Numbered from the stretch's first letter, positions 1 to 64,000 are shown. The stretch is DNA of 64,000 nt from Adlercreutzia sp. ZJ176 (GCF_011038975.1 NZ_JAAKEC010000009.1:1-64000); one strand, 5' to 3'. A program made the numbers and translations. Notes: generated by a model not told the origin, from the letters alone.

Positions 1-650
1 TCGAGCCTGGAGATGCCCGCCCTGTCGAGCAGCAGCAGCGCGAGCAGCAGCAGCGCGAGGCCGGAGTCGAGCGCGGAGGCCACGAAGATCGGCGCCATGA
101 CGGCCGTGTACCAGGCCCGCGCGATCTGCAGGCCGAAGATCCACGCCGTCACGCTGTGCACGAGGACGGCCACCGGCAGCGCCACGTAGGACAGCCTGCG
201 GACCCTCCCCTCGTCGCCCCTCTGCATCCAGACGAGGTCGAGGACGTTGATGGCGAGGTAGGCCGTGATGACGACCATGTCCCACAGCAAAGGCGACGCG
301 AAGTTGGGCCCCGTCAGCATGCGCCACACGCGCGCGACGCCGCCGAGGTCGACGAGCACCAGCATGCCGGCGACGCAGATGCACGCCGTCGAGCAGATGA
401 CGGCGGGCTTGGCCACGGCCTTGAACCGCTCTACGCCGAACACGTGCGCCGAGCTCGCCACGATGAGGCCGCCGGCCGAGAGGCCCACGAACAGCATGAA
501 CGCGCAGATGTAGAGGCCCCACGAGTTGGCGTTCGACATGCCGGTCACGGCCAGGCCGCATGCCAGCTGGTAGGCCCAGCACGCCGCGCCGACGGCGGCG
601 AGCGCCGCGAACGCGCCCAGGACGGGCCTTCCGAACTTGTTTCCTTGCAT
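1..650 (-). CDS. NrfD/DmsC-type membrane anchor subunit, partial (runs off the window)
   Basis: Membrane quinol-interacting anchor of a molybdoenzyme complex, expected to pass electrons between the quinone pool and the Fe-S subunit encoded just upstream. Only the N-terminal part is present; the gene continues past base 1. Hydrophobic helices follow an N-terminus beginning MQGNKFGRP. The ATG at 650 has a GGGGG ribosome-binding site 8 nt upstream, overlapping the end of the Fe-S gene. Every base is identical to the matching part of the second anchor gene (5416-6675), so it belongs to a duplicated or converted block. The family is clear from the helices and gene order; the substrate is unknown. 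Confidence 0.85.
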   Translation of the reverse strand, partial: MQGNKFGRPVLGAFAALAAVGAACWAYQLACGLAVTGMSNANSWGLYICAFMLFVGLSAGGLIVASSAHVFGVERFKAVAKPAVICSTACICVAGMLVLVDLGGVARVWRMLTGPNFASPLLWDMVVITAYLAINVLDLVWMQRGDEGRVRRLSYVALPVAVLVHSVTAWIFGLQIARAWYTAVMAPIFVASALDSGLALLLLALLLLDRAGISRL

Positions 651-662
651 GGTTGACACCCC

Positions 663-1280
663 CTAGCTGACGTAGAAGACCTGCGGGCGCGTGCCCTTGT
701 CTTCAAGCAGGATGCGGACAGATTTCTCGCGCCTGAGCCTCGACACCTCGGAGCCCGGGTCGTCGAGGTCGCCGAAGACGCGCGCCTTGGTCGGGCAGCA
801 GGCTACGCACATGGGGACGTCGCCGTCATCCGTGCGCTCCTTGCACAGCGTGCACTTCTCCATGACGCCGCGCGGGCGAACCGGCACGCGCGGATCCCCG
901 TAGTTGAAGTCGGGATCGCGCACGGGCTCGGCCCAGTTGAACACGCGGGCGTTGTAGGGGCAGGCCGCCATGCACATGCGGCAGCCGATGCACTTGTCGT
1001 AGTCGATCTCGACGCGGCCCTTGTCGTCCTTGTAGGTGGCGCCGGTCGGGCACACCTTCTCGCAGGCCGGGTTCTCGCAGTGTTGGCAGGCCAGCGGCAA
1101 ATACGTACGGGTTACATGGGGAAACGTCCCCATAGAGCCATCTTCGTGATCGCATCCTTCGGTGATCACGCGATTCCAGGCCATGCCGGACGGCACGCTG
1201 TTCTGCATCTTGCAGGCGAACGCGCAGGTCTGGCAGCCTATGCAGCGCTCAAGGTTGATTGCGATTGCAAGTCTCGTCAT
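663..1280 (-). CDS. 4Fe-4S ferredoxin-type electron transfer subunit (DmsB/NrfC-like), copy 1
   Basis: 205-residue electron-transfer subunit carrying four [4Fe-4S] clusters. Visible motifs are CIGCQTCAFAC near residue 15, CQHCENPACEKVCP near 65, CIGCRMCMAACP near 97 and CTLC with CVACCP near 140-160. It sits between the catalytic gene (8 bp away) and the anchor gene (12 bp away), so it should wire the molybdenum subunit to the membrane anchor. The first third of the protein differs from its paralogue at 6688-7305, while everything from LPLACQHC onward is identical, at DNA level as well. That sharp change points to recombination or gene conversion. Confidence 0.92.
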   Translation of the reverse strand: MTRLAIAINLERCIGCQTCAFACKMQNSVPSGMAWNRVITEGCDHEDGSMGTFPHVTRTYLPLACQHCENPACEKVCPTGATYKDDKGRVEIDYDKCIGCRMCMAACPYNARVFNWAEPVRDPDFNYGDPRVPVRPRGVMEKCTLCKERTDDGDVPMCVACCPTKARVFGDLDDPGSEVSRLRREKSVRILLEDKGTRPQVFYVS

Positions 1281-1288
1281 CGTTCCAC

Positions 1289-3724
1289 CTACGCCTTCTT
1301 CACGTCGACGAGCACGTCGTTGTAGAGTATCTGGGGACCGAACTTCATTTTGTAGCAGCGCTCGACGAGGTTCGAGTTGGTGACGTTTTGCAGGAAGCCC
1401 TGCTTGTAGTACTGGCTGTACGTCGTCTCGGCCATGAACAGCACACCAGGCCGAATGCCCTCGTCAAGAACTGCTCGGCAGACGAAGTCTCCTCGATCGT
1501 TAAACACCAGCACGTCATCGCCGTCTTCGATTCCGCGAGCCGCCGCATCGGAGGGATGCATGGTCACGCACGGGCTGTAGTTTTCCTGGAACCACTCGGA
1601 AGCACTGTAGAACGCATGGATGCGATAGCGAGTCTTTCCCTGCATGAAGACGAGCGGATACGTCTCTTTGAGCGGGTTGCCGTCATAGGCCTCGTCGCAC
1701 GTCTCATAGGAGGGAAACGCCTGCCCCTCGTCGACGAGGTCCTCGTAGTAAAGCTCAAGTCGTTTGGTCGGCGTCTTGAAGACCGGCTCGTGATAGCCCA
1801 CCTGATCCTCAACGGGCTCGTCGCCGTTCTTGAGCGGCAGCATGCAGTCGCTGGCGATCAGGTCCTCGTACGTTATTCCCTCCAGATTGCCCTTGAGGCC
1901 AGACAGCTGCTTGCGATTAAGCTCATCGTAGCTTTTCGGCAGATACTGGGCGTACCCCCACTCCGCCAGGATGAGCCGTTCGATCTCCAGATCGGTCTTG
2001 CTTTCGAACAGCGGGTCGATGCACTTCTGGGCAATGTAAACGTGGTTCTGCGAGACGCGCACGTTCTTGTAGTCCTCCGTGTTCTCAAACTTGCTGCACG
2101 CAGGCAAGACGATGTCCGCATAGTCAACGGCAGATGAGTGGTAGATGTCGATGATGGCGAAGAAGTCGAGCGACTTGATCCATTCGATCGTGGCGTTCGC
2201 GTTCGCCGCGCGCAAGGTGAACGCGTCGCCGAACGTGATGGCAGCATGAATGTCATTGGGTTTTGACGCGACCTCGTACAGGCGCATCTTGTTCTCGGAC
2301 AGCTTCGCCCAGTCCGGAAGCGGCCAGGCGGTAAGCGTGCCCGACAGGCTGCCGCCACCCGCGCTGTAAAACCCAACGCTCGCCCCCAGCTTGCCGTAGT
2401 TGCCCGTGAGGGAGGCGATGACCGCGATGGCGTGTCCAAGCACGTCGGCGTTGCCGTACTTGTCAGGACCGCCCTCGGCGCAGTTGATGGTGGCGGGGCC
2501 TCGATTCGCGTAGTCGTCGGCAAGCTGCGCTATCGTTTGCGCGTCGACGCCCGACCGTTCGGCCGCCCATTCAAGCGTGTACTCTTTCAGCTTTTCTTTT
2601 AGCAGCGTAAACTCAGTGACCACTGCGCGGCCACCTACCGTGAACTCGCCTTCAAGCGCCGGGGACGCCCCTGCCGCGTCGTACGGAACCGCTGCACCAG
2701 CGGCTTCGTCCCACACGACCGAGTGAACGATCGTGGCATTCTTCTTGCCGATGCGGTTCGTGCCGATCGTCTTCTCGCCCACGAGCTCACCGGTCTCACG
2801 ATCAACCAAGAAGGGATACGACGTGTAGCTCTTCATGTAGTCCTCGTCGTACCACTTGTTCCCAATAATGTGCTGAGCCATCCCCAGTATGACGGCTGCA
2901 TCCTCGGCGGGCTTGACCGGAACCCATTGGTCGGACTTCGCCGCCGTCGGCGACAAGCGCGGGTCAAAAGTGATGATCTTCGCACCCGCCTCGCGTGCAT
3001 CAAGCAGCGCCTGCGTCCAGATGATGCCGCTCTCGGCAAGGTTATCACCGATGTTGATGATGGTGGAGGCGTGCTTCATCTCCCAGATCGAGTTGACCGA
3101 GTTGCCGTTGACCGTCTGAAGCGCCGGCTCGCAGCCGTTGGCGATGCCTCGGTCGAGGCCCGTAAGCCCGCCGCCTTCGGCGTTCAGAAGCACGTCTACG
3201 AACGAAAACCCCTGACCCAGGCTCGCTTCGACCGATTTCTTCACATACAGGCTGCCAGTCCCGTATTTCTCCTGCACGGCCTTCACGTTGTCGGCTATCT
3301 CTTTGACAGCCTCGTCCCAGCCAATTGCCTCGAATTTGCCCTCGCCCCGCTCGCCAACGCGCCTGAGCGGAGTTTGCAGCCGGTCAGTCGCATAGACGTG
3401 CTGAACCTCGTTGATTCCGCGCAGGCAGATCTTGCGATACCGATCATCTTTCATGGGCCGCGGCTCGATCTTTGCGAGACGCCCGTCCCGTACCGTCACC
3501 TTCAATCCACATCCGCCGAGGCAATGGAAGTTGTGGCACAGATAGCAGGTCTTTTCCTCCGATTGTCCTTCGGCGTGGGCCTGGACGGGCGCAAGCCAAG
3601 AGCCAACGCTGAACATATCGCCTGATGCGGCGCCCACGGCGCCCACGGCGGCTGCGGCCTTCATGAAGCCGCGGCGCGACATCGTCGTCGCACTTGCGAG
3701 TGAATCGCATTTAGTCTCGTTCAT
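1289..3724 (-). CDS. Tat-exported molybdopterin oxidoreductase catalytic subunit (DMSO reductase family), copy 1
   Basis: 811-residue bis-MGD molybdoenzyme. The N-terminus has a twin-arginine signal (SRRGFMKAAAAVGA), so it should be folded and exported. MopB features include the LQTPLRRVGERGEG stretch and a C-terminal molydopterin-dinucleotide-binding domain. The ATG at 3724 is chosen because an AGGAGG site lies just upstream; an in-frame ATG at 3745 lacks one. The Fe-S region is odd: the usual C-x3-C-x3-C reads C-x3-C-x3-V, with an extra CxxC just before it. Substrate unknown; in Eggerthellaceae such enzymes reduce diverse dietary or host compounds, including catechols, but nothing here identifies the substrate. 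First gene of an A-B-C operon behind an operator shared with two other units. Confidence 0.9.
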   Translation of the reverse strand: MNETKCDSLASATTMSRRGFMKAAAAVGAVGAASGDMFSVGSWLAPVQAHAEGQSEEKTCYLCHNFHCLGGCGLKVTVRDGRLAKIEPRPMKDDRYRKICLRGINEVQHVYATDRLQTPLRRVGERGEGKFEAIGWDEAVKEIADNVKAVQEKYGTGSLYVKKSVEASLGQGFSFVDVLLNAEGGGLTGLDRGIANGCEPALQTVNGNSVNSIWEMKHASTIINIGDNLAESGIIWTQALLDAREAGAKIITFDPRLSPTAAKSDQWVPVKPAEDAAVILGMAQHIIGNKWYDEDYMKSYTSYPFLVDRETGELVGEKTIGTNRIGKKNATIVHSVVWDEAAGAAVPYDAAGASPALEGEFTVGGRAVVTEFTLLKEKLKEYTLEWAAERSGVDAQTIAQLADDYANRGPATINCAEGGPDKYGNADVLGHAIAVIASLTGNYGKLGASVGFYSAGGGSLSGTLTAWPLPDWAKLSENKMRLYEVASKPNDIHAAITFGDAFTLRAANANATIEWIKSLDFFAIIDIYHSSAVDYADIVLPACSKFENTEDYKNVRVSQNHVYIAQKCIDPLFESKTDLEIERLILAEWGYAQYLPKSYDELNRKQLSGLKGNLEGITYEDLIASDCMLPLKNGDEPVEDQVGYHEPVFKTPTKRLELYYEDLVDEGQAFPSYETCDEAYDGNPLKETYPLVFMQGKTRYRIHAFYSASEWFQENYSPCVTMHPSDAAARGIEDGDDVLVFNDRGDFVCRAVLDEGIRPGVLFMAETTYSQYYKQGFLQNVTNSNLVERCYKMKFGPQILYNDVLVDVKKA

Positions 3725-3772
3725 GAAACCTCCTCTTCCCTTCATTCACTCAACGAGCAGGGTAAACTTGCT

Positions 3773-3818
3773 CTGCCCGCTCAAAAACGGACAGATTGAG
3801 CAATACAAATACGGGCAG
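3773..3818. promoter_or_regulatory. Three-half-site operator upstream of molybdoenzyme operon 1
   Basis: CTGCCCGC (3773-3780), 6-nt gap, ACGGACAG (3787-3794), 16-nt gap, ACGGGCAG (3811-3818). The same three-part architecture with identical gaps occurs at 9788-9833 and 12729-12774. Two half-sites are direct repeats with 24-bp period and the outer one is inverted. MocR regulators commonly bind direct repeats, and a MocR gene adjoins the second copy, so it is the likely binder (inference). Confidence 0.75.
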
Positions 3819-3950
3819 GTAGATTTCGAATCACCCACGAAAGACGGCAGCATCACCAGCGCCAAGTCACGCCGTCCGACTCGACGCATTCAGTTGCGAG
3901 ATCGTGGCAAGCATGCCATAATTTCGCAAATACAGACGAGAGGAGCCATC

Positions 3951-5240
3951 TTGGAGATAAAGCGCAGCAAGTACCTGAACGACCTTGTCCTGCGCATGGG
4001 CAACGGGATGGTGAAGGTCGTCACGGGGGTTCGGCGCTGCGGGAAAAGCTACCTGCTGCTGAACCTGTTCGAAGACCACCTTCGCGCCAACGGAGTCGAC
4101 GACTCCCACATCGTCGAAGTCGTCCTCGACGACGAGTCGAACGCCGCCCTGCGCGACCCGGTGCGCCTCGCGGAGCACCTGAGCTCGCGCATCGGGGACG
4201 ACGCCCGCACGCACTACCTCATCCTGGACGAGGTCCAATACGCCATAAGCAACGACGAGCTGCGCGACCGAGACAATCCACCACGCCTCTACGGCGTGCT
4301 GAACGGGCTTTTGCGCAAGCGCAACGTCGACGTCTACGTCACGGGCAGCAACTCCAAGCTGCTCTCCACCGACGTGATGACCGAGTTCCGCGGGCGCGGC
4401 GACGAAGTGAGGGTCCATCCGCTCTCCTTCGCCGAGTTCATGCAGGCATACGACGGGGACCCGCGCCGCGGCTGGGACGAATACGCCGTGTTCGGCGGCA
4501 TGCCCCTCACCCTGTCCATGCGCGACGCCGAGCAAAAGATGAAGTACCTGGGCAACCTCTTCGCAGAGACGTACTTCAAGGACATCATCGAGCGCAACCG
4601 GATCGAGAGGACCCAGGAGCTGGAAGATGTCGTCAACGTCCTCGCCTCGAACATCGGATCGTTGACGAGCGTCGCCAAACTGCAGGCGACCTTTGAGAGC
4701 GTGCTCCACTCGAAGATCAGCGACCACACCATCGCCTCCTACGTCAACCACCTCAAAGACGCCTTCGTCATAGACGAAGCAGCGCGCTACAGCGTCAAGG
4801 GAAGGCGCTATATCGGCAGCCCGAAGAAGTTCTACTTCGAGGACGTGGGGCTGCGCAACGCGCGCCTCGGATTCAGGCAGCTCGACGAGCCTCGCATCAT
4901 GGAGAACGTCGTCTACAACGAGCTGAAGGCCCGCGGCTACTCCGTTGACGTGGGCGTCGTCGAGCAGCGTCGAACCGTGGAGGGCAAGCAGAGAAGGGAG
5001 CAGCTTGAGGTCGACTTCGTGGCGAACCTGGGCCACAGGCGCTACTACCTGCAAGTTGCGCAAGGACTTGACGACCCCGGGAAGGAAGCGCAGGAGAAGC
5101 GCTCGCTCAAGGGAATACCGGACGGCTTCAAGAAGATAATCGTGGTGCGCGATGCGCTCATGCCCCACTACGACGACGACGGGTTCCTCATCATCGGACT
5201 CACCGACTTCCTCCTCGACCCACGCAGCCTGGATATCTGA
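3951..5240 (+). CDS. AAA family ATPase with DUF4143 domain
   Basis: 429-residue ATPase of the AAA_14/DUF4143 type. Walker A is GVRRCGKS (about residue 26), Walker B is YLILDEVQY (about 90), followed by a VTGSNSKLLS sensor-like segment and a C-terminal DUF4143 domain with YFEDVGLRNARL near 300. The open frame reaches back to 3663 over the neighbouring promoter, but TTG 3951 has AGGAG 5 nt upstream and gives the usual family N-terminus. Cellular role unproven; these genes are common, often multi-copy, in accessory regions. It lies alone between the two molybdoenzyme operons. A truncated paralogue is at 45652-46171. Confidence 0.85.
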   Translation: MEIKRSKYLNDLVLRMGNGMVKVVTGVRRCGKSYLLLNLFEDHLRANGVDDSHIVEVVLDDESNAALRDPVRLAEHLSSRIGDDARTHYLILDEVQYAISNDELRDRDNPPRLYGVLNGLLRKRNVDVYVTGSNSKLLSTDVMTEFRGRGDEVRVHPLSFAEFMQAYDGDPRRGWDEYAVFGGMPLTLSMRDAEQKMKYLGNLFAETYFKDIIERNRIERTQELEDVVNVLASNIGSLTSVAKLQATFESVLHSKISDHTIASYVNHLKDAFVIDEAARYSVKGRRYIGSPKKFYFEDVGLRNARLGFRQLDEPRIMENVVYNELKARGYSVDVGVVEQRRTVEGKQRREQLEVDFVANLGHRRYYLQVAQGLDDPGKEAQEKRSLKGIPDGFKKIIVVRDALMPHYDDDGFLIIGLTDFLLDPRSLDI

Positions 5241-5415
5241 TCGAAGAGGCGCATCAACGCGCCACACGCCTTCGGCGAGCCAAAAGGTGATTGCACGACA
5301 CGCTTGCAGTGCCAAAACCGCAAGCGCCCCCGCGCCAAGGGAGGGTGGGAGGCGCGGGGGCCGGAGGGGGAAGGGGCGCGGCCGGGGCGGGGCCCCGGCG
5401 CGCCCTCGGGAGGGG

Positions 5416-6675
5416 CTACTCGGAGGCCGGGGCGGCGGCGACGGCGCCGGCAGAGCTGTCGGCCCCGGAAGAACGCCCGGCCCCGCCGGAACCGTCGGCC
5501 CCGGCGGCGCTGGCGGCCGGGGCGGCACCGCCCGCGACCAGCTTGTTCGACAGGACCATGAACACGAGCGCGCCGACCGACACGACGCCGACGACCACGA
5601 GGACCTCGACGGGGGTCGGCGCGTAGGAGCCGAGCAGCGCCCACATGGCCGCGGGGTCCTGCTGCGCGGCGAGGGTGCCGGACGAGACGCCGGGCCCGCC
5701 GTAGACGTTGGGGTGGACGAAGCTCGTGAGCAGCAGCCACGCGCGCTTGCACGCCACGCCCAGCACGACGAGCGCGCTGGCGAGCGCCACCGCGCCGCAC
5801 CTCTCGCGGTTCCCGGCCGCGGCGAGCACGGCGAACGGCACGAGCAGGCCGCCCACGACCTCGGCCCAGAAGAACGGGGCCGTGGCGCCGGAGAGCATCT
5901 CGGAGAGGGCGACCGCCTCGCCCGCCCCCGGGTAGGCCATCGTGAGCACCTCGCACGCGATGAGGAACGCGTCCACGGCGACGAACGCGGCCAGCAGCTT
6001 GGCGAGCGACGCCATGAGGCCGGGATCGAGCCTGGAGATGCCCGCCCTGTCGAGCAGCAGCAGCGCGAGCAGCAGCAGCGCGAGGCCGGAGTCGAGCGCG
6101 GAGGCCACGAAGATCGGCGCCATGACGGCCGTGTACCAGGCCCGCGCGATCTGCAGGCCGAAGATCCACGCCGTCACGCTGTGCACGAGGACGGCCACCG
6201 GCAGCGCCACGTAGGACAGCCTGCGGACCCTCCCCTCGTCGCCCCTCTGCATCCAGACGAGGTCGAGGACGTTGATGGCGAGGTAGGCCGTGATGACGAC
6301 CATGTCCCACAGCAAAGGCGACGCGAAGTTGGGCCCCGTCAGCATGCGCCACACGCGCGCGACGCCGCCGAGGTCGACGAGCACCAGCATGCCGGCGACG
6401 CAGATGCACGCCGTCGAGCAGATGACGGCGGGCTTGGCCACGGCCTTGAACCGCTCTACGCCGAACACGTGCGCCGAGCTCGCCACGATGAGGCCGCCGG
6501 CCGAGAGGCCCACGAACAGCATGAACGCGCAGATGTAGAGGCCCCACGAGTTGGCGTTCGACATGCCGGTCACGGCCAGGCCGCATGCCAGCTGGTAGGC
6601 CCAGCACGCCGCGCCGACGGCGGCGAGCGCCGCGAACGCGCCCAGGACGGGCCTTCCGAACTTGTTTCCTTGCAT
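5416..6675 (-). CDS. NrfD/DmsC-type membrane anchor subunit, complete copy
   Basis: 419-residue polytopic anchor (NrfD/PsrC type) that should exchange electrons with menaquinone for the adjoining Fe-S and molybdenum subunits. Many long hydrophobic helices are visible, then a tail of about 35 residues made almost only of Ala, Gly and Ser. ATG 6675 with a GGGGG site is preferred to GTG 6684. The gene is third in the 9737-to-5416 operon. Its first 650 bp are identical to the partial copy at 1-650. The 175 bp beyond its stop are strongly G/C-biased and hold no gene. Confidence 0.9.
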   Translation of the reverse strand: MQGNKFGRPVLGAFAALAAVGAACWAYQLACGLAVTGMSNANSWGLYICAFMLFVGLSAGGLIVASSAHVFGVERFKAVAKPAVICSTACICVAGMLVLVDLGGVARVWRMLTGPNFASPLLWDMVVITAYLAINVLDLVWMQRGDEGRVRRLSYVALPVAVLVHSVTAWIFGLQIARAWYTAVMAPIFVASALDSGLALLLLALLLLDRAGISRLDPGLMASLAKLLAAFVAVDAFLIACEVLTMAYPGAGEAVALSEMLSGATAPFFWAEVVGGLLVPFAVLAAAGNRERCGAVALASALVVLGVACKRAWLLLTSFVHPNVYGGPGVSSGTLAAQQDPAAMWALLGSYAPTPVEVLVVVGVVSVGALVFMVLSNKLVAGGAAPAASAAGADGSGGAGRSSGADSSAGAVAAAPASE

Positions 6676-6687
6676 GGTTGACACCCC

Positions 6688-7305
6688 CTAGCTGACGTAG
6701 AAGACCTGCGGGCGCGTGCCCTTGTCTTCAAGCAGGATGCGGACAGATTTCTCGCGCCTGAGCCTCGACACCTCGGAGCCCGGGTCGTCGAGGTCGCCGA
6801 AGACGCGCGCCTTGGTCGGGCAGCAGGCTACGCACATGGGGACGTCGCCGTCATCCGTGCGCTCCTTGCACAGCGTGCACTTCTCCATGACGCCGCGCGG
6901 GCGAACCGGCACGCGCGGATCCCCGTAGTTGAAGTCGGGATCGCGCACGGGCTCGGCCCAGTTGAACACGCGGGCGTTGTAGGGGCAGGCCGCCATGCAC
7001 ATGCGGCAGCCGATGCACTTGTCGTAGTCGATCTCGACGCGGCCCTTGTCGTCCTTGTAGGTGGCGCCGGTCGGGCACACCTTCTCGCAGGCCGGGTTCT
7101 CGCAGTGCTGGCAGGCCAGCGGCAGGAAGGTGCGCGTGAGGTTGGGATAGGAGCCCACGGCGCCGTTCACGGAGTCGGCCCCTTCGGTGATCACACGGTT
7201 CCACAGCATGCCGGACGGCACGTTGTTCTGCATCTTGCAGGCGTTCGAGCACGTCATGCAGTCAATGCAGCGTGCGGTGTTTATCGCGATAGCCAGTTTC
7301 GTCAT
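6688..7305 (-). CDS. 4Fe-4S ferredoxin-type electron transfer subunit (DmsB/NrfC-like), copy 2
   Basis: 205-residue electron-transfer subunit with four [4Fe-4S] cluster motifs: CIDCMTCSNAC near residue 15, CQHCENPACEKVCP, CIGCRMCMAACP and CTLC/CVACCP. It follows the catalytic gene by 8 bp and precedes the anchor by 12 bp, and should carry electrons between them. From LPLACQHC to the stop it is identical to copy 1 at 663-1280, while about 65 N-terminal residues differ. If conversion is recent, the variable N-terminal part, next to the first cluster, may be what is matched to each divergent catalytic partner (inference). Confidence 0.92.
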   Translation of the reverse strand: MTKLAIAINTARCIDCMTCSNACKMQNNVPSGMLWNRVITEGADSVNGAVGSYPNLTRTFLPLACQHCENPACEKVCPTGATYKDDKGRVEIDYDKCIGCRMCMAACPYNARVFNWAEPVRDPDFNYGDPRVPVRPRGVMEKCTLCKERTDDGDVPMCVACCPTKARVFGDLDDPGSEVSRLRREKSVRILLEDKGTRPQVFYVS

Positions 7306-7313
7306 CTCTTCAC

Positions 7314-9737
7314 CTACGCTTTCCTGATCGCGACGAGCGTGTCGTTGAACGGCGTGACGCCGCCCTTCATGAGGTCGACACGACGGTCGGGCATCCAGTC
7401 GTTGGTGACGGTCTGGATGTTGCCGTCATCCATGTTGCGCGACCATGCGCCCTCGGTCGTGCGCACGGACCCCGGGCGAACCGCCTCGTTGGCCACGACC
7501 TCGCACTTGAACGAGCCGCGATCGTTGTAGCACTCGACGAGGTCGCGGTCGGCGATGCCCTCCTTGGCCATGTCGGCCGGGTTCATCTCCACGTGCGCGT
7601 CCACGTACTGGCTCATCCACTTGGCGTCGTAGAACATCGAGTGGATGAGGAAGCGGCTGCGCGTCTGCGTGATCTGGTAGGGGTACTCGGAGCGAGCCGG
7701 GTTGTCCGCGTAGATCTCGCTGCACTCCTCCCAGGTGGGAAGCGCCTGGTTCCACTTCACCATCTTCTCGTAGTACACGTCCAGGCGGCCCGACTCGGTC
7801 TTGTACTTCTGGTCGGCGAACCCGATGCGCGGCTTCTCGATGCCGGCGAGGGGCATGAGGCCGTGGTTCTCCTGGAGCTTGTCGAGCGTGACGCCCTCGA
7901 GCGCCTTGGCCGTGTTGTTGTCCACCTGATGGCGCACCCACTCCTCGGCGGTCTGCGGCATGGCGTCGTCGAGGCCGACCGCGCGCGCTATCTCCAGCAT
8001 GATCTGGAAGTCGGTCTTGCTCTCGAAGAGCGGGTCGAGGCCGCGTCCCACCGTCATGATGTGGTTGGCGGCGCACTTCACGTCGCCCACCTCCTCGGGG
8101 CACTCGAACTTCGTGCACGCCGGCAGCACGATGCCGGCGAACCGGGCGCTCTCGCAGTCGTAGATGTCGATCTCCAGCACGAAGTCGAGCGTCTTCAGCC
8201 ACTCCTCGGTGAGGTTCATGTTGGCGAAGAACTGCTGCAGCGTGTTGCCCACCGAGATGACCGCGTGCACGTCGTTCTCCTGCGTGCGGAAGTCGTAGGC
8301 GAACATCGGGAGCGTGTTGGCCTTCATCGCGACATCGGGGAACTTCCACGAGGCCAGCGAGGCGCTGTAGCCGCGGCCGCCGTTCAGGCTGCCCACGGCC
8401 TTGCCCGGGCCGCCGATGTTGCCGGTCAGCGCCACCAGGATGGCGACCGCGTGTCCCAGCACGTCGGCGTTGCTGTACTTGTCCGAGCCGCCCATGCCGA
8501 GGCCCAGCGTGGAGGCGCCGCTCGTCGCGTAGCGCTCGGCGAGGTAGGCGAGATCGTCAACGGAGATGCCGGTCCTCTCGGACGCCCAGTCCAGCGTGTA
8601 TGCCTTCTGGCTCTCCTTCAGCTGGTCGAACACCGTGGCGTAGCCGCTCGACGCGGGCGCCGAGAGCGCCGGCTCGACGGCGGCGTCGTCGTAGACCTTC
8701 GGCTCGTTGGTCTTGGCGTCCCACACCACGAAGGGGTCGAACTCCTTGACCTTCTTGGTCTTCTCGTCCTCGATCTGGCGCGGGGCCTCGCCGGAGACCT
8801 CATGCCAGCGCAGAAGCGAGCCGTCGCCCTTCACCAGGTAGGGCATCGAGCTGTGTGCGCGCATGAACTCCTCGTCGTACAGCTCGTTGTCCAGGATGTG
8901 GCTGATCATGCCCAGGTACATCGCTGCGTCGGCGCCCGGCGTGATGGGAACCCACTTGCTCGCGATGCCCGCCGTGGTGGAGAAGTGCGGGTCGATCACC
9001 ACAACCTCGACGCCGGCTTCGATGGCGTCGAGGAGGTTGCGCGCCTGCATCATGCACGTCTCGGCGAAGTTGTGGCCGTTGATCATGATGAACTTCGCGT
9101 TGACCATGTCGCGCGTCTCGTTCGTGCCCGGATAGAAGCCGCTCTGGCCCGTCGCGGGGTCGAGACCGTTGCCGATGCCGATGTCGATGCCCGGCTCGAC
9201 GTAGGTCGAAGCCGAGAGCAGGCCGGCGAGCAGGCCGAAGCGCGGCTCGCTGGAAAGCGACACGTACACGCTCTTCTTGCCGTACTTGTCCCAGGTGGCC
9301 TTGAGCTTCTCGCCCACCTCCTTCATGGCCTCGTCCCAGGTGATGGCCTCGAACGAGCCTTCGCCGCGCTCGCCTGCGCGGCGCAGCGGCGTCTGCAGGC
9401 GCGTGTCGCCGTAGATGTGCTGGATCTCGGACATGCCGCGGGCGCAGCACATCGAGTACTCCTCGTCGAGCATGTCGTTGGGCTCCACCTTGCACAGGCG
9501 CCCGTCGCGCGTCGAGCACTTCAAGCTGCAGTTGCCGGTGCACAGCGTCTGGTGGAACGTGTAGAAGGTGCGCTCCTCCGACTCGGCGTGCGCCTCTGCC
9601 GGCGCAAACCAGGAGCCGGCGCTGAACATGCCGCCCGCCGCGGCGCCCACGGCGCCCGCGACGGCTGCGGCCTTCATGAAGCCGCGGCGCGACATCGTCA
9701 TCGCGCTTGCGAGTGAATTGCGTTTGGTTTCGTTCAT
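7314..9737 (-). CDS. Tat-exported molybdopterin oxidoreductase catalytic subunit (DMSO reductase family), copy 2
   Basis: 807-residue bis-MGD enzyme with twin-arginine signal MSRRGFMKAAAVAGA and a canonical Fe-S motif C-x3-C-x3-C (CTGNCSLKC) with a fourth Cys in SMCCARG. LQTPLRRAGERGEG and the dinucleotide-binding C-terminus mark it as MopB. ATG 9737 has GGAGGGA upstream; frame upstream of it is non-coding. It is clearly paralogous to the enzyme at 1289-3724, nearly identical in the signal peptide and operator region but diverged through the catalytic body, suggesting duplication followed by change of substrate. Substrate not deducible. The operator at 9788-9833 separates it from the divergent MocR gene. 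Confidence 0.9.
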   Translation of the reverse strand: MNETKRNSLASAMTMSRRGFMKAAAVAGAVGAAAGGMFSAGSWFAPAEAHAESEERTFYTFHQTLCTGNCSLKCSTRDGRLCKVEPNDMLDEEYSMCCARGMSEIQHIYGDTRLQTPLRRAGERGEGSFEAITWDEAMKEVGEKLKATWDKYGKKSVYVSLSSEPRFGLLAGLLSASTYVEPGIDIGIGNGLDPATGQSGFYPGTNETRDMVNAKFIMINGHNFAETCMMQARNLLDAIEAGVEVVVIDPHFSTTAGIASKWVPITPGADAAMYLGMISHILDNELYDEEFMRAHSSMPYLVKGDGSLLRWHEVSGEAPRQIEDEKTKKVKEFDPFVVWDAKTNEPKVYDDAAVEPALSAPASSGYATVFDQLKESQKAYTLDWASERTGISVDDLAYLAERYATSGASTLGLGMGGSDKYSNADVLGHAVAILVALTGNIGGPGKAVGSLNGGRGYSASLASWKFPDVAMKANTLPMFAYDFRTQENDVHAVISVGNTLQQFFANMNLTEEWLKTLDFVLEIDIYDCESARFAGIVLPACTKFECPEEVGDVKCAANHIMTVGRGLDPLFESKTDFQIMLEIARAVGLDDAMPQTAEEWVRHQVDNNTAKALEGVTLDKLQENHGLMPLAGIEKPRIGFADQKYKTESGRLDVYYEKMVKWNQALPTWEECSEIYADNPARSEYPYQITQTRSRFLIHSMFYDAKWMSQYVDAHVEMNPADMAKEGIADRDLVECYNDRGSFKCEVVANEAVRPGSVRTTEGAWSRNMDDGNIQTVTNDWMPDRRVDLMKGGVTPFNDTLVAIRKA

Positions 9738-9787
9738 GGAATCCCTCCTCTTCTCGTCATTCACCCAACTGGCAGGGTAAAATGAAT

Positions 9788-9833
9788 CTGCCCGTTGAAA
9801 AACGGACAGTTCGTGTAATACAAATACGGACAG
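9788..9833. promoter_or_regulatory. Three-half-site operator between molybdoenzyme operon 2 and the MocR gene
   Basis: CTGCCCGT (9788-9795), 6 nt, ACGGACAG (9802-9809), 16 nt, ACGGACAG (9826-9833). It ends 13 bp before the MocR start codon and lies 50 bp upstream of the divergent molybdoenzyme gene, so one site could control both and allow autoregulation (inference). Same layout as 3773-3818 and 12729-12774. Confidence 0.75.
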
Positions 9834-9846
9834 AGTGAGGTTCAAG

Positions 9847-11313
9847 ATGAGCGCGAAGAAGAAGGCAGAGGTGCTCCTGCAGCTTGACGAGGCGGCGCAG
9901 ACACCGCTTTACCAGCAGATCTACGAGCAGATCCGCGACGCCGTCATGTCGGGCAGGCTCGTCCAAGGCGACCGGCTCGTCTCCATCCGCAAGCTCTCGT
10001 CGGACCTGGGCGTGTCGCACACGACCGTCGAGCAAGCCTACCTGCAGCTTGCGACCGAGGGCCTTGTCGCCAACGTGCCGCGCTCGGGGTACGTCGTCGA
10101 GCACGTCGACTCCGACTACTTCAAGCTGGAGCGCGCGTCGGGCGAGGAGGAGGTGCGCAAGCTCGCCGCAACCCGCGACCGCGAGGCGTTCTTCGCGGAG
10201 AACCGAAGCGGCGGCGAGATGCGCTACGACTTCTCCTACGCCAACCTGCAGGCCGACTCCTTCCCCGTGCGCACCTGGCGGCAGCTCCTCGACGAGGTCC
10301 TGTACGCCAGGACGGCCCCCGAGTTCGCCCGCTACGCCTACACCGACGAGGTGGGCTCGCTGCAGGTTGAGCTGGCGCGGCTGCTCTGCCGAACGCGCGG
10401 CGTCACCTGCTCTGCCGAGCAGGTCGTCGTGCAGGCGGGAACGGGCGAGGCGCTCACCATGATCATGCAGCTCTTCGACCGCGCGACCGACGTCGTCGGC
10501 ATGGAGGACCCGGGCTACGCCACCGTGCACGAGGTGGCGCGCCGCCAGGACTTCTCCCTGGTCCCGCTTTCTGCCGACCAGGGCGCCGAGGCCTTCCTCG
10601 CGGCCGTCGAGCGGCATTGCCCCACGATCGTGTTCTGCACCCCCTCGCACCAGTTCCCCACCGGGAGGCTCCTGCCCCTTGACGCGCGCACGCGGCTGCT
10701 CAAGTGGGCCGAGGAGCACGATGCCTACATCATCGAGGATGACAGCTGCAACGAGTTCCGCTATGCCACGCGCCCCGTCCCGTCGCTGCAGTCGCTCGAC
10801 GCCTACGGGAGGGTCATCTACCTGAGCAACGTGTCGAAGGTGCTCTCGCCGAGCCTGCGCATCGCCTACGCGGTGCTGCCGCCGCGGCTGCTCAAGCGCT
10901 ACTGGGACCTGTTCAACTACGCGCACCCGTCCGTCTCGTGGCTCGACCAGGAGACGCTCGCCCGGTTCATCGCCCAGGGGCACTGGGACGCCCACGTGCG
11001 CAGGACGGCGAAGGGCAACCGCCGCCGGCACGACGAGCTCTTGCGCTGCCTGCGCGCCGAGATGGGCGGCGTGCTGGACATCTCGGGCACCGACACGGGC
11101 ATGCACCTGTACGTGACCGTGCGCAACGGCATGAGCGAGCAGCAGCTGATCGATGCCGCGCTCGCGCAGGGCGTCAAGGTGTACGGCACCGCCCGCATGC
11201 GCTTCCCCAGCACCGCGCCCACGAGCAGCGTGATGATCGGCTTCTCCGCCATAGCGTTCGAGGACATCGAGCCGGGCGTGAGGGCCCTGCGCCGCGCCTG
11301 GCTCGGCGACTGA
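9847..11313 (+). CDS. MocR/PdxR-type regulator: GntR winged helix fused to class I aminotransferase fold
   Basis: 488-residue transcription factor. An N-terminal GntR-type helix-turn-helix (TPLYQQIYEQIRDAVMSG then SSDLGVSHTTVEQAYLQL) is followed by a PLP-dependent aminotransferase fold with EDDSCNEFRY and SNVSKVLSPSLRIAY, whose Lys would bind PLP. ATG 9847 has GAGG 6 nt upstream and is preferred over GTG 9835. It is divergent from molybdoenzyme operon 2 across the shared operator. It is the natural candidate regulator of the two molybdoenzyme operons and the MFS gene, sensing an amino- or aldehyde-containing ligand through its PLP domain (inference). Confidence 0.9.
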   Translation: MSAKKKAEVLLQLDEAAQTPLYQQIYEQIRDAVMSGRLVQGDRLVSIRKLSSDLGVSHTTVEQAYLQLATEGLVANVPRSGYVVEHVDSDYFKLERASGEEEVRKLAATRDREAFFAENRSGGEMRYDFSYANLQADSFPVRTWRQLLDEVLYARTAPEFARYAYTDEVGSLQVELARLLCRTRGVTCSAEQVVVQAGTGEALTMIMQLFDRATDVVGMEDPGYATVHEVARRQDFSLVPLSADQGAEAFLAAVERHCPTIVFCTPSHQFPTGRLLPLDARTRLLKWAEEHDAYIIEDDSCNEFRYATRPVPSLQSLDAYGRVIYLSNVSKVLSPSLRIAYAVLPPRLLKRYWDLFNYAHPSVSWLDQETLARFIAQGHWDAHVRRTAKGNRRRHDELLRCLRAEMGGVLDISGTDTGMHLYVTVRNGMSEQQLIDAALAQGVKVYGTARMRFPSTAPTSSVMIGFSAIAFEDIEPGVRALRRAWLGD

Positions 11314-11471
11314 GCCGGCAGGCAGCCCTGCCGTCGGGTGCGGCGGCTGAGCACAGCCCGGCTGTCGACCGCTGGGCGGCCTCGCGGTCCTGTCAGCCGG
11401 GCGGCCATCGCTTGCCTAGCGGTCCTGTCAGCCGATCGGGCGCGTGGAGCGCACGCGGAGGCCAGGGCCCC

Positions 11472-12683
11472 TCAAGCTCGGCAGCGCAGCATCTTGCGGC
11501 TGCAGACGACGCGATAGTACAGCACTGCGCAGAGCGCCACGACGGCACACGTGACGTACATGCCCTGGTATCCGAAGCCCGACAGGACGAAGCCCCATAT
11601 GAACGGGCCGATGCCGCACCCTCCGTCGCAGAGCAGGAAGAAGGTTGAGATGGTGCGCGAGGTGTCGTTGCCGGCGGTGAGCTTTATGGCGGCGGCCTGC
11701 CCGACCGACATGCACGTGCCGAAGCCCGTCGCCATGAACACGCCGCACGCGAGGAGCATCGCGGGAGAGCTGACGAACGCGGCGAGCAGCAGCCCTGCGC
11801 TCATCGACGCAATGGAGGGGTAGAGCACGCAGTTCTCGCCGTAGCGGTCTTGCAGGCGCCCCGTGAACAGCCGCGTGATCAGCAGGGTCACCGAATAGAC
11901 CAAGAAGACGAGCGGAGCGTACACGCCCATGCCCAGGTCGATGGCGTAGCTGTTGATGAACGCGTTGATCGACGAGTACGAAAGCGCCACCAGGAACATG
12001 AACATCGAGAAGGCGATAGTCGAGGTGTCGATGACGGACGCAAGGCCCCGCTTCGGCTCCGCTGCGAAAGAGGCGCCCTCCTCCGAGCCATGCATCCCCT
12101 CCGGGCGATCAGACGCCCTCACGGGAACGGTGACCAAAAGCGCTATGACCGACAGCGCAATGCACACATAGAAGAGAAGCGAGTAGTCGAACCCCAGCGC
12201 CGTCAGCACCGACATGAGGGGGCCGATGCCCAGGCCGAGGGAGCTCGAGAGCATGAAGTACCCCGTGCCCTCGCCGATGCGCGTCGGCGGCAGGGCGTTC
12301 ACGGCCAAAGCCGGCATCACGGTGTTCGCCACGCTGAACGACAGGCCGTGGACGAACCGCACGGCTATGAGAAAGCCGATCCCCAGGCCGTCCGCCAAGT
12401 AGAGCACGCACATGGCCACTTGGGCGACGAGCGCGACGATCGCCATGCGCTTCATCCCGAAGCCCTGCGCGTACTTGCCGCTCAAGATGCGCCCGAGCAC
12501 GCCTCCCACCAGAAACACCGAGGCAGCGAGCCCCGCCAGGGATGAGTCAACGCCAAACGAGCTCGCCGCGTAGTAGGCCATGGTGGTCATCAGCAGGAAG
12601 TAGACGGACACCACGATGAAGTTGCCGATGAACAGCAGCACGAAATCGCGCGTGACTATGCGCGTGGGATCCTTGTCTTCCAC
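11472..12683 (-). CDS. Major facilitator superfamily transporter
   Basis: 403-residue MFS permease with about 12 hydrophobic segments; GGVLGRILSGKYAQ after TM2 is the usual MFS loop motif and RLFTGRLQDRYGE is its counterpart in the second half. GTG 12683 is chosen because GGAGGAG lies 6 nt upstream; TTG 12725 has none and would place the operator close to the start. Convergent with the MocR gene. Its promoter region carries the same three-half-site operator as the molybdoenzyme operons, so it probably imports their substrate or exports their product (inference from regulation, not from sequence similarity). Confidence 0.88.
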   Translation of the reverse strand: MEDKDPTRIVTRDFVLLFIGNFIVVSVYFLLMTTMAYYAASSFGVDSSLAGLAASVFLVGGVLGRILSGKYAQGFGMKRMAIVALVAQVAMCVLYLADGLGIGFLIAVRFVHGLSFSVANTVMPALAVNALPPTRIGEGTGYFMLSSSLGLGIGPLMSVLTALGFDYSLLFYVCIALSVIALLVTVPVRASDRPEGMHGSEEGASFAAEPKRGLASVIDTSTIAFSMFMFLVALSYSSINAFINSYAIDLGMGVYAPLVFLVYSVTLLITRLFTGRLQDRYGENCVLYPSIASMSAGLLLAAFVSSPAMLLACGVFMATGFGTCMSVGQAAAIKLTAGNDTSRTISTFFLLCDGGCGIGPFIWGFVLSGFGYQGMYVTCAVVALCAVLYYRVVCSRKMLRCRA

Positions 12684-12728
12684 AGCCTCTCCTCCAAATA
12701 ATGACGGTATTTCTTTGATACCCAAAGT

Positions 12729-12774
12729 CTGTTCGGCACAAAACGGGCAGGAGAGAGGAAATCAATACGGACAG
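12729..12774. promoter_or_regulatory. Three-half-site operator upstream of the MFS transporter
   Basis: CTGTTCGG (12729-12736), 6 nt, ACGGGCAG (12743-12750), 16 nt, ACGGACAG (12767-12774). Spacing exactly matches the sites before both molybdoenzyme operons; the inverted outer half-site is the most degenerate here. It lies 46 bp upstream of the preferred GTG start of the transporter. Confidence 0.7.
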
Positions 12775-12797
12775 TTTTTGAAACTTAACCCTGTACC

Positions 12798-12908
12798 TTC
12801 TTGACGGCGCCCGACCTCACGGTTCGAATCCCCTGCGAGGCCTCCGAAAACGAAAAGCGCCCCGGAGTCCGAGGCGCTTGAGAATACGTGGTGGAGATGA
12901 TGGGATTC
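12798..12908. repeat. 111-bp direct repeat, copy 1, carrying a 3' fragment of tRNA-Ala
   Basis: Matches 12992-13102 base for base at a 194-bp offset. It contains the tRNA terminator hairpin and the last 20 nt of tRNA-Ala plus CCA, but no complete tRNA. Duplication of a tRNA 3' end is the usual footprint of integrase-mediated insertion, though no integrase is visible nearby. A simple tandem duplication is the alternative. Confidence 0.85.
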
Positions 12909-12970
12909 CCGCGTCCGCCTTCGGCGAACGCTCTCGGCCCTCGGCGCAAGCGCCTTCGGGCGGTCGCCTA

Positions 12971-12993
12971 AAAACAGCCCGCCGGGCTGTTTT
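12971..12993. terminator. Bidirectional hairpin terminator between the two repeat copies
   Basis: AAAACAGCCCG and CGGGCTGTTTT are perfect complements around a minimal loop, giving an A-tract on one side and a U-tract on the other. It could end transcription from either side. It sits in the 83-bp unique spacer between the two 111-bp repeats. Confidence 0.6.
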
Positions 12994-13102
12994 CTTGACG
13001 GCGCCCGACCTCACGGTTCGAATCCCCTGCGAGGCCTCCGAAAACGAAAAGCGCCCCGGAGTCCGAGGCGCTTGAGAATACGTGGTGGAGATGATGGGAT
13101 TC
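12992..13102. repeat. 111-bp direct repeat, copy 2, overlapping the intact tRNA-Ala
   Basis: Identical to 12798-12908. Its right end covers the 3' 20 nt of tRNA-Ala (13083-13158), and identity stops inside the T arm, where the upstream copy becomes unrelated sequence. Confidence 0.85.
13041..13073 (-). terminator. Rho-independent terminator of tRNA-Ala
   Basis: On the minus strand AAGCGCC (13067-13073) pairs with GGCGCTT (13049-13055), followed by a T-rich TTCGTTTT tail, 10 nt past the end of the tRNA. A second copy lies in the upstream repeat. Confidence 0.7.
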
Positions 13103-13158
13103 GAACCCACGACCCCCACGTTGCGAACGTGATGCTCTCCCAGCTGAGCTACATCCCC
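13083..13158 (-). tRNA. tRNA-Ala (anticodon CGC)
   Basis: 76-nt cloverleaf including encoded CCA. Acceptor GGGGATG pairs with CATCTCC, the D arm is GCTCAGCTGGGAGAGC, and the anticodon stem TCACG/CGTGG encloses TTCGCAA (anticodon CGC, reading GCG). The T arm is GTGGG-TTCGAAT-CCCAT. The 3' 20 nt are duplicated 194 bp downstream. Confidence 0.93.
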
Positions 13159-13286
13159 ACGTGTGCGGCGCAGCGCTTTCGCGCCATGCGCAAGGCAGTA
13201 TTTTGGCACTTGAGCGCGCTTTTGTCAACGGAAAACTTGCATTCACATTTTGAACACGCCGCCGCCTTCCAAGGAGGGGAAACGCA

Positions 13287-13324
13287 GAGGCGCCCGCGCA
13301 ACCCTCGGGCTGCGCGGGCGCCTC
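13287..13324 (-). terminator. Hairpin terminator after veg
   Basis: GAGGCGCCCGCGC (13287-13299) pairs perfectly with GCGCGGGCGCCTC (13312-13324) around a 12-nt loop, 21 bp past the veg stop codon. The minus-strand T-tract is weak. Confidence 0.6.
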
Positions 13325-13344
13325 GTCTTCGCGGAAGCTGCCTG

Positions 13345-13671
13345 CTAGATCAGCACGCGCTCCTCGACGGGAGCCTCCTCCTCGGCGGCGATCTCCTCGA
13401 TGAAGGGAGCGAACAGAGGCTCGCCGTTCTGGGAGAGCTCGACCATGCCGGTGAGCACGTCGACGTACTGGTAGGACTGACGCGCCGTGCGACCGCGCTT
13501 GCGGTCGACCTCCATGATGAACAGCTGCGGGTGCACCTGGGTCAGAACGCCTTCGCTCTCGACGATCTTGGAGCGGCCCATGTTGGCGCGGACCTTGAGT
13601 CGTTGACCAACAAAGTCGTTGAGGGTATCATGAATGGAGTCAACGATTTTCGCTTGCTTAGCCAAATCCAT
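13345..13671 (-). CDS. veg: Veg family protein
   Basis: 108-residue small protein matching Veg of low-GC Gram-positives: an N-terminal DFVGQRLKVRANMGRSK segment, a V-x-P-x-LFIMEVDRK core and a SYQYVDVLTGMVELS strand, typical of a small beta-barrel. In Bacillus, Veg influences biofilm matrix genes; its role in Coriobacteria is unknown. It adds an acidic C-terminal tail (EEIAAEEEAPVEERV). It is transcribed alone toward the tRNA with a hairpin after its stop. Confidence 0.85.
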   Translation of the reverse strand: MDLAKQAKIVDSIHDTLNDFVGQRLKVRANMGRSKIVESEGVLTQVHPQLFIMEVDRKRGRTARQSYQYVDVLTGMVELSQNGEPLFAPFIEEIAAEEEAPVEERVLI

Positions 13672-14043
13672 GCTCGAAACATCCTATCGTATGTTGCAGA
13701 TACAGATAACAGCTGCACATTGTACCACGTTTGTCAAGGTAACGTCAGATGAGCACCAACTATCCGCAGTTCGAACAGGTTGAGAACGGCCTGACGCGCC
13801 GCCCGCCGCGCGCAACGACGCGGCGATCCTCCTGCTGACGCGCGGCGTCCCTCCCGCTGACCGCCGCCCGCGCGCACTTGCGCGCGCTTGCGCGCCTTCG
13901 CGCCGCCTTCCACCTGCCCCTCGCAGCATCTGGCCTTTTCGTTTCACCCCCACCCCATCCCTTCGCCTAGGATGAACTCGTTCCCACACGCTCACGCGCG
14001 CTGCGCACCCCTCGCCTGGCGCGCTCGTCCACAAGGAGGCCCC
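13672..14043. other. Intergenic region between veg and the HSDH-like gene
   Basis: 372 bp between divergent genes. The left part should hold the veg promoter (a TACAAT hexamer is visible on the minus strand near 13720); the right part is strongly GC-rich. No gene is supported. The GGAGG at 14034-14038 serves the next gene. Confidence 0.5.
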
Positions 14044-14844
14044 ATGGGATTTCTCGAAGGCAAGACCGCCATCATCACCGGCGCCGGCTTCGCGGCGCTC
14101 AAGGACGGCTCGGCCGGCTCCATCGGCTACGGCATCGCCACGGCCTACGCCAAGGAGGGCGCGAACCTGGTAATCACCGGCCGCAACGTGAAGAAGCTCG
14201 AAGCCGCCAAGGAGCGCCTCGAGGCTGAGTTCGGCATCCAGGTCCTCATCATGGCCGCCGACGTGAACGCCGACGCCGACAACAAGGCCGTCGCGCAGAG
14301 CGTCGTCGACGCGGCCATCGAGAAGTTCGGGCGCATCGACGTGCTCGTGAACAACGCGCAGGCGTCCGCCTCGGGCGTCACGCTCGCCGACCACACCCCC
14401 GATCAGTTCGACCTGGCCATCTACTCGGGCCTCTACGCCACCTTCTACTACATGCAGGCGTGCTACCCGCATCTGAAGGAGACGAAGGGCTCAGTCATCA
14501 ACTTCGCCTCCGGCGCGGGCCTGTTCGGCAACTTCGGCCAGTGCGCCTACGCGGCCGCCAAGGAGGGCATCCGCGGCCTGTCGCGCGTGGCCGCCACCGA
14601 GTGGGGCCCCGACGGCATCAACGTGAACGTGGTGTGCCCGCTGGCGTGGACCGCGGCGCTTGAGAACTTCAAGGACGCCTACCCCGAGGCGTTCGAGGCC
14701 AACGTGCACATGCCCCCCATGGGTCACTACGGCAACGTGGAGACCGAGATCGGCCGTGTGGTGGTGCAGCTCGCAAGCCCCGACTTCAAGTTCATGAGCG
14801 GCGAGACCATCACGCTCGAGGGCGGCATGGGCCAACGCCCGTAA
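14044..14844 (+). CDS. Short-chain dehydrogenase, probable NADP-dependent 12alpha-hydroxysteroid dehydrogenase
   Basis: 266-residue classical SDR. The Gly-rich cofactor site begins TGAGF and ends in the GSIGYG segment, with an extended loop between. Also visible are a NNAQASASG strand-4 motif, Ser in NFASGAG and the catalytic Y-x3-K in YAAAKEGIRG. The combination NNAQASASG, IYSGLYATFYYMQ, GQCAYAAAKEG and SGETITLEGGMG closely recalls clostridial and Eggerthella-type 12alpha-HSDHs from memory, which interconvert the 12alpha-hydroxyl and 12-oxo groups of bile acids. An Arg after the cofactor strand (ITGRN) suits NADP. ATG 14044 has GGAGG 5 nt upstream. Followed by hairpins and a TetR gene. Confidence 0.75.
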   Translation: MGFLEGKTAIITGAGFAALKDGSAGSIGYGIATAYAKEGANLVITGRNVKKLEAAKERLEAEFGIQVLIMAADVNADADNKAVAQSVVDAAIEKFGRIDVLVNNAQASASGVTLADHTPDQFDLAIYSGLYATFYYMQACYPHLKETKGSVINFASGAGLFGNFGQCAYAAAKEGIRGLSRVAATEWGPDGINVNVVCPLAWTAALENFKDAYPEAFEANVHMPPMGHYGNVETEIGRVVVQLASPDFKFMSGETITLEGGMGQRP

Positions 14845-14849
14845 GCGCC

Positions 14850-14883
14850 CGTGCTCGCAAGCACCCGGGTGCCTGCGAGCACG
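14850..14883 (+). terminator. Hairpin after the HSDH-like gene
   Basis: CGTGCTCGCA and TGCGAGCACG are perfect 10-bp complements around a 14-nt loop, starting 5 nt after the stop codon. No U-tract follows, so termination would be inefficient or Rho-assisted. Confidence 0.45.
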
Positions 14884-15116
14884 TGACGGAGTCCGCGCTC
14901 GCTGCCGCATGCGACCCGCCCGCGCTCGCAGGCCCGCGCCCACCTGCCGGCTTGCACCCACGAGCGACCCAACAATTCGATACCCCCTAACGCGACCCGC
15001 TGACGGATGCCCCCATCGTCGGCGGGTCGCGCTGCGTCTGGAGGCGGAATCTCCCCAAAACCATTGACGTTTTCGCGATTTGCGTAAACTGATTGACGAA
15101 TTGCCGAATCTGTCGA

Positions 15117-15131
15117 TTGACGATCCGTCAA
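15117..15131. promoter_or_regulatory. Palindrome TTGACG-ATC-CGTCAA, candidate TetR operator
   Basis: Perfect 6-bp inverted repeat with a 3-nt centre, 165 bp upstream of the TetR start. Two further TTGACG half-like elements precede it at about 15064 and 15093. Position and symmetry suit autoregulation by the downstream TetR protein (inference). Confidence 0.4.
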
Positions 15132-15296
15132 CAAGCGACGTATCGTGACCGCAGCACGATGAATCGCCCGCAAAACCCCAGGCCGCCCGCGAAGAGCACA
15201 CGCTCGTGCGAACTCTTCGCAGAACGCGCCGAAGGCCGGGACCACGGCGCCATCATGCTGCTGGACGCGCGCAAACCAGCCGTTAAAGGAGGGCCT

Positions 15297-15914
15297 ATGC
15301 ACTCGCAGGAAAACGAAGCAGCACGCGCTTCCCATCCCCCGACGCGCAGAGGCGCAAACGTACGCGAGCGACGTGAGGAGATCATCGACGCCGCCCGCAG
15401 CCTGTACGAGGAGAAAGGACTGTCCCGCACTTCGATCCAGGACATCACCAAGCGGGTCGGCGTCACGCGCTCGCTGTTCTACCACTACTTCCCCAACAAG
15501 GAAGCCGTCACGTCAGCCGTGCTCGACACGTACGTCGCCGACTTCATCGAAGCCGTGCACTACTGGGACGCCCAGCGCACGGTCGGCGAGATCGAGGACG
15601 CCCTCACCAGCGCGGTGCGCCTGCTGCGGCTCGCGCTGTTCGAGGACGTCCCGTTCCGCATCGCGCTGGCCTCGAAGGAGAACGCGTCGCTCTACCTCGA
15701 GTTCATCAACCGCGTGGCCGACAACGTGGCGCGCTTCATGGAGAGCCACACCGTGCGCGACTACGAGGCGCTGCACGAGGTGCGCATCACGCACGTGTAC
15801 GAGACGTTCTACGTGCTGCTCATCGGGGTGACGGCCTACCTGCGCCGCAACCCCGACGTGAGCGACGAGGTGCTCAAGGATCTCATCGCGCAGACGCTGC
15901 ACATGGACCGCTGA
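15297..15914 (+). CDS. TetR/AcrR family transcriptional regulator
   Basis: 205 residues. The N-terminal TetR DNA-binding domain is clear: RREEIIDAARSLYEEKGLS, then TSIQDITKRVGVTRSLFYHYF with NKEAVTSAVL. The C-terminal ligand domain is unassigned. ATG 15297 has GGAGGG upstream. It lies between the HSDH-like gene and the membrane-protein gene, all co-directional, so it probably controls one or both; a bile-acid or steroid ligand is a guess from context only. Confidence 0.9.
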   Translation: MHSQENEAARASHPPTRRGANVRERREEIIDAARSLYEEKGLSRTSIQDITKRVGVTRSLFYHYFPNKEAVTSAVLDTYVADFIEAVHYWDAQRTVGEIEDALTSAVRLLRLALFEDVPFRIALASKENASLYLEFINRVADNVARFMESHTVRDYEALHEVRITHVYETFYVLLIGVTAYLRRNPDVSDEVLKDLIAQTLHMDR

Positions 15915-16047
15915 GCGCCGCGGGCAGCTGCGGAGCTCGGAAGTGACCGCGAAGCTCGGGTGGACGCGGAAAAGCGGCTGCAGCCGCCAGACGACTGGAA
16001 TCGAAGCGCGGGGCAGATCCGCCTCGCAAACCTAAAGGAGGGTTCTC

Positions 16048-17100
16048 ATGTTGTTTGACGTATATGGCGACCAAGCCCTATACCAATGGGCTGGGATGAT
16101 CGTCGTCCTCGTCGCGCTCATCCTGCTGAACGAGTTCGAGCGTCGCACGAAGGCCGGCGGCCTGACCGTGTTCGTGGGCCTGTGCGGCGCCATGACGGTG
16201 TACTGCCTCGTTGTGGAGGTCGGCGCGGCTATGGGCGCCGAGTGGGCGCTCTCAAACCCCACGCACACTGACATGAACAGCTGGTTCCACTACGCGAAGG
16301 TGTACGCCGCCACCGCGGGCTGCATCGGCTTCATGATGCTGAAGTACTCGTGGACCAAGGTCGGCCGCTCGCAGTGGTTCAAGTGCTTCCCGTTCGTCAT
16401 CGTGGCCGTCAACATCCTGATCGCCGTGGTGAGCGACTTCGAGAGCGCCGTGCGCGCGTTCGGCACCACCTGGGTGTCCTCTGAGGGCGTCGTGCTCTAC
16501 GGCGGCTGGCACAACGTGCTCAACGGCATCGCCGGCATCCTGAACATCGCCTGCATGACCGGCTGGTTCGGCATCTACATCTCCAAGGACCGCAAGGACA
16601 TGCTGTGGCCCGACATGACGTGGGTCTTCATCATCGCCTACGACCTGTGGAACTTCTGCTACACCTACAACTGCCTGCCGACGCACTCCTGGTACTGCGG
16701 CGTCGCCCTGCTGCTCGCCCCCACCATCGCCTGCTTCTTGTGGAACAAGGGCGGCTGGATCCAGAACCGCGCGTTCACGCTGGCAACCTGGTGCATGTTC
16801 GTCCAGCTGTTCCCGATGTTCGTGAACGACTCGGTCTTCGCCGCGCAGTCGGTGAACAACCCCGACGTGAACCTCGCCGTCTCCGCCGTGGCCCTGGCCG
16901 CCAACGTCGCTGCGCTCGCTTACATCCTGTACCGTGCGAAGAAGATCGGCGTGAACCCGTGGCTCAAGGAGGTCTTCGTGGGCACGAGGGACTTCGCGCA
17001 CGCCATGGCGCGCCGCGAGTCCGCCGAGCGCGTGCTGGCCACCGCCCCGAAGTCGGCGACGCCCGAGGAGCTTGCCCGCCTCGAGGCCGCGCACCGGTAG
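16048..17100 (+). CDS. Polytopic membrane protein, DUF5692-like
   Basis: 350 residues with about nine to ten hydrophobic helices, among them MIVVLVALILLNEF, TVFVGLCGAMTVYCLVV and VAVNILIAVV. Conserved-looking polar patches lie between helices (FHYAKVYAATAG, YDLWNFCYTYNCLPTHSWYC). I believe it matches the uncharacterised DUF5692 family, but this is from memory. A strong AAAGGAGG site precedes ATG 16048, 133 bp after the TetR stop, and a terminator follows at 17227. It may be a transporter for the HSDH/TetR neighbourhood, but no transport motif is recognised. Confidence 0.7.
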   Translation: MLFDVYGDQALYQWAGMIVVLVALILLNEFERRTKAGGLTVFVGLCGAMTVYCLVVEVGAAMGAEWALSNPTHTDMNSWFHYAKVYAATAGCIGFMMLKYSWTKVGRSQWFKCFPFVIVAVNILIAVVSDFESAVRAFGTTWVSSEGVVLYGGWHNVLNGIAGILNIACMTGWFGIYISKDRKDMLWPDMTWVFIIAYDLWNFCYTYNCLPTHSWYCGVALLLAPTIACFLWNKGGWIQNRAFTLATWCMFVQLFPMFVNDSVFAAQSVNNPDVNLAVSAVALAANVAALAYILYRAKKIGVNPWLKEVFVGTRDFAHAMARRESAERVLATAPKSATPEELARLEAAHR

Positions 17101-17536
17101 CGCGCCGGCTGCACGACAGCCGCAAGGTCGCGCCCAAGCACGCCGCAAGCGCCCAAGCGCACCGCAGGGCCGCGCCAGCAGCCACACCGCAAGGCCGCGC
17201 CTAAGCTCACCGCAAGCGCCCCCTTCGGAGAGCCCGCCATGCGGGCTCTCCGCGTTTTCGGGGGCCCTGCGCCCTCTGACACCGGCCCGACAGGCGCCGA
17301 AGGGGCTGGACAAGGCTCTCACCTGGGGTGTTGGTTTTCTTTCGAAGACGTTGTGGGGAAAGGGAGCAGCGGGCGTGGAGAATGGATGCGCAAGACGTGA
17401 GGGTTGGGTGCATCGGATGTGGACAGCTCGCACAGATTGAGGCGATTTCCGACGAGGCGGCGACGCTTTGGTAACCTCTTCCGCGGCCGCATCCACGCCA
17501 AACGTACCCAACGCGGCCGGGAAAGGACGCTTTCAC
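17101..17536. other. Intergenic region with terminator
   Basis: 436 bp with no supported gene. It contains GCGCAAG-type low-complexity repeats (17140-17220), the terminator at 17227-17256, then the leader of the secreted protein gene. Confidence 0.5.
17227..17256 (+). terminator. Rho-independent terminator
   Basis: GGAGAGCCCGC (17227-17237), 3-nt loop CAT, GCGGGCTCTCC (17241-17251), then GCGTTTT. A strong perfect stem ends the tetR/membrane-protein unit. Confidence 0.8.
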
Positions 17537-18193
17537 GTGCCCCAACGCGTATTCGAACGCCTCGCGCGACCCCTCGCAGCCGCCGCCCTCGCCGCATCGC
17601 TCGCGGCGTTCTCCCTGGCAGCAGCGCCCGCGCCAGCCCTCGCCGCCGAAGGACCGTCAGGCGCGCTCGCCGTGCCCGCCATCGCACGCGAGGTTGCCGC
17701 GAAGGTCACCCAGGCGCAGGCCGACCTCAAGGCCAACCGCACGCTTCCCTACGACCCCGCCGTCATCGCCCAGATAGGCAACCAGGTGGCTGACGGCCAC
17801 ATGATCTGCTGCCCCGGCTACGCCTGCGCCTACGGCGACGCCATCATCACCGGGCAGGCCACCGACCACTCCTTCTACGGCTGCGGCTGCTGCACGTGGC
17901 CCCGCTGGGGCGGCGGGAACTCGTCGTTCCGCAGCCTCGGATCCGACGCCGCGCTGCTGCGAGAGGCCTACGACGAGATATCCGCCGGGCGCCCGACCGT
18001 CGTCCACGTGGCCGGCTCGTGGGGCGAGCACTGGATCTGCCTCATCGGCTTCAAGGACGCGTACGACCCCGACAACCTCACGCTGGGCAACTTCGTCGCG
18101 CTCGACCCCGTGTACGGGAACGAGATAACGGCCTCCGACGGCTACACGCTCTACGGCGACGCCTGCCAGCACGTGAGCGACACCCGCGCCTAG
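17537..18193 (+). CDS. Secreted C39-like cysteine peptidase-fold protein
   Basis: 218 residues. GTG 17537 (GGAAAGGA upstream) gives a Sec signal peptide: RLARP then a long Ala/Leu core ending APALAAEG, with cleavage expected after the AxA. The mature part resembles the C39-like papain fold: a Cys-rich CCPGYACAYGDAII segment that may hold the nucleophile, AGRPTVVHVAGSWGEHWICLIGF with the His, and VALDPVYG with the Asp. Extra cysteines (YGCGCCTW) are unusual. Its target is unknown; it may be a peptidase or an inactive member. Confidence 0.65.
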   Translation: MPQRVFERLARPLAAAALAASLAAFSLAAAPAPALAAEGPSGALAVPAIAREVAAKVTQAQADLKANRTLPYDPAVIAQIGNQVADGHMICCPGYACAYGDAIITGQATDHSFYGCGCCTWPRWGGGNSSFRSLGSDAALLREAYDEISAGRPTVVHVAGSWGEHWICLIGFKDAYDPDNLTLGNFVALDPVYGNEITASDGYTLYGDACQHVSDTRA

Positions 18194-18270
18194 CGCGCAG
18201 CTCGCGCGTAAGCCCTGCAGCCGCGGCCGCCGCCTGCGCCCGCGACCCCTCGTCCGCAAAACGGAAACCG

Positions 18271-19164
18271 CTAGCGCTCCCCTTCCCTGCCCGGATCCTG
18301 CGCGATGGCGTCGAGGCGGGCCATCACCACGTCCTCGACCTCGTAGGAGCAAGGCGCCAGGGCGTCCTCGGAGTACAGCGTGCGGATGTAGCCGCCGCAC
18401 TCGTCGCACGTGGCCAGGCGGTGCGCGTCGTCTCCCTCGACGTTGAAGAAGTGCAGGTGCGCCTGGTTGCGCGTGCCGCAGCGCGCACAGCGCACGCGCT
18501 CGAACTCCCACGATGCCGCGCACTGGGGGCACACGAGCACGCGCCCGCGCCCCGCCGACGAGGTGGTCCCACCGACGTGCGCCAGGTGCGGCGCGCTGCC
18601 ACACACCGGGCACAGAAGCGGGTGCGGCTCGGCGGCGCCGGCGGCGCGCAGCGCGCCGAGGGCGGCCTGCGCCGGGCGCTCGAGCTGCACCTTGAGCGCC
18701 AGAGACGCCGCCAGGGCGCCGAGGTGCGCCTGGTCCTCAGCCATGCCGTCGTCGGCGAGCACGGCCGCGAAGTCGGCAAGCCACGCGCTCGGGTCCGACC
18801 CTGCGAGCGCAAGGTCGCTCGCACGCACCACGCGGTCCCACTTCACGCGCGCAAACGCCGCGACCACGCTGTCGGGGAAGCCGCCTGCGTCGGCGAACAC
18901 GCCCGCGAGCTTGCCGAGCGCCGCGGCGAGCGCGTCAGCGTCGACGACGACGGGCGCGATGCCCAGCACGGGGCGGGCGTCCTCGTAGGCGGCGCGTATG
19001 TCAGACGGCGCCGGCGCCTCCCAGGCAACCGGGGCGGGCGCCTCGGCCGCGCAGGCCGCCTGCACGTCCCACAGCGCGCGGAAGAACGCCAGGCGCGCCG
19101 CGTCGGCGTCGTCGAGCTTGTCGGCGTACGCGGCGATCGCCGCGTCGATGAGCTTCAGATTCAT
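18271..19164 (-). CDS. fdhE: Formate dehydrogenase accessory protein FdhE
   Basis: 297 residues. The C-terminal third carries four CxxC pairs typical of FdhE (LCPVCGSAP near 185, CPQC near 212, CARCG near 225, CDECGGYIRT near 253), which bind iron or zinc. The N-terminal half is Ala-rich and helical. FdhE is needed for maturation of respiratory formate dehydrogenase. It is last in the fdh cluster, 164 bp after the cytochrome b gene and in the same direction. ATG 19164 is preceded by GAAGGAAC. Confidence 0.88.
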   Translation of the reverse strand: MNLKLIDAAIAAYADKLDDADAARLAFFRALWDVQAACAAEAPAPVAWEAPAPSDIRAAYEDARPVLGIAPVVVDADALAAALGKLAGVFADAGGFPDSVVAAFARVKWDRVVRASDLALAGSDPSAWLADFAAVLADDGMAEDQAHLGALAASLALKVQLERPAQAALGALRAAGAAEPHPLLCPVCGSAPHLAHVGGTTSSAGRGRVLVCPQCAASWEFERVRCARCGTRNQAHLHFFNVEGDDAHRLATCDECGGYIRTLYSEDALAPCSYEVEDVVMARLDAIAQDPGREGER

Positions 19165-19328
19165 GGAACCGTTCCTTCGTCATAGTCTGCTTGCGAACCC
19201 CGTGCGTCTTCTCCCAAGGCCCATGGGGCTTGCAGCAGCACATTCAAGCAGGGATAAAGAGGGCAGCACAACCGCGCAGGCAGGCGCCCCGCCCGCCCCC
19301 GAAGGGACGGGCGGGAGCAGCGCGCCGC

Positions 19329-20090
19329 CTACTTCTCGATGACGTTCTTGCCGCTTGCGATCTCCTCGCGCGCCCAGTGGCCCCAGTGGTACAGGGCGTC
19401 GGACTCGGAGACGAGGCCGTCGCCGAACATGAGCCGGTGGGTGCCGCGGTAGGGCTGGAAGATGCCCGCGCCCAGGAAGATGTGGGCCATGCCGAACACG
19501 GCGACCAGGAAGAACCCGATGTCGTGCAGAAGCAGCATGACGGCGTACACGCCACCGTCCAGGTCGAACACGGTGGAGCCCAGAAGCATCACGACGCCCG
19601 TGACGCCCATGAGCGCGCCCGCGAACCACAGCATGCCGTCAGCGAAGCGCTGGCCGGACTTGACCTCGCTCTGGTCGGGCATGTGGATCCACTTCGCCAT
19701 GAACAGGTAGGGGAAGAACAGGATCATCCACTTCTTGTCGTCGGCATCCCACTTGGCGAAGAGGTTCTTGAAGATGTGGGCCACGCCCTTCGGCGCCATG
19801 ATGGCGCTGACGAGCGGCACTGCCACGAACACCACGCCGATCACGCGATGGGCCATGCGGATGACGAACACCACGTCCGCGCCGACCGCCTGGGACAGCG
19901 GCGGCACGAACACGAACAGGCCCGTGACGCACAGCAGGATGCACGCGATGATGGTGACGCCGTGCGTGATGCGCGCCTGCTTGGAGTGGCGGACGATGTA
20001 GCGCTCAGTGCCCTTCTGCTCGCGAGCTTCCAGGAACCGCTCGTCCTTCGCGGCCTGCTCGGGGGTAACCTGAACATGCACGTTACTCAT
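19329..20090 (-). CDS. fdhC: Formate dehydrogenase cytochrome b556-type gamma subunit
   Basis: 253-residue membrane subunit with four main helices. RHSKQARITHGVTI holds the first heme-ligand-like His, AHRVIGVVFVAVPL the second, and LLHDIGFFLVAVFGMAHIFL the others; the overall pattern is that of FdnI/FdoI. It should pass electrons from the Fe-S subunit to menaquinone. The start overlaps the beta-subunit stop by 8 bp, showing translational coupling. The N-terminus is a cytoplasmic, charged segment. Confidence 0.88.
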   Translation of the reverse strand: MSNVHVQVTPEQAAKDERFLEAREQKGTERYIVRHSKQARITHGVTIIACILLCVTGLFVFVPPLSQAVGADVVFVIRMAHRVIGVVFVAVPLVSAIMAPKGVAHIFKNLFAKWDADDKKWMILFFPYLFMAKWIHMPDQSEVKSGQRFADGMLWFAGALMGVTGVVMLLGSTVFDLDGGVYAVMLLLHDIGFFLVAVFGMAHIFLGAGIFQPYRGTHRLMFGDGLVSESDALYHWGHWAREEIASGKNVIEK

Positions 20091-21015
20091 GGTCGCCTCC
20101 CTTCTTGCCGGGAAGGTTCTCCAAGATGTGGTCCTTCACCGACGTGGTGTCCTGGCCGTCGCCGTGCTTCACGACGTCGCCCGTGATGAGGCTGATCGTG
20201 TCCTCGGTCTCGGCGTTGTACACCACCTTGTCGCGCTTGTAGCCGGCAGCCAGGCCGAACATGGCGGCCAGGCCGAGCACCGTGACGCCCGACACCACGC
20301 CCGTGACCGGCTTCATGAGGTTGGTGAGCGTGGTCACCGGGCTCACCGTCGGGTTGGCCACCTGGCCATGCGCCTCAACGCCGTACTTGAGCACCTGGAT
20401 GACGTGCAGGCCGCCCATCTCCTCGGCGCCGTAGATGACGGCGTTCTCGTAGCCGCGCTGCTTGAGCATCTCAAGGCGCTTCTCGGCCTCGGCCAGCATC
20501 TCGTCGCGGTCGCCGAAGGCGAGCGCCTCGGGCTGGCACGTGGTCACGCAGGCCGGGGGCATGCCCTGCTCGATGCGGTCGACGCAGCCCGTGCACTTGT
20601 TGATGGTGCCCTGCACGCCGTCGTAGCGCGGCACGTCGAAGGGGCAGGCCGTCGAGCAGTACTGGCAGGCCACGCACTTGGAGTTGTCCGTGGTCACCAT
20701 GCCGGTGGCCTCGTCCTTGCAGATGGCGCCCGCCGGGCAGATGCTCGCGCACGGCGCGTCGGTGCAGTGCTGGCAGGCGCGGCGCCCGAACGCCCACTGG
20801 ACGGTCTTGGTGGGCAGCGTGCCCTCGGACTCGTGGTACGTCATGATCAGGCGCGTCTGGCCGTTCAGGTCAGGCGGGTTCTGATGGGTGCCCGAGAACT
20901 TGTTCTCGTTCAGCCCCGTGGGCGAGGGCAGGTTGTTCCAGCACTTGCACGCGATCTGGCAAGCGTGGCACCCCGTGCAGCGGGACGTGTCAAACAGGAT
21001 AGCTTTCTCCGCCAT
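20083..21015 (-). CDS. fdhB: Formate dehydrogenase Fe-S beta subunit
   Basis: 310 residues with four [4Fe-4S] motifs: CTGCHACQIACKCW (residue 14), CQHCTDAPCASICP, CVACQYCSTACP and CTGCVDRI with CVTTCQ. A single hydrophobic helix near residues 235-255 (VVSGVTVLGLAAMFGLAA) anchors it beside the cytochrome subunit, as in FdnH/FdoH. ATG 21015 overlaps the alpha-subunit stop by one base (TAATG), so the three subunits are translationally coupled. Confidence 0.92.
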   Translation of the reverse strand: MAEKAILFDTSRCTGCHACQIACKCWNNLPSPTGLNENKFSGTHQNPPDLNGQTRLIMTYHESEGTLPTKTVQWAFGRRACQHCTDAPCASICPAGAICKDEATGMVTTDNSKCVACQYCSTACPFDVPRYDGVQGTINKCTGCVDRIEQGMPPACVTTCQPEALAFGDRDEMLAEAEKRLEMLKQRGYENAVIYGAEEMGGLHVIQVLKYGVEAHGQVANPTVSPVTTLTNLMKPVTGVVSGVTVLGLAAMFGLAAGYKRDKVVYNAETEDTISLITGDVVKHGDGQDTTSVKDHILENLPGKKGGDHE

Positions 21016-24000
21016 TACTTCGCACCCCCTATCGCCCTCTCGATGTCAACCAGGAACGCCTTGTACTCCGGCGTGAACGAGTTGGGGTCGCCCACGTTCG
21101 GGGTGAGGTCGTTCACGGTGGCAGCCTCGGTGCCGAACACGCCGGCCCAGCTGTAGTGGTGCGTGAGGCCCACCAGGTGCTGGGTCACGCCGTGGACGCG
21201 CATCGGCTTCAGGCGCTTGGTGATCACCGCGTCAACCACGACCGAGCCGCGGTTGTTGAACACGCGCACCTTGTCGCCCGGCTTGATGCTCTTCTCAGCC
21301 GCCAGCTCCTCGGAGATCTCGACGAACTGGGCGGGCATGGCCTCCACGAGCGCGGGGCAGGCGCGCGACTGGCCGCCGGTCTGCCAATGCTCGGTCACCG
21401 AGTAGGTGGTGGCCACGATCGGGTAGTCGGAGGCGTCGCCGTGCTTGGTGGACTCGTACTCGGCGAAGCGCATGCACGGCGAGGACAGCGCGCCGTTGAG
21501 CAGGTTCTTCTCAACCGGGCTCTCGAAGGGCTCGTAGAACTCGGGTACGGGGCCGTCTTCCATGCCGTAGCTCTCCAGACGGCCGTTCTGCTCCCAGAGC
21601 ATGAAGAACGTCTTGTTGTTGGGCGGCACGGGCGTGCCGTTCTTGGCAGCCACGAAGTCGGCCTGGTCCACCAGGTCCCACTTCGCCCCCGTCCACTCGA
21701 CGAGCTTCTTGTCGGCAGCCCACGGCTTGCCGTTCATGTCAGCCGAGTTGCGGTTGTACAGGATGCGGCGGTTCGAGGGCCAGCTGAACGCCCAGTTCGA
21801 GTACAGGCCGAGGCCCGACTTGTCGTCGTTGTCGCGGCGCCCGATGGGCTGGGCGGCCGGGTCGAGCGGAGCGTCGCTGTTGTTCCAGAAGCCGGAGTAG
21901 ATCCACATGGCACATGCCGTGGAGCCGTCAGCGGCCATCTCGGAGTAGCCGGAGAGCAGGTCGACCTTCTCGTCGGCGAAGTCGGAGCTCGCCACGCGAT
22001 AGCCGTTGAGGGCCCATGCCACGGGGCGCGGGTCGATCTTGCCGTCGATGTAGTAGTCCCACTTGGTCTTGAGGATCGGGTCGGGGTTCGCGCCGCCCTC
22101 GGCCTCGTAGAGCCTGCAGATCTCGGTCCACAGCAGGTCGCACATCTCGTAGTCGGGCTTGGCCTCGTCCCACGGCTCGACGGCCTGGTAGCGGTACTGC
22201 AGCCAGCGGCCGGAGTTCAGGATGACGCCCGGCTTCTCGTAGATGAGCGCGCACGGCAGGAAGTACACCGTGGTGTTGATCTCCTCGGGGCTCATGTCCG
22301 GCGCCTTCCAGAAGGTGGCGGACTCGGTGGCCACCTGGTCGGCCACCACGAGCCAGTCGAGGTTGGCCATGGCGCGGCGCACGTTGGACGCGTTCGGGGC
22401 CGAGTGGCAGGGGTTCATGCCCCAGTTGAAGTAGCCCTTGATGACGCCCTGGCTCATGAGCTCGAACGTGGAGATGTGCGTGTAGTCCTGGTCGGTCTTC
22501 TTGGAGGGGACCTTCGGCCACCAGTCGTAGCCGTAGTCGTTCTCCACGGTGGCGTTCTCGCCGAACCACTCCTTGAGCGACGACACGATGAACTTGGGCT
22601 TGTTGGTGTAGTAGCCGTCCGAGTACGTCTGGGACTCGAGCCACTTGCGCAAAGACGAGCGGTCGGTGGTGTTGGCCCACTTGAGGTACGCGGGGTGCTC
22701 GTTCACCATCATGCCCATGTCGGTGGCGCCCTGGACGTTCGGCTCGCCGCGCAGCGCGTTCACGCCGCCGCCGGGCACGCCGATGTTGCCCAGGAGCAGC
22801 TGCATGACCGACATGGCGCGCGTGTTCTGGGCGCCGTAGGTGTGCTGCGTCTGGCCGAGGGCGTACAGGATCATGCCCGCCTTGCCCGGCGCCGCGGAGG
22901 CCGTATACGTCTCGTAGACGAGCTCGAGCGTCTGACGGTCCATGCCGCAGACGCTGCACACGGTCTCGATGTCGTAGCGGGAGTAGTGCTTCTTGAACTG
23001 CTGGTACACGCACATCGGGTCCTGCAGCGTCATGTCGCGCTTCGGGTGCTGCAGCGTGGGGGTGGTGAACTCGGGTACGCCCGGCGCCACGGCCCAAGCG
23101 TAGTCGCCCGCGGTGTCCCACTGCTCCTCGGACTCGGTCTGGTAGTGCCAGGAGTGGTTGGAGTAGGTCTTAGTCGCCTCGTCGTAGCCGGAGAACAGGC
23201 CCGACTCGACGTCGAAGGAGTACTCGGGGTCGAGCAGGTAGCTCGCGTTGGTGTAGTTGAGCAGGTACTCGAAGTTATAGACGGGAACTTCCTTGCCCGC
23301 CAGGTAGTCGGCCAGGTTCGGCTCGATCAGGTTTTCGATGATGTAGTGGTACATGCCGCCGTAGAACGCGATGTCCGTGCCCGAGCGAATGGGGCAGTAG
23401 ATGTCGGCCATCTCGGCAGTACGGGTGTAGCGCGGATCGACCACGATCCACTTCGCCCCGCGCTCATGCGCCTTGTTCAGCCACTTGGAGCTCACGGGGT
23501 GGTTCTCGACGGAGTTCGACCCGCAGTGCAGGATCACGTCGGTGTTTTGGAAGTCGCACCAATGGCTCGTCATGGAGCCGCGACCGAATGATGCCGCCAG
23601 ACCGGCGACAGTGGGGCCGTGTCAAACACGGGCTTGGTTGTCGATCGCAACGACACCAAGCGAGCGCATCATCTTCAAGATGAGGTACTCTTCCTCGGAA
23701 TTCTCCTGCGAACCGCCCAGGCTTGCGATGCCGGGGGTCCAGTTGACGGTCATGCCGCCTTCGTTCTCGATGAAGGTGGCGTCACGCGTGTCCTTCACCT
23801 TGCGCGCGATCTCCTTGATCGCGTCCTCCCATGTGATGGGCTCCCAGTCCTTGCCGCCGGGACGGCGCACCATGGGCTTGGTCACGCGCTCGGGGTTCTT
23901 GATGACCTCGCGTGTTTCCGGGTCCACGATGTTGCGCAGCTGGAACATCGAGGCGCCCTTCGGGCACAGGCCGCCCTTGTTGATGGGGTGGTCGGGGTCG

Positions 24001-24221
24001 CCCTCGAGGTTGACGAGCTCGCCGTCGCGCACCGAGCACAACGATCCGCATCCGCCTGCGCAGTAGCAGCAGATGCTCGTGTGCTCCTCGGTGTTCACGA
24101 GCTTCCACTCTTTGGACGTCTCAACAGCCAGGGCCGGAGACGCTGCCGCGACCTCGAAGGCCGCTGTCGCTGCGAACGCGGCGCCGACGCTCTTGAAGAA
24201 GCCTCTGCGTGTCAGTTGCAT
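21015..24221 (-). CDS. fdhA: Selenocysteine-containing formate dehydrogenase alpha subunit (TGA recoded)
   Basis: 1,068 residues if the in-frame TGA at 23622-23624 is read as Sec (residue 200). The local context ARV-U-HGPTVAGLAASFGRG matches the active site of FdnG-type enzymes exactly in style, where Sec ligates Mo. The N-terminus is a Tat signal (LTRRGFFKSVGAAFAATA), followed by an Fe-S motif (CCYCAGGCGSLC, then LCPKG). A SECIS-like hairpin lies 12 nt past the TGA. It oxidises formate to CO2 on the outer membrane face and passes electrons to FdhB/FdhC. Without Sec recoding the gene would look like two frames, 23622-24221 and 21015-23573. Confidence 0.93.
23593..23609 (-). promoter_or_regulatory. 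Bacterial SECIS hairpin in fdhA
   Basis: On the minus strand GTCGCC pairs with GGCGGC (one G-U pair) around the loop GGTCT, starting 12 nt after the TGA. The GGUCU apical loop and this distance resemble the SelB-binding hairpin of E. coli formate dehydrogenases. Confidence 0.75.
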
Positions 24222-24414
24222 GAGCTACCCACTCCTTTCCTCTTCTCGCTTTCCTCCTTTGACCCGAAGCCCAGGGCGCGCCGAAGCGGCGAGCCTTGCG
24301 GCCCCAGATCTCCTTCGTGAACATACCAGCTTGTTCACAAAACCTTCACTGGAATTATTCTTCAGGCAGGAATTGCCAAGAGCGGGGCCGCAGGTGCCCC
24401 GCCCGTACCGTGTC

Positions 24415-24718
24415 GTCCTGAGCGAGCGAAGCGAGTCGAAGGATCTGGCCCCGGGCGTGGCGCGCCCGCATGCGCCACCCCGGGCGAGCAGCCTCTCCTC
24501 ATGTCATCCTGAGCGAGCGAAGCGAGTCGAAGGATCTGGCCCCAGGCACGACGCGCCCGCACGCGCAGCCCCGGGCGAGCAGCCTCTCCCCATGTCATCC
24601 TGAGCGAGCGAAGCGAGTCGAAGGATCTGGCCCCGGGCACGGCGCGCCCGCATGCGCAGCCCGCGCGCGACCAGATCCTTCGGCTCCGCGCCCTGCGGGC
24701 GCTCCGCTCAGGATGACA
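24415..24718. repeat. Dispersed repeat array, three direct units plus one inverted unit
   Basis: The core TCCTGAGCGAGCGAAGCGAG with its GGATCTGG continuation starts at 24416, 24507 and 24598, a 91-bp period, and an inverted, partly matching unit lies at 24671-24716. This looks like a REP/BIME-type intergenic element rather than a gene or CRISPR. Confidence 0.75.
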
Positions 24719-24974
24719 CACAAGGACAACCAACCGCACGGTACGACATTGAGAGGTGATCTCAAGCGCGCGTGTCCGCGTCATAATGCGCGGGATCGCC
24801 CAAACCTCGTGGCGTTGAAAGCAAGTGCGCCAGCGCTGAGCACTTTCGCGGCGGGCGCCTCACTTGGGACGACGTGGGACTGCCGCGCACGCGCAGACGC
24901 GAAAGCGGGGGTGGAGCTGCAACACGCGGGACGGCGCAGGGCTGCGCACGCAGACGCGCAAGCGGGGGTTGGCC

Positions 24975-24980
24975 TATAAT
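24975..24980 (+). promoter_or_regulatory. Putative -10 element of selD
   Basis: TATAAT hexamer 33 nt before the selD GTG start, the only good -10 match in this GC-rich leader. No clear -35 hexamer is seen. Confidence 0.45.
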
Positions 24981-25013
24981 GGGGCGATGCGAGCAATGCG
25001 AAAGGAGGGTGCC

Positions 25014-26090
25014 GTGAGCGAGAAGGAGCGCGTTCGCCTCACCGAGCTGACGTCGAAGGGCGGTTGAGCGGCGAAGTGGGGTCCGGGCGACCTCGCCGAC
25101 ATACTCGCGCCCATCTTGAGCGGCGCGAACGATAGCTCCCCCTTCGCGCGCAACCTGCTGCTCGGCTTCGAGACGAGCGACGACGCGGCGGTGCTCCGCC
25201 TGAGCGACGAGGTGGCTGCCGTGCTCACGGTGGATTTCCTCACGCCCTTGGTGGACGACCCGTACGACTTCGGGCGCATCGCCGCAGCCAACGCGCTCTC
25301 AGACGTGTTCGCCATGGGGGCGACCCCCGTGTGCGCCCTGAACGTGCTCGCGCTCGACTGCGCGCTCGGCAACGCCGTGGCGCGCGAGGTGCTCGCGGGC
25401 GGCGCCGACGCCGCGGCCGAGGCGGGCGCGCTCATCGTAGGCGGGCACTCGGTGGACGACCCCGAGCCGAAGTACGGCCTGTGCGTGTTCGGCACCGTGA
25501 ACCCCGCGCGCATCGTGCGCAACGAGGGCGCGCGCGCCGGCGACGTGCTCTACCTCACCAAGCCGCTCGGCGTGGGGCTCGTGAGCGCCGCGTACAAGAT
25601 CGGCGAGGTGGACGCCGCGACGTTTGCGCCGGTCATCGCGTCGATGAAGGAGCTCAACCGCGCCGGCGGCACGGCCATGCTCGAGGCGGGCGCGCACGCG
25701 GCCACCGACGTGACGGGGTTCGGCCTGGCCGGGCACCTGCACGAGATGCTCGAGGCGAGCCACGTCGGCGCCGTGCTCGACTGGGACGCGCTGCCCCTGT
25801 TCGAGGGCGCATGGGGGCTGTCGTGCGCGTACTGCCGCCCGAACCGCACGTTCTCGATCATGGACTACGCCGCGCCGTTCGTCGCCCAGGGCGGGCTCGA
25901 CGATGACGAGTTCGACAACCGCATGGCGGTGATCTGCGACCCGCAGACCTCAGGCGGGATCCTGGCGGCCGTGCCGCCCGAGCGCGCCGCGGAGTTCGAG
26001 GCGGCGTTCGCACGCGAGAGCGGGCGGGCCCCCTGGAAGATCGGGCGCGTGGTGGAAGACGCTGCCTGCAAGATCGCGTTCTCAGATTAG
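25014..26090 (+). CDS. selD: Selenide, water dikinase (selenophosphate synthetase), itself with an in-frame TGA/Sec
   Basis: 358 residues if TGA 25065-25067 (codon 18) is read as Sec. The context LTSKGG-U-AAKWGPGDL corresponds to the catalytic Cys/Sec loop of SelD, and the reading frame stays open on both sides. GTG 25014 has AGGAGG 5 nt upstream. Further SelD signatures are DDAAVLRL, VDFLTPLVDDPYDFG, ANALSDVFAMGA and GHSVDDPEPKYGL. It makes selenophosphate from selenide and ATP for SelA. A hairpin 10 nt past the TGA may be its SECIS. Its Sec requirement makes the pathway self-dependent. Confidence 0.92.
25078..25094 (+). promoter_or_regulatory. Putative SECIS hairpin in selD
   Basis: GGGGTC pairs with GACCTC (one G-U pair) around the loop CGGGC, starting 10 nt after the TGA. 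Distance and small G-bearing apical loop fit bacterial SECIS elements. Confidence 0.6.
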
Positions 26091-26231
26091 GGCGCGCCGC
26101 CCAAGGCGCGCCGTCTCAAGCGCCGCGGGACGGCGAACGCGCGCCGCCGCAACCGCTGCGGGACGGCAGACGCGAGCCAAGCGGATGCCGCAGGCCGCCG
26201 CGCGGGCACGCCACCACAGCAGTCGCAGGCG

Positions 26232-26795
26232 CTAGAACTCCTCGATGGCGCGCCAGGCGCTCGCCGCGAAGCGCTCGGCAGCGCTCTCGTCCATCACGTA
26301 GGCGTCGCGCTCGTATCCCCAGAACACGCTCGCCACCATGCCGCGCACCACGCGCGCCATGACCGACGGCGCCACGTCGGTGCGCACGAGCCCCTCCTTC
26401 TGCGCGGAGTCGATGATGCCCGTGAGCAGCATGACCGACGGGATCACGCGGCAGTAGTTCACATCGGGCTCGACGTAGCCGAAGGTGTGCCAGTACAGGA
26501 AGTTCAGCTCCTGGGGGTAGGCCACGTAGGCGTGGTACATGTGCTTGCACAGGTCGTCGAAGCGCTGGCGCGTGGGGGCCGCGGGGTCGTCCTTGTCGGC
26601 CAGCTCGCACACCGCCACGTTGTAGCAGTAGACGAACACCGCCTCGATCAGGTCCTCGCGATCCTTGAAGTAATGGTAGAACGTACCCGCGCCCGTATGC
26701 GCGCGCTCAAACAGAAGAGGAAGCGTGAGCGCGCGAATGCCGCTCTCGCTCATGATGGCCAACGCCGCGTCTCTCATGTCCTCGTACTTACCCAC
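26232..26795 (-). CDS. TetR/AcrR family transcriptional regulator
   Basis: 187 residues. The helix-turn-helix part runs MRDAALAIMSESGIRALTL, then LFERAHTGAGTFYHYFKDRE. The ligand domain has aromatic-rich helices (LNFLYWHTFGYVEPDVNYC). GTG 26795 is the likely start, with GGTGAGA upstream. It is convergent with selD and lies downstream of yedF on the same strand with its own good promoter (26830-26857). Target and ligand unknown; location suggests selenium genes or itself. Confidence 0.88.
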   Translation of the reverse strand: MGKYEDMRDAALAIMSESGIRALTLPLLFERAHTGAGTFYHYFKDREDLIEAVFVYCYNVAVCELADKDDPAAPTRQRFDDLCKHMYHAYVAYPQELNFLYWHTFGYVEPDVNYCRVIPSVMLLTGIIDSAQKEGLVRTDVAPSVMARVVRGMVASVFWGYERDAYVMDESAAERFAASAWRAIEEF

Positions 26796-26829
26796 GAACT
26801 CTCACCAGCTTCCCTTCTCACAGCGTGCG

Positions 26830-26857
26830 ATTATACGTTGGGGCAAATACGCGTAAA
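26830..26857 (-). promoter_or_regulatory. Promoter of the TetR gene
   Basis: Minus strand TTTACG (-35, 26852-26857), 16-nt spacer, TATAAT (-10, 26830-26835), then 34 nt to the GTG start. Confidence 0.6.
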
Positions 26858-27051
26858 TTTAGAAAGATGTTTCCATCGGAGCTACCTCGGGCAGCGCGCC
26901 TCTCACGCACCGCCCGCTGCCGCTCGGTCTGCTCTGCGCGCCGCTCACGCAGACGCGCCACCCGCCTTCCCGCCTCAAGCCGAGCGCGCGCAAGACGACG
27001 GAAAAGCGGGACGCGCCCCGTCAGCCTTGCGCCGGCGGGGTGGTCGGAACG

Positions 27052-27675
27052 CTACAGCGTGATGACCTTCGCCGCCTCCTGCATGCGTCCCAGGATGTCG
27101 TACATGTTGGACACCTCTCCGGCCTTCAGGCTCTCCTTCACGCCGTAGAAGTCGAGGCAGGTGCCGCACACGAGCACTTCGGTGCCCTTCTCCTCGAGCG
27201 CGTGCACGCTGTCGATGATCTGCTGCTCGTCACCCGCCACGAGCTTCACGCCGGAGTTCATGAACAGCAGGCTCGCCGGCACCTCGTCGCTCTCGGAGAG
27301 CGTGTAGAGCGCCATCTTCATGAGATTGTAGCCGAGCTCGCCGTCGCCTTCGCCCACGTGGTCCTTCCCCACGAACACCGCGTATCCGCAGCCGCCGCCC
27401 ACGGAGCAGGCCGAGCCCGCTGAGATGGCCGCGGCCAGGTCGGGCTCGGCGGGAGCGGTGCCGTCGCCCTCGGAGAACGTCATGAGCCAGCCGCCCTCGA
27501 TGACGTCGCACGCCACCGCAAGGCCGGTCTTCTTCCCCAGGCGCGTGAGGTTCTTCACCGCCGTCTCGTTGTCAACCTGGACGGCCAGGTCGTGGCAGCC
27601 CGCGTCGATCTCCTTCTTCGCCATCACGAGCGGCATGGGGCAGGGCTTGCCGAACCCGTCGAGAATCTTGGTCAT
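27052..27675 (-). CDS. yedF: Selenium metabolism protein YedF (TusA-like plus DsrE-like domains)
   Basis: 207 residues. The N-terminal TusA-like domain has the CPMPLV motif (Cys12). The C-terminal DsrE/DsrF-like domain has CGTCLDFYGV near residue 170. A Cys-rich linker (SAGSACSVGGGCGYAVF) joins them. YedF clusters with selenium-utilisation genes in many genomes and is thought to carry or deliver a reactive Se/S species, though its chemistry is not established. It heads toward the TetR gene; the DUF3343 and desulfurase genes lie upstream on the same strand. Confidence 0.9.
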   Translation of the reverse strand: MTKILDGFGKPCPMPLVMAKKEIDAGCHDLAVQVDNETAVKNLTRLGKKTGLAVACDVIEGGWLMTFSEGDGTAPAEPDLAAAISAGSACSVGGGCGYAVFVGKDHVGEGDGELGYNLMKMALYTLSESDEVPASLLFMNSGVKLVAGDEQQIIDSVHALEEKGTEVLVCGTCLDFYGVKESLKAGEVSNMYDILGRMQEAAKVITL

Positions 27676-27729
27676 GGTTGAGCTTCCTTTCCTTCACGGC
27701 GCGCGGGCGATGGCCCGCCGCATCCTTGG

Positions 27730-27990
27730 CTACAGGGCGCAGACGCGCTCGTAGGTCTTGTCACCGGCGGCGCGGTAGAGGGAGGCCAGGCCCGTGTCGC
27801 GCTTCGCGCCGAAGATGCGCGCGAGCACCTCCTCGGGGTCGGGCGCGTCGAACTTCACGGCGATGCCGCAGCCCGCGCTGATCGCCGTGGGCACGGGGAT
27901 GGTCTGGAAGTCCACGCTGCCCGAGGCGAGCGTCTTTGACGCCGCCATGGCCGCATGGGTCGACTCGAATGCGATCACGTACGTTGACAC
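27730..27990 (-). CDS. DUF3343 protein (putative Se/S carrier-like), copy 1
   Basis: 86 residues from GTG 27990, which has AGAGGG upstream; the frame before it is repeat DNA. The fold begins STYVIAFESTHAAMAASKTL and includes PTAISAGCGIAVKF, the single conserved Cys motif of DUF3343. Members occur next to YedF and selenium-linked desulfurases and are proposed Se/S carriers. A second member lies at 29442-29702, each flanking the desulfurase-like gene. Confidence 0.82.
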   Translation of the reverse strand: MSTYVIAFESTHAAMAASKTLASGSVDFQTIPVPTAISAGCGIAVKFDAPDPEEVLARIFGAKRDTGLASLYRAAGDKTYERVCAL

Positions 27991-28010
27991 GAAACCCTCT
28001 TCCCTTCCGC

Positions 28011-28050
28011 TTCCTGCTGCTTCCTGCTGCTTCCTGCTGCTTCCTGCTGC
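28011..28050. repeat. Four exact tandem copies of a 10-bp unit
   Basis: TTCCTGCTGC repeated four times in register, followed by degenerate CTTCCGCTGGCCC-like units to about 28137. It lies in the 283-bp gap between the desulfurase-like gene and DUF3343 copy 1. Confidence 0.8.
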
Positions 28051-28273
28051 TGGCCTGGGACCGGCTTCCGCTGGCCCGGGGCTGGCTTGCGCTGGCCCAC
28101 GCTGAGCCTCCGCTGGCCCCCGCTGAGCTTCCGCTGCGCGGCCGCCCGCGCCCCTTCGCCACGCGTCAGCCCGCGCTTCCCTCGCACCGGCCTTGCTTCG
28201 CACCAGCCTACAGCATTTCGACGAAGGCCGCTATGCGCGTGTCGACCTGCCCTTCGCCGCCGTCGAGCCGATG

Positions 28274-29425
28274 TCAACGCCCACGCGATACGTCATGCGC
28301 GATCACCTCCAGGGCCTCCAGGCACGCGTCCACTTCCTCCTCGGTGTTGAAGGCGCCGAAGCTCACGCGCACGGCGCCCTGGGACTCGGTGCCGAGCGCG
28401 CGGTGCATGAGCGGCGCGCAGTGGGCGCCCGCGCGCGTGCAGATGCCCCACTCGGTCGCCAGGCGGTCGGCCACGAGGGCCGAGTCGGCCTCGCCCACGT
28501 TGAGCGCCACGATGCCGCAATGCCCCGCAGCCTCCCCGCCGCCGAGCACGCGCACGCCCGGCATGCGCACGAGGCCCGCGCGCAGGCGCTGCACGAGGCA
28601 CGCCTCGTGCGCGGCCACGTCGGCCATGCCGCGCGCCTGCAGGTACGCCACGCCCGCCGCCAGGCCCGCCAGGCCGTGCGCGTTGAGCGTGCCCGCCTCG
28701 AGGGACTCGGGCATGAAGCGCGGGTGGCGCTCGTCGAAGCTGTGCGTGCCCGAGCCGCCCTCCAGAAGCGGCGGCACGTCGGTGCCCGCGGCCACGCACA
28801 GACCGCCCGTGCCCTGCGGCCCCATCAGGCTCTTGTGGCCCGTGAAGCACAGGACGTCCACGCCGAGCGCCGCCATGTCGACGGGAAGCGCGCCGGCGGT
28901 CTGCGCCGCGTCGAGGATCACACGCGCGCCGGCCTCGTGCACAACGTGCGCGACGCGCGCGGCGTCGTACACGTCCCCCGTGAGGTTCGAAGCGTGCGTG
29001 AGCACCACGAGATCAGCGCCACGCACCAAACGCTCGAGCGCGGCGTAGTCGAGCGACCCGCGCGCGTCATGCGGCGCCACGCGCACCTCGCAGCCGCGCT
29101 CGTCGCGCGCGGCGAACAGCGGGCGCAGCACCGAGTTGTGCGACGCCGCCGTGGTCACCGCCACGCCGCCTTGCGGCAGAAGCCCGCGGATGGCGATGTT
29201 CAGGACCGCCGTGGCGTTCGCCGCGAACGCCACGCGGTCGGCGCCCGGCGCGCCGAGCAGGCTCGCCACCGCGTCGCGCGCCTCGTACACGGCGAGCCCC
29301 GCGGCCAGGGAGGCCGGGTGCACGCCGCGCCCCACGCCGCCGAACGACGAGAGCGCCGCCGTCACCGCGCGGGCCACCTCGGGCGGCTTCTGCAAGGTGG
29401 TCGCCGCGTTGTCAAAGTAGATCAT
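28274..29425 (-). CDS. Cysteine desulfurase-like class V aminotransferase, selenium cluster
   Basis: 383-residue PLP enzyme. The N-terminus MIYFDNAATT is typical. The PLP Lys lies in FTGHKSLMGPQGTGG (about residue 198), the substrate persulfide Cys in AGAHCAPLMH (about 336), and a THASNLTG motif precedes them. This small-type desulfurase branch co-occurs with YedF, DUF3343 and SelD and probably mobilises Se or S from (seleno)cysteine. ATG 29425 has GAGG upstream; 29434 is possible. It is 16 bp from the upstream DUF3343 gene, so they are probably co-transcribed. Confidence 0.88.
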   Translation of the reverse strand: MIYFDNAATTLQKPPEVARAVTAALSSFGGVGRGVHPASLAAGLAVYEARDAVASLLGAPGADRVAFAANATAVLNIAIRGLLPQGGVAVTTAASHNSVLRPLFAARDERGCEVRVAPHDARGSLDYAALERLVRGADLVVLTHASNLTGDVYDAARVAHVVHEAGARVILDAAQTAGALPVDMAALGVDVLCFTGHKSLMGPQGTGGLCVAAGTDVPPLLEGGSGTHSFDERHPRFMPESLEAGTLNAHGLAGLAAGVAYLQARGMADVAAHEACLVQRLRAGLVRMPGVRVLGGGEAAGHCGIVALNVGEADSALVADRLATEWGICTRAGAHCAPLMHRALGTESQGAVRVSFGAFNTEEEVDACLEALEVIAHDVSRGR

Positions 29426-29441
29426 CGTCGTCATCCTCGTC

Positions 29442-29702
29442 TCACAGGTCGAGCAGCACCACGCCCTCAGCCTCGATCCCCTCGGCTTCGAGAACGGCGC
29501 GCACGGCGTCGGCGGCCGCAGATGCGACCTCCGCGCCGCCCTCGGCCGGCTCGCGCCACGCGAAGCCGCAGCCCGCGGAGAGCTGGCGCGGGATGGGGGC
29601 GAGCCGCCCGCGCAGGCCGTGCCGCACGCCCGCCTTCTGCATGGCGAGCGCCGCCGTGGTCGTGTAGAACGTCGCTACGACGTGCGGCGTCGCCTTCCCC
29701 AT
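29442..29702 (-). CDS. DUF3343 protein (putative Se/S carrier-like), copy 2
   Basis: 86 residues. HVVATFYTTTAALAMQKAG, then PRQLSAGCGFAWRE, gives the same SAGCG Cys motif as copy 1, but the rest has diverged, so each may serve a different partner. It lies 16 bp upstream of the desulfurase-like gene and 70 bp after the TusA-like gene. Confidence 0.8.
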   Translation of the reverse strand: MGKATPHVVATFYTTTAALAMQKAGVRHGLRGRLAPIPRQLSAGCGFAWREPAEGGAEVASAAADAVRAVLEAEGIEAEGVVLLDL

Positions 29703-29772
29703 TCCGCTGCCCGCCTCCTCTCGCCTTCGCCTGCCCTCGCCTCTCGCCTTCGCCTACCTTCGCCCGCCCTCG

Positions 29773-29979
29773 CTACTTGATGGTGATCGCGAAGTCGGCG
29801 CCGAGCTCCTCGACCACGGCCTCGCGCTTGGCCTTCCGCGCCACGTTCCTCACGTTGTCGCGCGCCGTGGCCGAGCTCACGAGCACGCGCACTTCCTCGC
29901 CGTTCGAGGAGCGCACAGCGTCGGTGGCCATCAGCATGGGCTCGGGGCAGGAAAGCCCGCGGGCATCTACTTCGATCAT
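29773..29979 (-). CDS. TusA-like sulfurtransferase
   Basis: 68 residues. IEVDARGLSCPEPMLMA contains the CPxP signature (Cys11) of TusA/SirA/YedF-family carriers. ATG 29979 has AAGGAA upstream. Alone it would be a generic sulfur relay protein, but here it stands 56 bp after the YedE-type transporter and before DUF3343, the arrangement of selenium import modules. Confidence 0.87.
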   Translation of the reverse strand: MIEVDARGLSCPEPMLMATDAVRSSNGEEVRVLVSSATARDNVRNVARKAKREAVVEELGADFAITIK

Positions 29980-30035
29980 GATATTCCTTTCTCGCCGGGC
30001 GCACGCGCCCACCTGTCATTTCCACGCGCTTCGCG

Positions 30036-31199
30036 CTAGTTGGCCGCCGGAGCGGCCTCGTCGGCGTCGAGCGCCGGAGCCTTCGCCGCAGCAGGCGCCG
30101 ATGCGGCGGCCTTCTGCCTGCGCACGTTGGCCGCGCCGATCACGAGCAGCACGACGATGCCGCACACGAGCACCAGCTGGCCGGCGAAGGCCGGGCCGCC
30201 CGCCACCGCGGCGGTCTCGGCCGTGGCCGCCGCCGCTGCCGCGCCCGCCAAACCGAAGTTGTGGGCGAACGCAGCGCCCACCAGCATGCCGAGGAAGGTG
30301 ACGGCGCCGTCGCACGAGCCCTGGCCGGCCAGGATCATCTGGCGCAGCGGGCAGCCGCCGGCGAGCACCGCGCCGAGGCCCACGGCGTACAGGCCGAGGA
30401 TGTTCCACAGGTGCTGGGAGTGCGCGATGGGCTGGCCGTCGAAGCTCAGCTTGAAGTTGCCCGTGGCCAGGTTGTAGATCACCATGACCACGAACATGCC
30501 CGCGATGGGCAGAAGCATCTCGAAGTCGCGCACGAGGAACGCGTTGCGCAGGCCGCTCGCGAAGCAGATGCGCGCCTTCTGCGCCAGCGCGCCCACCACG
30601 AGCGCGACGACGAGGGCCGCGAGCCACGGCGCGTGCTTGGAGCCGGGGCCCGTCTCGCTCACGACGAACACGGTCGTGGCGACGCTGATCACGAGGCCCA
30701 CGATGAGCAGGAGGGGCAGCACTGCGCCAGCCGCCTTGTTGGTGTCATACTCGCGCCCGAGCGAGAAGCCGCGCTTCAGGAAGAGCGCGCCGGTGGCCAC
30801 GCCGAGCACGAAGCCGACGAGGCCCACCCACGCGTTCAGGTCGCCTGCCGCCATGCGGATGACCATGCGCAGCGGGCAGCCCAGAAACACGAGCGCGCCG
30901 ATCATCATGATGAAGCCGAGCACGAAGCGCGTCATGGGCGACGACCCCGCCGTCGAGCGGTACTCGCGCGTGGCCACCGCGATCAAGAACGAGCCCACCA
31001 CCAGGCCCACGATCTCGGGACGGAAGTACTGCACGGGGGCGGCGGTGTGCAGCTTGAGCGAGCCGGCCATGTCGCGGATGAAGCAGGCGGCGCACAGCGC
31101 CATGTTCGACGGGTTGCCGAGAAACGCCAGGATCGCCAGCCCCACGCCGACGATGAGGCCCACGAGCGCGAGCCCCTTCTTCTGAGTGAACAGGTCCAC
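30036..31199 (-). CDS. yedE: YedE/YeeE family putative selenium transporter
   Basis: 387-residue membrane protein with about ten helices and two inverted-repeat halves, each with a Gly-Cys-Pro-Leu-Arg motif (FLGCPLRMVIR and AGGCPLRQMIL). Further Cys motifs are CAACFIRD and KARICFASG. YeeE/YedE proteins move reduced sulfur compounds; the branch next to YedF/TusA/SelD is taken to import selenium. GTG 31199 has AAGGA 5 nt upstream. The C-terminal tail is Ala-rich. First gene of the selenium operon running to yedF. Confidence 0.87.
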   Translation of the reverse strand: MDLFTQKKGLALVGLIVGVGLAILAFLGNPSNMALCAACFIRDMAGSLKLHTAAPVQYFRPEIVGLVVGSFLIAVATREYRSTAGSSPMTRFVLGFIMMIGALVFLGCPLRMVIRMAAGDLNAWVGLVGFVLGVATGALFLKRGFSLGREYDTNKAAGAVLPLLLIVGLVISVATTVFVVSETGPGSKHAPWLAALVVALVVGALAQKARICFASGLRNAFLVRDFEMLLPIAGMFVVMVIYNLATGNFKLSFDGQPIAHSQHLWNILGLYAVGLGAVLAGGCPLRQMILAGQGSCDGAVTFLGMLVGAAFAHNFGLAGAAAAAATAETAAVAGGPAFAGQLVLVCGIVVLLVIGAANVRRQKAAASAPAAAKAPALDADEAAPAAN

Positions 31200-31320
31200 A
31201 AGTTCCTTCTTTCGAAAAACGTCCCTGCAAGACGCCTTTGCCACGCGCACGTCATGCGGCGCGGCGAAAGCGTCGCAGGAGGTCCTAACTGGGAAAACGG
31301 TGCAGAAAAAAGACGGGCGC

Positions 31321-31520
31321 AAGCAGAACCGCGCCCGCGGGCTCCCCTCGGAGCCGCATGCAGAGCAGCGTCCGCGGGCTCTTCCCGAAACCGCAAGCGG
31401 AGCAGCCGCGCCTGCGGGCTCTTCTCGAAGTCGCAAGCGGAGCAGCCACGTCCACGGGCTCTCTTCAAGAGCCGCAAGCAGAATAGCCGCATGCGCAGGC
31501 TCCCTTCGGAGCCATATGGG
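31321..31520. repeat. Five degenerate tandem repeats of about 40 bp
   Basis: Each unit has the pattern AGCAGCC-n-GCGGGCTCTTC-n-GAA-n-CCGCAAGCGG. Later units diverge. It lies upstream of yedE where no gene is supported and may form stacked hairpins (GGCTC/GAGCC). Confidence 0.7.
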
Positions 31521-31680
31521 AAGCGTCGCCTATGAGCAGAAGCGACGGGCAGCGCAGAATACAGCCCGCCTCGCGACTCCCCTACTATAAGCACGTCCGA
31601 AAGCGCGCGACAAGCGTGCAAGGCGCCCATCGGCCCGAATCGCGCGCCCAGAGGGAGCGCGCAAAGCACGCCGAACCATA

Positions 31681-32031
31681 CAATACCCTTCCCTCAGCCC
31701 TGCATCACCCACGACACCGACAACGGTGCCTTTTCATCCACCTCAGGAAATTCTGGATGGAAACATCCCGATATCGGCGGTTTCCCGGCAAAAGTGGATG
31801 AAAAGGGCCCGTTATCGGCGGTTTCAAGGGGCTAGACCACCGATAACGACCTTGTTTCATCCACGTTTTGGTGCGTGGTGGATGAAAAGATGTCGTTATC
31901 GGTACTTGACGGACCCTGCCACCTGTCGAGCGCCGCTGCTCGCCAGCCCTTGCCGCCCGCCGAGCCTTGTCATCTGCCGAGCGCCGCTGCTCGCCGGCCC
32001 TTGTCGCCCGCCGAGTCTTGCCCCCCTGTCG
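31681..32031. repeat. Long direct repeat flanking the toxin-antitoxin-like cassette, copy A
   Basis: About 350 bp, matching 33074-33424 with scattered mismatches at a 1,393-bp offset. It contains five copies, in mixed orientation, of a 25-bp unit resembling GTGGATGAAAAG-n4-GTTATCGG, then two tandem 51-bp units around CGAGCGCCGCTGCTCGCC. Confidence 0.88.
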
Positions 32032-32047
32032 ACCGCCGCCGGATGCT

Positions 32048-32257
32048 CTACCACGCGTGCTTTCCCGTCGTCAGCAGGCTGTCGATATCCTCGAAGGCGT
32101 TCTCGATGCGCTCGCTGTGGTACATCTCGTAGTTGTCGTATATCTCCTGCGTAATGCCATGAGCATCCCACTGGTCGAATGCGCTCGTCGCGGTCACGCC
32201 CTTCTCCTCCGCGTATTTCTCAAGAAGGAAGATGAAGAACTCCATTTCGTTAGGCAC
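32048..32257 (-). CDS. DUF3791-like small protein, candidate antitoxin/accessory
   Basis: 69 residues (71 from ATG 32263). EMEFFIFLLEKYAEEKG, then ITQEIYDNYEMYHSERIENAFEDID, fits DUF3791 proteins that accompany DUF3990. The upstream stop overlaps its start, and GTG 32257 has the AAGGAGG site at proper spacing. Third gene of a tightly overlapping trio. Antitoxin role is inferred from gene order. Confidence 0.72.
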   Translation of the reverse strand: MPNEMEFFIFLLEKYAEEKGVTATSAFDQWDAHGITQEIYDNYEMYHSERIENAFEDIDSLLTTGKHAW

Positions 32258-32501
32258 ACTCATCCCTCCTTATGTAAAGGGAGTTGCGCGGATCACCTGT
32301 GACTTGCTCGCTTTCCCACATATCGAAAATCCCCGCAGGGGAGAACTCCAGCATCTCGAGCTCAGGGTCAAGGTACATCCGATACGCCTCAGAGTGCAGA
32401 TACGACTCCAGCGCCTCCATGGGCGCAATGCCATACTTCTCGACGATACGCCCCACCACTGCATTGTCATAGTAGCTGTTAATGTGCGACCGAATGCCCA
32501 T
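32250..32501 (-). CDS. Small protein of the DUF3990/DUF3791 cassette
   Basis: 83 residues, acidic, helical: SHINSYYDNAVVGRIVEKYG, then APMEALESYLHSEAYRMY. It has the general look of a DUF3791-related protein. Its ATG overlaps the stop of the upstream toxin-like gene (TGATG) and its own 3' end overlaps the next gene, so all three are translationally coupled. Function not recognised with certainty. Confidence 0.7.
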   Translation of the reverse strand: MGIRSHINSYYDNAVVGRIVEKYGIAPMEALESYLHSEAYRMYLDPELEMLEFSPAGIFDMWESEQVTGDPRNSLYIRRDECA

Positions 32502-32980
32502 CACGCCCTCACCACCTCACGAAACCTCAGCAAGTCGATTGCTCTTTGAGTTTTGAACGCATACTGATCCTTGAGGTTTTGCGGAAGCAAGCGGCGTATC
32601 GTTTCTTCTTCCGTGTACACCTCGGCGAAGAAGAGACTCAAGACCGGCATGGTGGCATCGTTTGCCACGGGGCCTATCGCAATATCCCAATTATCTGACT
32701 TAATGCGCCCGAACCTATTATCGCCGACGAATTTGAGCCAATCCACCGTAGCGTCCTCGAAACGCAGAACGCTCAACTCAGGCAGACGTGATTCATCGAA
32801 CTCAAACGACGAAACCGTGGGAATCCCCTTGCCGCGCCTTTTCGCGGTGAGAACCGCCCACCGAGCGGCTTGGTCATAGCTGCTCGTCAAGTAGAACCCC
32901 GCCCCGAAGTCGAGACGTCTATCCGATTTTAGAAGCTTGGGGTTTCGCACCTCAACGTTGCTCCCGTGATAAAGCTCCAT
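32501..32980 (-). CDS. DUF3990 protein, ADP-ribosyltransferase-like candidate toxin
   Basis: 159 residues from ATG 32980 (GGAGG upstream). MELYHGSNVEVRNPKLL, DFGAGFYLTSSYDQAARWA and DNWDIAIGPVANDATM are the recognisable DUF3990 segments. The H-G and YLTSS pattern resembles the NAD-binding core of ADP-ribosyltransferase folds, which is why the family is viewed as toxin-like. It is the first gene of the trio and, with it, is bounded by 350-bp direct repeats. No activity is demonstrated by sequence alone. Confidence 0.8.
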   Translation of the reverse strand: MELYHGSNVEVRNPKLLKSDRRLDFGAGFYLTSSYDQAARWAVLTAKRRGKGIPTVSSFEFDESRLPELSVLRFEDATVDWLKFVGDNRFGRIKSDNWDIAIGPVANDATMPVLSLFFAEVYTEEETIRRLLPQNLKDQYAFKTQRAIDLLRFREVVRA

Positions 32981-33013
32981 GCCGAGCTCGCCTCCTCGCT
33001 TCGGTCTTCGCAT

Positions 33014-33651
33014 CCTCCCGTCAGAAGCGCCTGTCGCTTTTCGCCATTATAGCTCCTATCGGGCTCGCGTCTGCAATCCCCCTCCCGCAGCCCTGAATCA
33101 CTCACGACACCGACAACGGTGCCTTTTCATCCACCTTAGGAAAATTCTGGATGGAAACATCCCAATATCGGCGGTTTCCCGGCGAAAGTGGATGAAAAGG
33201 GCCCGTTATCGGCGGTTTCAAGAGGCTAGACCACCGATAACGGCCTTGTTTCATCCACGTTTTGGTGCGGGGTGGATGAAAAGACGCCGTTATCGGTGCT
33301 TGCCAGGCCCTGCCGCCTGTCGAGCGCCGCTGCTCGCCAGCCCTTGTCGCCCGCCGAGCCTTGTCATCTGTCGAGCGCCGCTGCTCGCCGGCCCTTGTCG
33401 CCCGCCGAGCCCTGCCTCCTGTCAATCCTTGGCATCTGCCGGACCCTGACGCCTGCCAGCCCTTTCGCCGCTCGCGCCGCTTCCGCGATAAACTGCCGTT
33501 TTTGCCGTAAAGGCCCCTGACGATTTCCCCATACGGGTATACTCAGAATTCGATGTTTCCCGACGTCGCGCAAAACCCCGCGCGGCGTCGGGTGCGCGCC
33601 CTTGCGCCCAGAGCCTTGGCGCGGAACCCTCAAGCAGCGAACGGAGCACCT
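33014..33651. other. 638-bp region between cassette and selA
   Basis: Mostly repeat copy B (33074-33424), then about 200 bp leading to selA. It includes a likely promoter area around 33520-33545 (ATACGGGTATACTCAGAAT). No gene supported. Confidence 0.45.
33074..33424. repeat. Long direct repeat flanking the toxin-antitoxin-like cassette, copy B
   Basis: Same orientation and structure as 31681-32031: mixed-orientation GTGGATGAAAAG units followed by two CGAGCGCCGCTGCTCGCC units. Copies differ by scattered substitutions, so the duplication is not very recent. Confidence 0.88.
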
Positions 33652-35133
33652 ATGACCACCTCTTCCCTCAACGAGCGGCTTCGGAGCCTTCCGAGCGTCG
33701 ACGACGTCCTGGCGAGCTCGCTGCTCGACCACATGCGCGCCGTGCTCCCCCACGCGGCGCTTCTGGGCGCGGTGCGCGAGGCGGTGAGCTGCGCGCGGGC
33801 TGACCTGCGCGCGGGGCGCGAGGCCGACGTCGCCGTCGACGCCGTGGCCGCGCAGGCGCGCACGCTCGCCGAGCGCATGCTCATGCCGTCTCTGCGCCAC
33901 GTGGTGAACGCCTCGGGTGTGATCGTGCACACCAACCTCGGGCGCAGCGTGCTCGCCGAGAGCGCCGTGGCAGCCGTGACCGAGGTGGCGCGCGGCTACT
34001 CCACGCTCGAGTACGACACGGAGGGCATGTGCCGCGGGAGCCGCCACGCCCACTGCGAGCAGCTCATCTGCGAGCTCACCGGCGCCGAGGCGGCCATCGC
34101 GGTGAACAACAACGCCGCGGCCGTCATGATGGTGCTCTCCGAGTTCGCCGCCGGGCACGAGGCCGTCGTGTCGCGCGGCGAGCTGGTGGAGATCGGCGGA
34201 TCGTTCCGCATCCCCGACATCATGGAGCTCTCCCGCGCGCGCATGCGCGAGGTGGGCACCACGAACAAGACGCATGCGTTCGACTACGAGCGCGCCATCA
34301 GCGACGACACCGCCATGCTGCTCAAGGTGCACACGTCGAACTACCGCATGATCGGCTTCACCGAGAGCGTGAGCGCCCGCGAGCTGCGCCGCATCGCCGA
34401 CGCCGCCACGTCCGCGCGCCGCACGCGCGACGCCTCCGCGCCCGGCATCCTGGTGTACGAAGACCTCGGCTCGGGCGCGCTGCTCGAGATGCGCAGCCTC
34501 GGCGAGCACGCCGAGCCGACCGTGGGCGCCTCGCTCGCGGCGGGATGCGACCTCGTGTCGTTCTCAGGCGACAAGCTCCTCGGCGGCCCGCAGGCGGGCA
34601 TCGTCGTCGGGTCGGCCGAGCTCATCGGGCGCCTGAAGAGAAACCCGCTCGCCCGCGCGCTGCGCCTCGACAAGATGACGCTCGCCGCGCTCGAGGCCAC
34701 GCTGCGCCTCTACCTCGACCCCGAGCTGGCGCGCGCCGAGATCCCCACGCTGCGCATGCTCGAGGCGCCCGCCGAGCAGGTGCGCGAGCGCGCCTGCGCG
34801 CTTGCGGCCCGCATGCGCGCCGTGCTGCCGGAAGGCTGCGCCGACGTGGCGGTGGTCCCCGAGATCAGCCGCGCGGGCGGCGGGGCGCTGCCCATGCGCG
34901 ACATCGACACCTACGCCGTGCGCCTGGGCTTCGCGCGCGGCAGCGCGCAGGAATGCGAGGAGTACCTGGTCAGGGTTAACCCCGTGCCCATCATCGCGCG
35001 CATCCACCAGGAGGCGCTCCTGTTCGACGCGCGCACCATCCTCGGCGAGGGCGAGGTCGGCGAGATCACGCGCGCGCTGGCAGCCTACTTCGCGCACGTC
35101 GCGCACGCAGGCGACGAGAGGAGCGCCTTATGA
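33652..35133 (+). CDS. selA: L-seryl-tRNA(Sec) selenium transferase
   Basis: 493-residue PLP enzyme converting Ser-tRNA(Sec) to Sec-tRNA(Sec) with selenophosphate. Signatures are SLRHVVNASGVIVHTNLGRS, AIAVNNNAAAVMMVL, VSRGELVEIGGSFRIPDIM, MREVGTTNKTH, and the PLP Lys in FSGDKLLGGPQAG. ATG 33652 with GGAG upstream removes 33 upstream codons lacking SelA similarity. The stop overlaps the selB start (ATGA). Confidence 0.96.
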   Translation: MTTSSLNERLRSLPSVDDVLASSLLDHMRAVLPHAALLGAVREAVSCARADLRAGREADVAVDAVAAQARTLAERMLMPSLRHVVNASGVIVHTNLGRSVLAESAVAAVTEVARGYSTLEYDTEGMCRGSRHAHCEQLICELTGAEAAIAVNNNAAAVMMVLSEFAAGHEAVVSRGELVEIGGSFRIPDIMELSRARMREVGTTNKTHAFDYERAISDDTAMLLKVHTSNYRMIGFTESVSARELRRIADAATSARRTRDASAPGILVYEDLGSGALLEMRSLGEHAEPTVGASLAAGCDLVSFSGDKLLGGPQAGIVVGSAELIGRLKRNPLARALRLDKMTLAALEATLRLYLDPELARAEIPTLRMLEAPAEQVRERACALAARMRAVLPEGCADVAVVPEISRAGGGALPMRDIDTYAVRLGFARGSAQECEEYLVRVNPVPIIARIHQEALLFDARTILGEGEVGEITRALAAYFAHVAHAGDERSAL

Positions 35134-37112
35134 GCGCCGCGCAGCCCTCAACCACGCCTCCGTCCTCGCCCTCCCCTTCGCCTTCGCCCTCGCCCTCACC
35201 CGCGCCCTCCCTGATCCTGGGCACCGCCGGGCACATCGACCATGGCAAGTCGTCGCTCGTGCGCGCCCTCACCGGCACCGACCCCGACCGCCTGGCCGAG
35301 GAGAAGCGCCGCGGCATCACCATCGAGCTGGGATTCGCCCAGCTCAAGCTTCCGAGCGGACGCGCCCTGGGCGTGGTCGACGTCCCCGGGCACGAGAAGT
35401 TCGTGCGCCACATGGTGGCAGGCGCCACCGGCGTCGACGTGGCGCTGCTCGTGATCGCCGCCGACGACGGCATCATGCCGCAGACCGTCGAGCACATGGC
35501 CGTGCTCGAGATCCTCGGCGTGCGCACCGCCGTGGTGGCGCTCACCAAGGTCGACCTGGTTGACGAGGAGTGGCGCGCGTTCATGGAGGACGAGGTGAGG
35601 TCGCGCCTGGCCAGCGGCCCGTTTGCGAACGCGCCCGTCATAGGCGTGTCGAGCCGCACGGGCGAGGGGCTCGACGAGCTGCGCGCCGCGCTCGACGAAG
35701 CGTGCCGCCATGCGCAGCGCACCAAGGGGGCGGGGCCCGCGCGCCTGCCCGTCGACCGCGTGTTCACCGTGAAAGGCTTCGGCACCGTGGTCACGGGAAC
35801 GCTGTGGAGCGGCACGCTTTCGGAAGGCGACGCGCTGAGCGTCCTGCCCTCGGGCCGCGCCACCCGCGTGCGATCGGTGCAAATGCACGGCATCGCGTGC
35901 GAGCAGGCCGCGGCGGGCAACCGCGTGGCCGCGAGCCTCGCGGGGCTCTCCACCGATGACGTGCGCCCCGGCGACTTTCTGTGCGCGCCGCAGGCGGCGA
36001 GCACATCGGACCGCTTCGACGCCGCGTTCACCTACCTCGACCCGCTCGCGTTCGGCCGCCCGCTCAAGACCGGCGCGCGCGTCCACGTGGCGCACGGCAC
36101 GCGCGAGGTCCTCGGGCGCGTGCTGCTCATGGACGGCGCCGCGTCCATGAACTCGGGAGAGCACGCGTTTACGCAGATCAGGCTTGAAGAGCCGCTCCCT
36201 GTGGCCTACGGCGACCAGTTCGTCGTGCGCTCGTACTCCCCCGTGCACGTCATCGGCGGCGGCACGGTCCTCAGCCCGCACCCGCGCCGGCGCACCAACC
36301 TCGCACCCGAGGAGCACGTCCTGCTCGAGGCGCTGGCCGAAGGCGACGTGGACGCGGCCGTGGGGGCGCACCTCAAGCTGGCCGCGCTCCCCGAGACGGC
36401 CGACGATGTCGCGCGCGCCTGCGGGCTTGACGAGGAGCAGGTGCGCGCGAGCCTTGCGCACCTGCACGAGGCGGGAGGCGTCGCCGTGCTCGGCGCGCGG
36501 CCCGCGCGGTACGCGCCAAGCGCGCTCGTGCAGAAGACGCTCGCACGCATGGAGCGGGCGCTGCTGAACTTCCACACGGCGAACCCGCAGGCCACGGGGC
36601 TTTCCAAGGAGGCGCTGCGCCAGCAGGTGGCTCACCTCGCCGACGCCGGGTGCTTCGGCGCGCTGCTCGACGAGGCGGAGCGGCGCGGCATCGCAGCCCA
36701 CGCCGACGGCGAGGTGAGCCACCCCCGGGCAGGTGCGGGGGCACGCGCCGCCGAGAAGCGCGCCGCAGACACCTTGGAGCAGGCGCTCGTCGAGGCGGGC
36801 GTCACCCCGCCCGAGTTGGAGAGCATCGCCTCCGACCTGGGAATCGACCCGGCGATCGCCCGCAAGGCCGCCACGGCGCTCGAGCGCGAGGGGCGCATCG
36901 TGCGCGTCGACGCCAGCCGCTGCTACGCCGCCGGCGCGATCGAGCGCTGCCGGGAGGCGGTCGTCGCCCACATCAGCGCGCACGGGCCGTCAACCGCCGC
37001 TGACCTCAAGGAGGCCATGGGCGTCTCGCGCAAGTTCGCCATGCCCCTGCTCGAGCTGCTCGACAACACCGGCGTGACCCGCCGCGCAGGCGACCTCCGC
37101 ACGCTGGTGTAG
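35130..37112 (+). CDS. selB: Selenocysteine-specific elongation factor SelB
   Basis: 660 residues. GTPase motifs are GTAGHIDHGKSS, RGITIELGFA, DVPGHEKFVRHM and LTKVDLV. Domains II and III follow, with winged helices at the C-terminus (HGPSTAADLKEAMGVSRKF) that bind SECIS hairpins. It delivers Sec-tRNA to recoded UGA codons such as those in fdhA and selD. The N-terminus has a 28-residue Ser/Pro run before the G1 loop, not usual for SelB; the ATG overlap with selA nevertheless supports this start. tRNA-Sec lies 255 bp downstream. Confidence 0.95.
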   Translation: MSAAQPSTTPPSSPSPSPSPSPSPAPSLILGTAGHIDHGKSSLVRALTGTDPDRLAEEKRRGITIELGFAQLKLPSGRALGVVDVPGHEKFVRHMVAGATGVDVALLVIAADDGIMPQTVEHMAVLEILGVRTAVVALTKVDLVDEEWRAFMEDEVRSRLASGPFANAPVIGVSSRTGEGLDELRAALDEACRHAQRTKGAGPARLPVDRVFTVKGFGTVVTGTLWSGTLSEGDALSVLPSGRATRVRSVQMHGIACEQAAAGNRVAASLAGLSTDDVRPGDFLCAPQAASTSDRFDAAFTYLDPLAFGRPLKTGARVHVAHGTREVLGRVLLMDGAASMNSGEHAFTQIRLEEPLPVAYGDQFVVRSYSPVHVIGGGTVLSPHPRRRTNLAPEEHVLLEALAEGDVDAAVGAHLKLAALPETADDVARACGLDEEQVRASLAHLHEAGGVAVLGARPARYAPSALVQKTLARMERALLNFHTANPQATGLSKEALRQQVAHLADAGCFGALLDEAERRGIAAHADGEVSHPRAGAGARAAEKRAADTLEQALVEAGVTPPELESIASDLGIDPAIARKAATALEREGRIVRVDASRCYAAGAIERCREAVVAHISAHGPSTAADLKEAMGVSRKFAMPLLELLDNTGVTRRAGDLRTLV

Positions 37113-37367
37113 CGGGCGGACGCGAAGCGAGGCAGAGCGGAGACTCGCAGCCCGCAGCGCCCGAGCCGCCCACAGCAGGCACGGGGCGGGGCAGAACGCG
37201 CGCGGAGCCCGCAGCGCCCGAGCCACTCGCGCCTGTCGAACACTCGCCGCGCGCCGTCGACTGGAAGGCGATTTCCACGCAGCGCAGGCGCATTCCGCGC
37301 TATTATCGACAGGGTTCGGGCAAGCGGGCGCAGGCGCGCAACGCGAGCGCCCGACCGCACGTCACGG

Positions 37368-37464
37368 GGAGACGGATGGGGCCTGGTGGCTCCCGCGGCC
37401 TTCAAAGCCGTTGTGAGACGCGCAGAACGTCTCGGGTGTGTTCGATTCGCACACGTCTCCGCCA
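37368..37464 (+). tRNA. selC: tRNA-Sec (anticodon TCA)
   Basis: 97 nt including CCA. Acceptor GGAGACG/CGTCTCC; a six-pair D stem GGGGCC/GGCTCC as in tRNA-Sec; anticodon arm CGGC-CTTCAAA-GCCG with TCA at 37402-37404; a long variable arm GAGACG/CGTCTC; T loop TTCGATT; terminal GCCA. The long extra arm and 6-bp D stem distinguish it from tRNA-Ser. It completes the Sec machinery beside selA and selB. Confidence 0.95.
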
Positions 37465-37516
37465 GCATCCGCAAGCCCGCAGCACGCACGCTGCCTGAGT
37501 CCACGCGAGGATCGCC

Positions 37517-38074
37517 ATGCCCCACCCCAACGAAGCCGCCAGACCTGCCGGAGCCGTCGAGCCCGCCAGGCAAGCCGAGCCTGCCGAATGCGCCCCACTC
37601 ACCAAGCAAACCGAGCCCTCCGATCACGCCCCGTCCGCCGACCTCGCCGAGCCCTCGGCTCGCGCGCTCACATCCGAGGTGCTCGCGCGCCACGAGCGGC
37701 GGCACAACTGCGCGCAGTCGGTCGCCTGCGCGTTCTCCCGCTTCACGCCCGTAGACGAGGACACGCTCTTCCGCATGATGGAGGGGTTCGGCGCGGGCAT
37801 GGGCGGCAACGCCGAAACCTGCGGCGTGGTGTCGGCCGGCGTGGCCGTCATCAGCGCGTGCGCGAGCGACGGAAGCGCCCAGCGCACCACCAAGGAGCAC
37901 ACCTACGAAGTGGCGAAGGAGTTCACGGAGGCGTTTCGCGCCGCGCACGGCACCACCTGCTGCCGCGAGCTGAAGGAGCTCAGCAGCGTGCCCGCCCCGC
38001 ACCGCTGCGACGCCTACCTGGAGAGCGGCGCGCGGCTGCTCTTCGAGTCCCTCCAGAAGCACAACCTGGCATAA
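37517..38074 (+). CDS. C-GCAxxG-C-C family redox protein
   Basis: 185 residues. The conserved core reads HNCAQSVACAF, EGFGAGMGGNAETCGVVSAG, then FRAAHGTTCCREL and CDAYLESGA, the Cys pattern that names this family (putative redox/metal protein found with anaerobic electron-transfer and selenium genes). About 55 N-terminal residues before the core are Pro/Ala/Glu-rich. ATG 37517 has GAGGA upstream. It is 52 bp after tRNA-Sec in the same direction. Exact function unknown. Confidence 0.85.
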   Translation: MPHPNEAARPAGAVEPARQAEPAECAPLTKQTEPSDHAPSADLAEPSARALTSEVLARHERRHNCAQSVACAFSRFTPVDEDTLFRMMEGFGAGMGGNAETCGVVSAGVAVISACASDGSAQRTTKEHTYEVAKEFTEAFRAAHGTTCCRELKELSSVPAPHRCDAYLESGARLLFESLQKHNLA

Positions 38075-38223
38075 GCGCGCAGACGTCAACGCGAAGCTGA
38101 CGCCTGAGCCCACGCGCAGGCTCAGACCAGCGCCATGCCCACATCACGGCACGTGGATAGCGCACATGCGAGAAAGCGCGTAAGCTTGACCGCAAGGACA
38201 CGCCCGCGCGAGGAGGAGGGGTC

Positions 38224-38568
38224 ATGTGCATACCATGCGTCATGTGCGGCGCCTGCATGAGCGCCGCAGGGCAGGCCGCCGATGACGGGCTCTGCCCTGC
38301 CTGCGGCGCGCCCGTGGAGCCCGGCGCCGTCAGCTGCCCGTCCTGCTACACGTTCCTCGGTCAGCGTCCCGCCGCTTCCGCCAGGCCCGCCGCGCATGTC
38401 GGACCTTCCGAGTCCACCGAACCTTCCGAGTCCGCCGCCTCCGCCGGACTCCCCGCTTCCGTCAAGCCCGCCGCCTCCGCCGGACTCCCCAAACCCGTCG
38501 AGCCCTCCGAGTCCGCCGCCGAAAGCCTCACGTCGTCGAGCGCCGAGGAGACCCGCGCGACCTCCTGA
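38224..38568 (+). CDS. Small zinc-ribbon protein with low-complexity tail
   Basis: 114 residues. An unusual Cys-dense start (MCIPCVMCGACM) and a zinc ribbon (LCPACGAPVEPGAVSCPSC) are followed by about 65 residues of Ala/Ser/Pro/Glu repeats. A very strong GAGGAGGAGG site precedes ATG 38224. Its 3' 208 bp lie opposite the 3' end of the TetR gene, so both proteins end in low-complexity tails encoded by the same DNA. Function unknown; metal or Fe-S binding likely. Confidence 0.6.
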   Translation: MCIPCVMCGACMSAAGQAADDGLCPACGAPVEPGAVSCPSCYTFLGQRPAASARPAAHVGPSESTEPSESAASAGLPASVKPAASAGLPKPVEPSESAAESLTSSSAEETRATS

Positions 38569-39242
38569 CGGATGATCCAGCCGAGCGAGTCGTGGATCAC
38601 GTTCTCGAACGGCGAGACCTGCTCGGCGGTGCGCCCGATCGGCGCGTAGTTCAGACGCTGGATGTAGCGCGATATGAACGCGCCCGTGAAGAAGTCCGCG
38701 AGGAAGGCGACCGAGCTTCCTCGGTCGATGCGCATGCGCAGGCTCTCGCGCGAGATGGCGCTGCACTTCGCCAGCTCGCGGTCGATCAGGTAGCGGATGT
38801 CGTCAGTCAGGGCAGGGCGGTACAGCTCAAGCAGGTAGTGCTCGAGCGTCCCCGGCCCCAGCGACGAGAGCACGTTGCGATAGTACGCGCGACGGCGCTC
38901 GAAACAGCTGTACGCCGCGTCGAAGAACAGCGCGTTGTAGATGCGGCCGTCCTCGTCCACGTTGCGCACGTAGTAGGGAAACGCCGCGTATCGGTCGTCC
39001 GACGCCTCGTACACCAGCTGGCCGGACTCGAACGTCTTCTCCAGCTTGCAAGCGAGCTCGTAGCGGAACAGCCAGACGACGAGCTGGCTCTTGTCGGAGA
39101 AGTGGTAGTAGAACGTCTTGCGATGCTTGCCCAGCTGGTCGACAACCATGTTGACGGTGATGCGGTCAAGCGGCATCGCTTCCGCGAGCTCGGCGAACGA
39201 CTCCGCCAAGCTCAGCTTCGCCTCAACGTTTCTTCGAACCAC
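38361..39242 (-). CDS. TetR/AcrR family regulator with low-complexity C-terminus
   Basis: 293 residues from GTG 39242, which has AGGGGGG upstream. The DNA-binding part runs LAESFAELAEAMPLDRITVNM, then VDQLGKHRKTFYYHFSDKS. The ligand domain is TetR_C-like and helical up to about residue 230, then a Ser/Glu/Ala-rich tail of about 50 residues overlaps the convergent zinc-ribbon gene. Target unknown; candidates are the small genes and the molybdoenzyme at 39.3-42.2 kb. Confidence 0.85.
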   Translation of the reverse strand: MVRRNVEAKLSLAESFAELAEAMPLDRITVNMVVDQLGKHRKTFYYHFSDKSQLVVWLFRYELACKLEKTFESGQLVYEASDDRYAAFPYYVRNVDEDGRIYNALFFDAAYSCFERRRAYYRNVLSSLGPGTLEHYLLELYRPALTDDIRYLIDRELAKCSAISRESLRMRIDRGSSVAFLADFFTGAFISRYIQRLNYAPIGRTAEQVSPFENVIHDSLGWIIRQEVARVSSALDDVRLSAADSEGSTGLGSPAEAAGLTEAGSPAEAADSEGSVDSEGPTCAAGLAEAAGR

Positions 39243-39337
39243 AGCGCCCCCCTGTCTCTCGGTAAGCACCCGCGCGGCGCCCGCCAAAGCAGGCGCGCCC
39301 GTCAGAACGAGCGCGCCGGCCGAAGACGCTGCGTCGT

Positions 39338-39616
39338 CTATTCCTCACCCTGCGGTGATCGGGGCGCGGGCGGCGGCACCGGAGCGCCCGGGGCCGCAGG
39401 CACGCCCGGGGCGCCCGGGGCAGCCGGGGCCGCCGGCATGCCCGGCGCACCCGGGGCCGCCGGCGCACCTGGAGCGCCCGGACGCGCGACGCCTGCCGGC
39501 GGGCGCATCATGGCCCCGCACTCAGGGCACGTGCCGTCGGGGTTGGGCATGACGACGATATAGCAGCCGGGGCACACGATCTCGCCTGCCGCGGCCTCAG
39601 GAGGTCGGAAGCACAT
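39338..39616 (-). CDS. Small zinc-ribbon protein with collagen-like Gly-x-Pro tail
   Basis: 92 residues. EIVCPGCYIVVMPNPDGTCPECGAM is a C-x2-C...C-x2-C ribbon; the rest is GAPGAPAAPGAPGMP-type repeat. GGAGA precedes ATG 39616. It lies 9 bp downstream of the next small gene and shares its direction with the molybdoenzyme gene, so it may belong to that transcription unit. Role unknown. Confidence 0.7.
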   Translation of the reverse strand: MCFRPPEAAAGEIVCPGCYIVVMPNPDGTCPECGAMMRPPAGVARPGAPGAPAAPGAPGMPAAPAAPGAPGVPAAPGAPVPPPAPRSPQGEE

Positions 39617-39625
39617 GGAAGTCTC

Positions 39626-39844
39626 CTACCACTCGCAGTTGGTCATCAGGATGAAGTTCCCCGCCGTCGAGGACCACTCCTCGAGTTTGAACGGGTCGAG
39701 GCCCGTCTTCTCCGCCAGCTCCCCGCGCGAGTCGACGTGCTTGGCAACCTCGTAGAACTCCTCGATGGTGGCAATGCCCTGCTCGTTCAGCTTCTCGATG
39801 CCCTCGGGGGTGATTCCAAACAGCTTGTCCAGTTCGGCAGCCAT
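39626..39844 (-). CDS. Small helical protein of the molybdoenzyme neighbourhood
   Basis: 72 residues from ATG 39844 (AAGGA upstream). AAELDKLFGITPEGIEKLNEQG and ATIEEFYEVAKHVDSRGELA look like helix-hairpin-helix or DUF4332-like modules. Not recognised with certainty. It is 138 bp after the molybdoenzyme stop and 9 bp before the zinc-ribbon gene. Confidence 0.65.
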   Translation of the reverse strand: MAAELDKLFGITPEGIEKLNEQGIATIEEFYEVAKHVDSRGELAEKTGLDPFKLEEWSSTAGNFILMTNCEW

Positions 39845-39982
39845 GGCGGCCATCCTTTCCTCGAATCGGCTCTGCGAGCGCGCCCAGAGCACCTGGAGCA
39901 CCCGGAGCACCCAGGGCGCCCGAAGGCCCAAGCTCGGGCGCGCTCGCCTCGTTCTCGCTCGTCAACCGAAGCTCAAGCGATC

Positions 39983-42235
39983 CTAGTCCTCGCAGCGGTA
40001 CACCTTCACGGCGACGCCCGTCTGCTGCCACGCGCCGATGAGCTGGTCGAGCGAGTTGGGGTCGTCGTCCAGAAGCACGTTGGCGTTCGACTCGAAGGCG
40101 CCGAACAGCGACGGGTACGCCTCCTCCTTCTCGGGGAACCACCAGTCATGCTGCACGCTGATGACGCGCGGGTCCACGCTGGAGGTCTTGCGCGCGCGCT
40201 GCTTGATGCGGCCCATGTGCGTCTCGATCCAGCACCAGTCGCCGTCGCAGATATCCAGGTCAACCGCCGTCGACGGGTGGATGTCGAAGATGGGGTCGGG
40301 ATGCAAGTCGCGGTACGGCCCCGGCTGGCGGTGCTCGGAGTGGTAGAACGGCATGAAGCGCGCGCCCGTGATCATGACGAGCGGATACTCGCCTGCCCAC
40401 TCGGGATGGTTCTCCACGCTGGCCGCCGGGTACTCGAAGTGCGGCAGCGGGTCGAACGGCAGGCCCGTCTCCGCGGCGAGCTTCTCCACCACCGACGACT
40501 TGAGCTCCACCTTGCCCGACGGCGTGAGGAACTTGAACCCGGGCTCCTTGTACTTCTCGAACTTCTTCTGGCCGGCCATGTACTTCACGTCGTTGTAGAA
40601 CTTCTCATGCGTGAGCCCCATGGGCGCCAGCTGGAAGTCGAGCATGTCCTCGGCCTTCGGGCCCCACCACTTGTCCTTTTGCCCCAAGCGGACGGCCAGG
40701 CCGTAGAAGAACTCGTAGTCGTCGCGGAAGTCGATGTCGGCGCCGCCCTCGAAGCGGTCGATCACGCGCGCCTGCGCGCCGAAGTACATGGGGCGGTGGT
40801 TCATGACCGCGTAGCAGTTGTCGGGGCGCTCGAGCCACGTGGCCGCCGGCAGCACGTAGTCGGCCAGGGCGCCGGTGGGCGTCATGAAGTAGTCATGCAC
40901 CACCAGAAGGTCGAGGTTCATGAGCGCCTCGACCACGAGCTTCGTGTTGGAGAACGCCATGACCGGGTTGTCAGCCTGCACGATGAGCGCGCGCACCGGG
41001 TACGGGTCGCCGTCGCGCATGGCGCGGAACAGAAGCGGCGCGTTGGAGTACGGGTAGAACGACGGGTACGCCTGCGAGATGACGTCCCAGCCCTTGAACG
41101 TGAGGCCCGGGAAGCGGTCGTTCCCGATCATCTTGTCGCGCTGCTCCTGGGAAAGCGCGTAGTGCTCGTAGAACGCCGGTGGGAAGCGCGACGGCGGGGC
41201 CAGCTGATCGCCGCCCTTCTTGTCGAGGTTGCCCGTGATGGCGCGCAGGATGGCCTTGGCCTGGATGGCGCTCGAGGCGTTGATGCCGCTCGCGTCGCCG
41301 CCCTTCTGGCCCCACGGCAAACACGCCGGCTTGATGGTGGCGTACATGCGCGCGGCCTGGACGATCTTGTCAGCGGGAATCCACGTGATCTCGGCGACCT
41401 TCTCGGGCGGGTACTCGGCTGCGCGCGCGGCGAGCTCGTCGAAGCCGATGCACCACTCGTCCACGAACTCGTGGTCGTAGAGGTCCTCGGCGATGATGAC
41501 GTTGATGAAGCCGAGCGCCAGCGCCGCGTCGGTGCCGGGGCGGATCTGCAGCCACAGGTCGGCCTGCTGGGCCACTTCCGAGCAACGCGGGTCGATGACC
41601 AGCAGCTTCGCGCCGCGCTCCTTGCGGTTCGTGTCAACCCAGTGCCACAGGAGCGGCTCGGAGGCGATGGTGTTCCGACCCCACAGGACCACCAGGTCGG
41701 CGTTCACCCAGTCGGACTTGTCCGAGCAGAAGCCGCCGTAGGTGCAGGGCTCGAGCCACATGTCAGAGCTGTAGCAGATGGTGCCGTTGCCGCCGGTGTT
41801 CGGGCTGCCGAACAGGTTGGTGAACTTGTAGTGCAGCCAGCTCCACGTGCGCGCCGTGCCCTCGGTGAAGGCCAGCGTCTCGGGGCCGTACTCGTCGCGC
41901 AGGGAGCTCAGCTTCGCGGCGATCTCGTCGAACGCCTGGTCCCACGTGATCTCCTCCCACTGGCCGGCGCCGCGCTCGCCGACGCGCTTGAGCGGGCGGC
42001 GCAGGCGGTTCTCGTTGTACACGAAGCCGTCGAGGAAGCGGCCCTTCTCCAGGCGCGAGCACACGTACCCCTTGTTGTGCGGGCAGTCGGGGTCGCCCTT
42101 GATGTCGACGATGCGCCCGTCCTTCTTCGTGACCAGCACGCCGCAGCGCACGTGGCAGAAGAAGCAGCCGGCCCTCAGGACCTCCACGTTCTCATCAGCG
42201 CATCCAGAGACTTCCACGTTCTCGTTCTCAGCCAT
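39983..42235 (-). CDS. Molybdopterin-dependent enzyme, acetylene hydratase-like branch
   Basis: 750-residue cytoplasmic MopB protein with no Tat signal. Fe-S motif C-x2-C-x3-C (CFFCHVRC) plus GYVCSRL; LKRVGERGAGQWEEITWDQA; FMTPTGALADYVLPAATWLERP; C-terminal dinucleotide-binding domain near HMGRIKQRARK. From memory the middle (LYDHEFVDEWCIGFDEL, AEITWIPADKI) resembles acetylene hydratase more than formate dehydrogenase. No Fe-S or anchor partner gene adjoins it. ATG 42235 has AAGGAGAG upstream. It may catalyse hydration, dehydroxylation or transhydroxylation; substrate unknown. Confidence 0.82.
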   Translation of the reverse strand: MAENENVEVSGCADENVEVLRAGCFFCHVRCGVLVTKKDGRIVDIKGDPDCPHNKGYVCSRLEKGRFLDGFVYNENRLRRPLKRVGERGAGQWEEITWDQAFDEIAAKLSSLRDEYGPETLAFTEGTARTWSWLHYKFTNLFGSPNTGGNGTICYSSDMWLEPCTYGGFCSDKSDWVNADLVVLWGRNTIASEPLLWHWVDTNRKERGAKLLVIDPRCSEVAQQADLWLQIRPGTDAALALGFINVIIAEDLYDHEFVDEWCIGFDELAARAAEYPPEKVAEITWIPADKIVQAARMYATIKPACLPWGQKGGDASGINASSAIQAKAILRAITGNLDKKGGDQLAPPSRFPPAFYEHYALSQEQRDKMIGNDRFPGLTFKGWDVISQAYPSFYPYSNAPLLFRAMRDGDPYPVRALIVQADNPVMAFSNTKLVVEALMNLDLLVVHDYFMTPTGALADYVLPAATWLERPDNCYAVMNHRPMYFGAQARVIDRFEGGADIDFRDDYEFFYGLAVRLGQKDKWWGPKAEDMLDFQLAPMGLTHEKFYNDVKYMAGQKKFEKYKEPGFKFLTPSGKVELKSSVVEKLAAETGLPFDPLPHFEYPAASVENHPEWAGEYPLVMITGARFMPFYHSEHRQPGPYRDLHPDPIFDIHPSTAVDLDICDGDWCWIETHMGRIKQRARKTSSVDPRVISVQHDWWFPEKEEAYPSLFGAFESNANVLLDDDPNSLDQLIGAWQQTGVAVKVYRCED

Positions 42236-42505
42236 GACTCTCTCCTTTTGATAGGATACCGACCGCGGTCGCCGTCGGTGCAGACCGAAAGAATCCCCCT
42301 TTCCCTCGCCGCAGATCATGGCTCCACTATAGAAGCCGCGCGCGACCAGCCGCCATGGCCAAAAGTACCCCGGCGGCTAGTTTCGCGCGGCGCTGATGCG
42401 CGTGTACCGGGCGCCTGCCGGGCGCAAGCGCCAACGCGGCGCCGGCGCCGCAGCCCGCGCGCCCCGTCTCGCCTGGGCGCCTGCCGCGCCCCCGTGCCGC
42501 GCGCC

Positions 42506-43720
42506 CTACCTCAGCTGGCTCACCAGGTTGTCGGTCTCGCGAGCGATGCGCATCTCCTCGTCGGTGGTCACCACGCAGATCTTGATGGGGCTGTCGTCGA
42601 TGGAGATCACGCGGTTCATGCCGATGGCGCCCTCCACGTTGTTGCGTTCCTTGTCCAGGATCATGCCCATGTGCGCCAGCCCGCGGAAGATGCGCTCGCG
42701 CAGGTCAGCCGAGTTCTCGCCGATGCCCGCCGTCATCACCACGGCGTCGGTGCGCGTCATGGCGGCGTAGTAGCTGCCGATGGCCTTCTGCACGCGGTAC
42801 ACGTACATGTCGATGGCGAGCTCCGCGTGCTCGTCGCCGCGCGCGGCCGCGTCGAGCACATCGCGCATGTCGCCGCTCGAGCCCGCGATCCCCAGGATGC
42901 CGCTCTTGCGGTTCAGGACCTCGTCCATCTCGTCGAACGTGATGCCCTCGCGGCGCATGATGTAGGTGATGATGGCCGGGTCGATCGAGCCCGAGCGCGT
43001 GCCCATCATGAGGCCCTCGAGCGGCGTGAAGCCCATGGTGGTGTCGATGGACTTTCCGTGGTTGACCGCCGTGATGGAGCCGCCGTTGCCCAGGTGGCAC
43101 GTGATGAGGCCCAGGTCGCGCAGGGGCCGCCCGAGCAGGTTCGCCGCCTGCTGCGCCGCGTAGCGGTGACTCGTGCCGTGCGCGCCGTAGCGGCGGATGG
43201 AGTACTCGTCGTAGTAGCGCATGGGCAGCGGGTACATGTACGCCTTCGGCGGCATGGTCTGGTGGAACGCCGTGTCGAAGACGGCCACCTGCGGCGTGTT
43301 CGGCAGGAGGTTCCGCGTCATGTCGATGCACGCGTCAGCCGGCGGGTTGTGCAGGGGCGCGAGCTCCTCGCACTTGGCCAGGTTGGCGCGCGCCTCGTCG
43401 TCGATAAGCGTGGCCTTGGTGAAGAACTCTCCGCCCGCCACGATGCGGTTGCCGATGGCGTCGATCTGATCGAGGCCGCTGATGGGGCTCTCCGGGTCGT
43501 CCACCATGATGTCGAGCAGCTTGCGCAGGCACTGCTCAACCGTGAGCCCCGCCACGTTGTACGTGACCTTCTGGAAGTCGGGCGCGAACGACACGTTCAT
43601 GAACGCGCGCTCCGTGCCCACCTTCTCGGCCAGGCACTTCATGCGCGCGTCCTTGCCCTCGGTCTCGATGAGCTGCGACTTGAGCGAGGAGCTCCCCGCG
43701 TTCACCACGAGCACTAGCAT
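42506..43720 (-). CDS. ackA: Acetate kinase
   Basis: 404 residues, full family length. VLVVNAGSSSLKSQL at the start, FDTAFHQTMP near 150, RRYGAHGTSHRY near 175, CHLGNGGSITAV near 207 and FTAGIGEN-type MTAGIGENSADLRER near 325 are the ASKHA phosphotransferase motifs. It interconverts acetyl phosphate plus ADP with acetate plus ATP. No phosphotransacetylase adjoins it. It overlaps the spermidine-synthase-like gene by 7 bp, so both are co-translated. Confidence 0.96.
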   Translation of the reverse strand: MLVLVVNAGSSSLKSQLIETEGKDARMKCLAEKVGTERAFMNVSFAPDFQKVTYNVAGLTVEQCLRKLLDIMVDDPESPISGLDQIDAIGNRIVAGGEFFTKATLIDDEARANLAKCEELAPLHNPPADACIDMTRNLLPNTPQVAVFDTAFHQTMPPKAYMYPLPMRYYDEYSIRRYGAHGTSHRYAAQQAANLLGRPLRDLGLITCHLGNGGSITAVNHGKSIDTTMGFTPLEGLMMGTRSGSIDPAIITYIMRREGITFDEMDEVLNRKSGILGIAGSSGDMRDVLDAAARGDEHAELAIDMYVYRVQKAIGSYYAAMTRTDAVVMTAGIGENSADLRERIFRGLAHMGMILDKERNNVEGAIGMNRVISIDDSPIKICVVTTDEEMRIARETDNLVSQLR

Positions 43721-44715
43721 GCGGCATCATTCCTCTCAGGCGTCGGGATCACGTCGGAAAACGCGTACTCCGCGTCAGAGGCGATCACCAGGTAGTTGTC
43801 CTTGTCGCTGAACCGCTCGTCAGACGCGAAGGTCACCGTCACGTGCGCGAAGAGGCGGTCCAGCTCGTTGATGAGGCGGATGAGGTGGCGGAACTCCCGC
43901 CACTCGGGCCCGCTCACCACGTTCACCAGGTAGAGGCCGCCCGGGTTCAGGCGGTCCTTCACCGCGCGCACGCCGGTGGCGCCCGCCAGGTCGGCGACCG
44001 CGGCAGCGCCCGCGAACGCGTCGTTGCAGATGGCGTCGTAGCGCTTCTCGCAGCCGGCGAGGTACCCCAGGCCGTCGTCGACGACGAGGTTGAAGCGCTG
44101 CGCCGATCCCTCGCACGCGCTGAGCTCGCGCTCGAGCTTGTCGACGAAGAAGAAGCGCCGCGCGATCTCGGCGATGGCGGGATCCGACTCCACCACGTCG
44201 ACGCGCAGGCCGGGCCGCGTCATGAGCGCGTGCTTGGGCCACGCGCACCCGCCGCCCCCGATCATGAGCACGTCGCGGATGGCGAAGGGGACACCGGCGG
44301 GTTGGGCGCCGTCGGCGGGGCGAGTGGCGCCAACGGGCTGGGCGGCGCCGACAGGCTGGGCGCCCTCGGCGTCGGCGCCGACAGCCGCTCCTGCGTCCGC
44401 GCCCGCAGCCTCGAACATGCGGTCGAAGGCACGGTGGTACTCGAACACCGGCTCATGCCAGCGCTCCCCCAGGTAGGTGGCGGACTGGTACGCACCGCCC
44501 ACGTTGAGCACGCGAATGCACTCGCCGTCCTCGGCGCACACGGTGTACACCCGCGCGAGCCCCGCGTCCGTGCGCCGCACGTGCGGGTCGAGCTGGAGCA
44601 GCTTGCGCACCGCCAGCGCGTTCGCCGCCGTCACGCCGACGCCCGCCGCCACGAGCGCCGCGCCCTTCGCGCGTCCCGCCAGGCCGGCAACTCTGCCCGC
44701 GCCCGTCTTCGCCAT
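43714..44715 (-). CDS. Spermidine synthase-like SAM-binding protein
   Basis: 333 residues. The Rossmann core is visible as DVLMIGGGGCAWPKHAL, RVDVVESDPAIAEIARRFF, FNLVVDDGLGYL and YDAICNDAF. It resembles polyamine-synthase-like proteins but lacks an obvious full substrate site. An N-terminal hydrophobic stretch (AALVAAGVGVTAANALAV) may be a membrane anchor. Residues about 105-140 are a GA/QPVGA repeat insert. Its stop overlaps the ackA start. True spermidine synthase activity is doubtful. Confidence 0.8.
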   Translation of the reverse strand: MAKTGAGRVAGLAGRAKGAALVAAGVGVTAANALAVRKLLQLDPHVRRTDAGLARVYTVCAEDGECIRVLNVGGAYQSATYLGERWHEPVFEYHRAFDRMFEAAGADAGAAVGADAEGAQPVGAAQPVGATRPADGAQPAGVPFAIRDVLMIGGGGCAWPKHALMTRPGLRVDVVESDPAIAEIARRFFFVDKLERELSACEGSAQRFNLVVDDGLGYLAGCEKRYDAICNDAFAGAAAVADLAGATGVRAVKDRLNPGGLYLVNVVSGPEWREFRHLIRLINELDRLFAHVTVTFASDERFSDKDNYLVIASDAEYAFSDVIPTPERNDAAC

Positions 44716-44915
44716 AGCACGCCCCCTTCCCGAAGCGCGCCCGCAAGGGCGCGTCGTCTTTCAGCTCATCCCATGATACCTGCTGGATCCCCCGAACGGC
44801 GCGACGTTGCCCCATCGCGTTCACGCGATGGCAACTATCATCACGGTATCGGCGGCGTCACCACAGCACAGTCACCACGGCACCGAGCACCACGGCGCCG
44901 CCCAGCTCATACTGC

Positions 44916-45503
44916 CTAGCAGGCGAGCATGTCGGACGCCACCTGCGCGGCCGCGTCCTCGCCCGCCAGGGCCTCAAGCACCGCGAGTGCGAACGGCAGC
45001 GACTTCGCCGGTCCGCTTCCCGTGATGAGGTTGCCGTCGCGCACCACGTCGTCGGGCTGGTACGCGCCCGCGGGGAACACGTCCTCACAGCTCGGGTAGC
45101 ATGTGGCGCGGCGGCCGTCGAGCAGGCCCAGGTGCGCCAGGAGCATAGGGGCGGCGCAGATGGCCGCGACCAGGCGCCCCTCCTCGAGCTGGGAAGCGAG
45201 CGCCGCGCGCAAGGGCTCGCAGTCGGAGAGGTTCTCGTAGCCCCTCATGCCGCCCGGCAGGATGATCGCGTCGAAGCTGCCCAGGTCAACGTCGCCGTCG
45301 GACACCGCCACGTCGGCCGTGACGGGTACCCCCTGTGCCGAGCTCACCTCGCGCGTGGGCATGACCGACGCCGTGACCACCTCCACGCCTGCGCGGCGCA
45401 GCACGTCAACCGAAGTCAGAGCCTCAATCGTCTCGAAGCCCCCGCCCAGCATGACCGCCACCCGGCAGTCCTCGGCAGCCTTGCACTCCACAGCGCATCC
45501 CAT
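44916..45503 (-). CDS. DJ-1/PfpI family protein
   Basis: 195 residues of the class I glutamine amidotransferase-like fold: VAVMLGGGFETIEALTSVDV, then DAIILPGGMRGYENL, and the nucleophile-elbow Cys in LVAAICAAPMLLAHLG; TGSGPAKSLPFALAVLE near the end. Such proteins act as glyoxalase/chaperone-like or YajL-type deglycases; the precise role is not determinable. GAAGGGG precedes ATG 45503. Confidence 0.88.
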   Translation of the reverse strand: MGCAVECKAAEDCRVAVMLGGGFETIEALTSVDVLRRAGVEVVTASVMPTREVSSAQGVPVTADVAVSDGDVDLGSFDAIILPGGMRGYENLSDCEPLRAALASQLEEGRLVAAICAAPMLLAHLGLLDGRRATCYPSCEDVFPAGAYQPDDVVRDGNLITGSGPAKSLPFALAVLEALAGEDAAAQVASDMLAC

Positions 45504-45651
45504 AGCGTCCCCTTCCTCACAGCACCTGCGAACAGCACTTGCAGTTGGCCATTCATGAATGCATCGAGCATAACGCCCCGAGGGCACGATCGCCGCGCGA
45601 ATTCGCAACCTGTCAGATCGACGGCGAAATCTCCATGCGCCGAAGAGCCCA

Positions 45652-46171
45652 TCACCTGATCTCGGCGCCGAAGGGAAGCAAGCTCAGCTTCTCCAAGGAG
45701 CGAAGCTTTCTCCTGATCGGCTTTCGCTACGTCCGGAATGGCGAATGCCGATTGGACGTAATAGCGCCTGCCGGCAAGGTTTGCCACGAAGTCCACCTCA
45801 CGGGTCACAGAGCGGCGAACTCCGCCCTCATCGTACTCCCGGTCCCTAACAACACCGACGTCGACCGAGAAGCCCCGGTAGCGCAACTCGTTGTAGACGA
45901 CGTTTTCCATCAGGTGATTCTCCTCGTCTTGGCGGAATCCCACCCGGGCGTTGCGCAATCCCACGTCCTCGAAGTAGTACTTGAGCGGCGCGCCGATGTA
46001 TTTGCGCCCTTTGACGTCATAACGGCTCGCCGCGCTCACCAGGAACGAGTCCTCCAGGTACCCGATATATGACTTCACGGTGTTGAGGCTGATGTCGCTC
46101 TTCAGCACGCTCTTGAATGTGGCTTGGATCTTTGAGGCATTGGTGAGCGAGCCGGTAGCCAAGGCGAGCAC
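45652..46171 (-). pseudogene. Truncated DUF4143 ATPase fused to the tail of a YccF gene
   Basis: From 46171 the frame encodes only the C-terminal DUF4143 part (KYYFEDVGLRNARVGF, LMENVVYNELRYRGFSVDVG, REVDFVANLAGRRYY) of a gene like 3951-5240. The ATPase half is missing. Homology stops near 45700, and there another frame reads KLSLLPFGAEIR plus TGA (45652), the last residues of a YccF protein like that at 48058. So two gene remnants are joined by an old deletion. Unlikely to be functional. Confidence 0.75.
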
Positions 46172-46587
46172 GTTCAGCTAATGACAAGTTGCCGCCCATG
46201 GGAATGCTTTTGTCAATAGAATTACATGCCTCCCAACCAGAAGATGCGCGGCGAAACCTTATACAACCACGCGATTTCCTCCATGGCGCATCTTGAAAAC
46301 ATGTGCTGGCTGACAACCCGCTTTGGCGCCGGCAGTCAGGTGATTGACGGTACCGCGAGGGATTGCCAGTCACCAAATGGCTCGCAAAGGAGAGCTGAAA
46401 GCCATCGCCGGCATCGCAAGGTACGAGCTCGACATCGTCGCAGCTCTTTCCAGCGCGGCAGAACTCGCACGGAACGCCCTTCTTGGCAAGCCCGTCGAGC
46501 ACGTCAACATGCTGTCGGCATAAGCGCAGCAGATGCCATAGGGTCACGCCTAACGGCACGTATCACCCAACGGCAGCATGGCCTGCA
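46172..46587. other. Remnant DNA without recognisable gene
   Basis: About 415 bp between two pseudogenes. All frames are interrupted or show unlikely composition; one open plus-strand stretch at about 46375-46525 (GELKAIAGIARYELD) is not recognisable. Probably decayed sequence. Confidence 0.45.
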
Positions 46588-47050
46588 TTATTTGTCACTT
46601 GGCGCATGGCCCTTTGTCGCCTGTGTCCCAAGATGACAAAGAGCACGGGAAGATGGTCGGCTGGTACAACGCGGCAATGTCCGTCATGGGCACGATCATG
46701 TCCTTTTGCGCCGGTCTGTTCGCCGTGGGAGGATGGCAGGACGCGTTTAAGGTCTACCTGATCACCATCCCGATCCTCATCATGCTGATCGCCTTCCTGC
46801 CGTCGATGAGGCCCAAGGCCATGGCGAGCCAGGCAGAGGGGGCAGCCCAGGACGACGAGAAGGAGGACGAGGTCAAGCCTGGCTGGCGGAAGGCGACGAT
46901 CCCCCTGACGATTGAAGTGCTCTTCGTCTGCCTGTGCTACTTCACGGTTCTGTACATGATGGCATTGTTCATCGTCGACGGAGGCGTTGGCGACGAGGCT
47001 TTCGTCGGCACCGTAGGCGTCAATGAGAATGGCGAGGGCGTTGCCATTGG
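46588..47050 (+). pseudogene. Internal fragment of an MFS transporter
   Basis: About 150 codons of the middle of an MFS permease: GKMVGWYNAAMSVMGTIMSF, GWQDAFKVYLITIPILIMLI, a charged central loop (DDEKEDEVKPGWRK), and LTIEVLFVCLCYFTVLYMMA. The first four or so helices and the whole C-terminal half are absent; similarity ends near 47050, just before the conserved leader of the ORF6N gene, which seems to have replaced the rest. Confidence 0.8.
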
Positions 47051-47128
47051 AAAGAGGAGCCGCTTAAGATGTGGCAAAGGCGACCATGCCCTAGATGGCT
47101 CTCCCACGCAAGCGCCTTCCCCGATTGG

Positions 47129-47134
47129 TATAAT
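47129..47134 (+). promoter_or_regulatory. Conserved TATAAT in the ORF6N leader
   Basis: TTGGTATAATCCGCC is conserved in both ORF6N leaders (47129-47134 here; 60676-60681 on the minus strand for the other copy), 36 bp before each ATG. A clear -35 is not seen. Confidence 0.5.
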
Positions 47135-47170
47135 CCGCCTCACCAGACAAAGAGCGAAGAGGCGGAAGCT

Positions 47171-47737
47171 ATGGCAAGCGAAGAGAGGGGCCCGTCCACC
47201 GAGCCCGTGAAGGCGGAAGAAGGCGCGTTGGCCGCGATCGTCCCCGTGAGCGAGCCGGCCATACGCGACCTTATCTATACGGTACGCGGCACCCAGGTCA
47301 TGCTCGACAGCGACCTGGCGATGCTTTACGGGGTGGAAACCAGGATCATCAACCAAGCTGTTCGCCGTAACCAAGAACGCTTCCCCGAACACTTCTGCTT
47401 TCAGCTGAGCAAGGACGAGTGGGGAGTTTCGAAATCACAAACTGTGACTTCAAAACGGGCAGAGGGCAGCGGCGGACGCCGCAAGCTCCCGAATATGTTC
47501 ACCGAGCAGGGTGTGGCAATGCTCTCCGCCGTGCTCAGAAGCGAGACTGCCATTCGCGTGAGCGTCCAAATCATGGACGCCTTCGTCGAGATGCGCCACT
47601 TCATCGCCGGCAACGCCGCCATGTTCGAGCAAATCCGCGCCGTGGAGCTGTGCCAGCTGGAGTACCAGAGGACGACCGACGAGCGCATCGAGGACGAGGA
47701 GTCCGTGCGCGCCGTCCTCGCGCGCCTCGAGAGGTAG
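47171..47737 (+). CDS. ORF6N domain protein with internal deletion of its C-terminal domain
   Basis: 188 residues. The ORF6N DNA-binding domain (LIYTVRGTQVMLDSDLAMLYG, then INQAVRRNQERFPEHFCFQL, FTEQGVAMLSAVLRSETAI) is followed by a helical linker (VEMRHFIAGNAAMFEQI). Compared with the 320-residue copy at 59678-60640, about 125 residues between TTDER and IEDEESVRA are missing in frame, removing the whole PLD-like domain. It may still bind DNA. ORF6N proteins are typical of phages and mobile islands. Confidence 0.85.
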   Translation: MASEERGPSTEPVKAEEGALAAIVPVSEPAIRDLIYTVRGTQVMLDSDLAMLYGVETRIINQAVRRNQERFPEHFCFQLSKDEWGVSKSQTVTSKRAEGSGGRRKLPNMFTEQGVAMLSAVLRSETAIRVSVQIMDAFVEMRHFIAGNAAMFEQIRAVELCQLEYQRTTDERIEDEESVRAVLARLER

Positions 47738-48057
47738 GACCCTCGTCCGCAGGGCCTTTTCCGCATTCGGATGTCTCTCATCCCTGATGATCAAAGGGGT
47801 GCCTTTCGCATCCCCGCAACCTAGGATCAGTTTCAAAACTTCAAAAATCTTAAAGTTTCGAAACTGATCTGGCGAGAACTATCGCACCCGAAGCCATTGC
47901 AATAATAGACAGCACCCCGCGAGGGCAGCGGACAGAACGCCTTATCGCCTTCCCCCACCGCCGCACAAAAAGGGTGGAGCGCCTCAAATTACTCTATTAC
48001 CGTTAAGCATAGTTTTTGGAGCAATGCGGCTGCGGCGGCTGCGGCCGCAAAGAGCTC
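47738..48057. other. 320-bp intergenic region with hairpin
   Basis: Starts with the conserved ORF6N 3' flank (to about 47815), then the long hairpin at 47825-47869, then AT-rich DNA. No gene seen. Confidence 0.5.
47825..47869. promoter_or_regulatory. Long imperfect inverted repeat
   Basis: GATCAGTTTC-A-AAACTT pairs with AAAGTTT-C-GAAACTGATC around a short A/T loop, one mismatch in an arm of about 17 bp. It is either a terminator between convergent ORF6N and yccF genes or a protein-binding site. Confidence 0.55.
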
Positions 48058-48417
48058 CTACCTAATCTCGGCACCGAAGGGGAACAGGCTCAGCTTCGCC
48101 AGCTTGAACAGCTGCAAGCCGAACGGGATCCCCACGATGGTGATGCACCACAGCGCGCCGAGGACGGCGTACGAGATCGCCTCCCACAGGCCGATGACCA
48201 GCAGCCAGACGATGTTAGCCAGAAGCGACGGCGCTCCCCCGCCGTAGCTGATCTCCTTGCCGAACGGCGCCAGGGTGAGGCTCGCGAACTTGAAGCACTG
48301 CCGCCCCAGCGGAATGCCCACGATGGTCACGTAGAAGATGATTCCGGCGAGCACCCACCCCAGAGCCGTGAACAGCCCGCCGAAGATGATCCAGATGATG
48401 TTCCCGACTGTGCGCAT
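48058..48417 (-). CDS. YccF domain membrane protein
   Basis: 119 residues built of two internal repeats: FYVTIVGIPLGRQCFKFASLTLAPFGKEI and WCITIVGIPFGLQLFKLAKLSLFPFGAEI share the IVGIP-G-Q-FK-A-L-L-PFG-EI pattern (each shown part is under one domain). About four hydrophobic segments. YccF is a small inner-membrane protein of unknown function. It is high-GC like the chromosome, unlike the operon that follows divergently from 48683. The tail of a second YccF gene is at 45652-45695. Confidence 0.88.
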   Translation of the reverse strand: MRTVGNIIWIIFGGLFTALGWVLAGIIFYVTIVGIPLGRQCFKFASLTLAPFGKEISYGGGAPSLLANIVWLLVIGLWEAISYAVLGALWCITIVGIPFGLQLFKLAKLSLFPFGAEIR

Positions 48418-48682
48418 AGCCTTCCTTCCGTCGTCGCGTGATTCAACACCTCAACGCCATTATCTGGCAATTGCTCAACAGGAGATGCGTTTCACCACTT
48501 TAGACGAAACTATCAGGGTCAACCACTGCTTTCCAGATTAAGCTACCCAAACGATGCAATAGACGCAATACGATCATCCCCATGATATGACAGAGGCTCG
48601 GATGTCACAACGATGGTCTGGTAAACTATTCGTCACATACTAGGCAAAGCCTAATGGTTTCTCCAGCAACTAAGAGGTTTTT

Positions 48683-49795
48683 ATGAGCGGGCCAAAGTGC
48701 TATAAATGCAAGGTTGTCTCCGAAGCGGAGTTACTCCGAAGGGAGAGCGAAGCCCTTGAGCGGCGATGTGAAGCTTTAGTCGGCAAGTGCCAGAAAGCGC
48801 TAGCCGAACTCGATAACCCAGACTTTTTATCCATCCCAAAAGCAAAGTCAAATGACCGCGCGGAGCTCATCAAGTGGGAAGACGAACTCCGTTCGACAAT
48901 ATCGAAAATCCAGCTGCAATCTGATAGGGATTACGCAAAAAGAATTGTGGGCAAAATGAAAGGATGCGCCGCCCCACTCGACACCTCCGCAATAAGAATG
49001 CACACGCATGCGCCCCAGGCAAATCAACAGGACGATCAAACAAGAATAAGCTTTGAAGAGATCGATAAACTCCTATCAATTATAGCAACCGTGAGAAATA
49101 GGCGTAACGCTGCGAGCTTAGTCGAAAGGATAATCAGTCTAAGCAAAAGCGATGACATCGCACAAGCAAGAGGCGATTTGCTGACAGTGAAAACTGAACT
49201 GAGTCAACTGCTCTACATTCAAAACCTCAGAGAGCTTGCTGCTAATGAGCTTTTGCGCATTGAAGGTATAACAAACTCTGCCGCTGCAAGAGCACGCGAT
49301 GTCGCCATCGAAATCTCAACCCAGGCAGAGTACGAAGAGCTCAAACGTTTGATAAAGAAAGCCGAGATAGAACACGCCAAAAAGCAAGACGAAGATTACA
49401 TCTCGAAGGCTCTCCAGGATGCGCTCGCAGAATTGGGATACAGCCCCCTAGAAAGCTTCGACGTTACAGATTTCGGAAATGTAGTGCTCGCAGAACATCC
49501 GAATTACAGTGATTATGCACTTAGAACCCAAATAAACCCGAACAATGGGATGATGTTCACACGAATAGTTGCGTTTGAAGAACATGGCCTCGAAGAGGAT
49601 ACTGAGGTAGAGAAAGCTAGCTGCAGTCAGATTCACGCAATGCGAGAAAAGATGAGCGACCAAGGAATCGAGCTAACGCTGACAAGCGAAAGAGCAGCTG
49701 GCACTCGACCCGTAGAGTTAATCGAAAAAGAACGCAAAAAGAGAAGCGACGGCCGAAAGAAGCAGCAGGAGACAGGAATAATCCGTGAACGGTAA
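48683..49795 (+). CDS. Coiled-coil protein, first gene of the AAA+/kinase operon
   Basis: 370 residues, not recognised. It opens MSGPKCYKCKVV (a CxxC pair), then long charged heptad-like helices (RRESEALERRCEALVGKCQKA; EYEELKRLIKKAEIEH) and a mixed domain at about residues 245-330 (ALAELGYSPLESFDVTDFGN). The C-terminal 40 residues are Lys/Arg/Glu-rich. AAGAGG precedes ATG 48683. Its stop overlaps the ATPase start by 11 bp. It might be a scaffold or substrate adaptor for the ATPase (inference from position). Confidence 0.8.
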   Translation: MSGPKCYKCKVVSEAELLRRESEALERRCEALVGKCQKALAELDNPDFLSIPKAKSNDRAELIKWEDELRSTISKIQLQSDRDYAKRIVGKMKGCAAPLDTSAIRMHTHAPQANQQDDQTRISFEEIDKLLSIIATVRNRRNAASLVERIISLSKSDDIAQARGDLLTVKTELSQLLYIQNLRELAANELLRIEGITNSAAARARDVAIEISTQAEYEELKRLIKKAEIEHAKKQDEDYISKALQDALAELGYSPLESFDVTDFGNVVLAEHPNYSDYALRTQINPNNGMMFTRIVAFEEHGLEEDTEVEKASCSQIHAMREKMSDQGIELTLTSERAAGTRPVELIEKERKKRSDGRKKQQETGIIRER

Positions 49796-51770
49796 TTGCC
49801 ACAACCAAGAAGAGCCCATCCGCCAAAAGAGCGGCGTATCTATCCCAGAATCATGGCTTATGAGCTCAAACCGAGCTGCCCCCCTATGGCTAAGGACCCT
49901 TTACGCCTCTCTGCCAATCGCTGCAGTTTGCATCATTTACGGAGAAGTTCATGATCTTCATCCGTTGCATACCGGAGACGCGATTCGCCCCGATACGACA
50001 ATCAACGCTATCTGGCGAGCACTTACCGAATCGAAATTTGATGGCCTTCTAACTTTTGACCCACTCAGAGGATTAGCAATAGAAAAAAGCTCTGCCGGAA
50101 ACGATCGTGCAGCTATCATGAAGCATCTTGAAAGCCGCATGGACAAAAAAACTCTTTCAAGATTAATGCAAACGCCATTAGAGAGAGCGGCAAATAGCCG
50201 AGGGGAGCAAAGTCCCTCAACTGCTTCCTTCGAGGGGCTGGATGCGATTGCAGAAATTGTGGCACAAAGTAACGACCCCTCGCTCGCTCTCGTAATTGAC
50301 TACACGTCCCAAGCGGCACACACCAGTCAAGGGCCAGATCCAGCACTTGAGAAGTTAATGCTCTCAAGTCTGGAAATAGCAAATGCACATGCGCTGTACA
50401 ACGGGAAGCCCCTGCGTTTCCCGAGAGAAAACGGCGCGGGGCTGACTCGACGTCCTATCATTTGGCTAGTTGACAAACTCGATGACTTGCCAACATGGCT
50501 AACATACGGCGACGGCATTAGACAAATCCCTATACCGAAGCCAAGCGTTGACACTCGACAGCAAATTGCCGAACTGCTGATTACCGGGCAAGTTGACGAC
50601 AAAAACATTACCGAAGTTGCAAAACGTTTTGCAGACGCCACCGAAGGCTTTTCCACACGCGGCATGTTCGAGGCCATCCAACTTGCAAATAGCGCCGGCG
50701 CACTTACAGAAAGCATCGAAGCAGCCGTCCGATCTTATCGAGAGGGCCTTTCGGACAATCCTTGGCAAAGCCCTAGACTGAGAGAGCAACTCACTATTGG
50801 CGAAGAATTACTAACGAGACGCGTTCTGGGTCAACCTGAAGCCGTTTCAAAGGTGCTCGACATTCTGAAGAGATCAGCCCTTGGCTTGACAGGGGCCCAT
50901 CAGAGAAAGCCATCAACCGCACCGAAGGGCGTACTGTACTTTGCTGGACCAACGGGTGTTGGCAAAACCGAAATGGCCAAAGCGATCGCAGAGCTGGTTT
51001 TTGCAGATGACCAGGCTCTAATCCGTTTTGATATGTCGGAATTTCAAGATGACCACGCAAAGATTCGCCTCATCGGAGCACCACCCAGCTATGTTGGATA
51101 CGGATCCGGCGGAGAATTGACGAACGCAGTTCGACAACGGTCTCACTCGATTGTTTTGTTCGATGAAATGGACAAAGCAGGGCCAGAAGTTTACGATCTC
51201 TTTCTTCAAATTCTATCCGACGGCAGGCTCACTGATGGCTCAGGACAAACTGTCCACTTCGGGGAGACGATCATCATCTTCACGTCCAACCAAGGCGTTG
51301 CAGCGGCAGGCGACATACTTCGCGTTGACATGAACGATCCCTCTCAAGCTGCTTTGTACGAAAAAACCATTCGTAGCGCGGTCGAGAGTCACTTCCGCGA
51401 TACGCTTCGAAGGCCCGAGCTGCTTGGACGCATCGGGGATAACATCGTTGTGTTCAAGCCGATATACGGAGAGACGGCTGAAAACCTTGCCAATAATTTC
51501 ATAGACACGATTCTCTCAAACGTCAGGATTCGTGTTGGAAACGAAATAACCATACGAGACAACGCGCGACAAAAACTTATCCTCATGGCAACGAAGCCCG
51601 AGCATCTTGATATGGGCGGACGCGGAATTGCGCTTGCGCTTGAAGCATATCTTACAAACCCGCTAGGCAGATCTCTTTTTGACCTGGCACCAAATACCGC
51701 AGCAGAGATAGCTGATTTTGCTCTGAACGAGCAAGACCACATGGCAGTGGAGCTAAGGCTGTGCTCATAG
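49785..51770 (+). CDS. Clp/ClpB-like AAA+ ATPase with degenerate first AAA module
   Basis: 661 residues. The C-terminal half is a canonical Clp D2-type AAA+: Walker A FAGPTGVGKTEMAK (about 385), DMSEFQDDHAKIRLIGAPPSYVGYG pore region, Walker B SIVLFDEMDKA (about 455), and RRPELLGRI with the Arg finger (about 541). The N-terminal 320 residues look like a decayed AAA module: RPIIWLVDKLDDLP resembles a Walker B strand and ATEGFSTRGMFEAIQLA a lid, but there is no P-loop. It probably remodels or unfolds a protein partner. GTG 49785 overlaps the upstream gene; the downstream gene overlaps by 10 bp. Confidence 0.88.
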   Translation: MNGNCHNQEEPIRQKSGVSIPESWLMSSNRAAPLWLRTLYASLPIAAVCIIYGEVHDLHPLHTGDAIRPDTTINAIWRALTESKFDGLLTFDPLRGLAIEKSSAGNDRAAIMKHLESRMDKKTLSRLMQTPLERAANSRGEQSPSTASFEGLDAIAEIVAQSNDPSLALVIDYTSQAAHTSQGPDPALEKLMLSSLEIANAHALYNGKPLRFPRENGAGLTRRPIIWLVDKLDDLPTWLTYGDGIRQIPIPKPSVDTRQQIAELLITGQVDDKNITEVAKRFADATEGFSTRGMFEAIQLANSAGALTESIEAAVRSYREGLSDNPWQSPRLREQLTIGEELLTRRVLGQPEAVSKVLDILKRSALGLTGAHQRKPSTAPKGVLYFAGPTGVGKTEMAKAIAELVFADDQALIRFDMSEFQDDHAKIRLIGAPPSYVGYGSGGELTNAVRQRSHSIVLFDEMDKAGPEVYDLFLQILSDGRLTDGSGQTVHFGETIIIFTSNQGVAAAGDILRVDMNDPSQAALYEKTIRSAVESHFRDTLRRPELLGRIGDNIVVFKPIYGETAENLANNFIDTILSNVRIRVGNEITIRDNARQKLILMATKPEHLDMGGRGIALALEAYLTNPLGRSLFDLAPNTAAEIADFALNEQDHMAVELRLCS

Positions 51771-52396
51771 AGATAAACAGAATCTGCTCACCTGTCACCA
51801 CTCTCGGTCCTGGCAGACGGCTCGGTCTTTGGCTACAAGGATGCGACATTCGCTGCCCAAGTTGCGTCTCCAAAGACACCTGGGAAACAGGAGCCGGACA
51901 AATTGTTGAAACGATCGAACTTGCTGAGCTGATAATGAGCATGATCCAGCGTGATAATCTTTGCGGTATAACCATTACAGGCGGAGAGCCCACGCAGCAA
52001 AGCAGGGCGCTAGCCGACCTTGTACGAAGAGTTCGCCAGATGGGCAAGAAACAGATCGACTTAATAATGTTTACAGGCAGAACCGAGCAAGAAGCGAAGC
52101 TGATCTGCCCTCAGCTTATCTCTTTAATGGATGCCTGCGTTTTCGGACCATATATTGCCGAGCAAAGCTGCAGCGGGTCACTTATCGCAAGCGAAAACCA
52201 GCAACTCGTATTCATGAGAGCCTGCAGCGCTGCGTTCAAGGAGGCTCTTATCAATGCGAGCAATCAACTGCAGGTAAATGTAGCTGGAGCTACTATCACC
52301 TTTTCAGGAATACCGCGAAATGAGGACATGATCGCCATTGAAAAGATCTTGGAAAAGAAAGGCGTCCAGATCGGAGAAACCTCATGGTCAAATTAA
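51761..52396 (+). CDS. Radical SAM protein, NrdG/activase-like
   Basis: 211 residues. A canonical radical-SAM motif C-x3-C-x2-C (GCDIRCPSC, residues about 28-36) follows GPGRRLGLWLQ; the GGE motif is ITGGEPTQQ near 70. Overall length and layout match small glycyl-radical activases such as NrdG or PflA, binding one [4Fe-4S] cluster and SAM. No glycyl-radical enzyme is encoded nearby, so the target is unknown; the coiled-coil protein or the last operon gene are candidates. GTG 51761 overlaps the ATPase stop, and its own end overlaps the FHA gene by 13 bp. Confidence 0.87.
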   Translation: MLIEINRICSPVTTLGPGRRLGLWLQGCDIRCPSCVSKDTWETGAGQIVETIELAELIMSMIQRDNLCGITITGGEPTQQSRALADLVRRVRQMGKKQIDLIMFTGRTEQEAKLICPQLISLMDACVFGPYIAEQSCSGSLIASENQQLVFMRACSAAFKEALINASNQLQVNVAGATITFSGIPRNEDMIAIEKILEKKGVQIGETSWSN

Positions 52397-52944
52397 TGAA
52401 TTGTCCGCTGTGCGGAGGCCGACATCCCGAGGGAACAACGTTTTGCAATGTTGTATGGGCAGAGATTTCGCAAATCACACCCGCAACCACCAGATCAGCG
52501 CAAGATGATACCGAAGTCGAAAAGTCAATATCTGGTACTGCAATCTGCCCGTGCTGCGGAGCGATTGGAAATACAAACGAAGAATGCTGGCAATGCGGAA
52601 CCCCTGTTGGAGCATCCGGCAATAGTTTCGTGGCAATCCACTTCCCCTCTGCAAGAAGCATCCAAATCGCATATGGCGAAACTGTCACCATCGGACGAGA
52701 AAGCTCGAACAAAGACGTTGCTGCTGCCGCGAGGCACTACGACACTATCTCGCGAAAGCATTGCGTGATCACCGTAGACGAAAGCGGGAATTACATCTCT
52801 GTGATTGACTGCGGATCAACCAACGGCACTCGTATTCCCGAACTAGATCACCCCATTACCGCTGGAACAAAACACCAGCTCTCTCTTCCGACGAGAATAC
52901 AACTCGGAACTAGCATAGAGCTAACTATTGACAAGGAGCCCTAA
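52384..52944 (+). CDS. Zinc-ribbon and FHA domain protein
   Basis: 186 residues. Two Cys clusters, CPLCGGRHPEGTTFC (about 7-21) and CPCCG with CWQCG (about 55-75), precede an FHA domain with VTIGRESSNK, the SRKHCVI motif and DCGSTNGTRI, all key phosphothreonine-binding positions. It should dock to a protein phosphorylated by the kinase encoded three genes on. It is translationally coupled to the radical-SAM gene and separated from the PP2C gene by one base. Confidence 0.9.
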   Translation: MVKLMNCPLCGGRHPEGTTFCNVVWAEISQITPATTRSAQDDTEVEKSISGTAICPCCGAIGNTNEECWQCGTPVGASGNSFVAIHFPSARSIQIAYGETVTIGRESSNKDVAAAARHYDTISRKHCVITVDESGNYISVIDCGSTNGTRIPELDHPITAGTKHQLSLPTRIQLGTSIELTIDKEP

Positions 52945-52945
52945 T

Positions 52946-53719
52946 GTGACAAGCAACGCAAAACGCGTTATCGCGCAGATAAGCGCCGCAGGGTTTACTG
53001 ACGTCGGGCCAAGCCGCTCGCATAACCAAGATGCCATTGTTCTGGGAACGACTATCGGACTCGGAGACCATGCGATCTTGCAATGGTCCGGGCTTTGCGA
53101 AGAGTCTGTTACTTTTGCCGTCGTTGACGGCATGGGCGGCTATGATGGCGGCGCAGAAGCTGCTGCTTTGGTTGCTGCGGCAATGGCCAGATACAAAATG
53201 CCTACAGACCTAAGTGCCACTGTCGAGCAATTTCGCAATATATCGAATAGAGTATCTGAAGCAGGAAAAGCATGGGGAGCTCCAAAAATGGGGGCTGCTT
53301 TTGCTGCACTGTGTCTCGCAAAAGAGTCTCTTCTTTTCTTGAATGTTGGCGATTGCCGCGCTTACAAGATCAACGGAAACTACCTGGGACAAATGAGCGT
53401 GGATGATCGTATATCAACTGAAACTTCAGCCATCACGCAAGCAATTGGGGGCACAAATAATATCGACCCGCATGCGTGGTCTCAGAATCCAGGTAGCGAA
53501 AACGAGCGTTATCTTCTGTGCTCCGACGGGATCTGGGGTACATTGAGCCAGGAGACGCTACTGAGGATATGCCGCGAGAACGTCACGGCCATAGATGCCG
53601 TAAATCGGATCTGGAACGAAATGCAAAATCATGAAATCACAGATAACTTCTCAGCATTGATCATTGATGCTATCACCCAAGAAGAAGAGCCGCGTCAAGG
53701 AGAGGGTCGTGTCCGATAA
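52946..53719 (+). CDS. PP2C-type protein phosphatase
   Basis: 257 residues. Metal-binding and core motifs of bacterial PPM/PP2C phosphatases are present: GPSRSHNQDAI, AVVDGMGGYDGG, NVGDCRAY, CSDGIWGTL and DNFSALIID. It should remove phosphates placed by the adjoining Ser/Thr kinase. GTG 52946 has GGAG 9 nt upstream; its stop overlaps the kinase start by 11 bp. Confidence 0.93.
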   Translation: MTSNAKRVIAQISAAGFTDVGPSRSHNQDAIVLGTTIGLGDHAILQWSGLCEESVTFAVVDGMGGYDGGAEAAALVAAAMARYKMPTDLSATVEQFRNISNRVSEAGKAWGAPKMGAAFAALCLAKESLLFLNVGDCRAYKINGNYLGQMSVDDRISTETSAITQAIGGTNNIDPHAWSQNPGSENERYLLCSDGIWGTLSQETLLRICRENVTAIDAVNRIWNEMQNHEITDNFSALIIDAITQEEEPRQGEGRVR

Positions 53720-55211
53720 AACAAGGATCGAGAACGCTACAGCGGGAAAAACTCGAAGAGAAACAGAGCTGACAAGAAGGGAAACTGGCAAGACATCCGC
53801 TTCGAAGACCCGCAGGCTTCTTCTTCCCAAAGAAGTGTCGAGCCGTTACGAGTATCTCTATGATCTGCCAGCATCTGGAGGCGAGGCAGATGTTGCCCTA
53901 CTCAAAGATAAAGAGACGAAGCAGCTTCTTTTCTTTAAGTTTTACCGTGCGGGTATTTCTCCCGACCCTATGGCAATGCTGCTTCTTCGCTCGGCAGATC
54001 CAAAGCACGTTGTTCGCCTCATAGACTTCCATGACGAAGATGACGGAACATGGGAGATTCAAGAATACTGTCAGCTGGGTTCCATCCAAGATTGGGCAAG
54101 CAGTCAAGAAGGAAGATTAGCCAAGGAGACGCTTGTCGATGTGCTGAAGGAAATGGCTTCGGCGCTAGAATATCTGCACGGACTTGGATCTGGCATTGCC
54201 CATCGGGATTTGAAACCAGCTAATGTTCTGGTGAGGTCCGACGACCCTCTTGACCTTGTTCTTGCTGATTTTGGCCTAGCAAAATCACAGCAAACGTTTT
54301 CCCATCTAACCACCATGGCAAAAGGCACCTGGCACTATTCAGCTCCTGAGGTTCATTTTAAAGTTTCGACACCAAAATCCGACTGGTTTTCGCTCGGAGC
54401 GATGCTTTACGAACTTTATACAGGGACGAAACTTTTCTCAATGGCTGACGGAACAGAGGTTTCTGAAGACGATGCGCGCGCACGATGTCTGGCGGGTAAT
54501 TACTCAACTACCAGCATCGACGACCCTAGGTGGAAGTTGCTTATTGACGGTCTTCTCGTATGGGAGAAGGACAACAGGTGGGGTGCAAGAGAGGTAGGCG
54601 AATGGCTGAGCGGCGGATCGCCCGCAGTTCAAGAGGGAAAAAGAGCATATACGCGGCGGCAAACGACGGCTCACTATAGTCCCATCTGGAGCCCAGATGT
54701 AGCCAGCAGCCCAATCGAACTTGCAACGTTGCTCAGAAACAACTGGAAGAGCGCTGCGAATTGCCTTGCAGGAAGACCCGATCAAAAGCTGATCGATTTT
54801 CTCGAAGAGTTTCCGGGTTGTCAGAAAGCCGTGCGAATCATCGAAGCAGGCGACAACCCTGAAGTGAAGATGGTTAAACTGCAGGCAATTCTAGACCCAT
54901 CTGGGCCGATTCTTTTCAGAGGATATGACCTCAATAGAAATGGTCTCAATGATATCGTCTCGCTCGCCCACAGCGGAGACAACGAAGCGATGGCGCACCT
55001 CATTGACATCAAGAATCATCGTATCTTGAAAGCCTATTCTGAAGTCACTGGATCAAAATCTGCGGCAAGGGCAGATTACCTCCTTGACGAGTGGGAGAAG
55101 CAGGGAAGGGCACTCATCGCAAAACTCCCCCAAAGGCAGGCCGAAATAGGGAGAGTCGCCTTGAGGGAAGCACTTCCTGATATGTTCGTAGCGGCTTTCG
55201 AGGAGGAGTAG
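53709..55211 (+). CDS. Ser/Thr protein kinase
   Basis: 500 residues from GTG 53709, which has GGAGAGG upstream and keeps the about 10-bp overlap seen at other junctions; ATG 53667 is an alternative. The kinase domain has LLFFKFYRAG with the ATP-binding Lys (about 73), HRDLKPANVL (about 163), ADFGLA (about 187), GTWHYSAPEVH and SDWFSLGAMLYELYTG. The Gly loop ASGGEADVAL is atypical. The C-terminal 200 residues are helical and unassigned. No PASTA or transmembrane segment, so it is cytoplasmic and probably phosphorylates operon partners recognised by the FHA protein. Confidence 0.92.
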   Translation: MSDKTRIENATAGKTRRETELTRRETGKTSASKTRRLLLPKEVSSRYEYLYDLPASGGEADVALLKDKETKQLLFFKFYRAGISPDPMAMLLLRSADPKHVVRLIDFHDEDDGTWEIQEYCQLGSIQDWASSQEGRLAKETLVDVLKEMASALEYLHGLGSGIAHRDLKPANVLVRSDDPLDLVLADFGLAKSQQTFSHLTTMAKGTWHYSAPEVHFKVSTPKSDWFSLGAMLYELYTGTKLFSMADGTEVSEDDARARCLAGNYSTTSIDDPRWKLLIDGLLVWEKDNRWGAREVGEWLSGGSPAVQEGKRAYTRRQTTAHYSPIWSPDVASSPIELATLLRNNWKSAANCLAGRPDQKLIDFLEEFPGCQKAVRIIEAGDNPEVKMVKLQAILDPSGPILFRGYDLNRNGLNDIVSLAHSGDNEAMAHLIDIKNHRILKAYSEVTGSKSAARADYLLDEWEKQGRALIAKLPQRQAEIGRVALREALPDMFVAAFEEE

Positions 55212-55221
55212 GAGTGGCGGC

Positions 55222-55976
55222 ATGACTGTAGACTATATTAAAGAGGGAAGATCGAAGCCCTATGGACAGCCAACTGCGAAACGAAACGTGGAAAACGGGG
55301 CTGAGTACGAGCTTTACCTTCACATTGTGGGACTGTTTAATGATGCAGTACGTGAACATCGGAATGACCCGGTTAATATGTTCGGATTTGAAGACATCTC
55401 AGAGCAAATGATCGTTTTTTCGGAAGTGATATCTGCATTGCCCCAGAAGAGAAGATTGAAGGAAGCGTCGACCTGGTTATCGTTCGTCCGAAATACGTCA
55501 TCTACGTGGATCACTTCAGAGTTGATGGCTATGAGCATATAGAAGACAGAAGGGGAAACGACGCTGGAAGCGTTTACGAAAGAGCCCTCGGTGAGCTAAG
55601 GGCAGGTAAAATAACTAAGGATGAGTTCTCTGCCGAGGTGGAAAGTTTTACCTACACGAGCAAGCAATTAGAAGACAACATTAAAGATGAAATAGAAAAG
55701 AAAGGACAGAAAGAAGAGCGATACGTCGATGCCTTTGCCGAATACGCTAAAAGCATCGACGAGGGAAGGCCGTATGCGTACGACAAGACAAAGAAACAAG
55801 AATTCTGGCTGCTGATTGAGGTCATCACGCCAGACCAAATTGAAGTGCACTTTGATGCGATCAGGGACTCGTTGGCGCAATCGAAATTCGAAGGAGCAAT
55901 CTTTGTCGACAACAATGATCCGTCCCAAATGCCTGTTGATGTGAGCCAGATTGTGTTTGTAAGACGATCATCTTGA
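55222..55976 (+). pseudogene. Last operon gene, frameshifted in a T6 run
   Basis: The frame from ATG 55222 (GGAGTGG upstream) codes GAEYELYLHIVGLFNDAV up to about 55415, then turns to nonsense; the other frame, from about 55413 to 55976, continues sensibly (GSDICIAPEEKIEGSVDLVIV, RPKYVIYVDHFRVDGYEH). One extra T in the six-T run 55415-55420 would join them into about 251 residues. It may be a sequencing error, a true mutation or a slippery switch. The product is not recognised; the C-terminal part is charged and helical. Confidence 0.75.
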
Positions 55977-55980
55977 CAGT

Positions 55981-57120
55981 CTAATCCATCAACGACGCTA
56001 TCTCTTGCAGCTCGGATTCCAGCTTAGCAACTACAGAGTCGAGTTCTCCTATACGCTTTTCTAAGGCGTCTTTCGACAACTCAACAGAGAACTGTCTATT
56101 TCGGCTAGACCGGTTTGCTCGCAAATCATCGATGCCAAGTTCGGTATAGGCGAAACGCGTAGGAAGCGATTCTCGAATTATTGCAGCTCGTTGCTCCGTC
56201 TTCATCTGCTCGTATTTTTTTGCCAAGCCTATAATCAAACACGCAATCCATGCAAACGAGAGACCGATGGAGAGAAGGATTGCCAGGTTCAAAAATGCTC
56301 CTACTGCAGAATCCCATTCTGTCCAGAGAATGCTACCGCTGAAAAGGCCGTACAGCGAGACGGGACCAACCACAAGAAACGCAATCACGGAGTTAAGCGC
56401 AATCTGTAGATACAGGTTCTTCTTTGGACTCTTTAGAGAGTCTAGCTCCTCTAAGCTAGAGAGATAGCCGCGAAGCCCCCTTCTCTCCTCCTTATGCTTT
56501 GCTAATGACAACTCAATGCTATTTCGCCGGGCTTCGGCTTCGTGTCGCTTTTCTTCAAGAAGAATCGCATCCCTCAGCTCCAAAGAATCTCTGTAATCAC
56601 CCGCGCCATCAAGCAAGCGTAGCGCCTCAGAATAGTTTCCCAAGTCAAAAGCGGCATGAGCTTTCCGAAGAAGGAGATCTTGTCTCTTCAATCTGTCTAG
56701 CAAGCTGACAGCACCACGATAGTTGCCTAAGGCCTCTAGCTCACTAACAGCCCAGCCGTAACGCTTTTCGTCAATTAGGGCACGCGCTCTCGCCATTGTC
56801 TGCTGACGCTCGCTTTCAAGCTTGCCAGCCAGCGTCGCCTTTTCCTCCGAATCGCGAAAACCTCCCAATTGCGCGAAGCAATAGCTTGCTCTACCATAGT
56901 CATCTTGCTCCAGGTAGCCAAGCGCAGTGGCGTATTCTTCAGCGAGCGCCTTTTGCCTTACATCATACGCATCCTGCATAACAGCGTTCGCAACAATGAG
57001 CGCACCCAAATCACTGGAAGAGAGGTCTCTCACCTTCTCTTGGAGGGACTTAGTCCAAGACTCATTCCCAAGGTCCGCCTTAGCAAACTCTCTGGCCTTT
57101 TCCAGGGAGAAAGACCTCAT
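55981..57120 (-). CDS. TPR-like repeat protein with two transmembrane helices and coiled coil
   Basis: 379 residues. The N-terminal half has three to four short helical repeats ending GxY/GxxRD (YCFAQLGGFRDSEE; AVSELEALGNYRGAV; ALRLLDGAGDYRDSLEL). Two hydrophobic helices follow (IALNSVIAFLVVGPVSLYGL at about 245 and FLNLAILLSIGLSFAWIACL at about 280), then a terminal coiled coil (LEKRIGELDSVVAKLESEL). Convergent with the kinase operon, 4 bp from its last stop. It is a possible membrane sensor or effector arm of that system (inference). Confidence 0.8.
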   Translation of the reverse strand: MRSFSLEKAREFAKADLGNESWTKSLQEKVRDLSSSDLGALIVANAVMQDAYDVRQKALAEEYATALGYLEQDDYGRASYCFAQLGGFRDSEEKATLAGKLESERQQTMARARALIDEKRYGWAVSELEALGNYRGAVSLLDRLKRQDLLLRKAHAAFDLGNYSEALRLLDGAGDYRDSLELRDAILLEEKRHEAEARRNSIELSLAKHKEERRGLRGYLSSLEELDSLKSPKKNLYLQIALNSVIAFLVVGPVSLYGLFSGSILWTEWDSAVGAFLNLAILLSIGLSFAWIACLIIGLAKKYEQMKTEQRAAIIRESLPTRFAYTELGIDDLRANRSSRNRQFSVELSKDALEKRIGELDSVVAKLESELQEIASLMD

Positions 57121-57391
57121 GCAACACCTCCGGACAATACAAATACATTGGATAGCGACAATTATATTCTGCGACCGCCCAATACCGCATCGTTTGTCCC
57201 AGAAGGTTTAGCTTAATCGTTTCGCTACACCATCGGAACCTTTTAAGCTAGGGCAATGGCAGATCCTCCGACGACTTCATGAGGATCAACGCAACATTTC
57301 GCATCATGCGCCTTCCTGCAATGCCGTCTTTTCCGTCTATGCAATCCATACTCAGATGACAAGAATGTAGGCTCAATTCGCCTCCTCCTGG

Positions 57392-57739
57392 CTAGGCGAC
57401 ACGCGACACGTAGAGCAAAACGTCTACTGCGCGAACGAGCGCCTTTACGATTACCATGTGCGCATTACTTGCTTCGCAGCGCTTCTGGACGAAAGAAGCT
57501 TCGCTTCGAATCGCCTTTCTTTCCTCGATAAGCTTATCGAACTGAACCTCTGTCAGATTTTCTGACTGCATGAGGGTCTCCGTCCCCTTCGCCTGCGTGT
57601 CCAGAATATTGAATACGCGCATTCGGGCGGCATTACTCGAATCTATGGCAGATTCGAAGTCCCTTTGTGAAAGCGCCAATATGCCTGAATTGTTGGACTT
57701 GTGCAGCATGTCAATCGAACGATCGCTTTGATGATTCAC
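57392..57739 (-). CDS. Small protein divergent from the HTH gene
   Basis: About 115 residues from GTG 57739 (GAGGTGA upstream); ATG 57799, inside the palindrome, is an alternative. Helical, with ALSQRDFESAIDSSNAARMR, TLMQSENLTEVQFDKLIEER and a hydrophobic end (MVIVKALVRAVDVLLYVS). It resembles no family I can name; a helical antitoxin- or anti-repressor-like role is possible. It shares a palindromic control region with the divergent HTH gene. Confidence 0.6.
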   Translation of the reverse strand: MNHQSDRSIDMLHKSNNSGILALSQRDFESAIDSSNAARMRVFNILDTQAKGTETLMQSENLTEVQFDKLIEERKAIRSEASFVQKRCEASNAHMVIVKALVRAVDVLLYVSRVA

Positions 57740-57785
57740 GTAACTCACCTCATGGCTTTCCTCTAAAGATGTCACTCTTCTCGCT

Positions 57786-57816
57786 CTAAGTGGTGTCATC
57801 TTATGACACCACTTAG
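57786..57816. promoter_or_regulatory. Perfect 14-bp palindrome, operator candidate
   Basis: CTAAGTGGTGTCAT (57786-57799), 3 nt, ATGACACCACTTAG (57803-57816). It lies between the divergent small gene and the HTH gene (start 57902), the classical position of a repressor-operator switch. Confidence 0.7.
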
Positions 57817-57901
57817 AATTCGGTGATATTATACAAAACGAAGGGCGTGACAGATACGGCCAAATCTGTCGTATTTGACACCGGTAAACAAGGAGCAGCA
57901 G

Positions 57902-58600
57902 ATGAGCGAGAAAAGCAAGTTCTTCGGGAAAAGAGAAATCGACAGGAATTGGTTTATAGACGTTGTGAAGCGCTGTGGTACAAGCGTCAACAAACTTGGG
58001 GATGAAGGTATTAAAGGTAGAAGCAGAAGCACACTCAAGCGATGTCTCCGAGCAGGATGCATGGACGATGACCTGCTCGATGGTATAGCCAAAGAGCTTA
58101 ACGTCCATCCTGATTTCTTGGCGGGAGGTGATTTTGCTAAGACGCTCACGTTTCCCATCATGGAAGAAGAAGGTGTAAGGGAGCACTGGAAGACAACCTA
58201 TCTCAACCCAGCGCATTTCCCTTATTCCTATGCAGAGCAGGAAGCTCTAGGAACTTACCAGTATCTTATGAATATCCTTCTCATGCACGACGTTTCCAAA
58301 AGCGAATTCAATCGCCTCAGTCGAAAAGAACGCATGAACCTTGCAGGCGAGCTCGACCGAGCGATAACACGTGTCTTGAGAAAGTACTTCCAATCCAGCC
58401 ACCTATCTTCCGGAATTGACTACAGAAGCATCGGGGCCTGGAAAAACGAAGATGACGTAATCGAAACCATGCTCGATTACCTTACACAACGCGGTTTGAT
58501 TACCGATAGCTTTCCTCCTTCAGACGATGAGCCGGACATGATTGGCAGTGCAGTGCGCGTAGACTCGAAAAGCACGAGCATATCAACAGGTAAGCAATGA
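57902..58600 (+). CDS. HTH-domain regulator of the island
   Basis: 232 residues. NWFIDVVKRCGTSVNKLGDEG followed by RSTLKRCLRAGCMDDDLLDGIAKELNV is an XRE-like helix-turn-helix with the second helix unusually basic. The remaining 150 residues are helical (LSRKERMNLAGELDRAITRV). ATG 57902 has AAGGAG upstream. Divergent from the small gene across the palindrome, so probably a repressor of that promoter and possibly of the island. Confidence 0.72.
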   Translation: MSEKSKFFGKREIDRNWFIDVVKRCGTSVNKLGDEGIKGRSRSTLKRCLRAGCMDDDLLDGIAKELNVHPDFLAGGDFAKTLTFPIMEEEGVREHWKTTYLNPAHFPYSYAEQEALGTYQYLMNILLMHDVSKSEFNRLSRKERMNLAGELDRAITRVLRKYFQSSHLSSGIDYRSIGAWKNEDDVIETMLDYLTQRGLITDSFPPSDDEPDMIGSAVRVDSKSTSISTGKQ

Positions 58601-58660
58601 GAGCAACGGAGTGTGTCCCACTGCCCCACTTTCCATATATATTAACATGCGGTACTATAT

Positions 58661-59368
58661 ATGCAAATGGAAGGCAGATGCGACATATCGTCCGGCTACA
58701 CCGCCTCGCAGGCGGCGCGGCTCCTCGGCGTCGGGAGACACGAGGTCGCGAGGCTCGTGCGCGCCGGCGCCCTCCGCGCCCGGAAGACGGACTCCGGCAA
58801 CCTCGTCGTCGACCCCGGCAGCGTGCACGCCCACGGAGCGCTCTCCCCGTTCAGGGGGAGGCCGTGGAGCCCGCAGACCGCCTGGGCCGCGCTGCTGGCG
58901 CTCGGCGGCGACGACGCCTCGTGGCTCGAGTACCACAAGAGGAGGCGCCTCTTTTTGAAGCTCAGGGAGATCGGCGCGGAGGAGCTCGTCTGGCTCGCCC
59001 GCAACAGGATGGAGGCGAGGAGGTACCTCGTCTCGCCGTCGTTCGAAGACGACGTGAGGGAGGCGCTCGTCGCCTCGGGGATGGCCTCCCCCTTCGCCTC
59101 CCGCCTGGGGCTCGCGTCGACGGCGCCCGTCCTCGACGGATACGCGCTCGGAAGGACGCCGGAGGAGGTCGAGCGGGGCCTCTTCCTCGTGGAGGACGCC
59201 TCGGGGCCGTGCACGGTGAGGTTCGCGAAGGGCCTGCCGGGTTCCCTGGCGGACGCCGCCGAGATGCCCGAGCCCGTCGTCGCCGCGGACCTCGCGATGT
59301 CGGCGGACGCGCGCGAGCGGAGGTGCGGGCTCGACTACCTGGAAGGGCTTCTGGATGGAATGCGCTGA
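58661..59368 (+). CDS. Excisionase-type HTH protein, AbiEi-like antitoxin candidate
   Basis: 235 residues, GC-rich again. N-terminal excisionase/MerR-like HTH: TASQAARLLGVGRHEVARLV with DSGNLVVDPGSV. The rest is like antitoxin partners of AbiEii nucleotidyltransferases (PVVAADLAMSADARERRCG near the end), a weak resemblance. The nucleotidyltransferase-like fragment that follows at once supports a former toxin-antitoxin pair. Not certain. Confidence 0.65.
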   Translation: MQMEGRCDISSGYTASQAARLLGVGRHEVARLVRAGALRARKTDSGNLVVDPGSVHAHGALSPFRGRPWSPQTAWAALLALGGDDASWLEYHKRRRLFLKLREIGAEELVWLARNRMEARRYLVSPSFEDDVREALVASGMASPFASRLGLASTAPVLDGYALGRTPEEVERGLFLVEDASGPCTVRFAKGLPGSLADAAEMPEPVVAADLAMSADARERRCGLDYLEGLLDGMR

Positions 59369-59593
59369 GCTGAGGTCTCGAAGCTGACGAGGCCGTGGGA
59401 CGTCGTCATAGAGCTCGGGCTGCGCGGCGCCGCCTTCCACCGCATGACCCGCGGCGCGCTCGTCGTCGACATCCTGGTGGCGGATCACCTGCCTTCCGAC
59501 AAGGCGAAATCTGCCAAGGTCAACAGGTGGCCGATGCCGGAGATCGCGGGCGGCGCGCAGGCGATCGAGCGCGGCATTGTCGGACTTTCCTAG
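59369..59593 (+). pseudogene. Fragment of a nucleotidyltransferase (AbiEii-like) gene
   Basis: Reads SKLTRPWDVVIELGLRGAAF, then TRGALVVDILVADHLPSDKA and IAGGAQAIERGIVGLS before TAG. This resembles the interior of a nucleotidyltransferase-type toxin but lacks a start codon, the GSxxxD-type active site and the C-terminus. It abuts the conserved 3' flank of the right ORF6N unit, which probably truncated it. Confidence 0.55.
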
Positions 59594-59597
59594 ATCG

Positions 59598-60712
59598 CGG
59601 AGACGTGAAGGGCACCCCTTTGATCATTAGGGATGAGCGACGTCCGAATGCGGAAAAGGCCCCCGCGGACGAGGACCCTACCTCTCGAGGCGCGCGAGGA
59701 TGGCGCGCACGGACTCCTCGTCCTCGATGCGTGTGATGGCGAAGCTCTTCTTCCCGGCGTCTTTGAGGGAGGCGCCGACGAGGTAGCACTCAACGCCGTC
59801 TAGGATGAGGAATCGGTCGTGGAAGGCGGTTGTGTGCTCGACCGCGAGCCGCGGGTACTGCGCGTTGAAGGTCGCGACATCGCGCTGGGTGAGGTTTGTG
59901 CGCGGGTGGGTCCACACGGTGACGTTCACGCCGTCTTGCTTCTTGGCCAGGATGTTGAGCGTGCCCGCGTCCACGTAGCCGTCGACCAGCACGATGCTGC
60001 GCTCGGCGCGTCGCACGAGCGACACCAAAAGCTCGAAGGCGTCCCAGACCTGGCCGTCGAAGAACACCTTCTGTCGTGGTGCCTCGTGCGTGCCCATGTA
60101 GTCGAACACCCGCTCGAAGCGCTCGTCGGTCGTCCTCTGGTACTCGAGCAGCTTCAGCTCCACGCCTCGCACCTGCTCGAACATGGCGGCGTTGCCGGCG
60201 ATGAAGTGGCGCATCTCGACGAAGGACTTCATGATCTGAACGCTCACGTCGATGGCGACCTGGCTGCGGAGCACTGCCGACAGCATCGCAACGCCTTGCT
60301 CGGTGAACGCCTGCGGCGGGTAACGCCACCACGAATCCTGTTTTCCCAGATCAGGGCGTAAGGTCGCAATTTGCGACCTTAGGTCATTCTCTTCCGCCTT
60401 GGTTACCCTGAAGCAGAATTCTTCCGGAAACCGCGTCCTGTTCCTGCGCACTGCCTCATTGATGCGCTTGGTTTCAACCTGATAGAGCGTCGCGAGATCG
60501 CTGTCCAGCATGACCTGAGTACCGCGTATCGTATATATGAGGTCGCGTATGGCCGACCCGCTCACGGGGACGATCGCGGCCGACGTGTCTTCTTCCGCCT
60601 CCACGGGCTCGGCGGACGGGCCCTTCTCTTCGCTTGCCATAGCTTCCGCCCTTCGCTCTTTGTCTGGTGAGGCGGATTATACCAAGCGGGAAGGCGCTTG
60701 TGCGGGAGAGCC
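59598..60712. repeat. Right ORF6N repeat unit (inverted relative to the left unit)
   Basis: Reverse complement counterpart of 47096-47815, with the full-length gene. Conserved leader (through the TATAAT) and conserved 3' flank (GATGAGCGACGTCCGAATGC region) show that the unit is larger than the gene. Confidence 0.8.
59678..60640 (-). CDS. ORF6N domain protein with PLD-like C-terminal domain, full length
   Basis: 320 residues. ORF6N domain: LIYTIRGTQVMLDSDLATLYQ, INEAVRRNRTRFPEEFCF, FTEQGVAMLSAVLRSQVAI. The C-terminal domain has SIVLVDGYVDAGTLNIL and an HKD-like FHDRFLILDG with YLVGASLKDAGKKSF, a variant phospholipase-D-like fold that may bind or cut nucleic acid. ATG 60640 matches its truncated twin at 47171. 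Probably of phage or mobile-element origin. Confidence 0.88.
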   Translation of the reverse strand: MASEEKGPSAEPVEAEEDTSAAIVPVSGSAIRDLIYTIRGTQVMLDSDLATLYQVETKRINEAVRRNRTRFPEEFCFRVTKAEENDLRSQIATLRPDLGKQDSWWRYPPQAFTEQGVAMLSAVLRSQVAIDVSVQIMKSFVEMRHFIAGNAAMFEQVRGVELKLLEYQRTTDERFERVFDYMGTHEAPRQKVFFDGQVWDAFELLVSLVRRAERSIVLVDGYVDAGTLNILAKKQDGVNVTVWTHPRTNLTQRDVATFNAQYPRLAVEHTTAFHDRFLILDGVECYLVGASLKDAGKKSFAITRIEDEESVRAILARLER

Positions 60713-60896
60713 TTCCCCGCCAGCCTCCATTCAGCCGCTATCGCCTGGTGGGCCTTGGCCCGCACGGCGCCGAGAAGCCCGCGCATCAGGGCGAGACAAG
60801 CGAGAGCGGGCAAGTCATGAGGCCGTCTGCACCGACATTGCGCGCAAGCGCTCAAGCGCAAAAGTCCTCGCGTTCAGCAGGCCGGATCAGGCGGCG

Positions 60897-61352
60897 TTAC
60901 TCGGCAGGGCGCTCTTCGATCATGGGGTTTCGGCTGTACTTGCTCAGCTCGGCTATGTCGCGCGTGCCGTACTTGACGAACAGGGTTCCCTCGGCTTTGC
61001 CGTTCGAGTACGCAAGATGCACCCAGCCGACCTCGTTGCCGTCCGAGTCGATCAAGACATAGAGGTTCGGGTCCGGGGTCTTCTCGACATGACCGGAAGC
61101 GCGGGCTCCGGCTTCGTCCCGAGCCTGCCATGACAGCCGTTCCTGATCCCCCTGGTCTTCTACGAAGCTCAAAGACCGCCCGCTGTTTTGCCCAGGCTCC
61201 AGATACGTGCCTTCAAGCTCGAAGCCTTCGAGGACTCCTTGGCGCATGTCCTCCAGTTCAGCAGCGACCCCAATCGAAAGCACGGCAAGCACAACCACTG
61301 CCAGAAGACCCAGTCCTGCTGCTATGCAGCAGCTCAACTTTTTGAGGCTCAT
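60897..61352 (-). CDS. Small membrane-anchored protein of unknown function
   Basis: 151 residues from ATG 61352 (AAGGAG upstream). One N-terminal hydrophobic segment (LSCCIAAGLGLLAVVVLAVL) acts as signal anchor; the rest is polar and probably extracellular, with LYVLIDSDGNEVGWVHLAYS resembling a beta-sheet repeat. Transcribed toward the ORF6N gene. No family recognised. Confidence 0.7.
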   Translation of the reverse strand: MSLKKLSCCIAAGLGLLAVVVLAVLSIGVAAELEDMRQGVLEGFELEGTYLEPGQNSGRSLSFVEDQGDQERLSWQARDEAGARASGHVEKTPDPNLYVLIDSDGNEVGWVHLAYSNGKAEGTLFVKYGTRDIAELSKYSRNPMIEERPAE

Positions 61353-62167
61353 AGCGGACGCTCCTTCGGGATGAGGTGGATCAGCTTCCTCTCGTGCCCA
61401 GGAATAACGGAACGTGCGGATTCCAGCCCCTTTCACTGTCAGCAATTAGAAGGGAGCTTTGATTTGTGGGGCATTATACATCCTTTGATACGCTAGAGAG
61501 ACTCGTAGTTGCTTCCATACCAATTGAACAGTTGTTTTCGAAAATGCCCTCTTGGCTGTTACTGGGAGGGCATCTCTTATGGCTAATCTGCTCTTATCAG
61601 ATCCATGAAATCGAAGCTCGAAACAGTTCATCACGATAATGTGAGCTCACACTTGGATTTAGAGCAAATCAGCAAAACAGTACTCGCGCATCTTCCGACA
61701 ATATGATCATTTCGCTCAATATGCACTCATCCTGCACTCAGCAAAACAGCCCCTAGAGACCGCCTTCTGTTGAGGTGCAAATTCGGTGATGATTGGTGTA
61801 TCGCATAGCGCGAATCATGCGGATATAGTAAAACGCAAAGCACTTAGCCCCGGGACGACCGCTGATTCAAGTCGCCGGGGCTCAATGAGTCATTTGAGTT
61901 CTGAGGAGCATCTTCTATTTCAATGCTTGCGGCCGCCTTAGCAAACCTCTTCAGCAACTGCAGGATCATCTTTGTACTGTTCTGCTTGAGGTTATCTCTT
62001 ATCCAGACCGTTTGGGAAGAACAGCCCGGGTTCCAATTGCGTGATGACATCGTGAAGCGTCTGTCCGCGAAAGTCGATCAGGTTCTTTACTATTCTCCGT
62101 GATTGGAGCAGTTAATGGGTGGGCTAGCCGAAACGAGGTTTCAGGTACCTCGCGAGCGGCTTGCGCT
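61353..62167. other. 815-bp region without supported genes
   Basis: AT-richer DNA with interrupted frames. It has a terminator-like hairpin at 61541-61576 and another (AGCCCCGG/CCGGGGCT) at 61846-61882. Minus-strand frames at 61850-62095 look like decayed coding sequence (ITQLEPGLF), possibly a transposase remnant, but this is not firm. Confidence 0.45.
61541..61576 (-). terminator. Hairpin terminator, minus strand
   Basis: ATGCCCTC (61544-61551) pairs with GAGGGCAT (61566-61573); on the minus strand the stem is followed by TTTTCGAAAA. It would stop transcription coming from the 62 kb side. Confidence 0.5.
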
Positions 62168-63292
62168 TTACTCGATGACTTCCTTGAGGTACTCCCTGAA
62201 GCCGGGAAGGCTGAAGCGCAGCTTGCCCCTGAGGCCCTTTTCTATGATGCCGTCCTCCAAGAGGCGCTTCTTGTACGTCGAGACGTGCCCGCTCGACTTG
62301 CCGAGGCGGTCGACTAGAGCCGACGAGTCGGTCTCCCCCTCGTCGGCGAGCATGGCACGCAGGAAGTCCACGTCGCCGTCGGACAGCTCGTTGAACGTCG
62401 CGTCGAAAACCTGCCGCCGCAGCTCGCCCTGGGCGAGCCTCACGCCAGCTTCGACGCTCTTCTCGGTGATGACGTCCTCGCCGCGCGACGCGCTCCACAT
62501 GCGATACCCCACCAGCTGGTACATGAATGGGAACCCGCCCGTCGCCTCGACGGCCCGGGAAAGGGCCGCCTGCCCGATGGCCTTCCCCGCGCCCTCGATC
62601 GTCACCACAAACGCTTCCTCAATGTCATGGGCGGGAATGGACCCGAGGTCATGCCGGAACGCACGCCTGAGGAACGAGGTGGACTCGCCCGAGAGGAGCA
62701 CCGACACGTTGTAGGGCAGTCCGGCCATGAGAAGCGCCACCTTCCTGCCTTCGCGGACGAAGTGCTGGTACGTGGTCGCAAGCTGGACCATATCGTCAAG
62801 ATGGGGGTTGACCTCATCGACGGTTATCAGAAGTCCCGTATCCGTCTGAGCGAGCTGATCGAGCAGCAGGTTCATCTTCGATCGCCAATTCAGCGACGGA
62901 TCGGCAACGTTCTCCCAGCTGATGCTCACGAGCCCGCCCACGCCGATGCCGGTAGCCTTCCTCTTCGGAGCCGCCTCGAGCAAGTGGGCAGCTTGCTCGG
63001 TCGCACGCTGCACGATGTCATCGAGCATTCCCGGAACAGCCGTCACGCTCACCGCCACCCAGCCCCTTGACGAAGCCTCGGTGGCGAGGCGGGAAAGCAG
63101 CGCAGTCTTCCCCGTTCCACGCGCTCCAACGAAGATCGATGAGAGGTTCGGATCGCCTTCGCCCACCTCAAAGGCGCAGACCATGTCGCTGATGATGAGC
63201 TCGCGCCCCGCCAGATAGGAGGGGACCTTGCCGAAGACGGGCGTGAAGGGATTGGCAGGCTGGTTGGGGTTCTCCCTTTGAGCTTGAGGCAT
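62168..63292 (-). CDS. AAA ATPase (STAND/ORC-like ATP-binding protein with winged helix)
   Basis: 374 residues from ATG 63292 (AGGAAGG upstream). Walker A is VGARGTGKTALLSRL (about 55-65), Walker B is GLLITVDEVN (about 150), sensor VALLMAGLPYNVSVLL, then DIEEAF and a C-terminal winged helix (DSSALVDRLGKSSGHVSTYKKRLLEDGI). The layout resembles ORC1/Cdc6-like or DUF-type P-loop ATPases common in Actinobacteria accessory regions. Function unknown. Its upstream region carries phased TTTTAGC repeats. Confidence 0.85.
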   Translation of the reverse strand: MPQAQRENPNQPANPFTPVFGKVPSYLAGRELIISDMVCAFEVGEGDPNLSSIFVGARGTGKTALLSRLATEASSRGWVAVSVTAVPGMLDDIVQRATEQAAHLLEAAPKRKATGIGVGGLVSISWENVADPSLNWRSKMNLLLDQLAQTDTGLLITVDEVNPHLDDMVQLATTYQHFVREGRKVALLMAGLPYNVSVLLSGESTSFLRRAFRHDLGSIPAHDIEEAFVVTIEGAGKAIGQAALSRAVEATGGFPFMYQLVGYRMWSASRGEDVITEKSVEAGVRLAQGELRRQVFDATFNELSDGDVDFLRAMLADEGETDSSALVDRLGKSSGHVSTYKKRLLEDGIIEKGLRGKLRFSLPGFREYLKEVIE

Positions 63293-63341
63293 TGCCATCA
63301 CCTTCCTCGTGCGCTTTTCGCAACTGCTCCGTGCCCTTTAC

Positions 63342-63435
63342 GCGCTTTAGCCATTTTTACAGCTTTTAGCGGGTTTTACAAGTTTTAGCGTCCTTTAGAA
63401 CTTTTAGCTTCCTTTAGTTTCTTTAGCATCCTTTG
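63342..63435. repeat. Phased TTTTAGC/CTTTAG short repeats
   Basis: About eight copies of (C)TTTTAGC or TTTTAC occur every 9-13 bp, near one helical turn, right upstream of the AAA ATPase gene. This could be an iteron-like binding array or a bent-DNA promoter. Confidence 0.6.
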
Positions 63436-63468
63436 GCGCTTTGGGCGGAAGAGTCGAGGTGTTTAGCC

Positions 63469-63500
63469 GTGTCAAAAATACTCGGGTTCATTTTTGACAC
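63469..63500. promoter_or_regulatory. Perfect 11-bp inverted repeat
   Basis: GTGTCAAAAAT (63469-63479) and ATTTTTGACAC (63490-63500) with a 10-nt spacer. It may be an operator or a weak terminator; it lies between the phased repeats and the ettA terminator. Confidence 0.5.
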
Positions 63501-63547
63501 AGCCACCACCAGCGTTTTGGTCAGCGTTCATGCAAGATACAAGCGAA

Positions 63548-63586
63548 AGGCGGGGCCGCAGCTTGTATTAAGCTGCGGCCCCGCCT
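63548..63586 (-). terminator. Strong terminator after ettA
   Basis: AGGCGGGGCCGCAGCTT pairs perfectly over 17 bp with AAGCTGCGGCCCCGCCT around a 5-nt loop; T-containing tails on both strands. It lies 100 bp past the ettA stop. Confidence 0.75.
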
Positions 63587-63686
63587 CTTTCGACTCTTCT
63601 TCGGCTTTTCCCGGGCGCCCCGCGCCTCCGCGGGCGCCCCCGCGCTTCCCCAGACGCCCCGCGCCTCCGCACGCCCTGTGCTTCGG

Positions 63687-64000
<314 letters not shown>

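What the first reader, a model, noticed from the sequence alone, without database searches (positions are those of the whole stretch)
48683..55976. Tightly coupled operon of coiled-coil protein, Clp-like AAA+, radical SAM activase, zinc-FHA, PP2C and Ser/Thr kinase: candidate undescribed system
Seen: seven co-directional genes, most overlapping by 10-13 bp, visibly more AT-rich than flanks, inside an island bracketed by ORF6N repeats. Known: FHA/PP2C/STK triads are phospho-switches in conflict and stress systems (TerY-P-like triads usually add a vWA protein, absent here), and AAA+ Clp proteins remodel targets. Inference: a phosphorylation-gated AAA+ machine whose target is chemically modified by a radical SAM enzyme. 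I do not know this exact combination as a named system.
Basis: partly seen in the sequence, partly recalled or inferred. Interest (0 to 1): 0.88.

Follow-up and report, generated by a model that had tools for sequence, protein, structure and literature searches.

The report
Kinase-controlled Clp and radical-SAM island system
A gut actinobacterium carries an inserted operon that joins a protein-unfolding ATPase, a radical-SAM enzyme and a kinase/phosphatase switch; the same parts travel together in unrelated bacteria and on plasmids, sometimes beside DNA- or RNA-cutting enzymes, so it is probably an undescribed defence-type machine, though nobody has tested its function.

Summary
The operon is real. 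Six intact genes (48683-55211) encode an SGPK coiled-coil protein (g1), a single-active-ring Clp-like AAA+ (g2), an NrdG/PFL-activase-like radical SAM (g3), zinc-ribbon FHA (g4), PP2C (g5) and a Ser/Thr kinase (g6). A seventh gene (g7) is frameshifted. A same-genus genome has the empty site, so the operon lies in a 13.7-kb, AT-richer insertion (48472-62165); the left ORF6N copy lies outside it. The parts recur together. Every one of 30 loci with this AAA+ (Coriobacteriia, other Actinomycetota, Bacillota, Pseudomonadota plasmids) has the radical SAM; 27 have a g1-type protein; most have kinase and FHA. None of 8 control ClpB/ClpC loci has any. Close relatives share 54-60% AAA+ identity but are rare. 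Two module types plug into the g1/AAA+/rSAM core: kinase/PP2C/FHA, or helicase plus PIN nuclease. Two plasmid versions add DUF4011-helicase-MTES_1575 nuclease, one fused to the kinase. g1 carries MSGPK and one invariant Cys (23/23). Best reading: a phospho-gated AAA+ remodeller with a radical-SAM partner acting on g1, in conflict with mobile elements. Co-inheritance is shown; chemistry and defence role are inferred. No named system matched in PADLOC, Pfam, NCBIfam or the papers searched.

The parts
48472..62165 (.). Inserted island (about 13.7 kb) that holds the operon; absent from the same-genus genome G028
   Evidence: G028:C41 aligns to window 48050-48471 and then to 62166-63434 with 9 bp between
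48683..49795 (+). g1: SGPK coiled-coil protein, 370 aa; N-terminal MSGPK; predicted C-terminal alpha-beta4-alpha domain with invariant Gly252 and Cys314
   Evidence: Gly252 and Cys314 in 23/23; model, mean pLDDT 68
49785..51770 (+). g2: Clp-like AAA+, 661 aa; N-terminal half without Walker A (degenerate AAA-like), C-terminal ClpB/ClpC D2-type ring with pore loop and one Walker A; no ClpP-docking IGF/LGF motif
51761..52396 (+). g3: radical SAM protein of the NrdG / PFL-activase type (CxxxCxxC, GGEP, SxNQ), 211 aa
   Evidence: Fer4_12 3.6e-24; below the NrdG cut-off
52384..52944 (+). g4: zinc-ribbon + FHA phosphothreonine-binding protein, 186 aa
   Evidence: FHA 3.1e-10; zinc ribbons by cysteine pattern and sub-threshold DZR
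52946..53719 (+). g5: PP2C-type Ser/Thr phosphatase (GTG start, RBS aaggag)
   Evidence: (Stp1-like 2.5e-24)
53709..55211 (+). g6: Ser/Thr protein kinase (GTG start); HRDLKPAN, DFG and APE motifs intact
   Evidence: Pkinase 3.2e-35
55222..55976 (+). g7: one gene in two frames, frameshifted near 55390-55420; function unknown
   Evidence: homologue only in G101 (E 2.3e-11)
55981..57120 (-). g8: convergent membrane protein with TPR-like repeats and two hydrophobic segments; possible extra component
   Evidence: weak matches to a membrane protein beside the G063 kinase and to the G101 kinase C-terminus (E 2e-4 and 7e-4 in a 10-sequence set)

Best explanation
The operon is a mobile system built on a three-protein core: g1 (SGPK coiled-coil protein with one invariant cysteine), a Clp-like AAA+ unfoldase with one ATP-binding ring, and an NrdG/PFL-activase-like radical SAM enzyme. 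In this version a Ser/Thr kinase, a PP2C phosphatase and a zinc-ribbon FHA protein form a phospho-switch that decides when the core is engaged. Proposed cycle: a trigger tips the kinase/phosphatase balance; FHA binds a phosphorylated partner and brings it to the AAA+ ring; the ring remodels a client (g1, or an effector held by g1) rather than feeding ClpP; the radical SAM partner makes or keeps a radical-based change on g1 (the invariant Cys or the SGPK segment), setting the armed state. The output is most likely directed against mobile DNA: versions elsewhere carry helicase plus PIN or restriction-type nuclease. Shown: gene set, intact motifs, co-inheritance, lateral transfer, module swapping. 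Inferred: every step of the cycle, the substrate of the radical SAM, and the defence role.
For: Co-inheritance: all 29 loci found by the AAA+ (30 with the window) have the radical SAM; 26/29 have a g1-type protein, 21/29 a kinase, 19/29 FHA, 10/29 PP2C; 8 ClpB/ClpC loci have none. In the 16 loci not used to build the profiles the radical SAM is found in 16 and g1 in 13. Specificity: in 397 genomes of the order, 17 have the AAA+ at E<1e-130 while ClpB/ClpC score about 1e-94. Transfer: empty site, GC drop, AAA+ 60% identical to a Bifidobacteriaceae MAG but 30-34% to the second subtype in its own family, plasmid copies. Conflict link: on an Aristaeella plasmid DUF4011-helicase-MTES_1575 directly precedes the block, and in Rhizobium it is fused to the kinase; helicase+PIN versions. 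Single Walker A in 30/30 AAA+; GG[ED]P in 29/29 and CxxxCxxC in 27/29 radical SAMs; Cys314 in 23/23 g1.
Against: No nuclease or helicase lies in the window's block, so the defence link comes from relatives with partly different gene sets. No phosphorylation site, no interaction and no radical SAM substrate was tested. The AAA+ structure prediction failed (pLDDT 38), so the degenerate first AAA half rests on sequence pattern. No viral contig or phage record carries it. PADLOC hits are only generic kinase and AAA domains. g1 of the PIN-type systems is linked to the SGPK type only weakly.
Confidence: 0.42

Rival explanations
1. A stress-response complex of the TerY-P type: kinase, phosphatase and FHA tune an AAA+ chaperone that protects proteins under metal, oxidative or envelope stress, with the radical SAM as a redox sensor; no role against mobile DNA.
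For: G063 has a vWA-like gene, a second membrane kinase-like protein, coiled-coil proteins and an OmpA-like lipoprotein next to the block; subtype-2 kinases carry C-terminal membrane segments and the window has membrane protein g8, which fits an envelope sensor.
Against: Nuclease-helicase partners and a kinase fused to a DUF4011-helicase-REase; patchy presence in about 4% of the order; plasmid carriage.
Confidence: 0.27
2. A post-translational maturation machine: the NrdG-like enzyme makes a glycyl or thiyl radical (or a thioether) on g1, a small radical-bearing enzyme or cofactor carrier, the AAA+ loads or unfolds g1, and the phospho-switch is only regulation. The function is metabolic.
For: Radical SAM closest to NrdG and PFL-activase; invariant Cys in g1; radical SAM homologues sit with AAA + DUF1257 + DUF2997 on Paenibacillus and Rhodococcus plasmids, and cyanobacteria pair DUF2997, ycf35/DUF1257 and a ferredoxin (PMC4284462).
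Against: g1 has no glycyl-radical-enzyme domain or RVxGY motif; nuclease modules are hard to explain.
Confidence: 0.2
3. A contractile-injection or type VI secretion regulator: kinase (PpkA), phosphatase (PppA), FHA (Fha) and a ClpV-like ATPase controlling firing.
For: Same domain types; FHA scores weakly to TagH; a related radical SAM + AAA pair lies in a Treponema cluster with VgrG/Pvc8 and baseplate genes.
Against: Within the loci examined no Tss, Hcp or sheath genes were seen; the ClpV model scores 212 bits against a cut-off of 885; radical SAM and g1 have no place in that pathway.
Confidence: 0.05
4. A decaying or chance gene cluster without present function in this strain.
For: g7 is frameshifted.
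Against: Six other genes are intact with catalytic motifs kept, tight overlaps are preserved, and the set is conserved elsewhere.
Confidence: 0.06

Closest known systems
TerY-P triads (vWA, PP2C, kinase) and other phospho-regulated AAA+ conflict systems such as vWA-MoxR ternary systems (PMC7159879)
   Same: kinase, PP2C and FHA working beside an AAA+ protein; a radical SAM occurs in one vWA/FtsH subset
   Different: here a Clp D2-type ring with a degenerate first half, an NrdG-like radical SAM and an SGPK protein; vWA-like gene only in G063
Type VI secretion threonine-phosphorylation pathway (PpkA, PppA, Fha, ClpV; from general knowledge)
   Same: kinase, phosphatase, FHA and a Clp-family ATPase
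   Different: no secretion genes seen, no ClpV N-domain, radical SAM and g1 present
Mokosh (MkoA) and DUF4011/MTES_1575 candidates (PADLOC PDC-S37)
   Same: relatives' helicase or kinase-helicase-REase proteins match these models
   Different: those models lack the AAA+/radical SAM/g1 core; the window has no helicase
Dodola (DolB) and PADLOC candidate PDC-M37B
   Same: share the Clp-type AAA+ ATPase region
   Different: match limited to the ATPase region; partners differ
AAA - DUF1257/Ycf35 - DUF2997 - radical SAM or ferredoxin clusters
   Same: AAA+ next to the same radical SAM family; DUF2997 has a GxxC motif like that of PIN-type g1 proteins
   Different: other AAA family; DUF1257 and DUF2997 are separate small proteins; homology to SGPK g1 not established

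Membership tests
Type VI secretion phosphorylation pathway | ClpV (TssH) equivalent | tested here: not met
   TIGR03345 212 bits against cut-off 885, D2 region only
Type VI secretion phosphorylation pathway | structural tss genes in the locus | tested here: inconclusive
   none among the domains scanned in and beside the block; the rest of the genome was not searched for tss genes
TerY-P-like triad | kinase + PP2C phosphatase, adjacent | tested here: met
   g5 and g6 overlap by 11 bp
TerY-P-like triad | vWA (TerY) protein | tested here: not met
   no vWA hit among the window proteins scanned; a DTSGSMG protein occurs beside the G063 locus
Glycyl-radical-enzyme activase (NrdG/PflA) | CxxxCxxC cluster motif and radical SAM fold | tested here: met
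Glycyl-radical-enzyme activase (NrdG/PflA) | scores above the NrdG or PFLA cut-off | tested here: not met
   69.5 bits against 126.1; 57.7 against 231.75
Glycyl-radical-enzyme activase (NrdG/PflA) | a glycyl radical enzyme as partner in the locus | tested here: not met
   no such domain among the operon's proteins
ClpA/ClpC-type ClpP partner | IGF/LGF docking loop in the last ring | tested here: not met
   absent in the window and in 27 of 30 AAA+ by motif search; an IGF string in L028, L077, L078 is of unknown meaning
Mokosh | RNA-helicase/kinase MkoA | tested here: not met
   window kinase matches only the MkoA kinase part; no helicase in the block
Anti-phage defence system in general | protects cells against phage or plasmid | not testable with these tools
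   needs experiments

The most novel reading that the evidence does not exclude
A new class of bacterial conflict machine in which radical SAM chemistry on a dedicated SGPK/Cys protein arms a Clp-like AAA+ ring, with interchangeable input (kinase/phosphatase/FHA) and output (PIN nuclease, helicase-REase, membrane) modules, spread across several phyla.
Probability: 0.33. Interest if true: 0.9.

Novelty: new variant of a known kind. Interest (0 to 1): 0.7.

Why it matters
It would add protein-unfolding ATPases coupled to radical chemistry to the repertoire of mobile bacterial conflict systems and give a defined core (g1, AAA+, radical SAM) to search for and test. The invariant cysteine and MSGPK segment of g1 make the radical SAM substrate question directly testable. 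It also links kinase/phosphatase/FHA switches, common but poorly understood in bacteria, to a concrete machine.

Tried and rejected
AAA+ structure prediction from two sequences was useless (pLDDT 38). The g1 model gave no Foldseek match at E<=0.001; the second look listed KA1-like domains at Z 8-9, which may be only a common alpha-beta4-alpha arrangement. Viral scans found only generic phage Clp proteins, without the N-terminal half or partners; no phage record matched. The E. coli search found only other Clp proteins. g1 gave no scan pattern in the full alignment. g7: no family and no further relatives. Considered a glycyl radical motif in g7 (FRVDGY) and rejected it: not kept in the G101 homologue, and the gene is broken. 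DUF2997 homology of g1: one sub-threshold hit, which falls exactly in the Acinetobacter coiled-coil gene, and a profile comparison P of 0.005; left as a lead. Ten paper searches found no description of the set (one of these concerned the genetic code).

Full report
1. What is there. Window 48683-55211 holds six intact co-directional genes followed by a frameshifted seventh. Domain searches give AAA_2 (2.2e-46), Fer4_12/radical SAM (3.6e-24), FHA (3.1e-10), PP2C (9.9e-7; Stp1 model 2.5e-24) and Pkinase (3.2e-35); g1 and g7 match nothing.

2. It is an insertion. Two flank searches in the three genomes held for the genus show that G028 contig 41 carries the left flank up to window 48471 and the right flank from 62166 with 9 bp between. 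The operon therefore sits in a 13.7-kb insertion. No integrase was recognised among the island proteins examined. The ORF6N copies (47069-47737 and 59678-60640) are imperfect inverted repeats, of which only the right one is inside; similar copies exist elsewhere in the genome.

3. Relatives. Only two other members of the 138-genome family have a close AAA+ (G101 58%, G063 54%), and one Bifidobacteriaceae MAG (60%) turned up among 84,980 species. A second subtype (30-34% identical) has the same six parts in another order: SGPK, ZnR-FHA, radical SAM, AAA+, PP2C (in some), kinase with membrane segments. G101 has one copy of each subtype. A profile of the AAA+ separates system members from ClpB/ClpC by more than 35 orders of magnitude and finds 17 of 397 genomes of the order and 4 further genomes in a sample of the phylum. 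On plasmids the family reaches Bacillota (Aristaeella: DUF4011-helicase-REase, kinase, SGPK, FHA, radical SAM, AAA+, PP2C, DUF6273, kinase), Alphaproteobacteria (Rhizobium: AAA+, radical SAM, kinase-DUF4011-helicase-MTES_1575 fusion, SGPK) and a second architecture in Beta-, Gamma- and Alphaproteobacteria and in G098: SF1 helicase, PIN, coiled-coil protein, AAA+, radical SAM.

4. Co-inheritance. Profiles for each part were run on 29 loci chosen by their AAA+ and on 8 ClpB/ClpC loci of the same order. The radical SAM was found in 29/29, g1 (either type) in 26/29, kinase in 21/29, FHA in 19/29, PP2C in 10/29; controls 0/8 for all. Some loci were also profile seeds; among the 16 that were not, the radical SAM was found in 16 and g1 in 13. 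Some loci are cut by contig ends, and closely related genomes are not independent, so these are counts and not probabilities.

5. Anatomy. All 30 AAA+ proteins have a single Walker A, in the C-terminal ring; pore loop, Walker B and GGRG are kept in nearly all, and the ClpP-docking tripeptide is absent in 27. The N-terminal ~330 residues have an AAA-like pattern without a P-loop, which the failed model could not confirm. The radical SAM keeps CxxxCxxC (27/29 by pattern), GG[ED]P (29/29) and an SxNQ motif and is nearest to NrdG and PFL-activase, but below their cut-offs. g1 starts with MSGPK in the close group, in the second subtype and in the Aristaeella and Rhizobium copies, is otherwise 12-32% identical, and keeps Gly252 and Cys314 in all 23 aligned sequences. 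Cys314 falls in the last helix of a predicted alpha-beta4-alpha domain. Other loci (L078, L079, L080, L083, L084) keep the Cys but lack a recognisable SGPK.

6. How it may work. The kinase/PP2C/FHA module is separable from the core, so it is best seen as an input switch. The core pairs an unfoldase-type ring, probably without ClpP, with a radical SAM enzyme and a protein that carries one invariant cysteine. I infer that g1 is the substrate or carrier for the radical chemistry and a client or adaptor of the ring. The output differs between versions (nuclease, helicase-nuclease, membrane protein). Confidence in this scheme is 0.42; that the gene set is a functional co-inherited system is far better supported than its mechanism.

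7. Known or new. PADLOC has only generic kinase and ATPase matches for the window; relatives match MkoA and PDC-S37 through helicase and REase domains. Papers searched do not describe the set; the library lacks many subscription papers, and PADLOC dates from 2023, so an existing name cannot be excluded. Membership tests fail for type VI secretion, TerY-P (no vWA in the window) and glycyl-radical activases proper. I therefore rate it a new variant of a known kind (phospho-regulated AAA+ conflict systems), with an open chance that the core is a new class.

Noticed in passing
G063 (L023, L197-L216): This 1.1-Mb family relative (GC 39%) appears to read TGA as Trp: long-ORF coverage of 337 kb rises from 0.41 to 0.73 under code 4, with TGA 432 versus TGG 500 codons, and no RF2 above cut-off was found although relatives have it (genome 75% complete). 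ARAGORN still reports a tRNA-SeC(tca) at L200:4024-4119, so selenocysteine and UGA=Trp may coexist. The two code surveys checked do not mention this group.
   Followed up: partly
L023:11060-16809: Beside the G063 block: a vWA-like protein (DTSGSMG), a membrane kinase-like protein, two coiled-coil proteins and an OmpA-like lipoprotein, possibly extra components.
   Followed up: no
L193:8938-11093: On a Treponema plasmid a related radical SAM and an AAA ATPase sit inside a cluster with VgrG/Pvc8 and baseplate genes.
   Followed up: no
L190:8956-14948: Calothrix plasmid: radical SAM, a coiled-coil protein starting MSGEK, a two-ring CbxX-like AAA ATPase and a zinc-ribbon coiled-coil protein, next to Hsp70 and TPR genes: the core with another AAA family.
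   Followed up: partly
L191:4252-7989 and L192:6676-9543: AAA - DUF1257-like - DUF2997 - radical SAM clusters on Rhodococcus and Paenibacillus plasmids; the DUF2997 GxxC motif resembles the conserved Cys of the PIN-type coiled-coil proteins.
   Followed up: partly
window 47069-47737 and 59678-60640: Imperfect inverted ORF6N copies about 12 kb apart, with tandem copies on contig C44 of the same genome; they may serve as recombination sites.
   Followed up: no
window 57875-58600: HTH-like protein of 241 aa, divergent from g8 within the island, no family match; possible regulator.
   Followed up: no
window 37368-37464: tRNA-SeC gene, so the window's genome probably makes selenoproteins.
   Followed up: no
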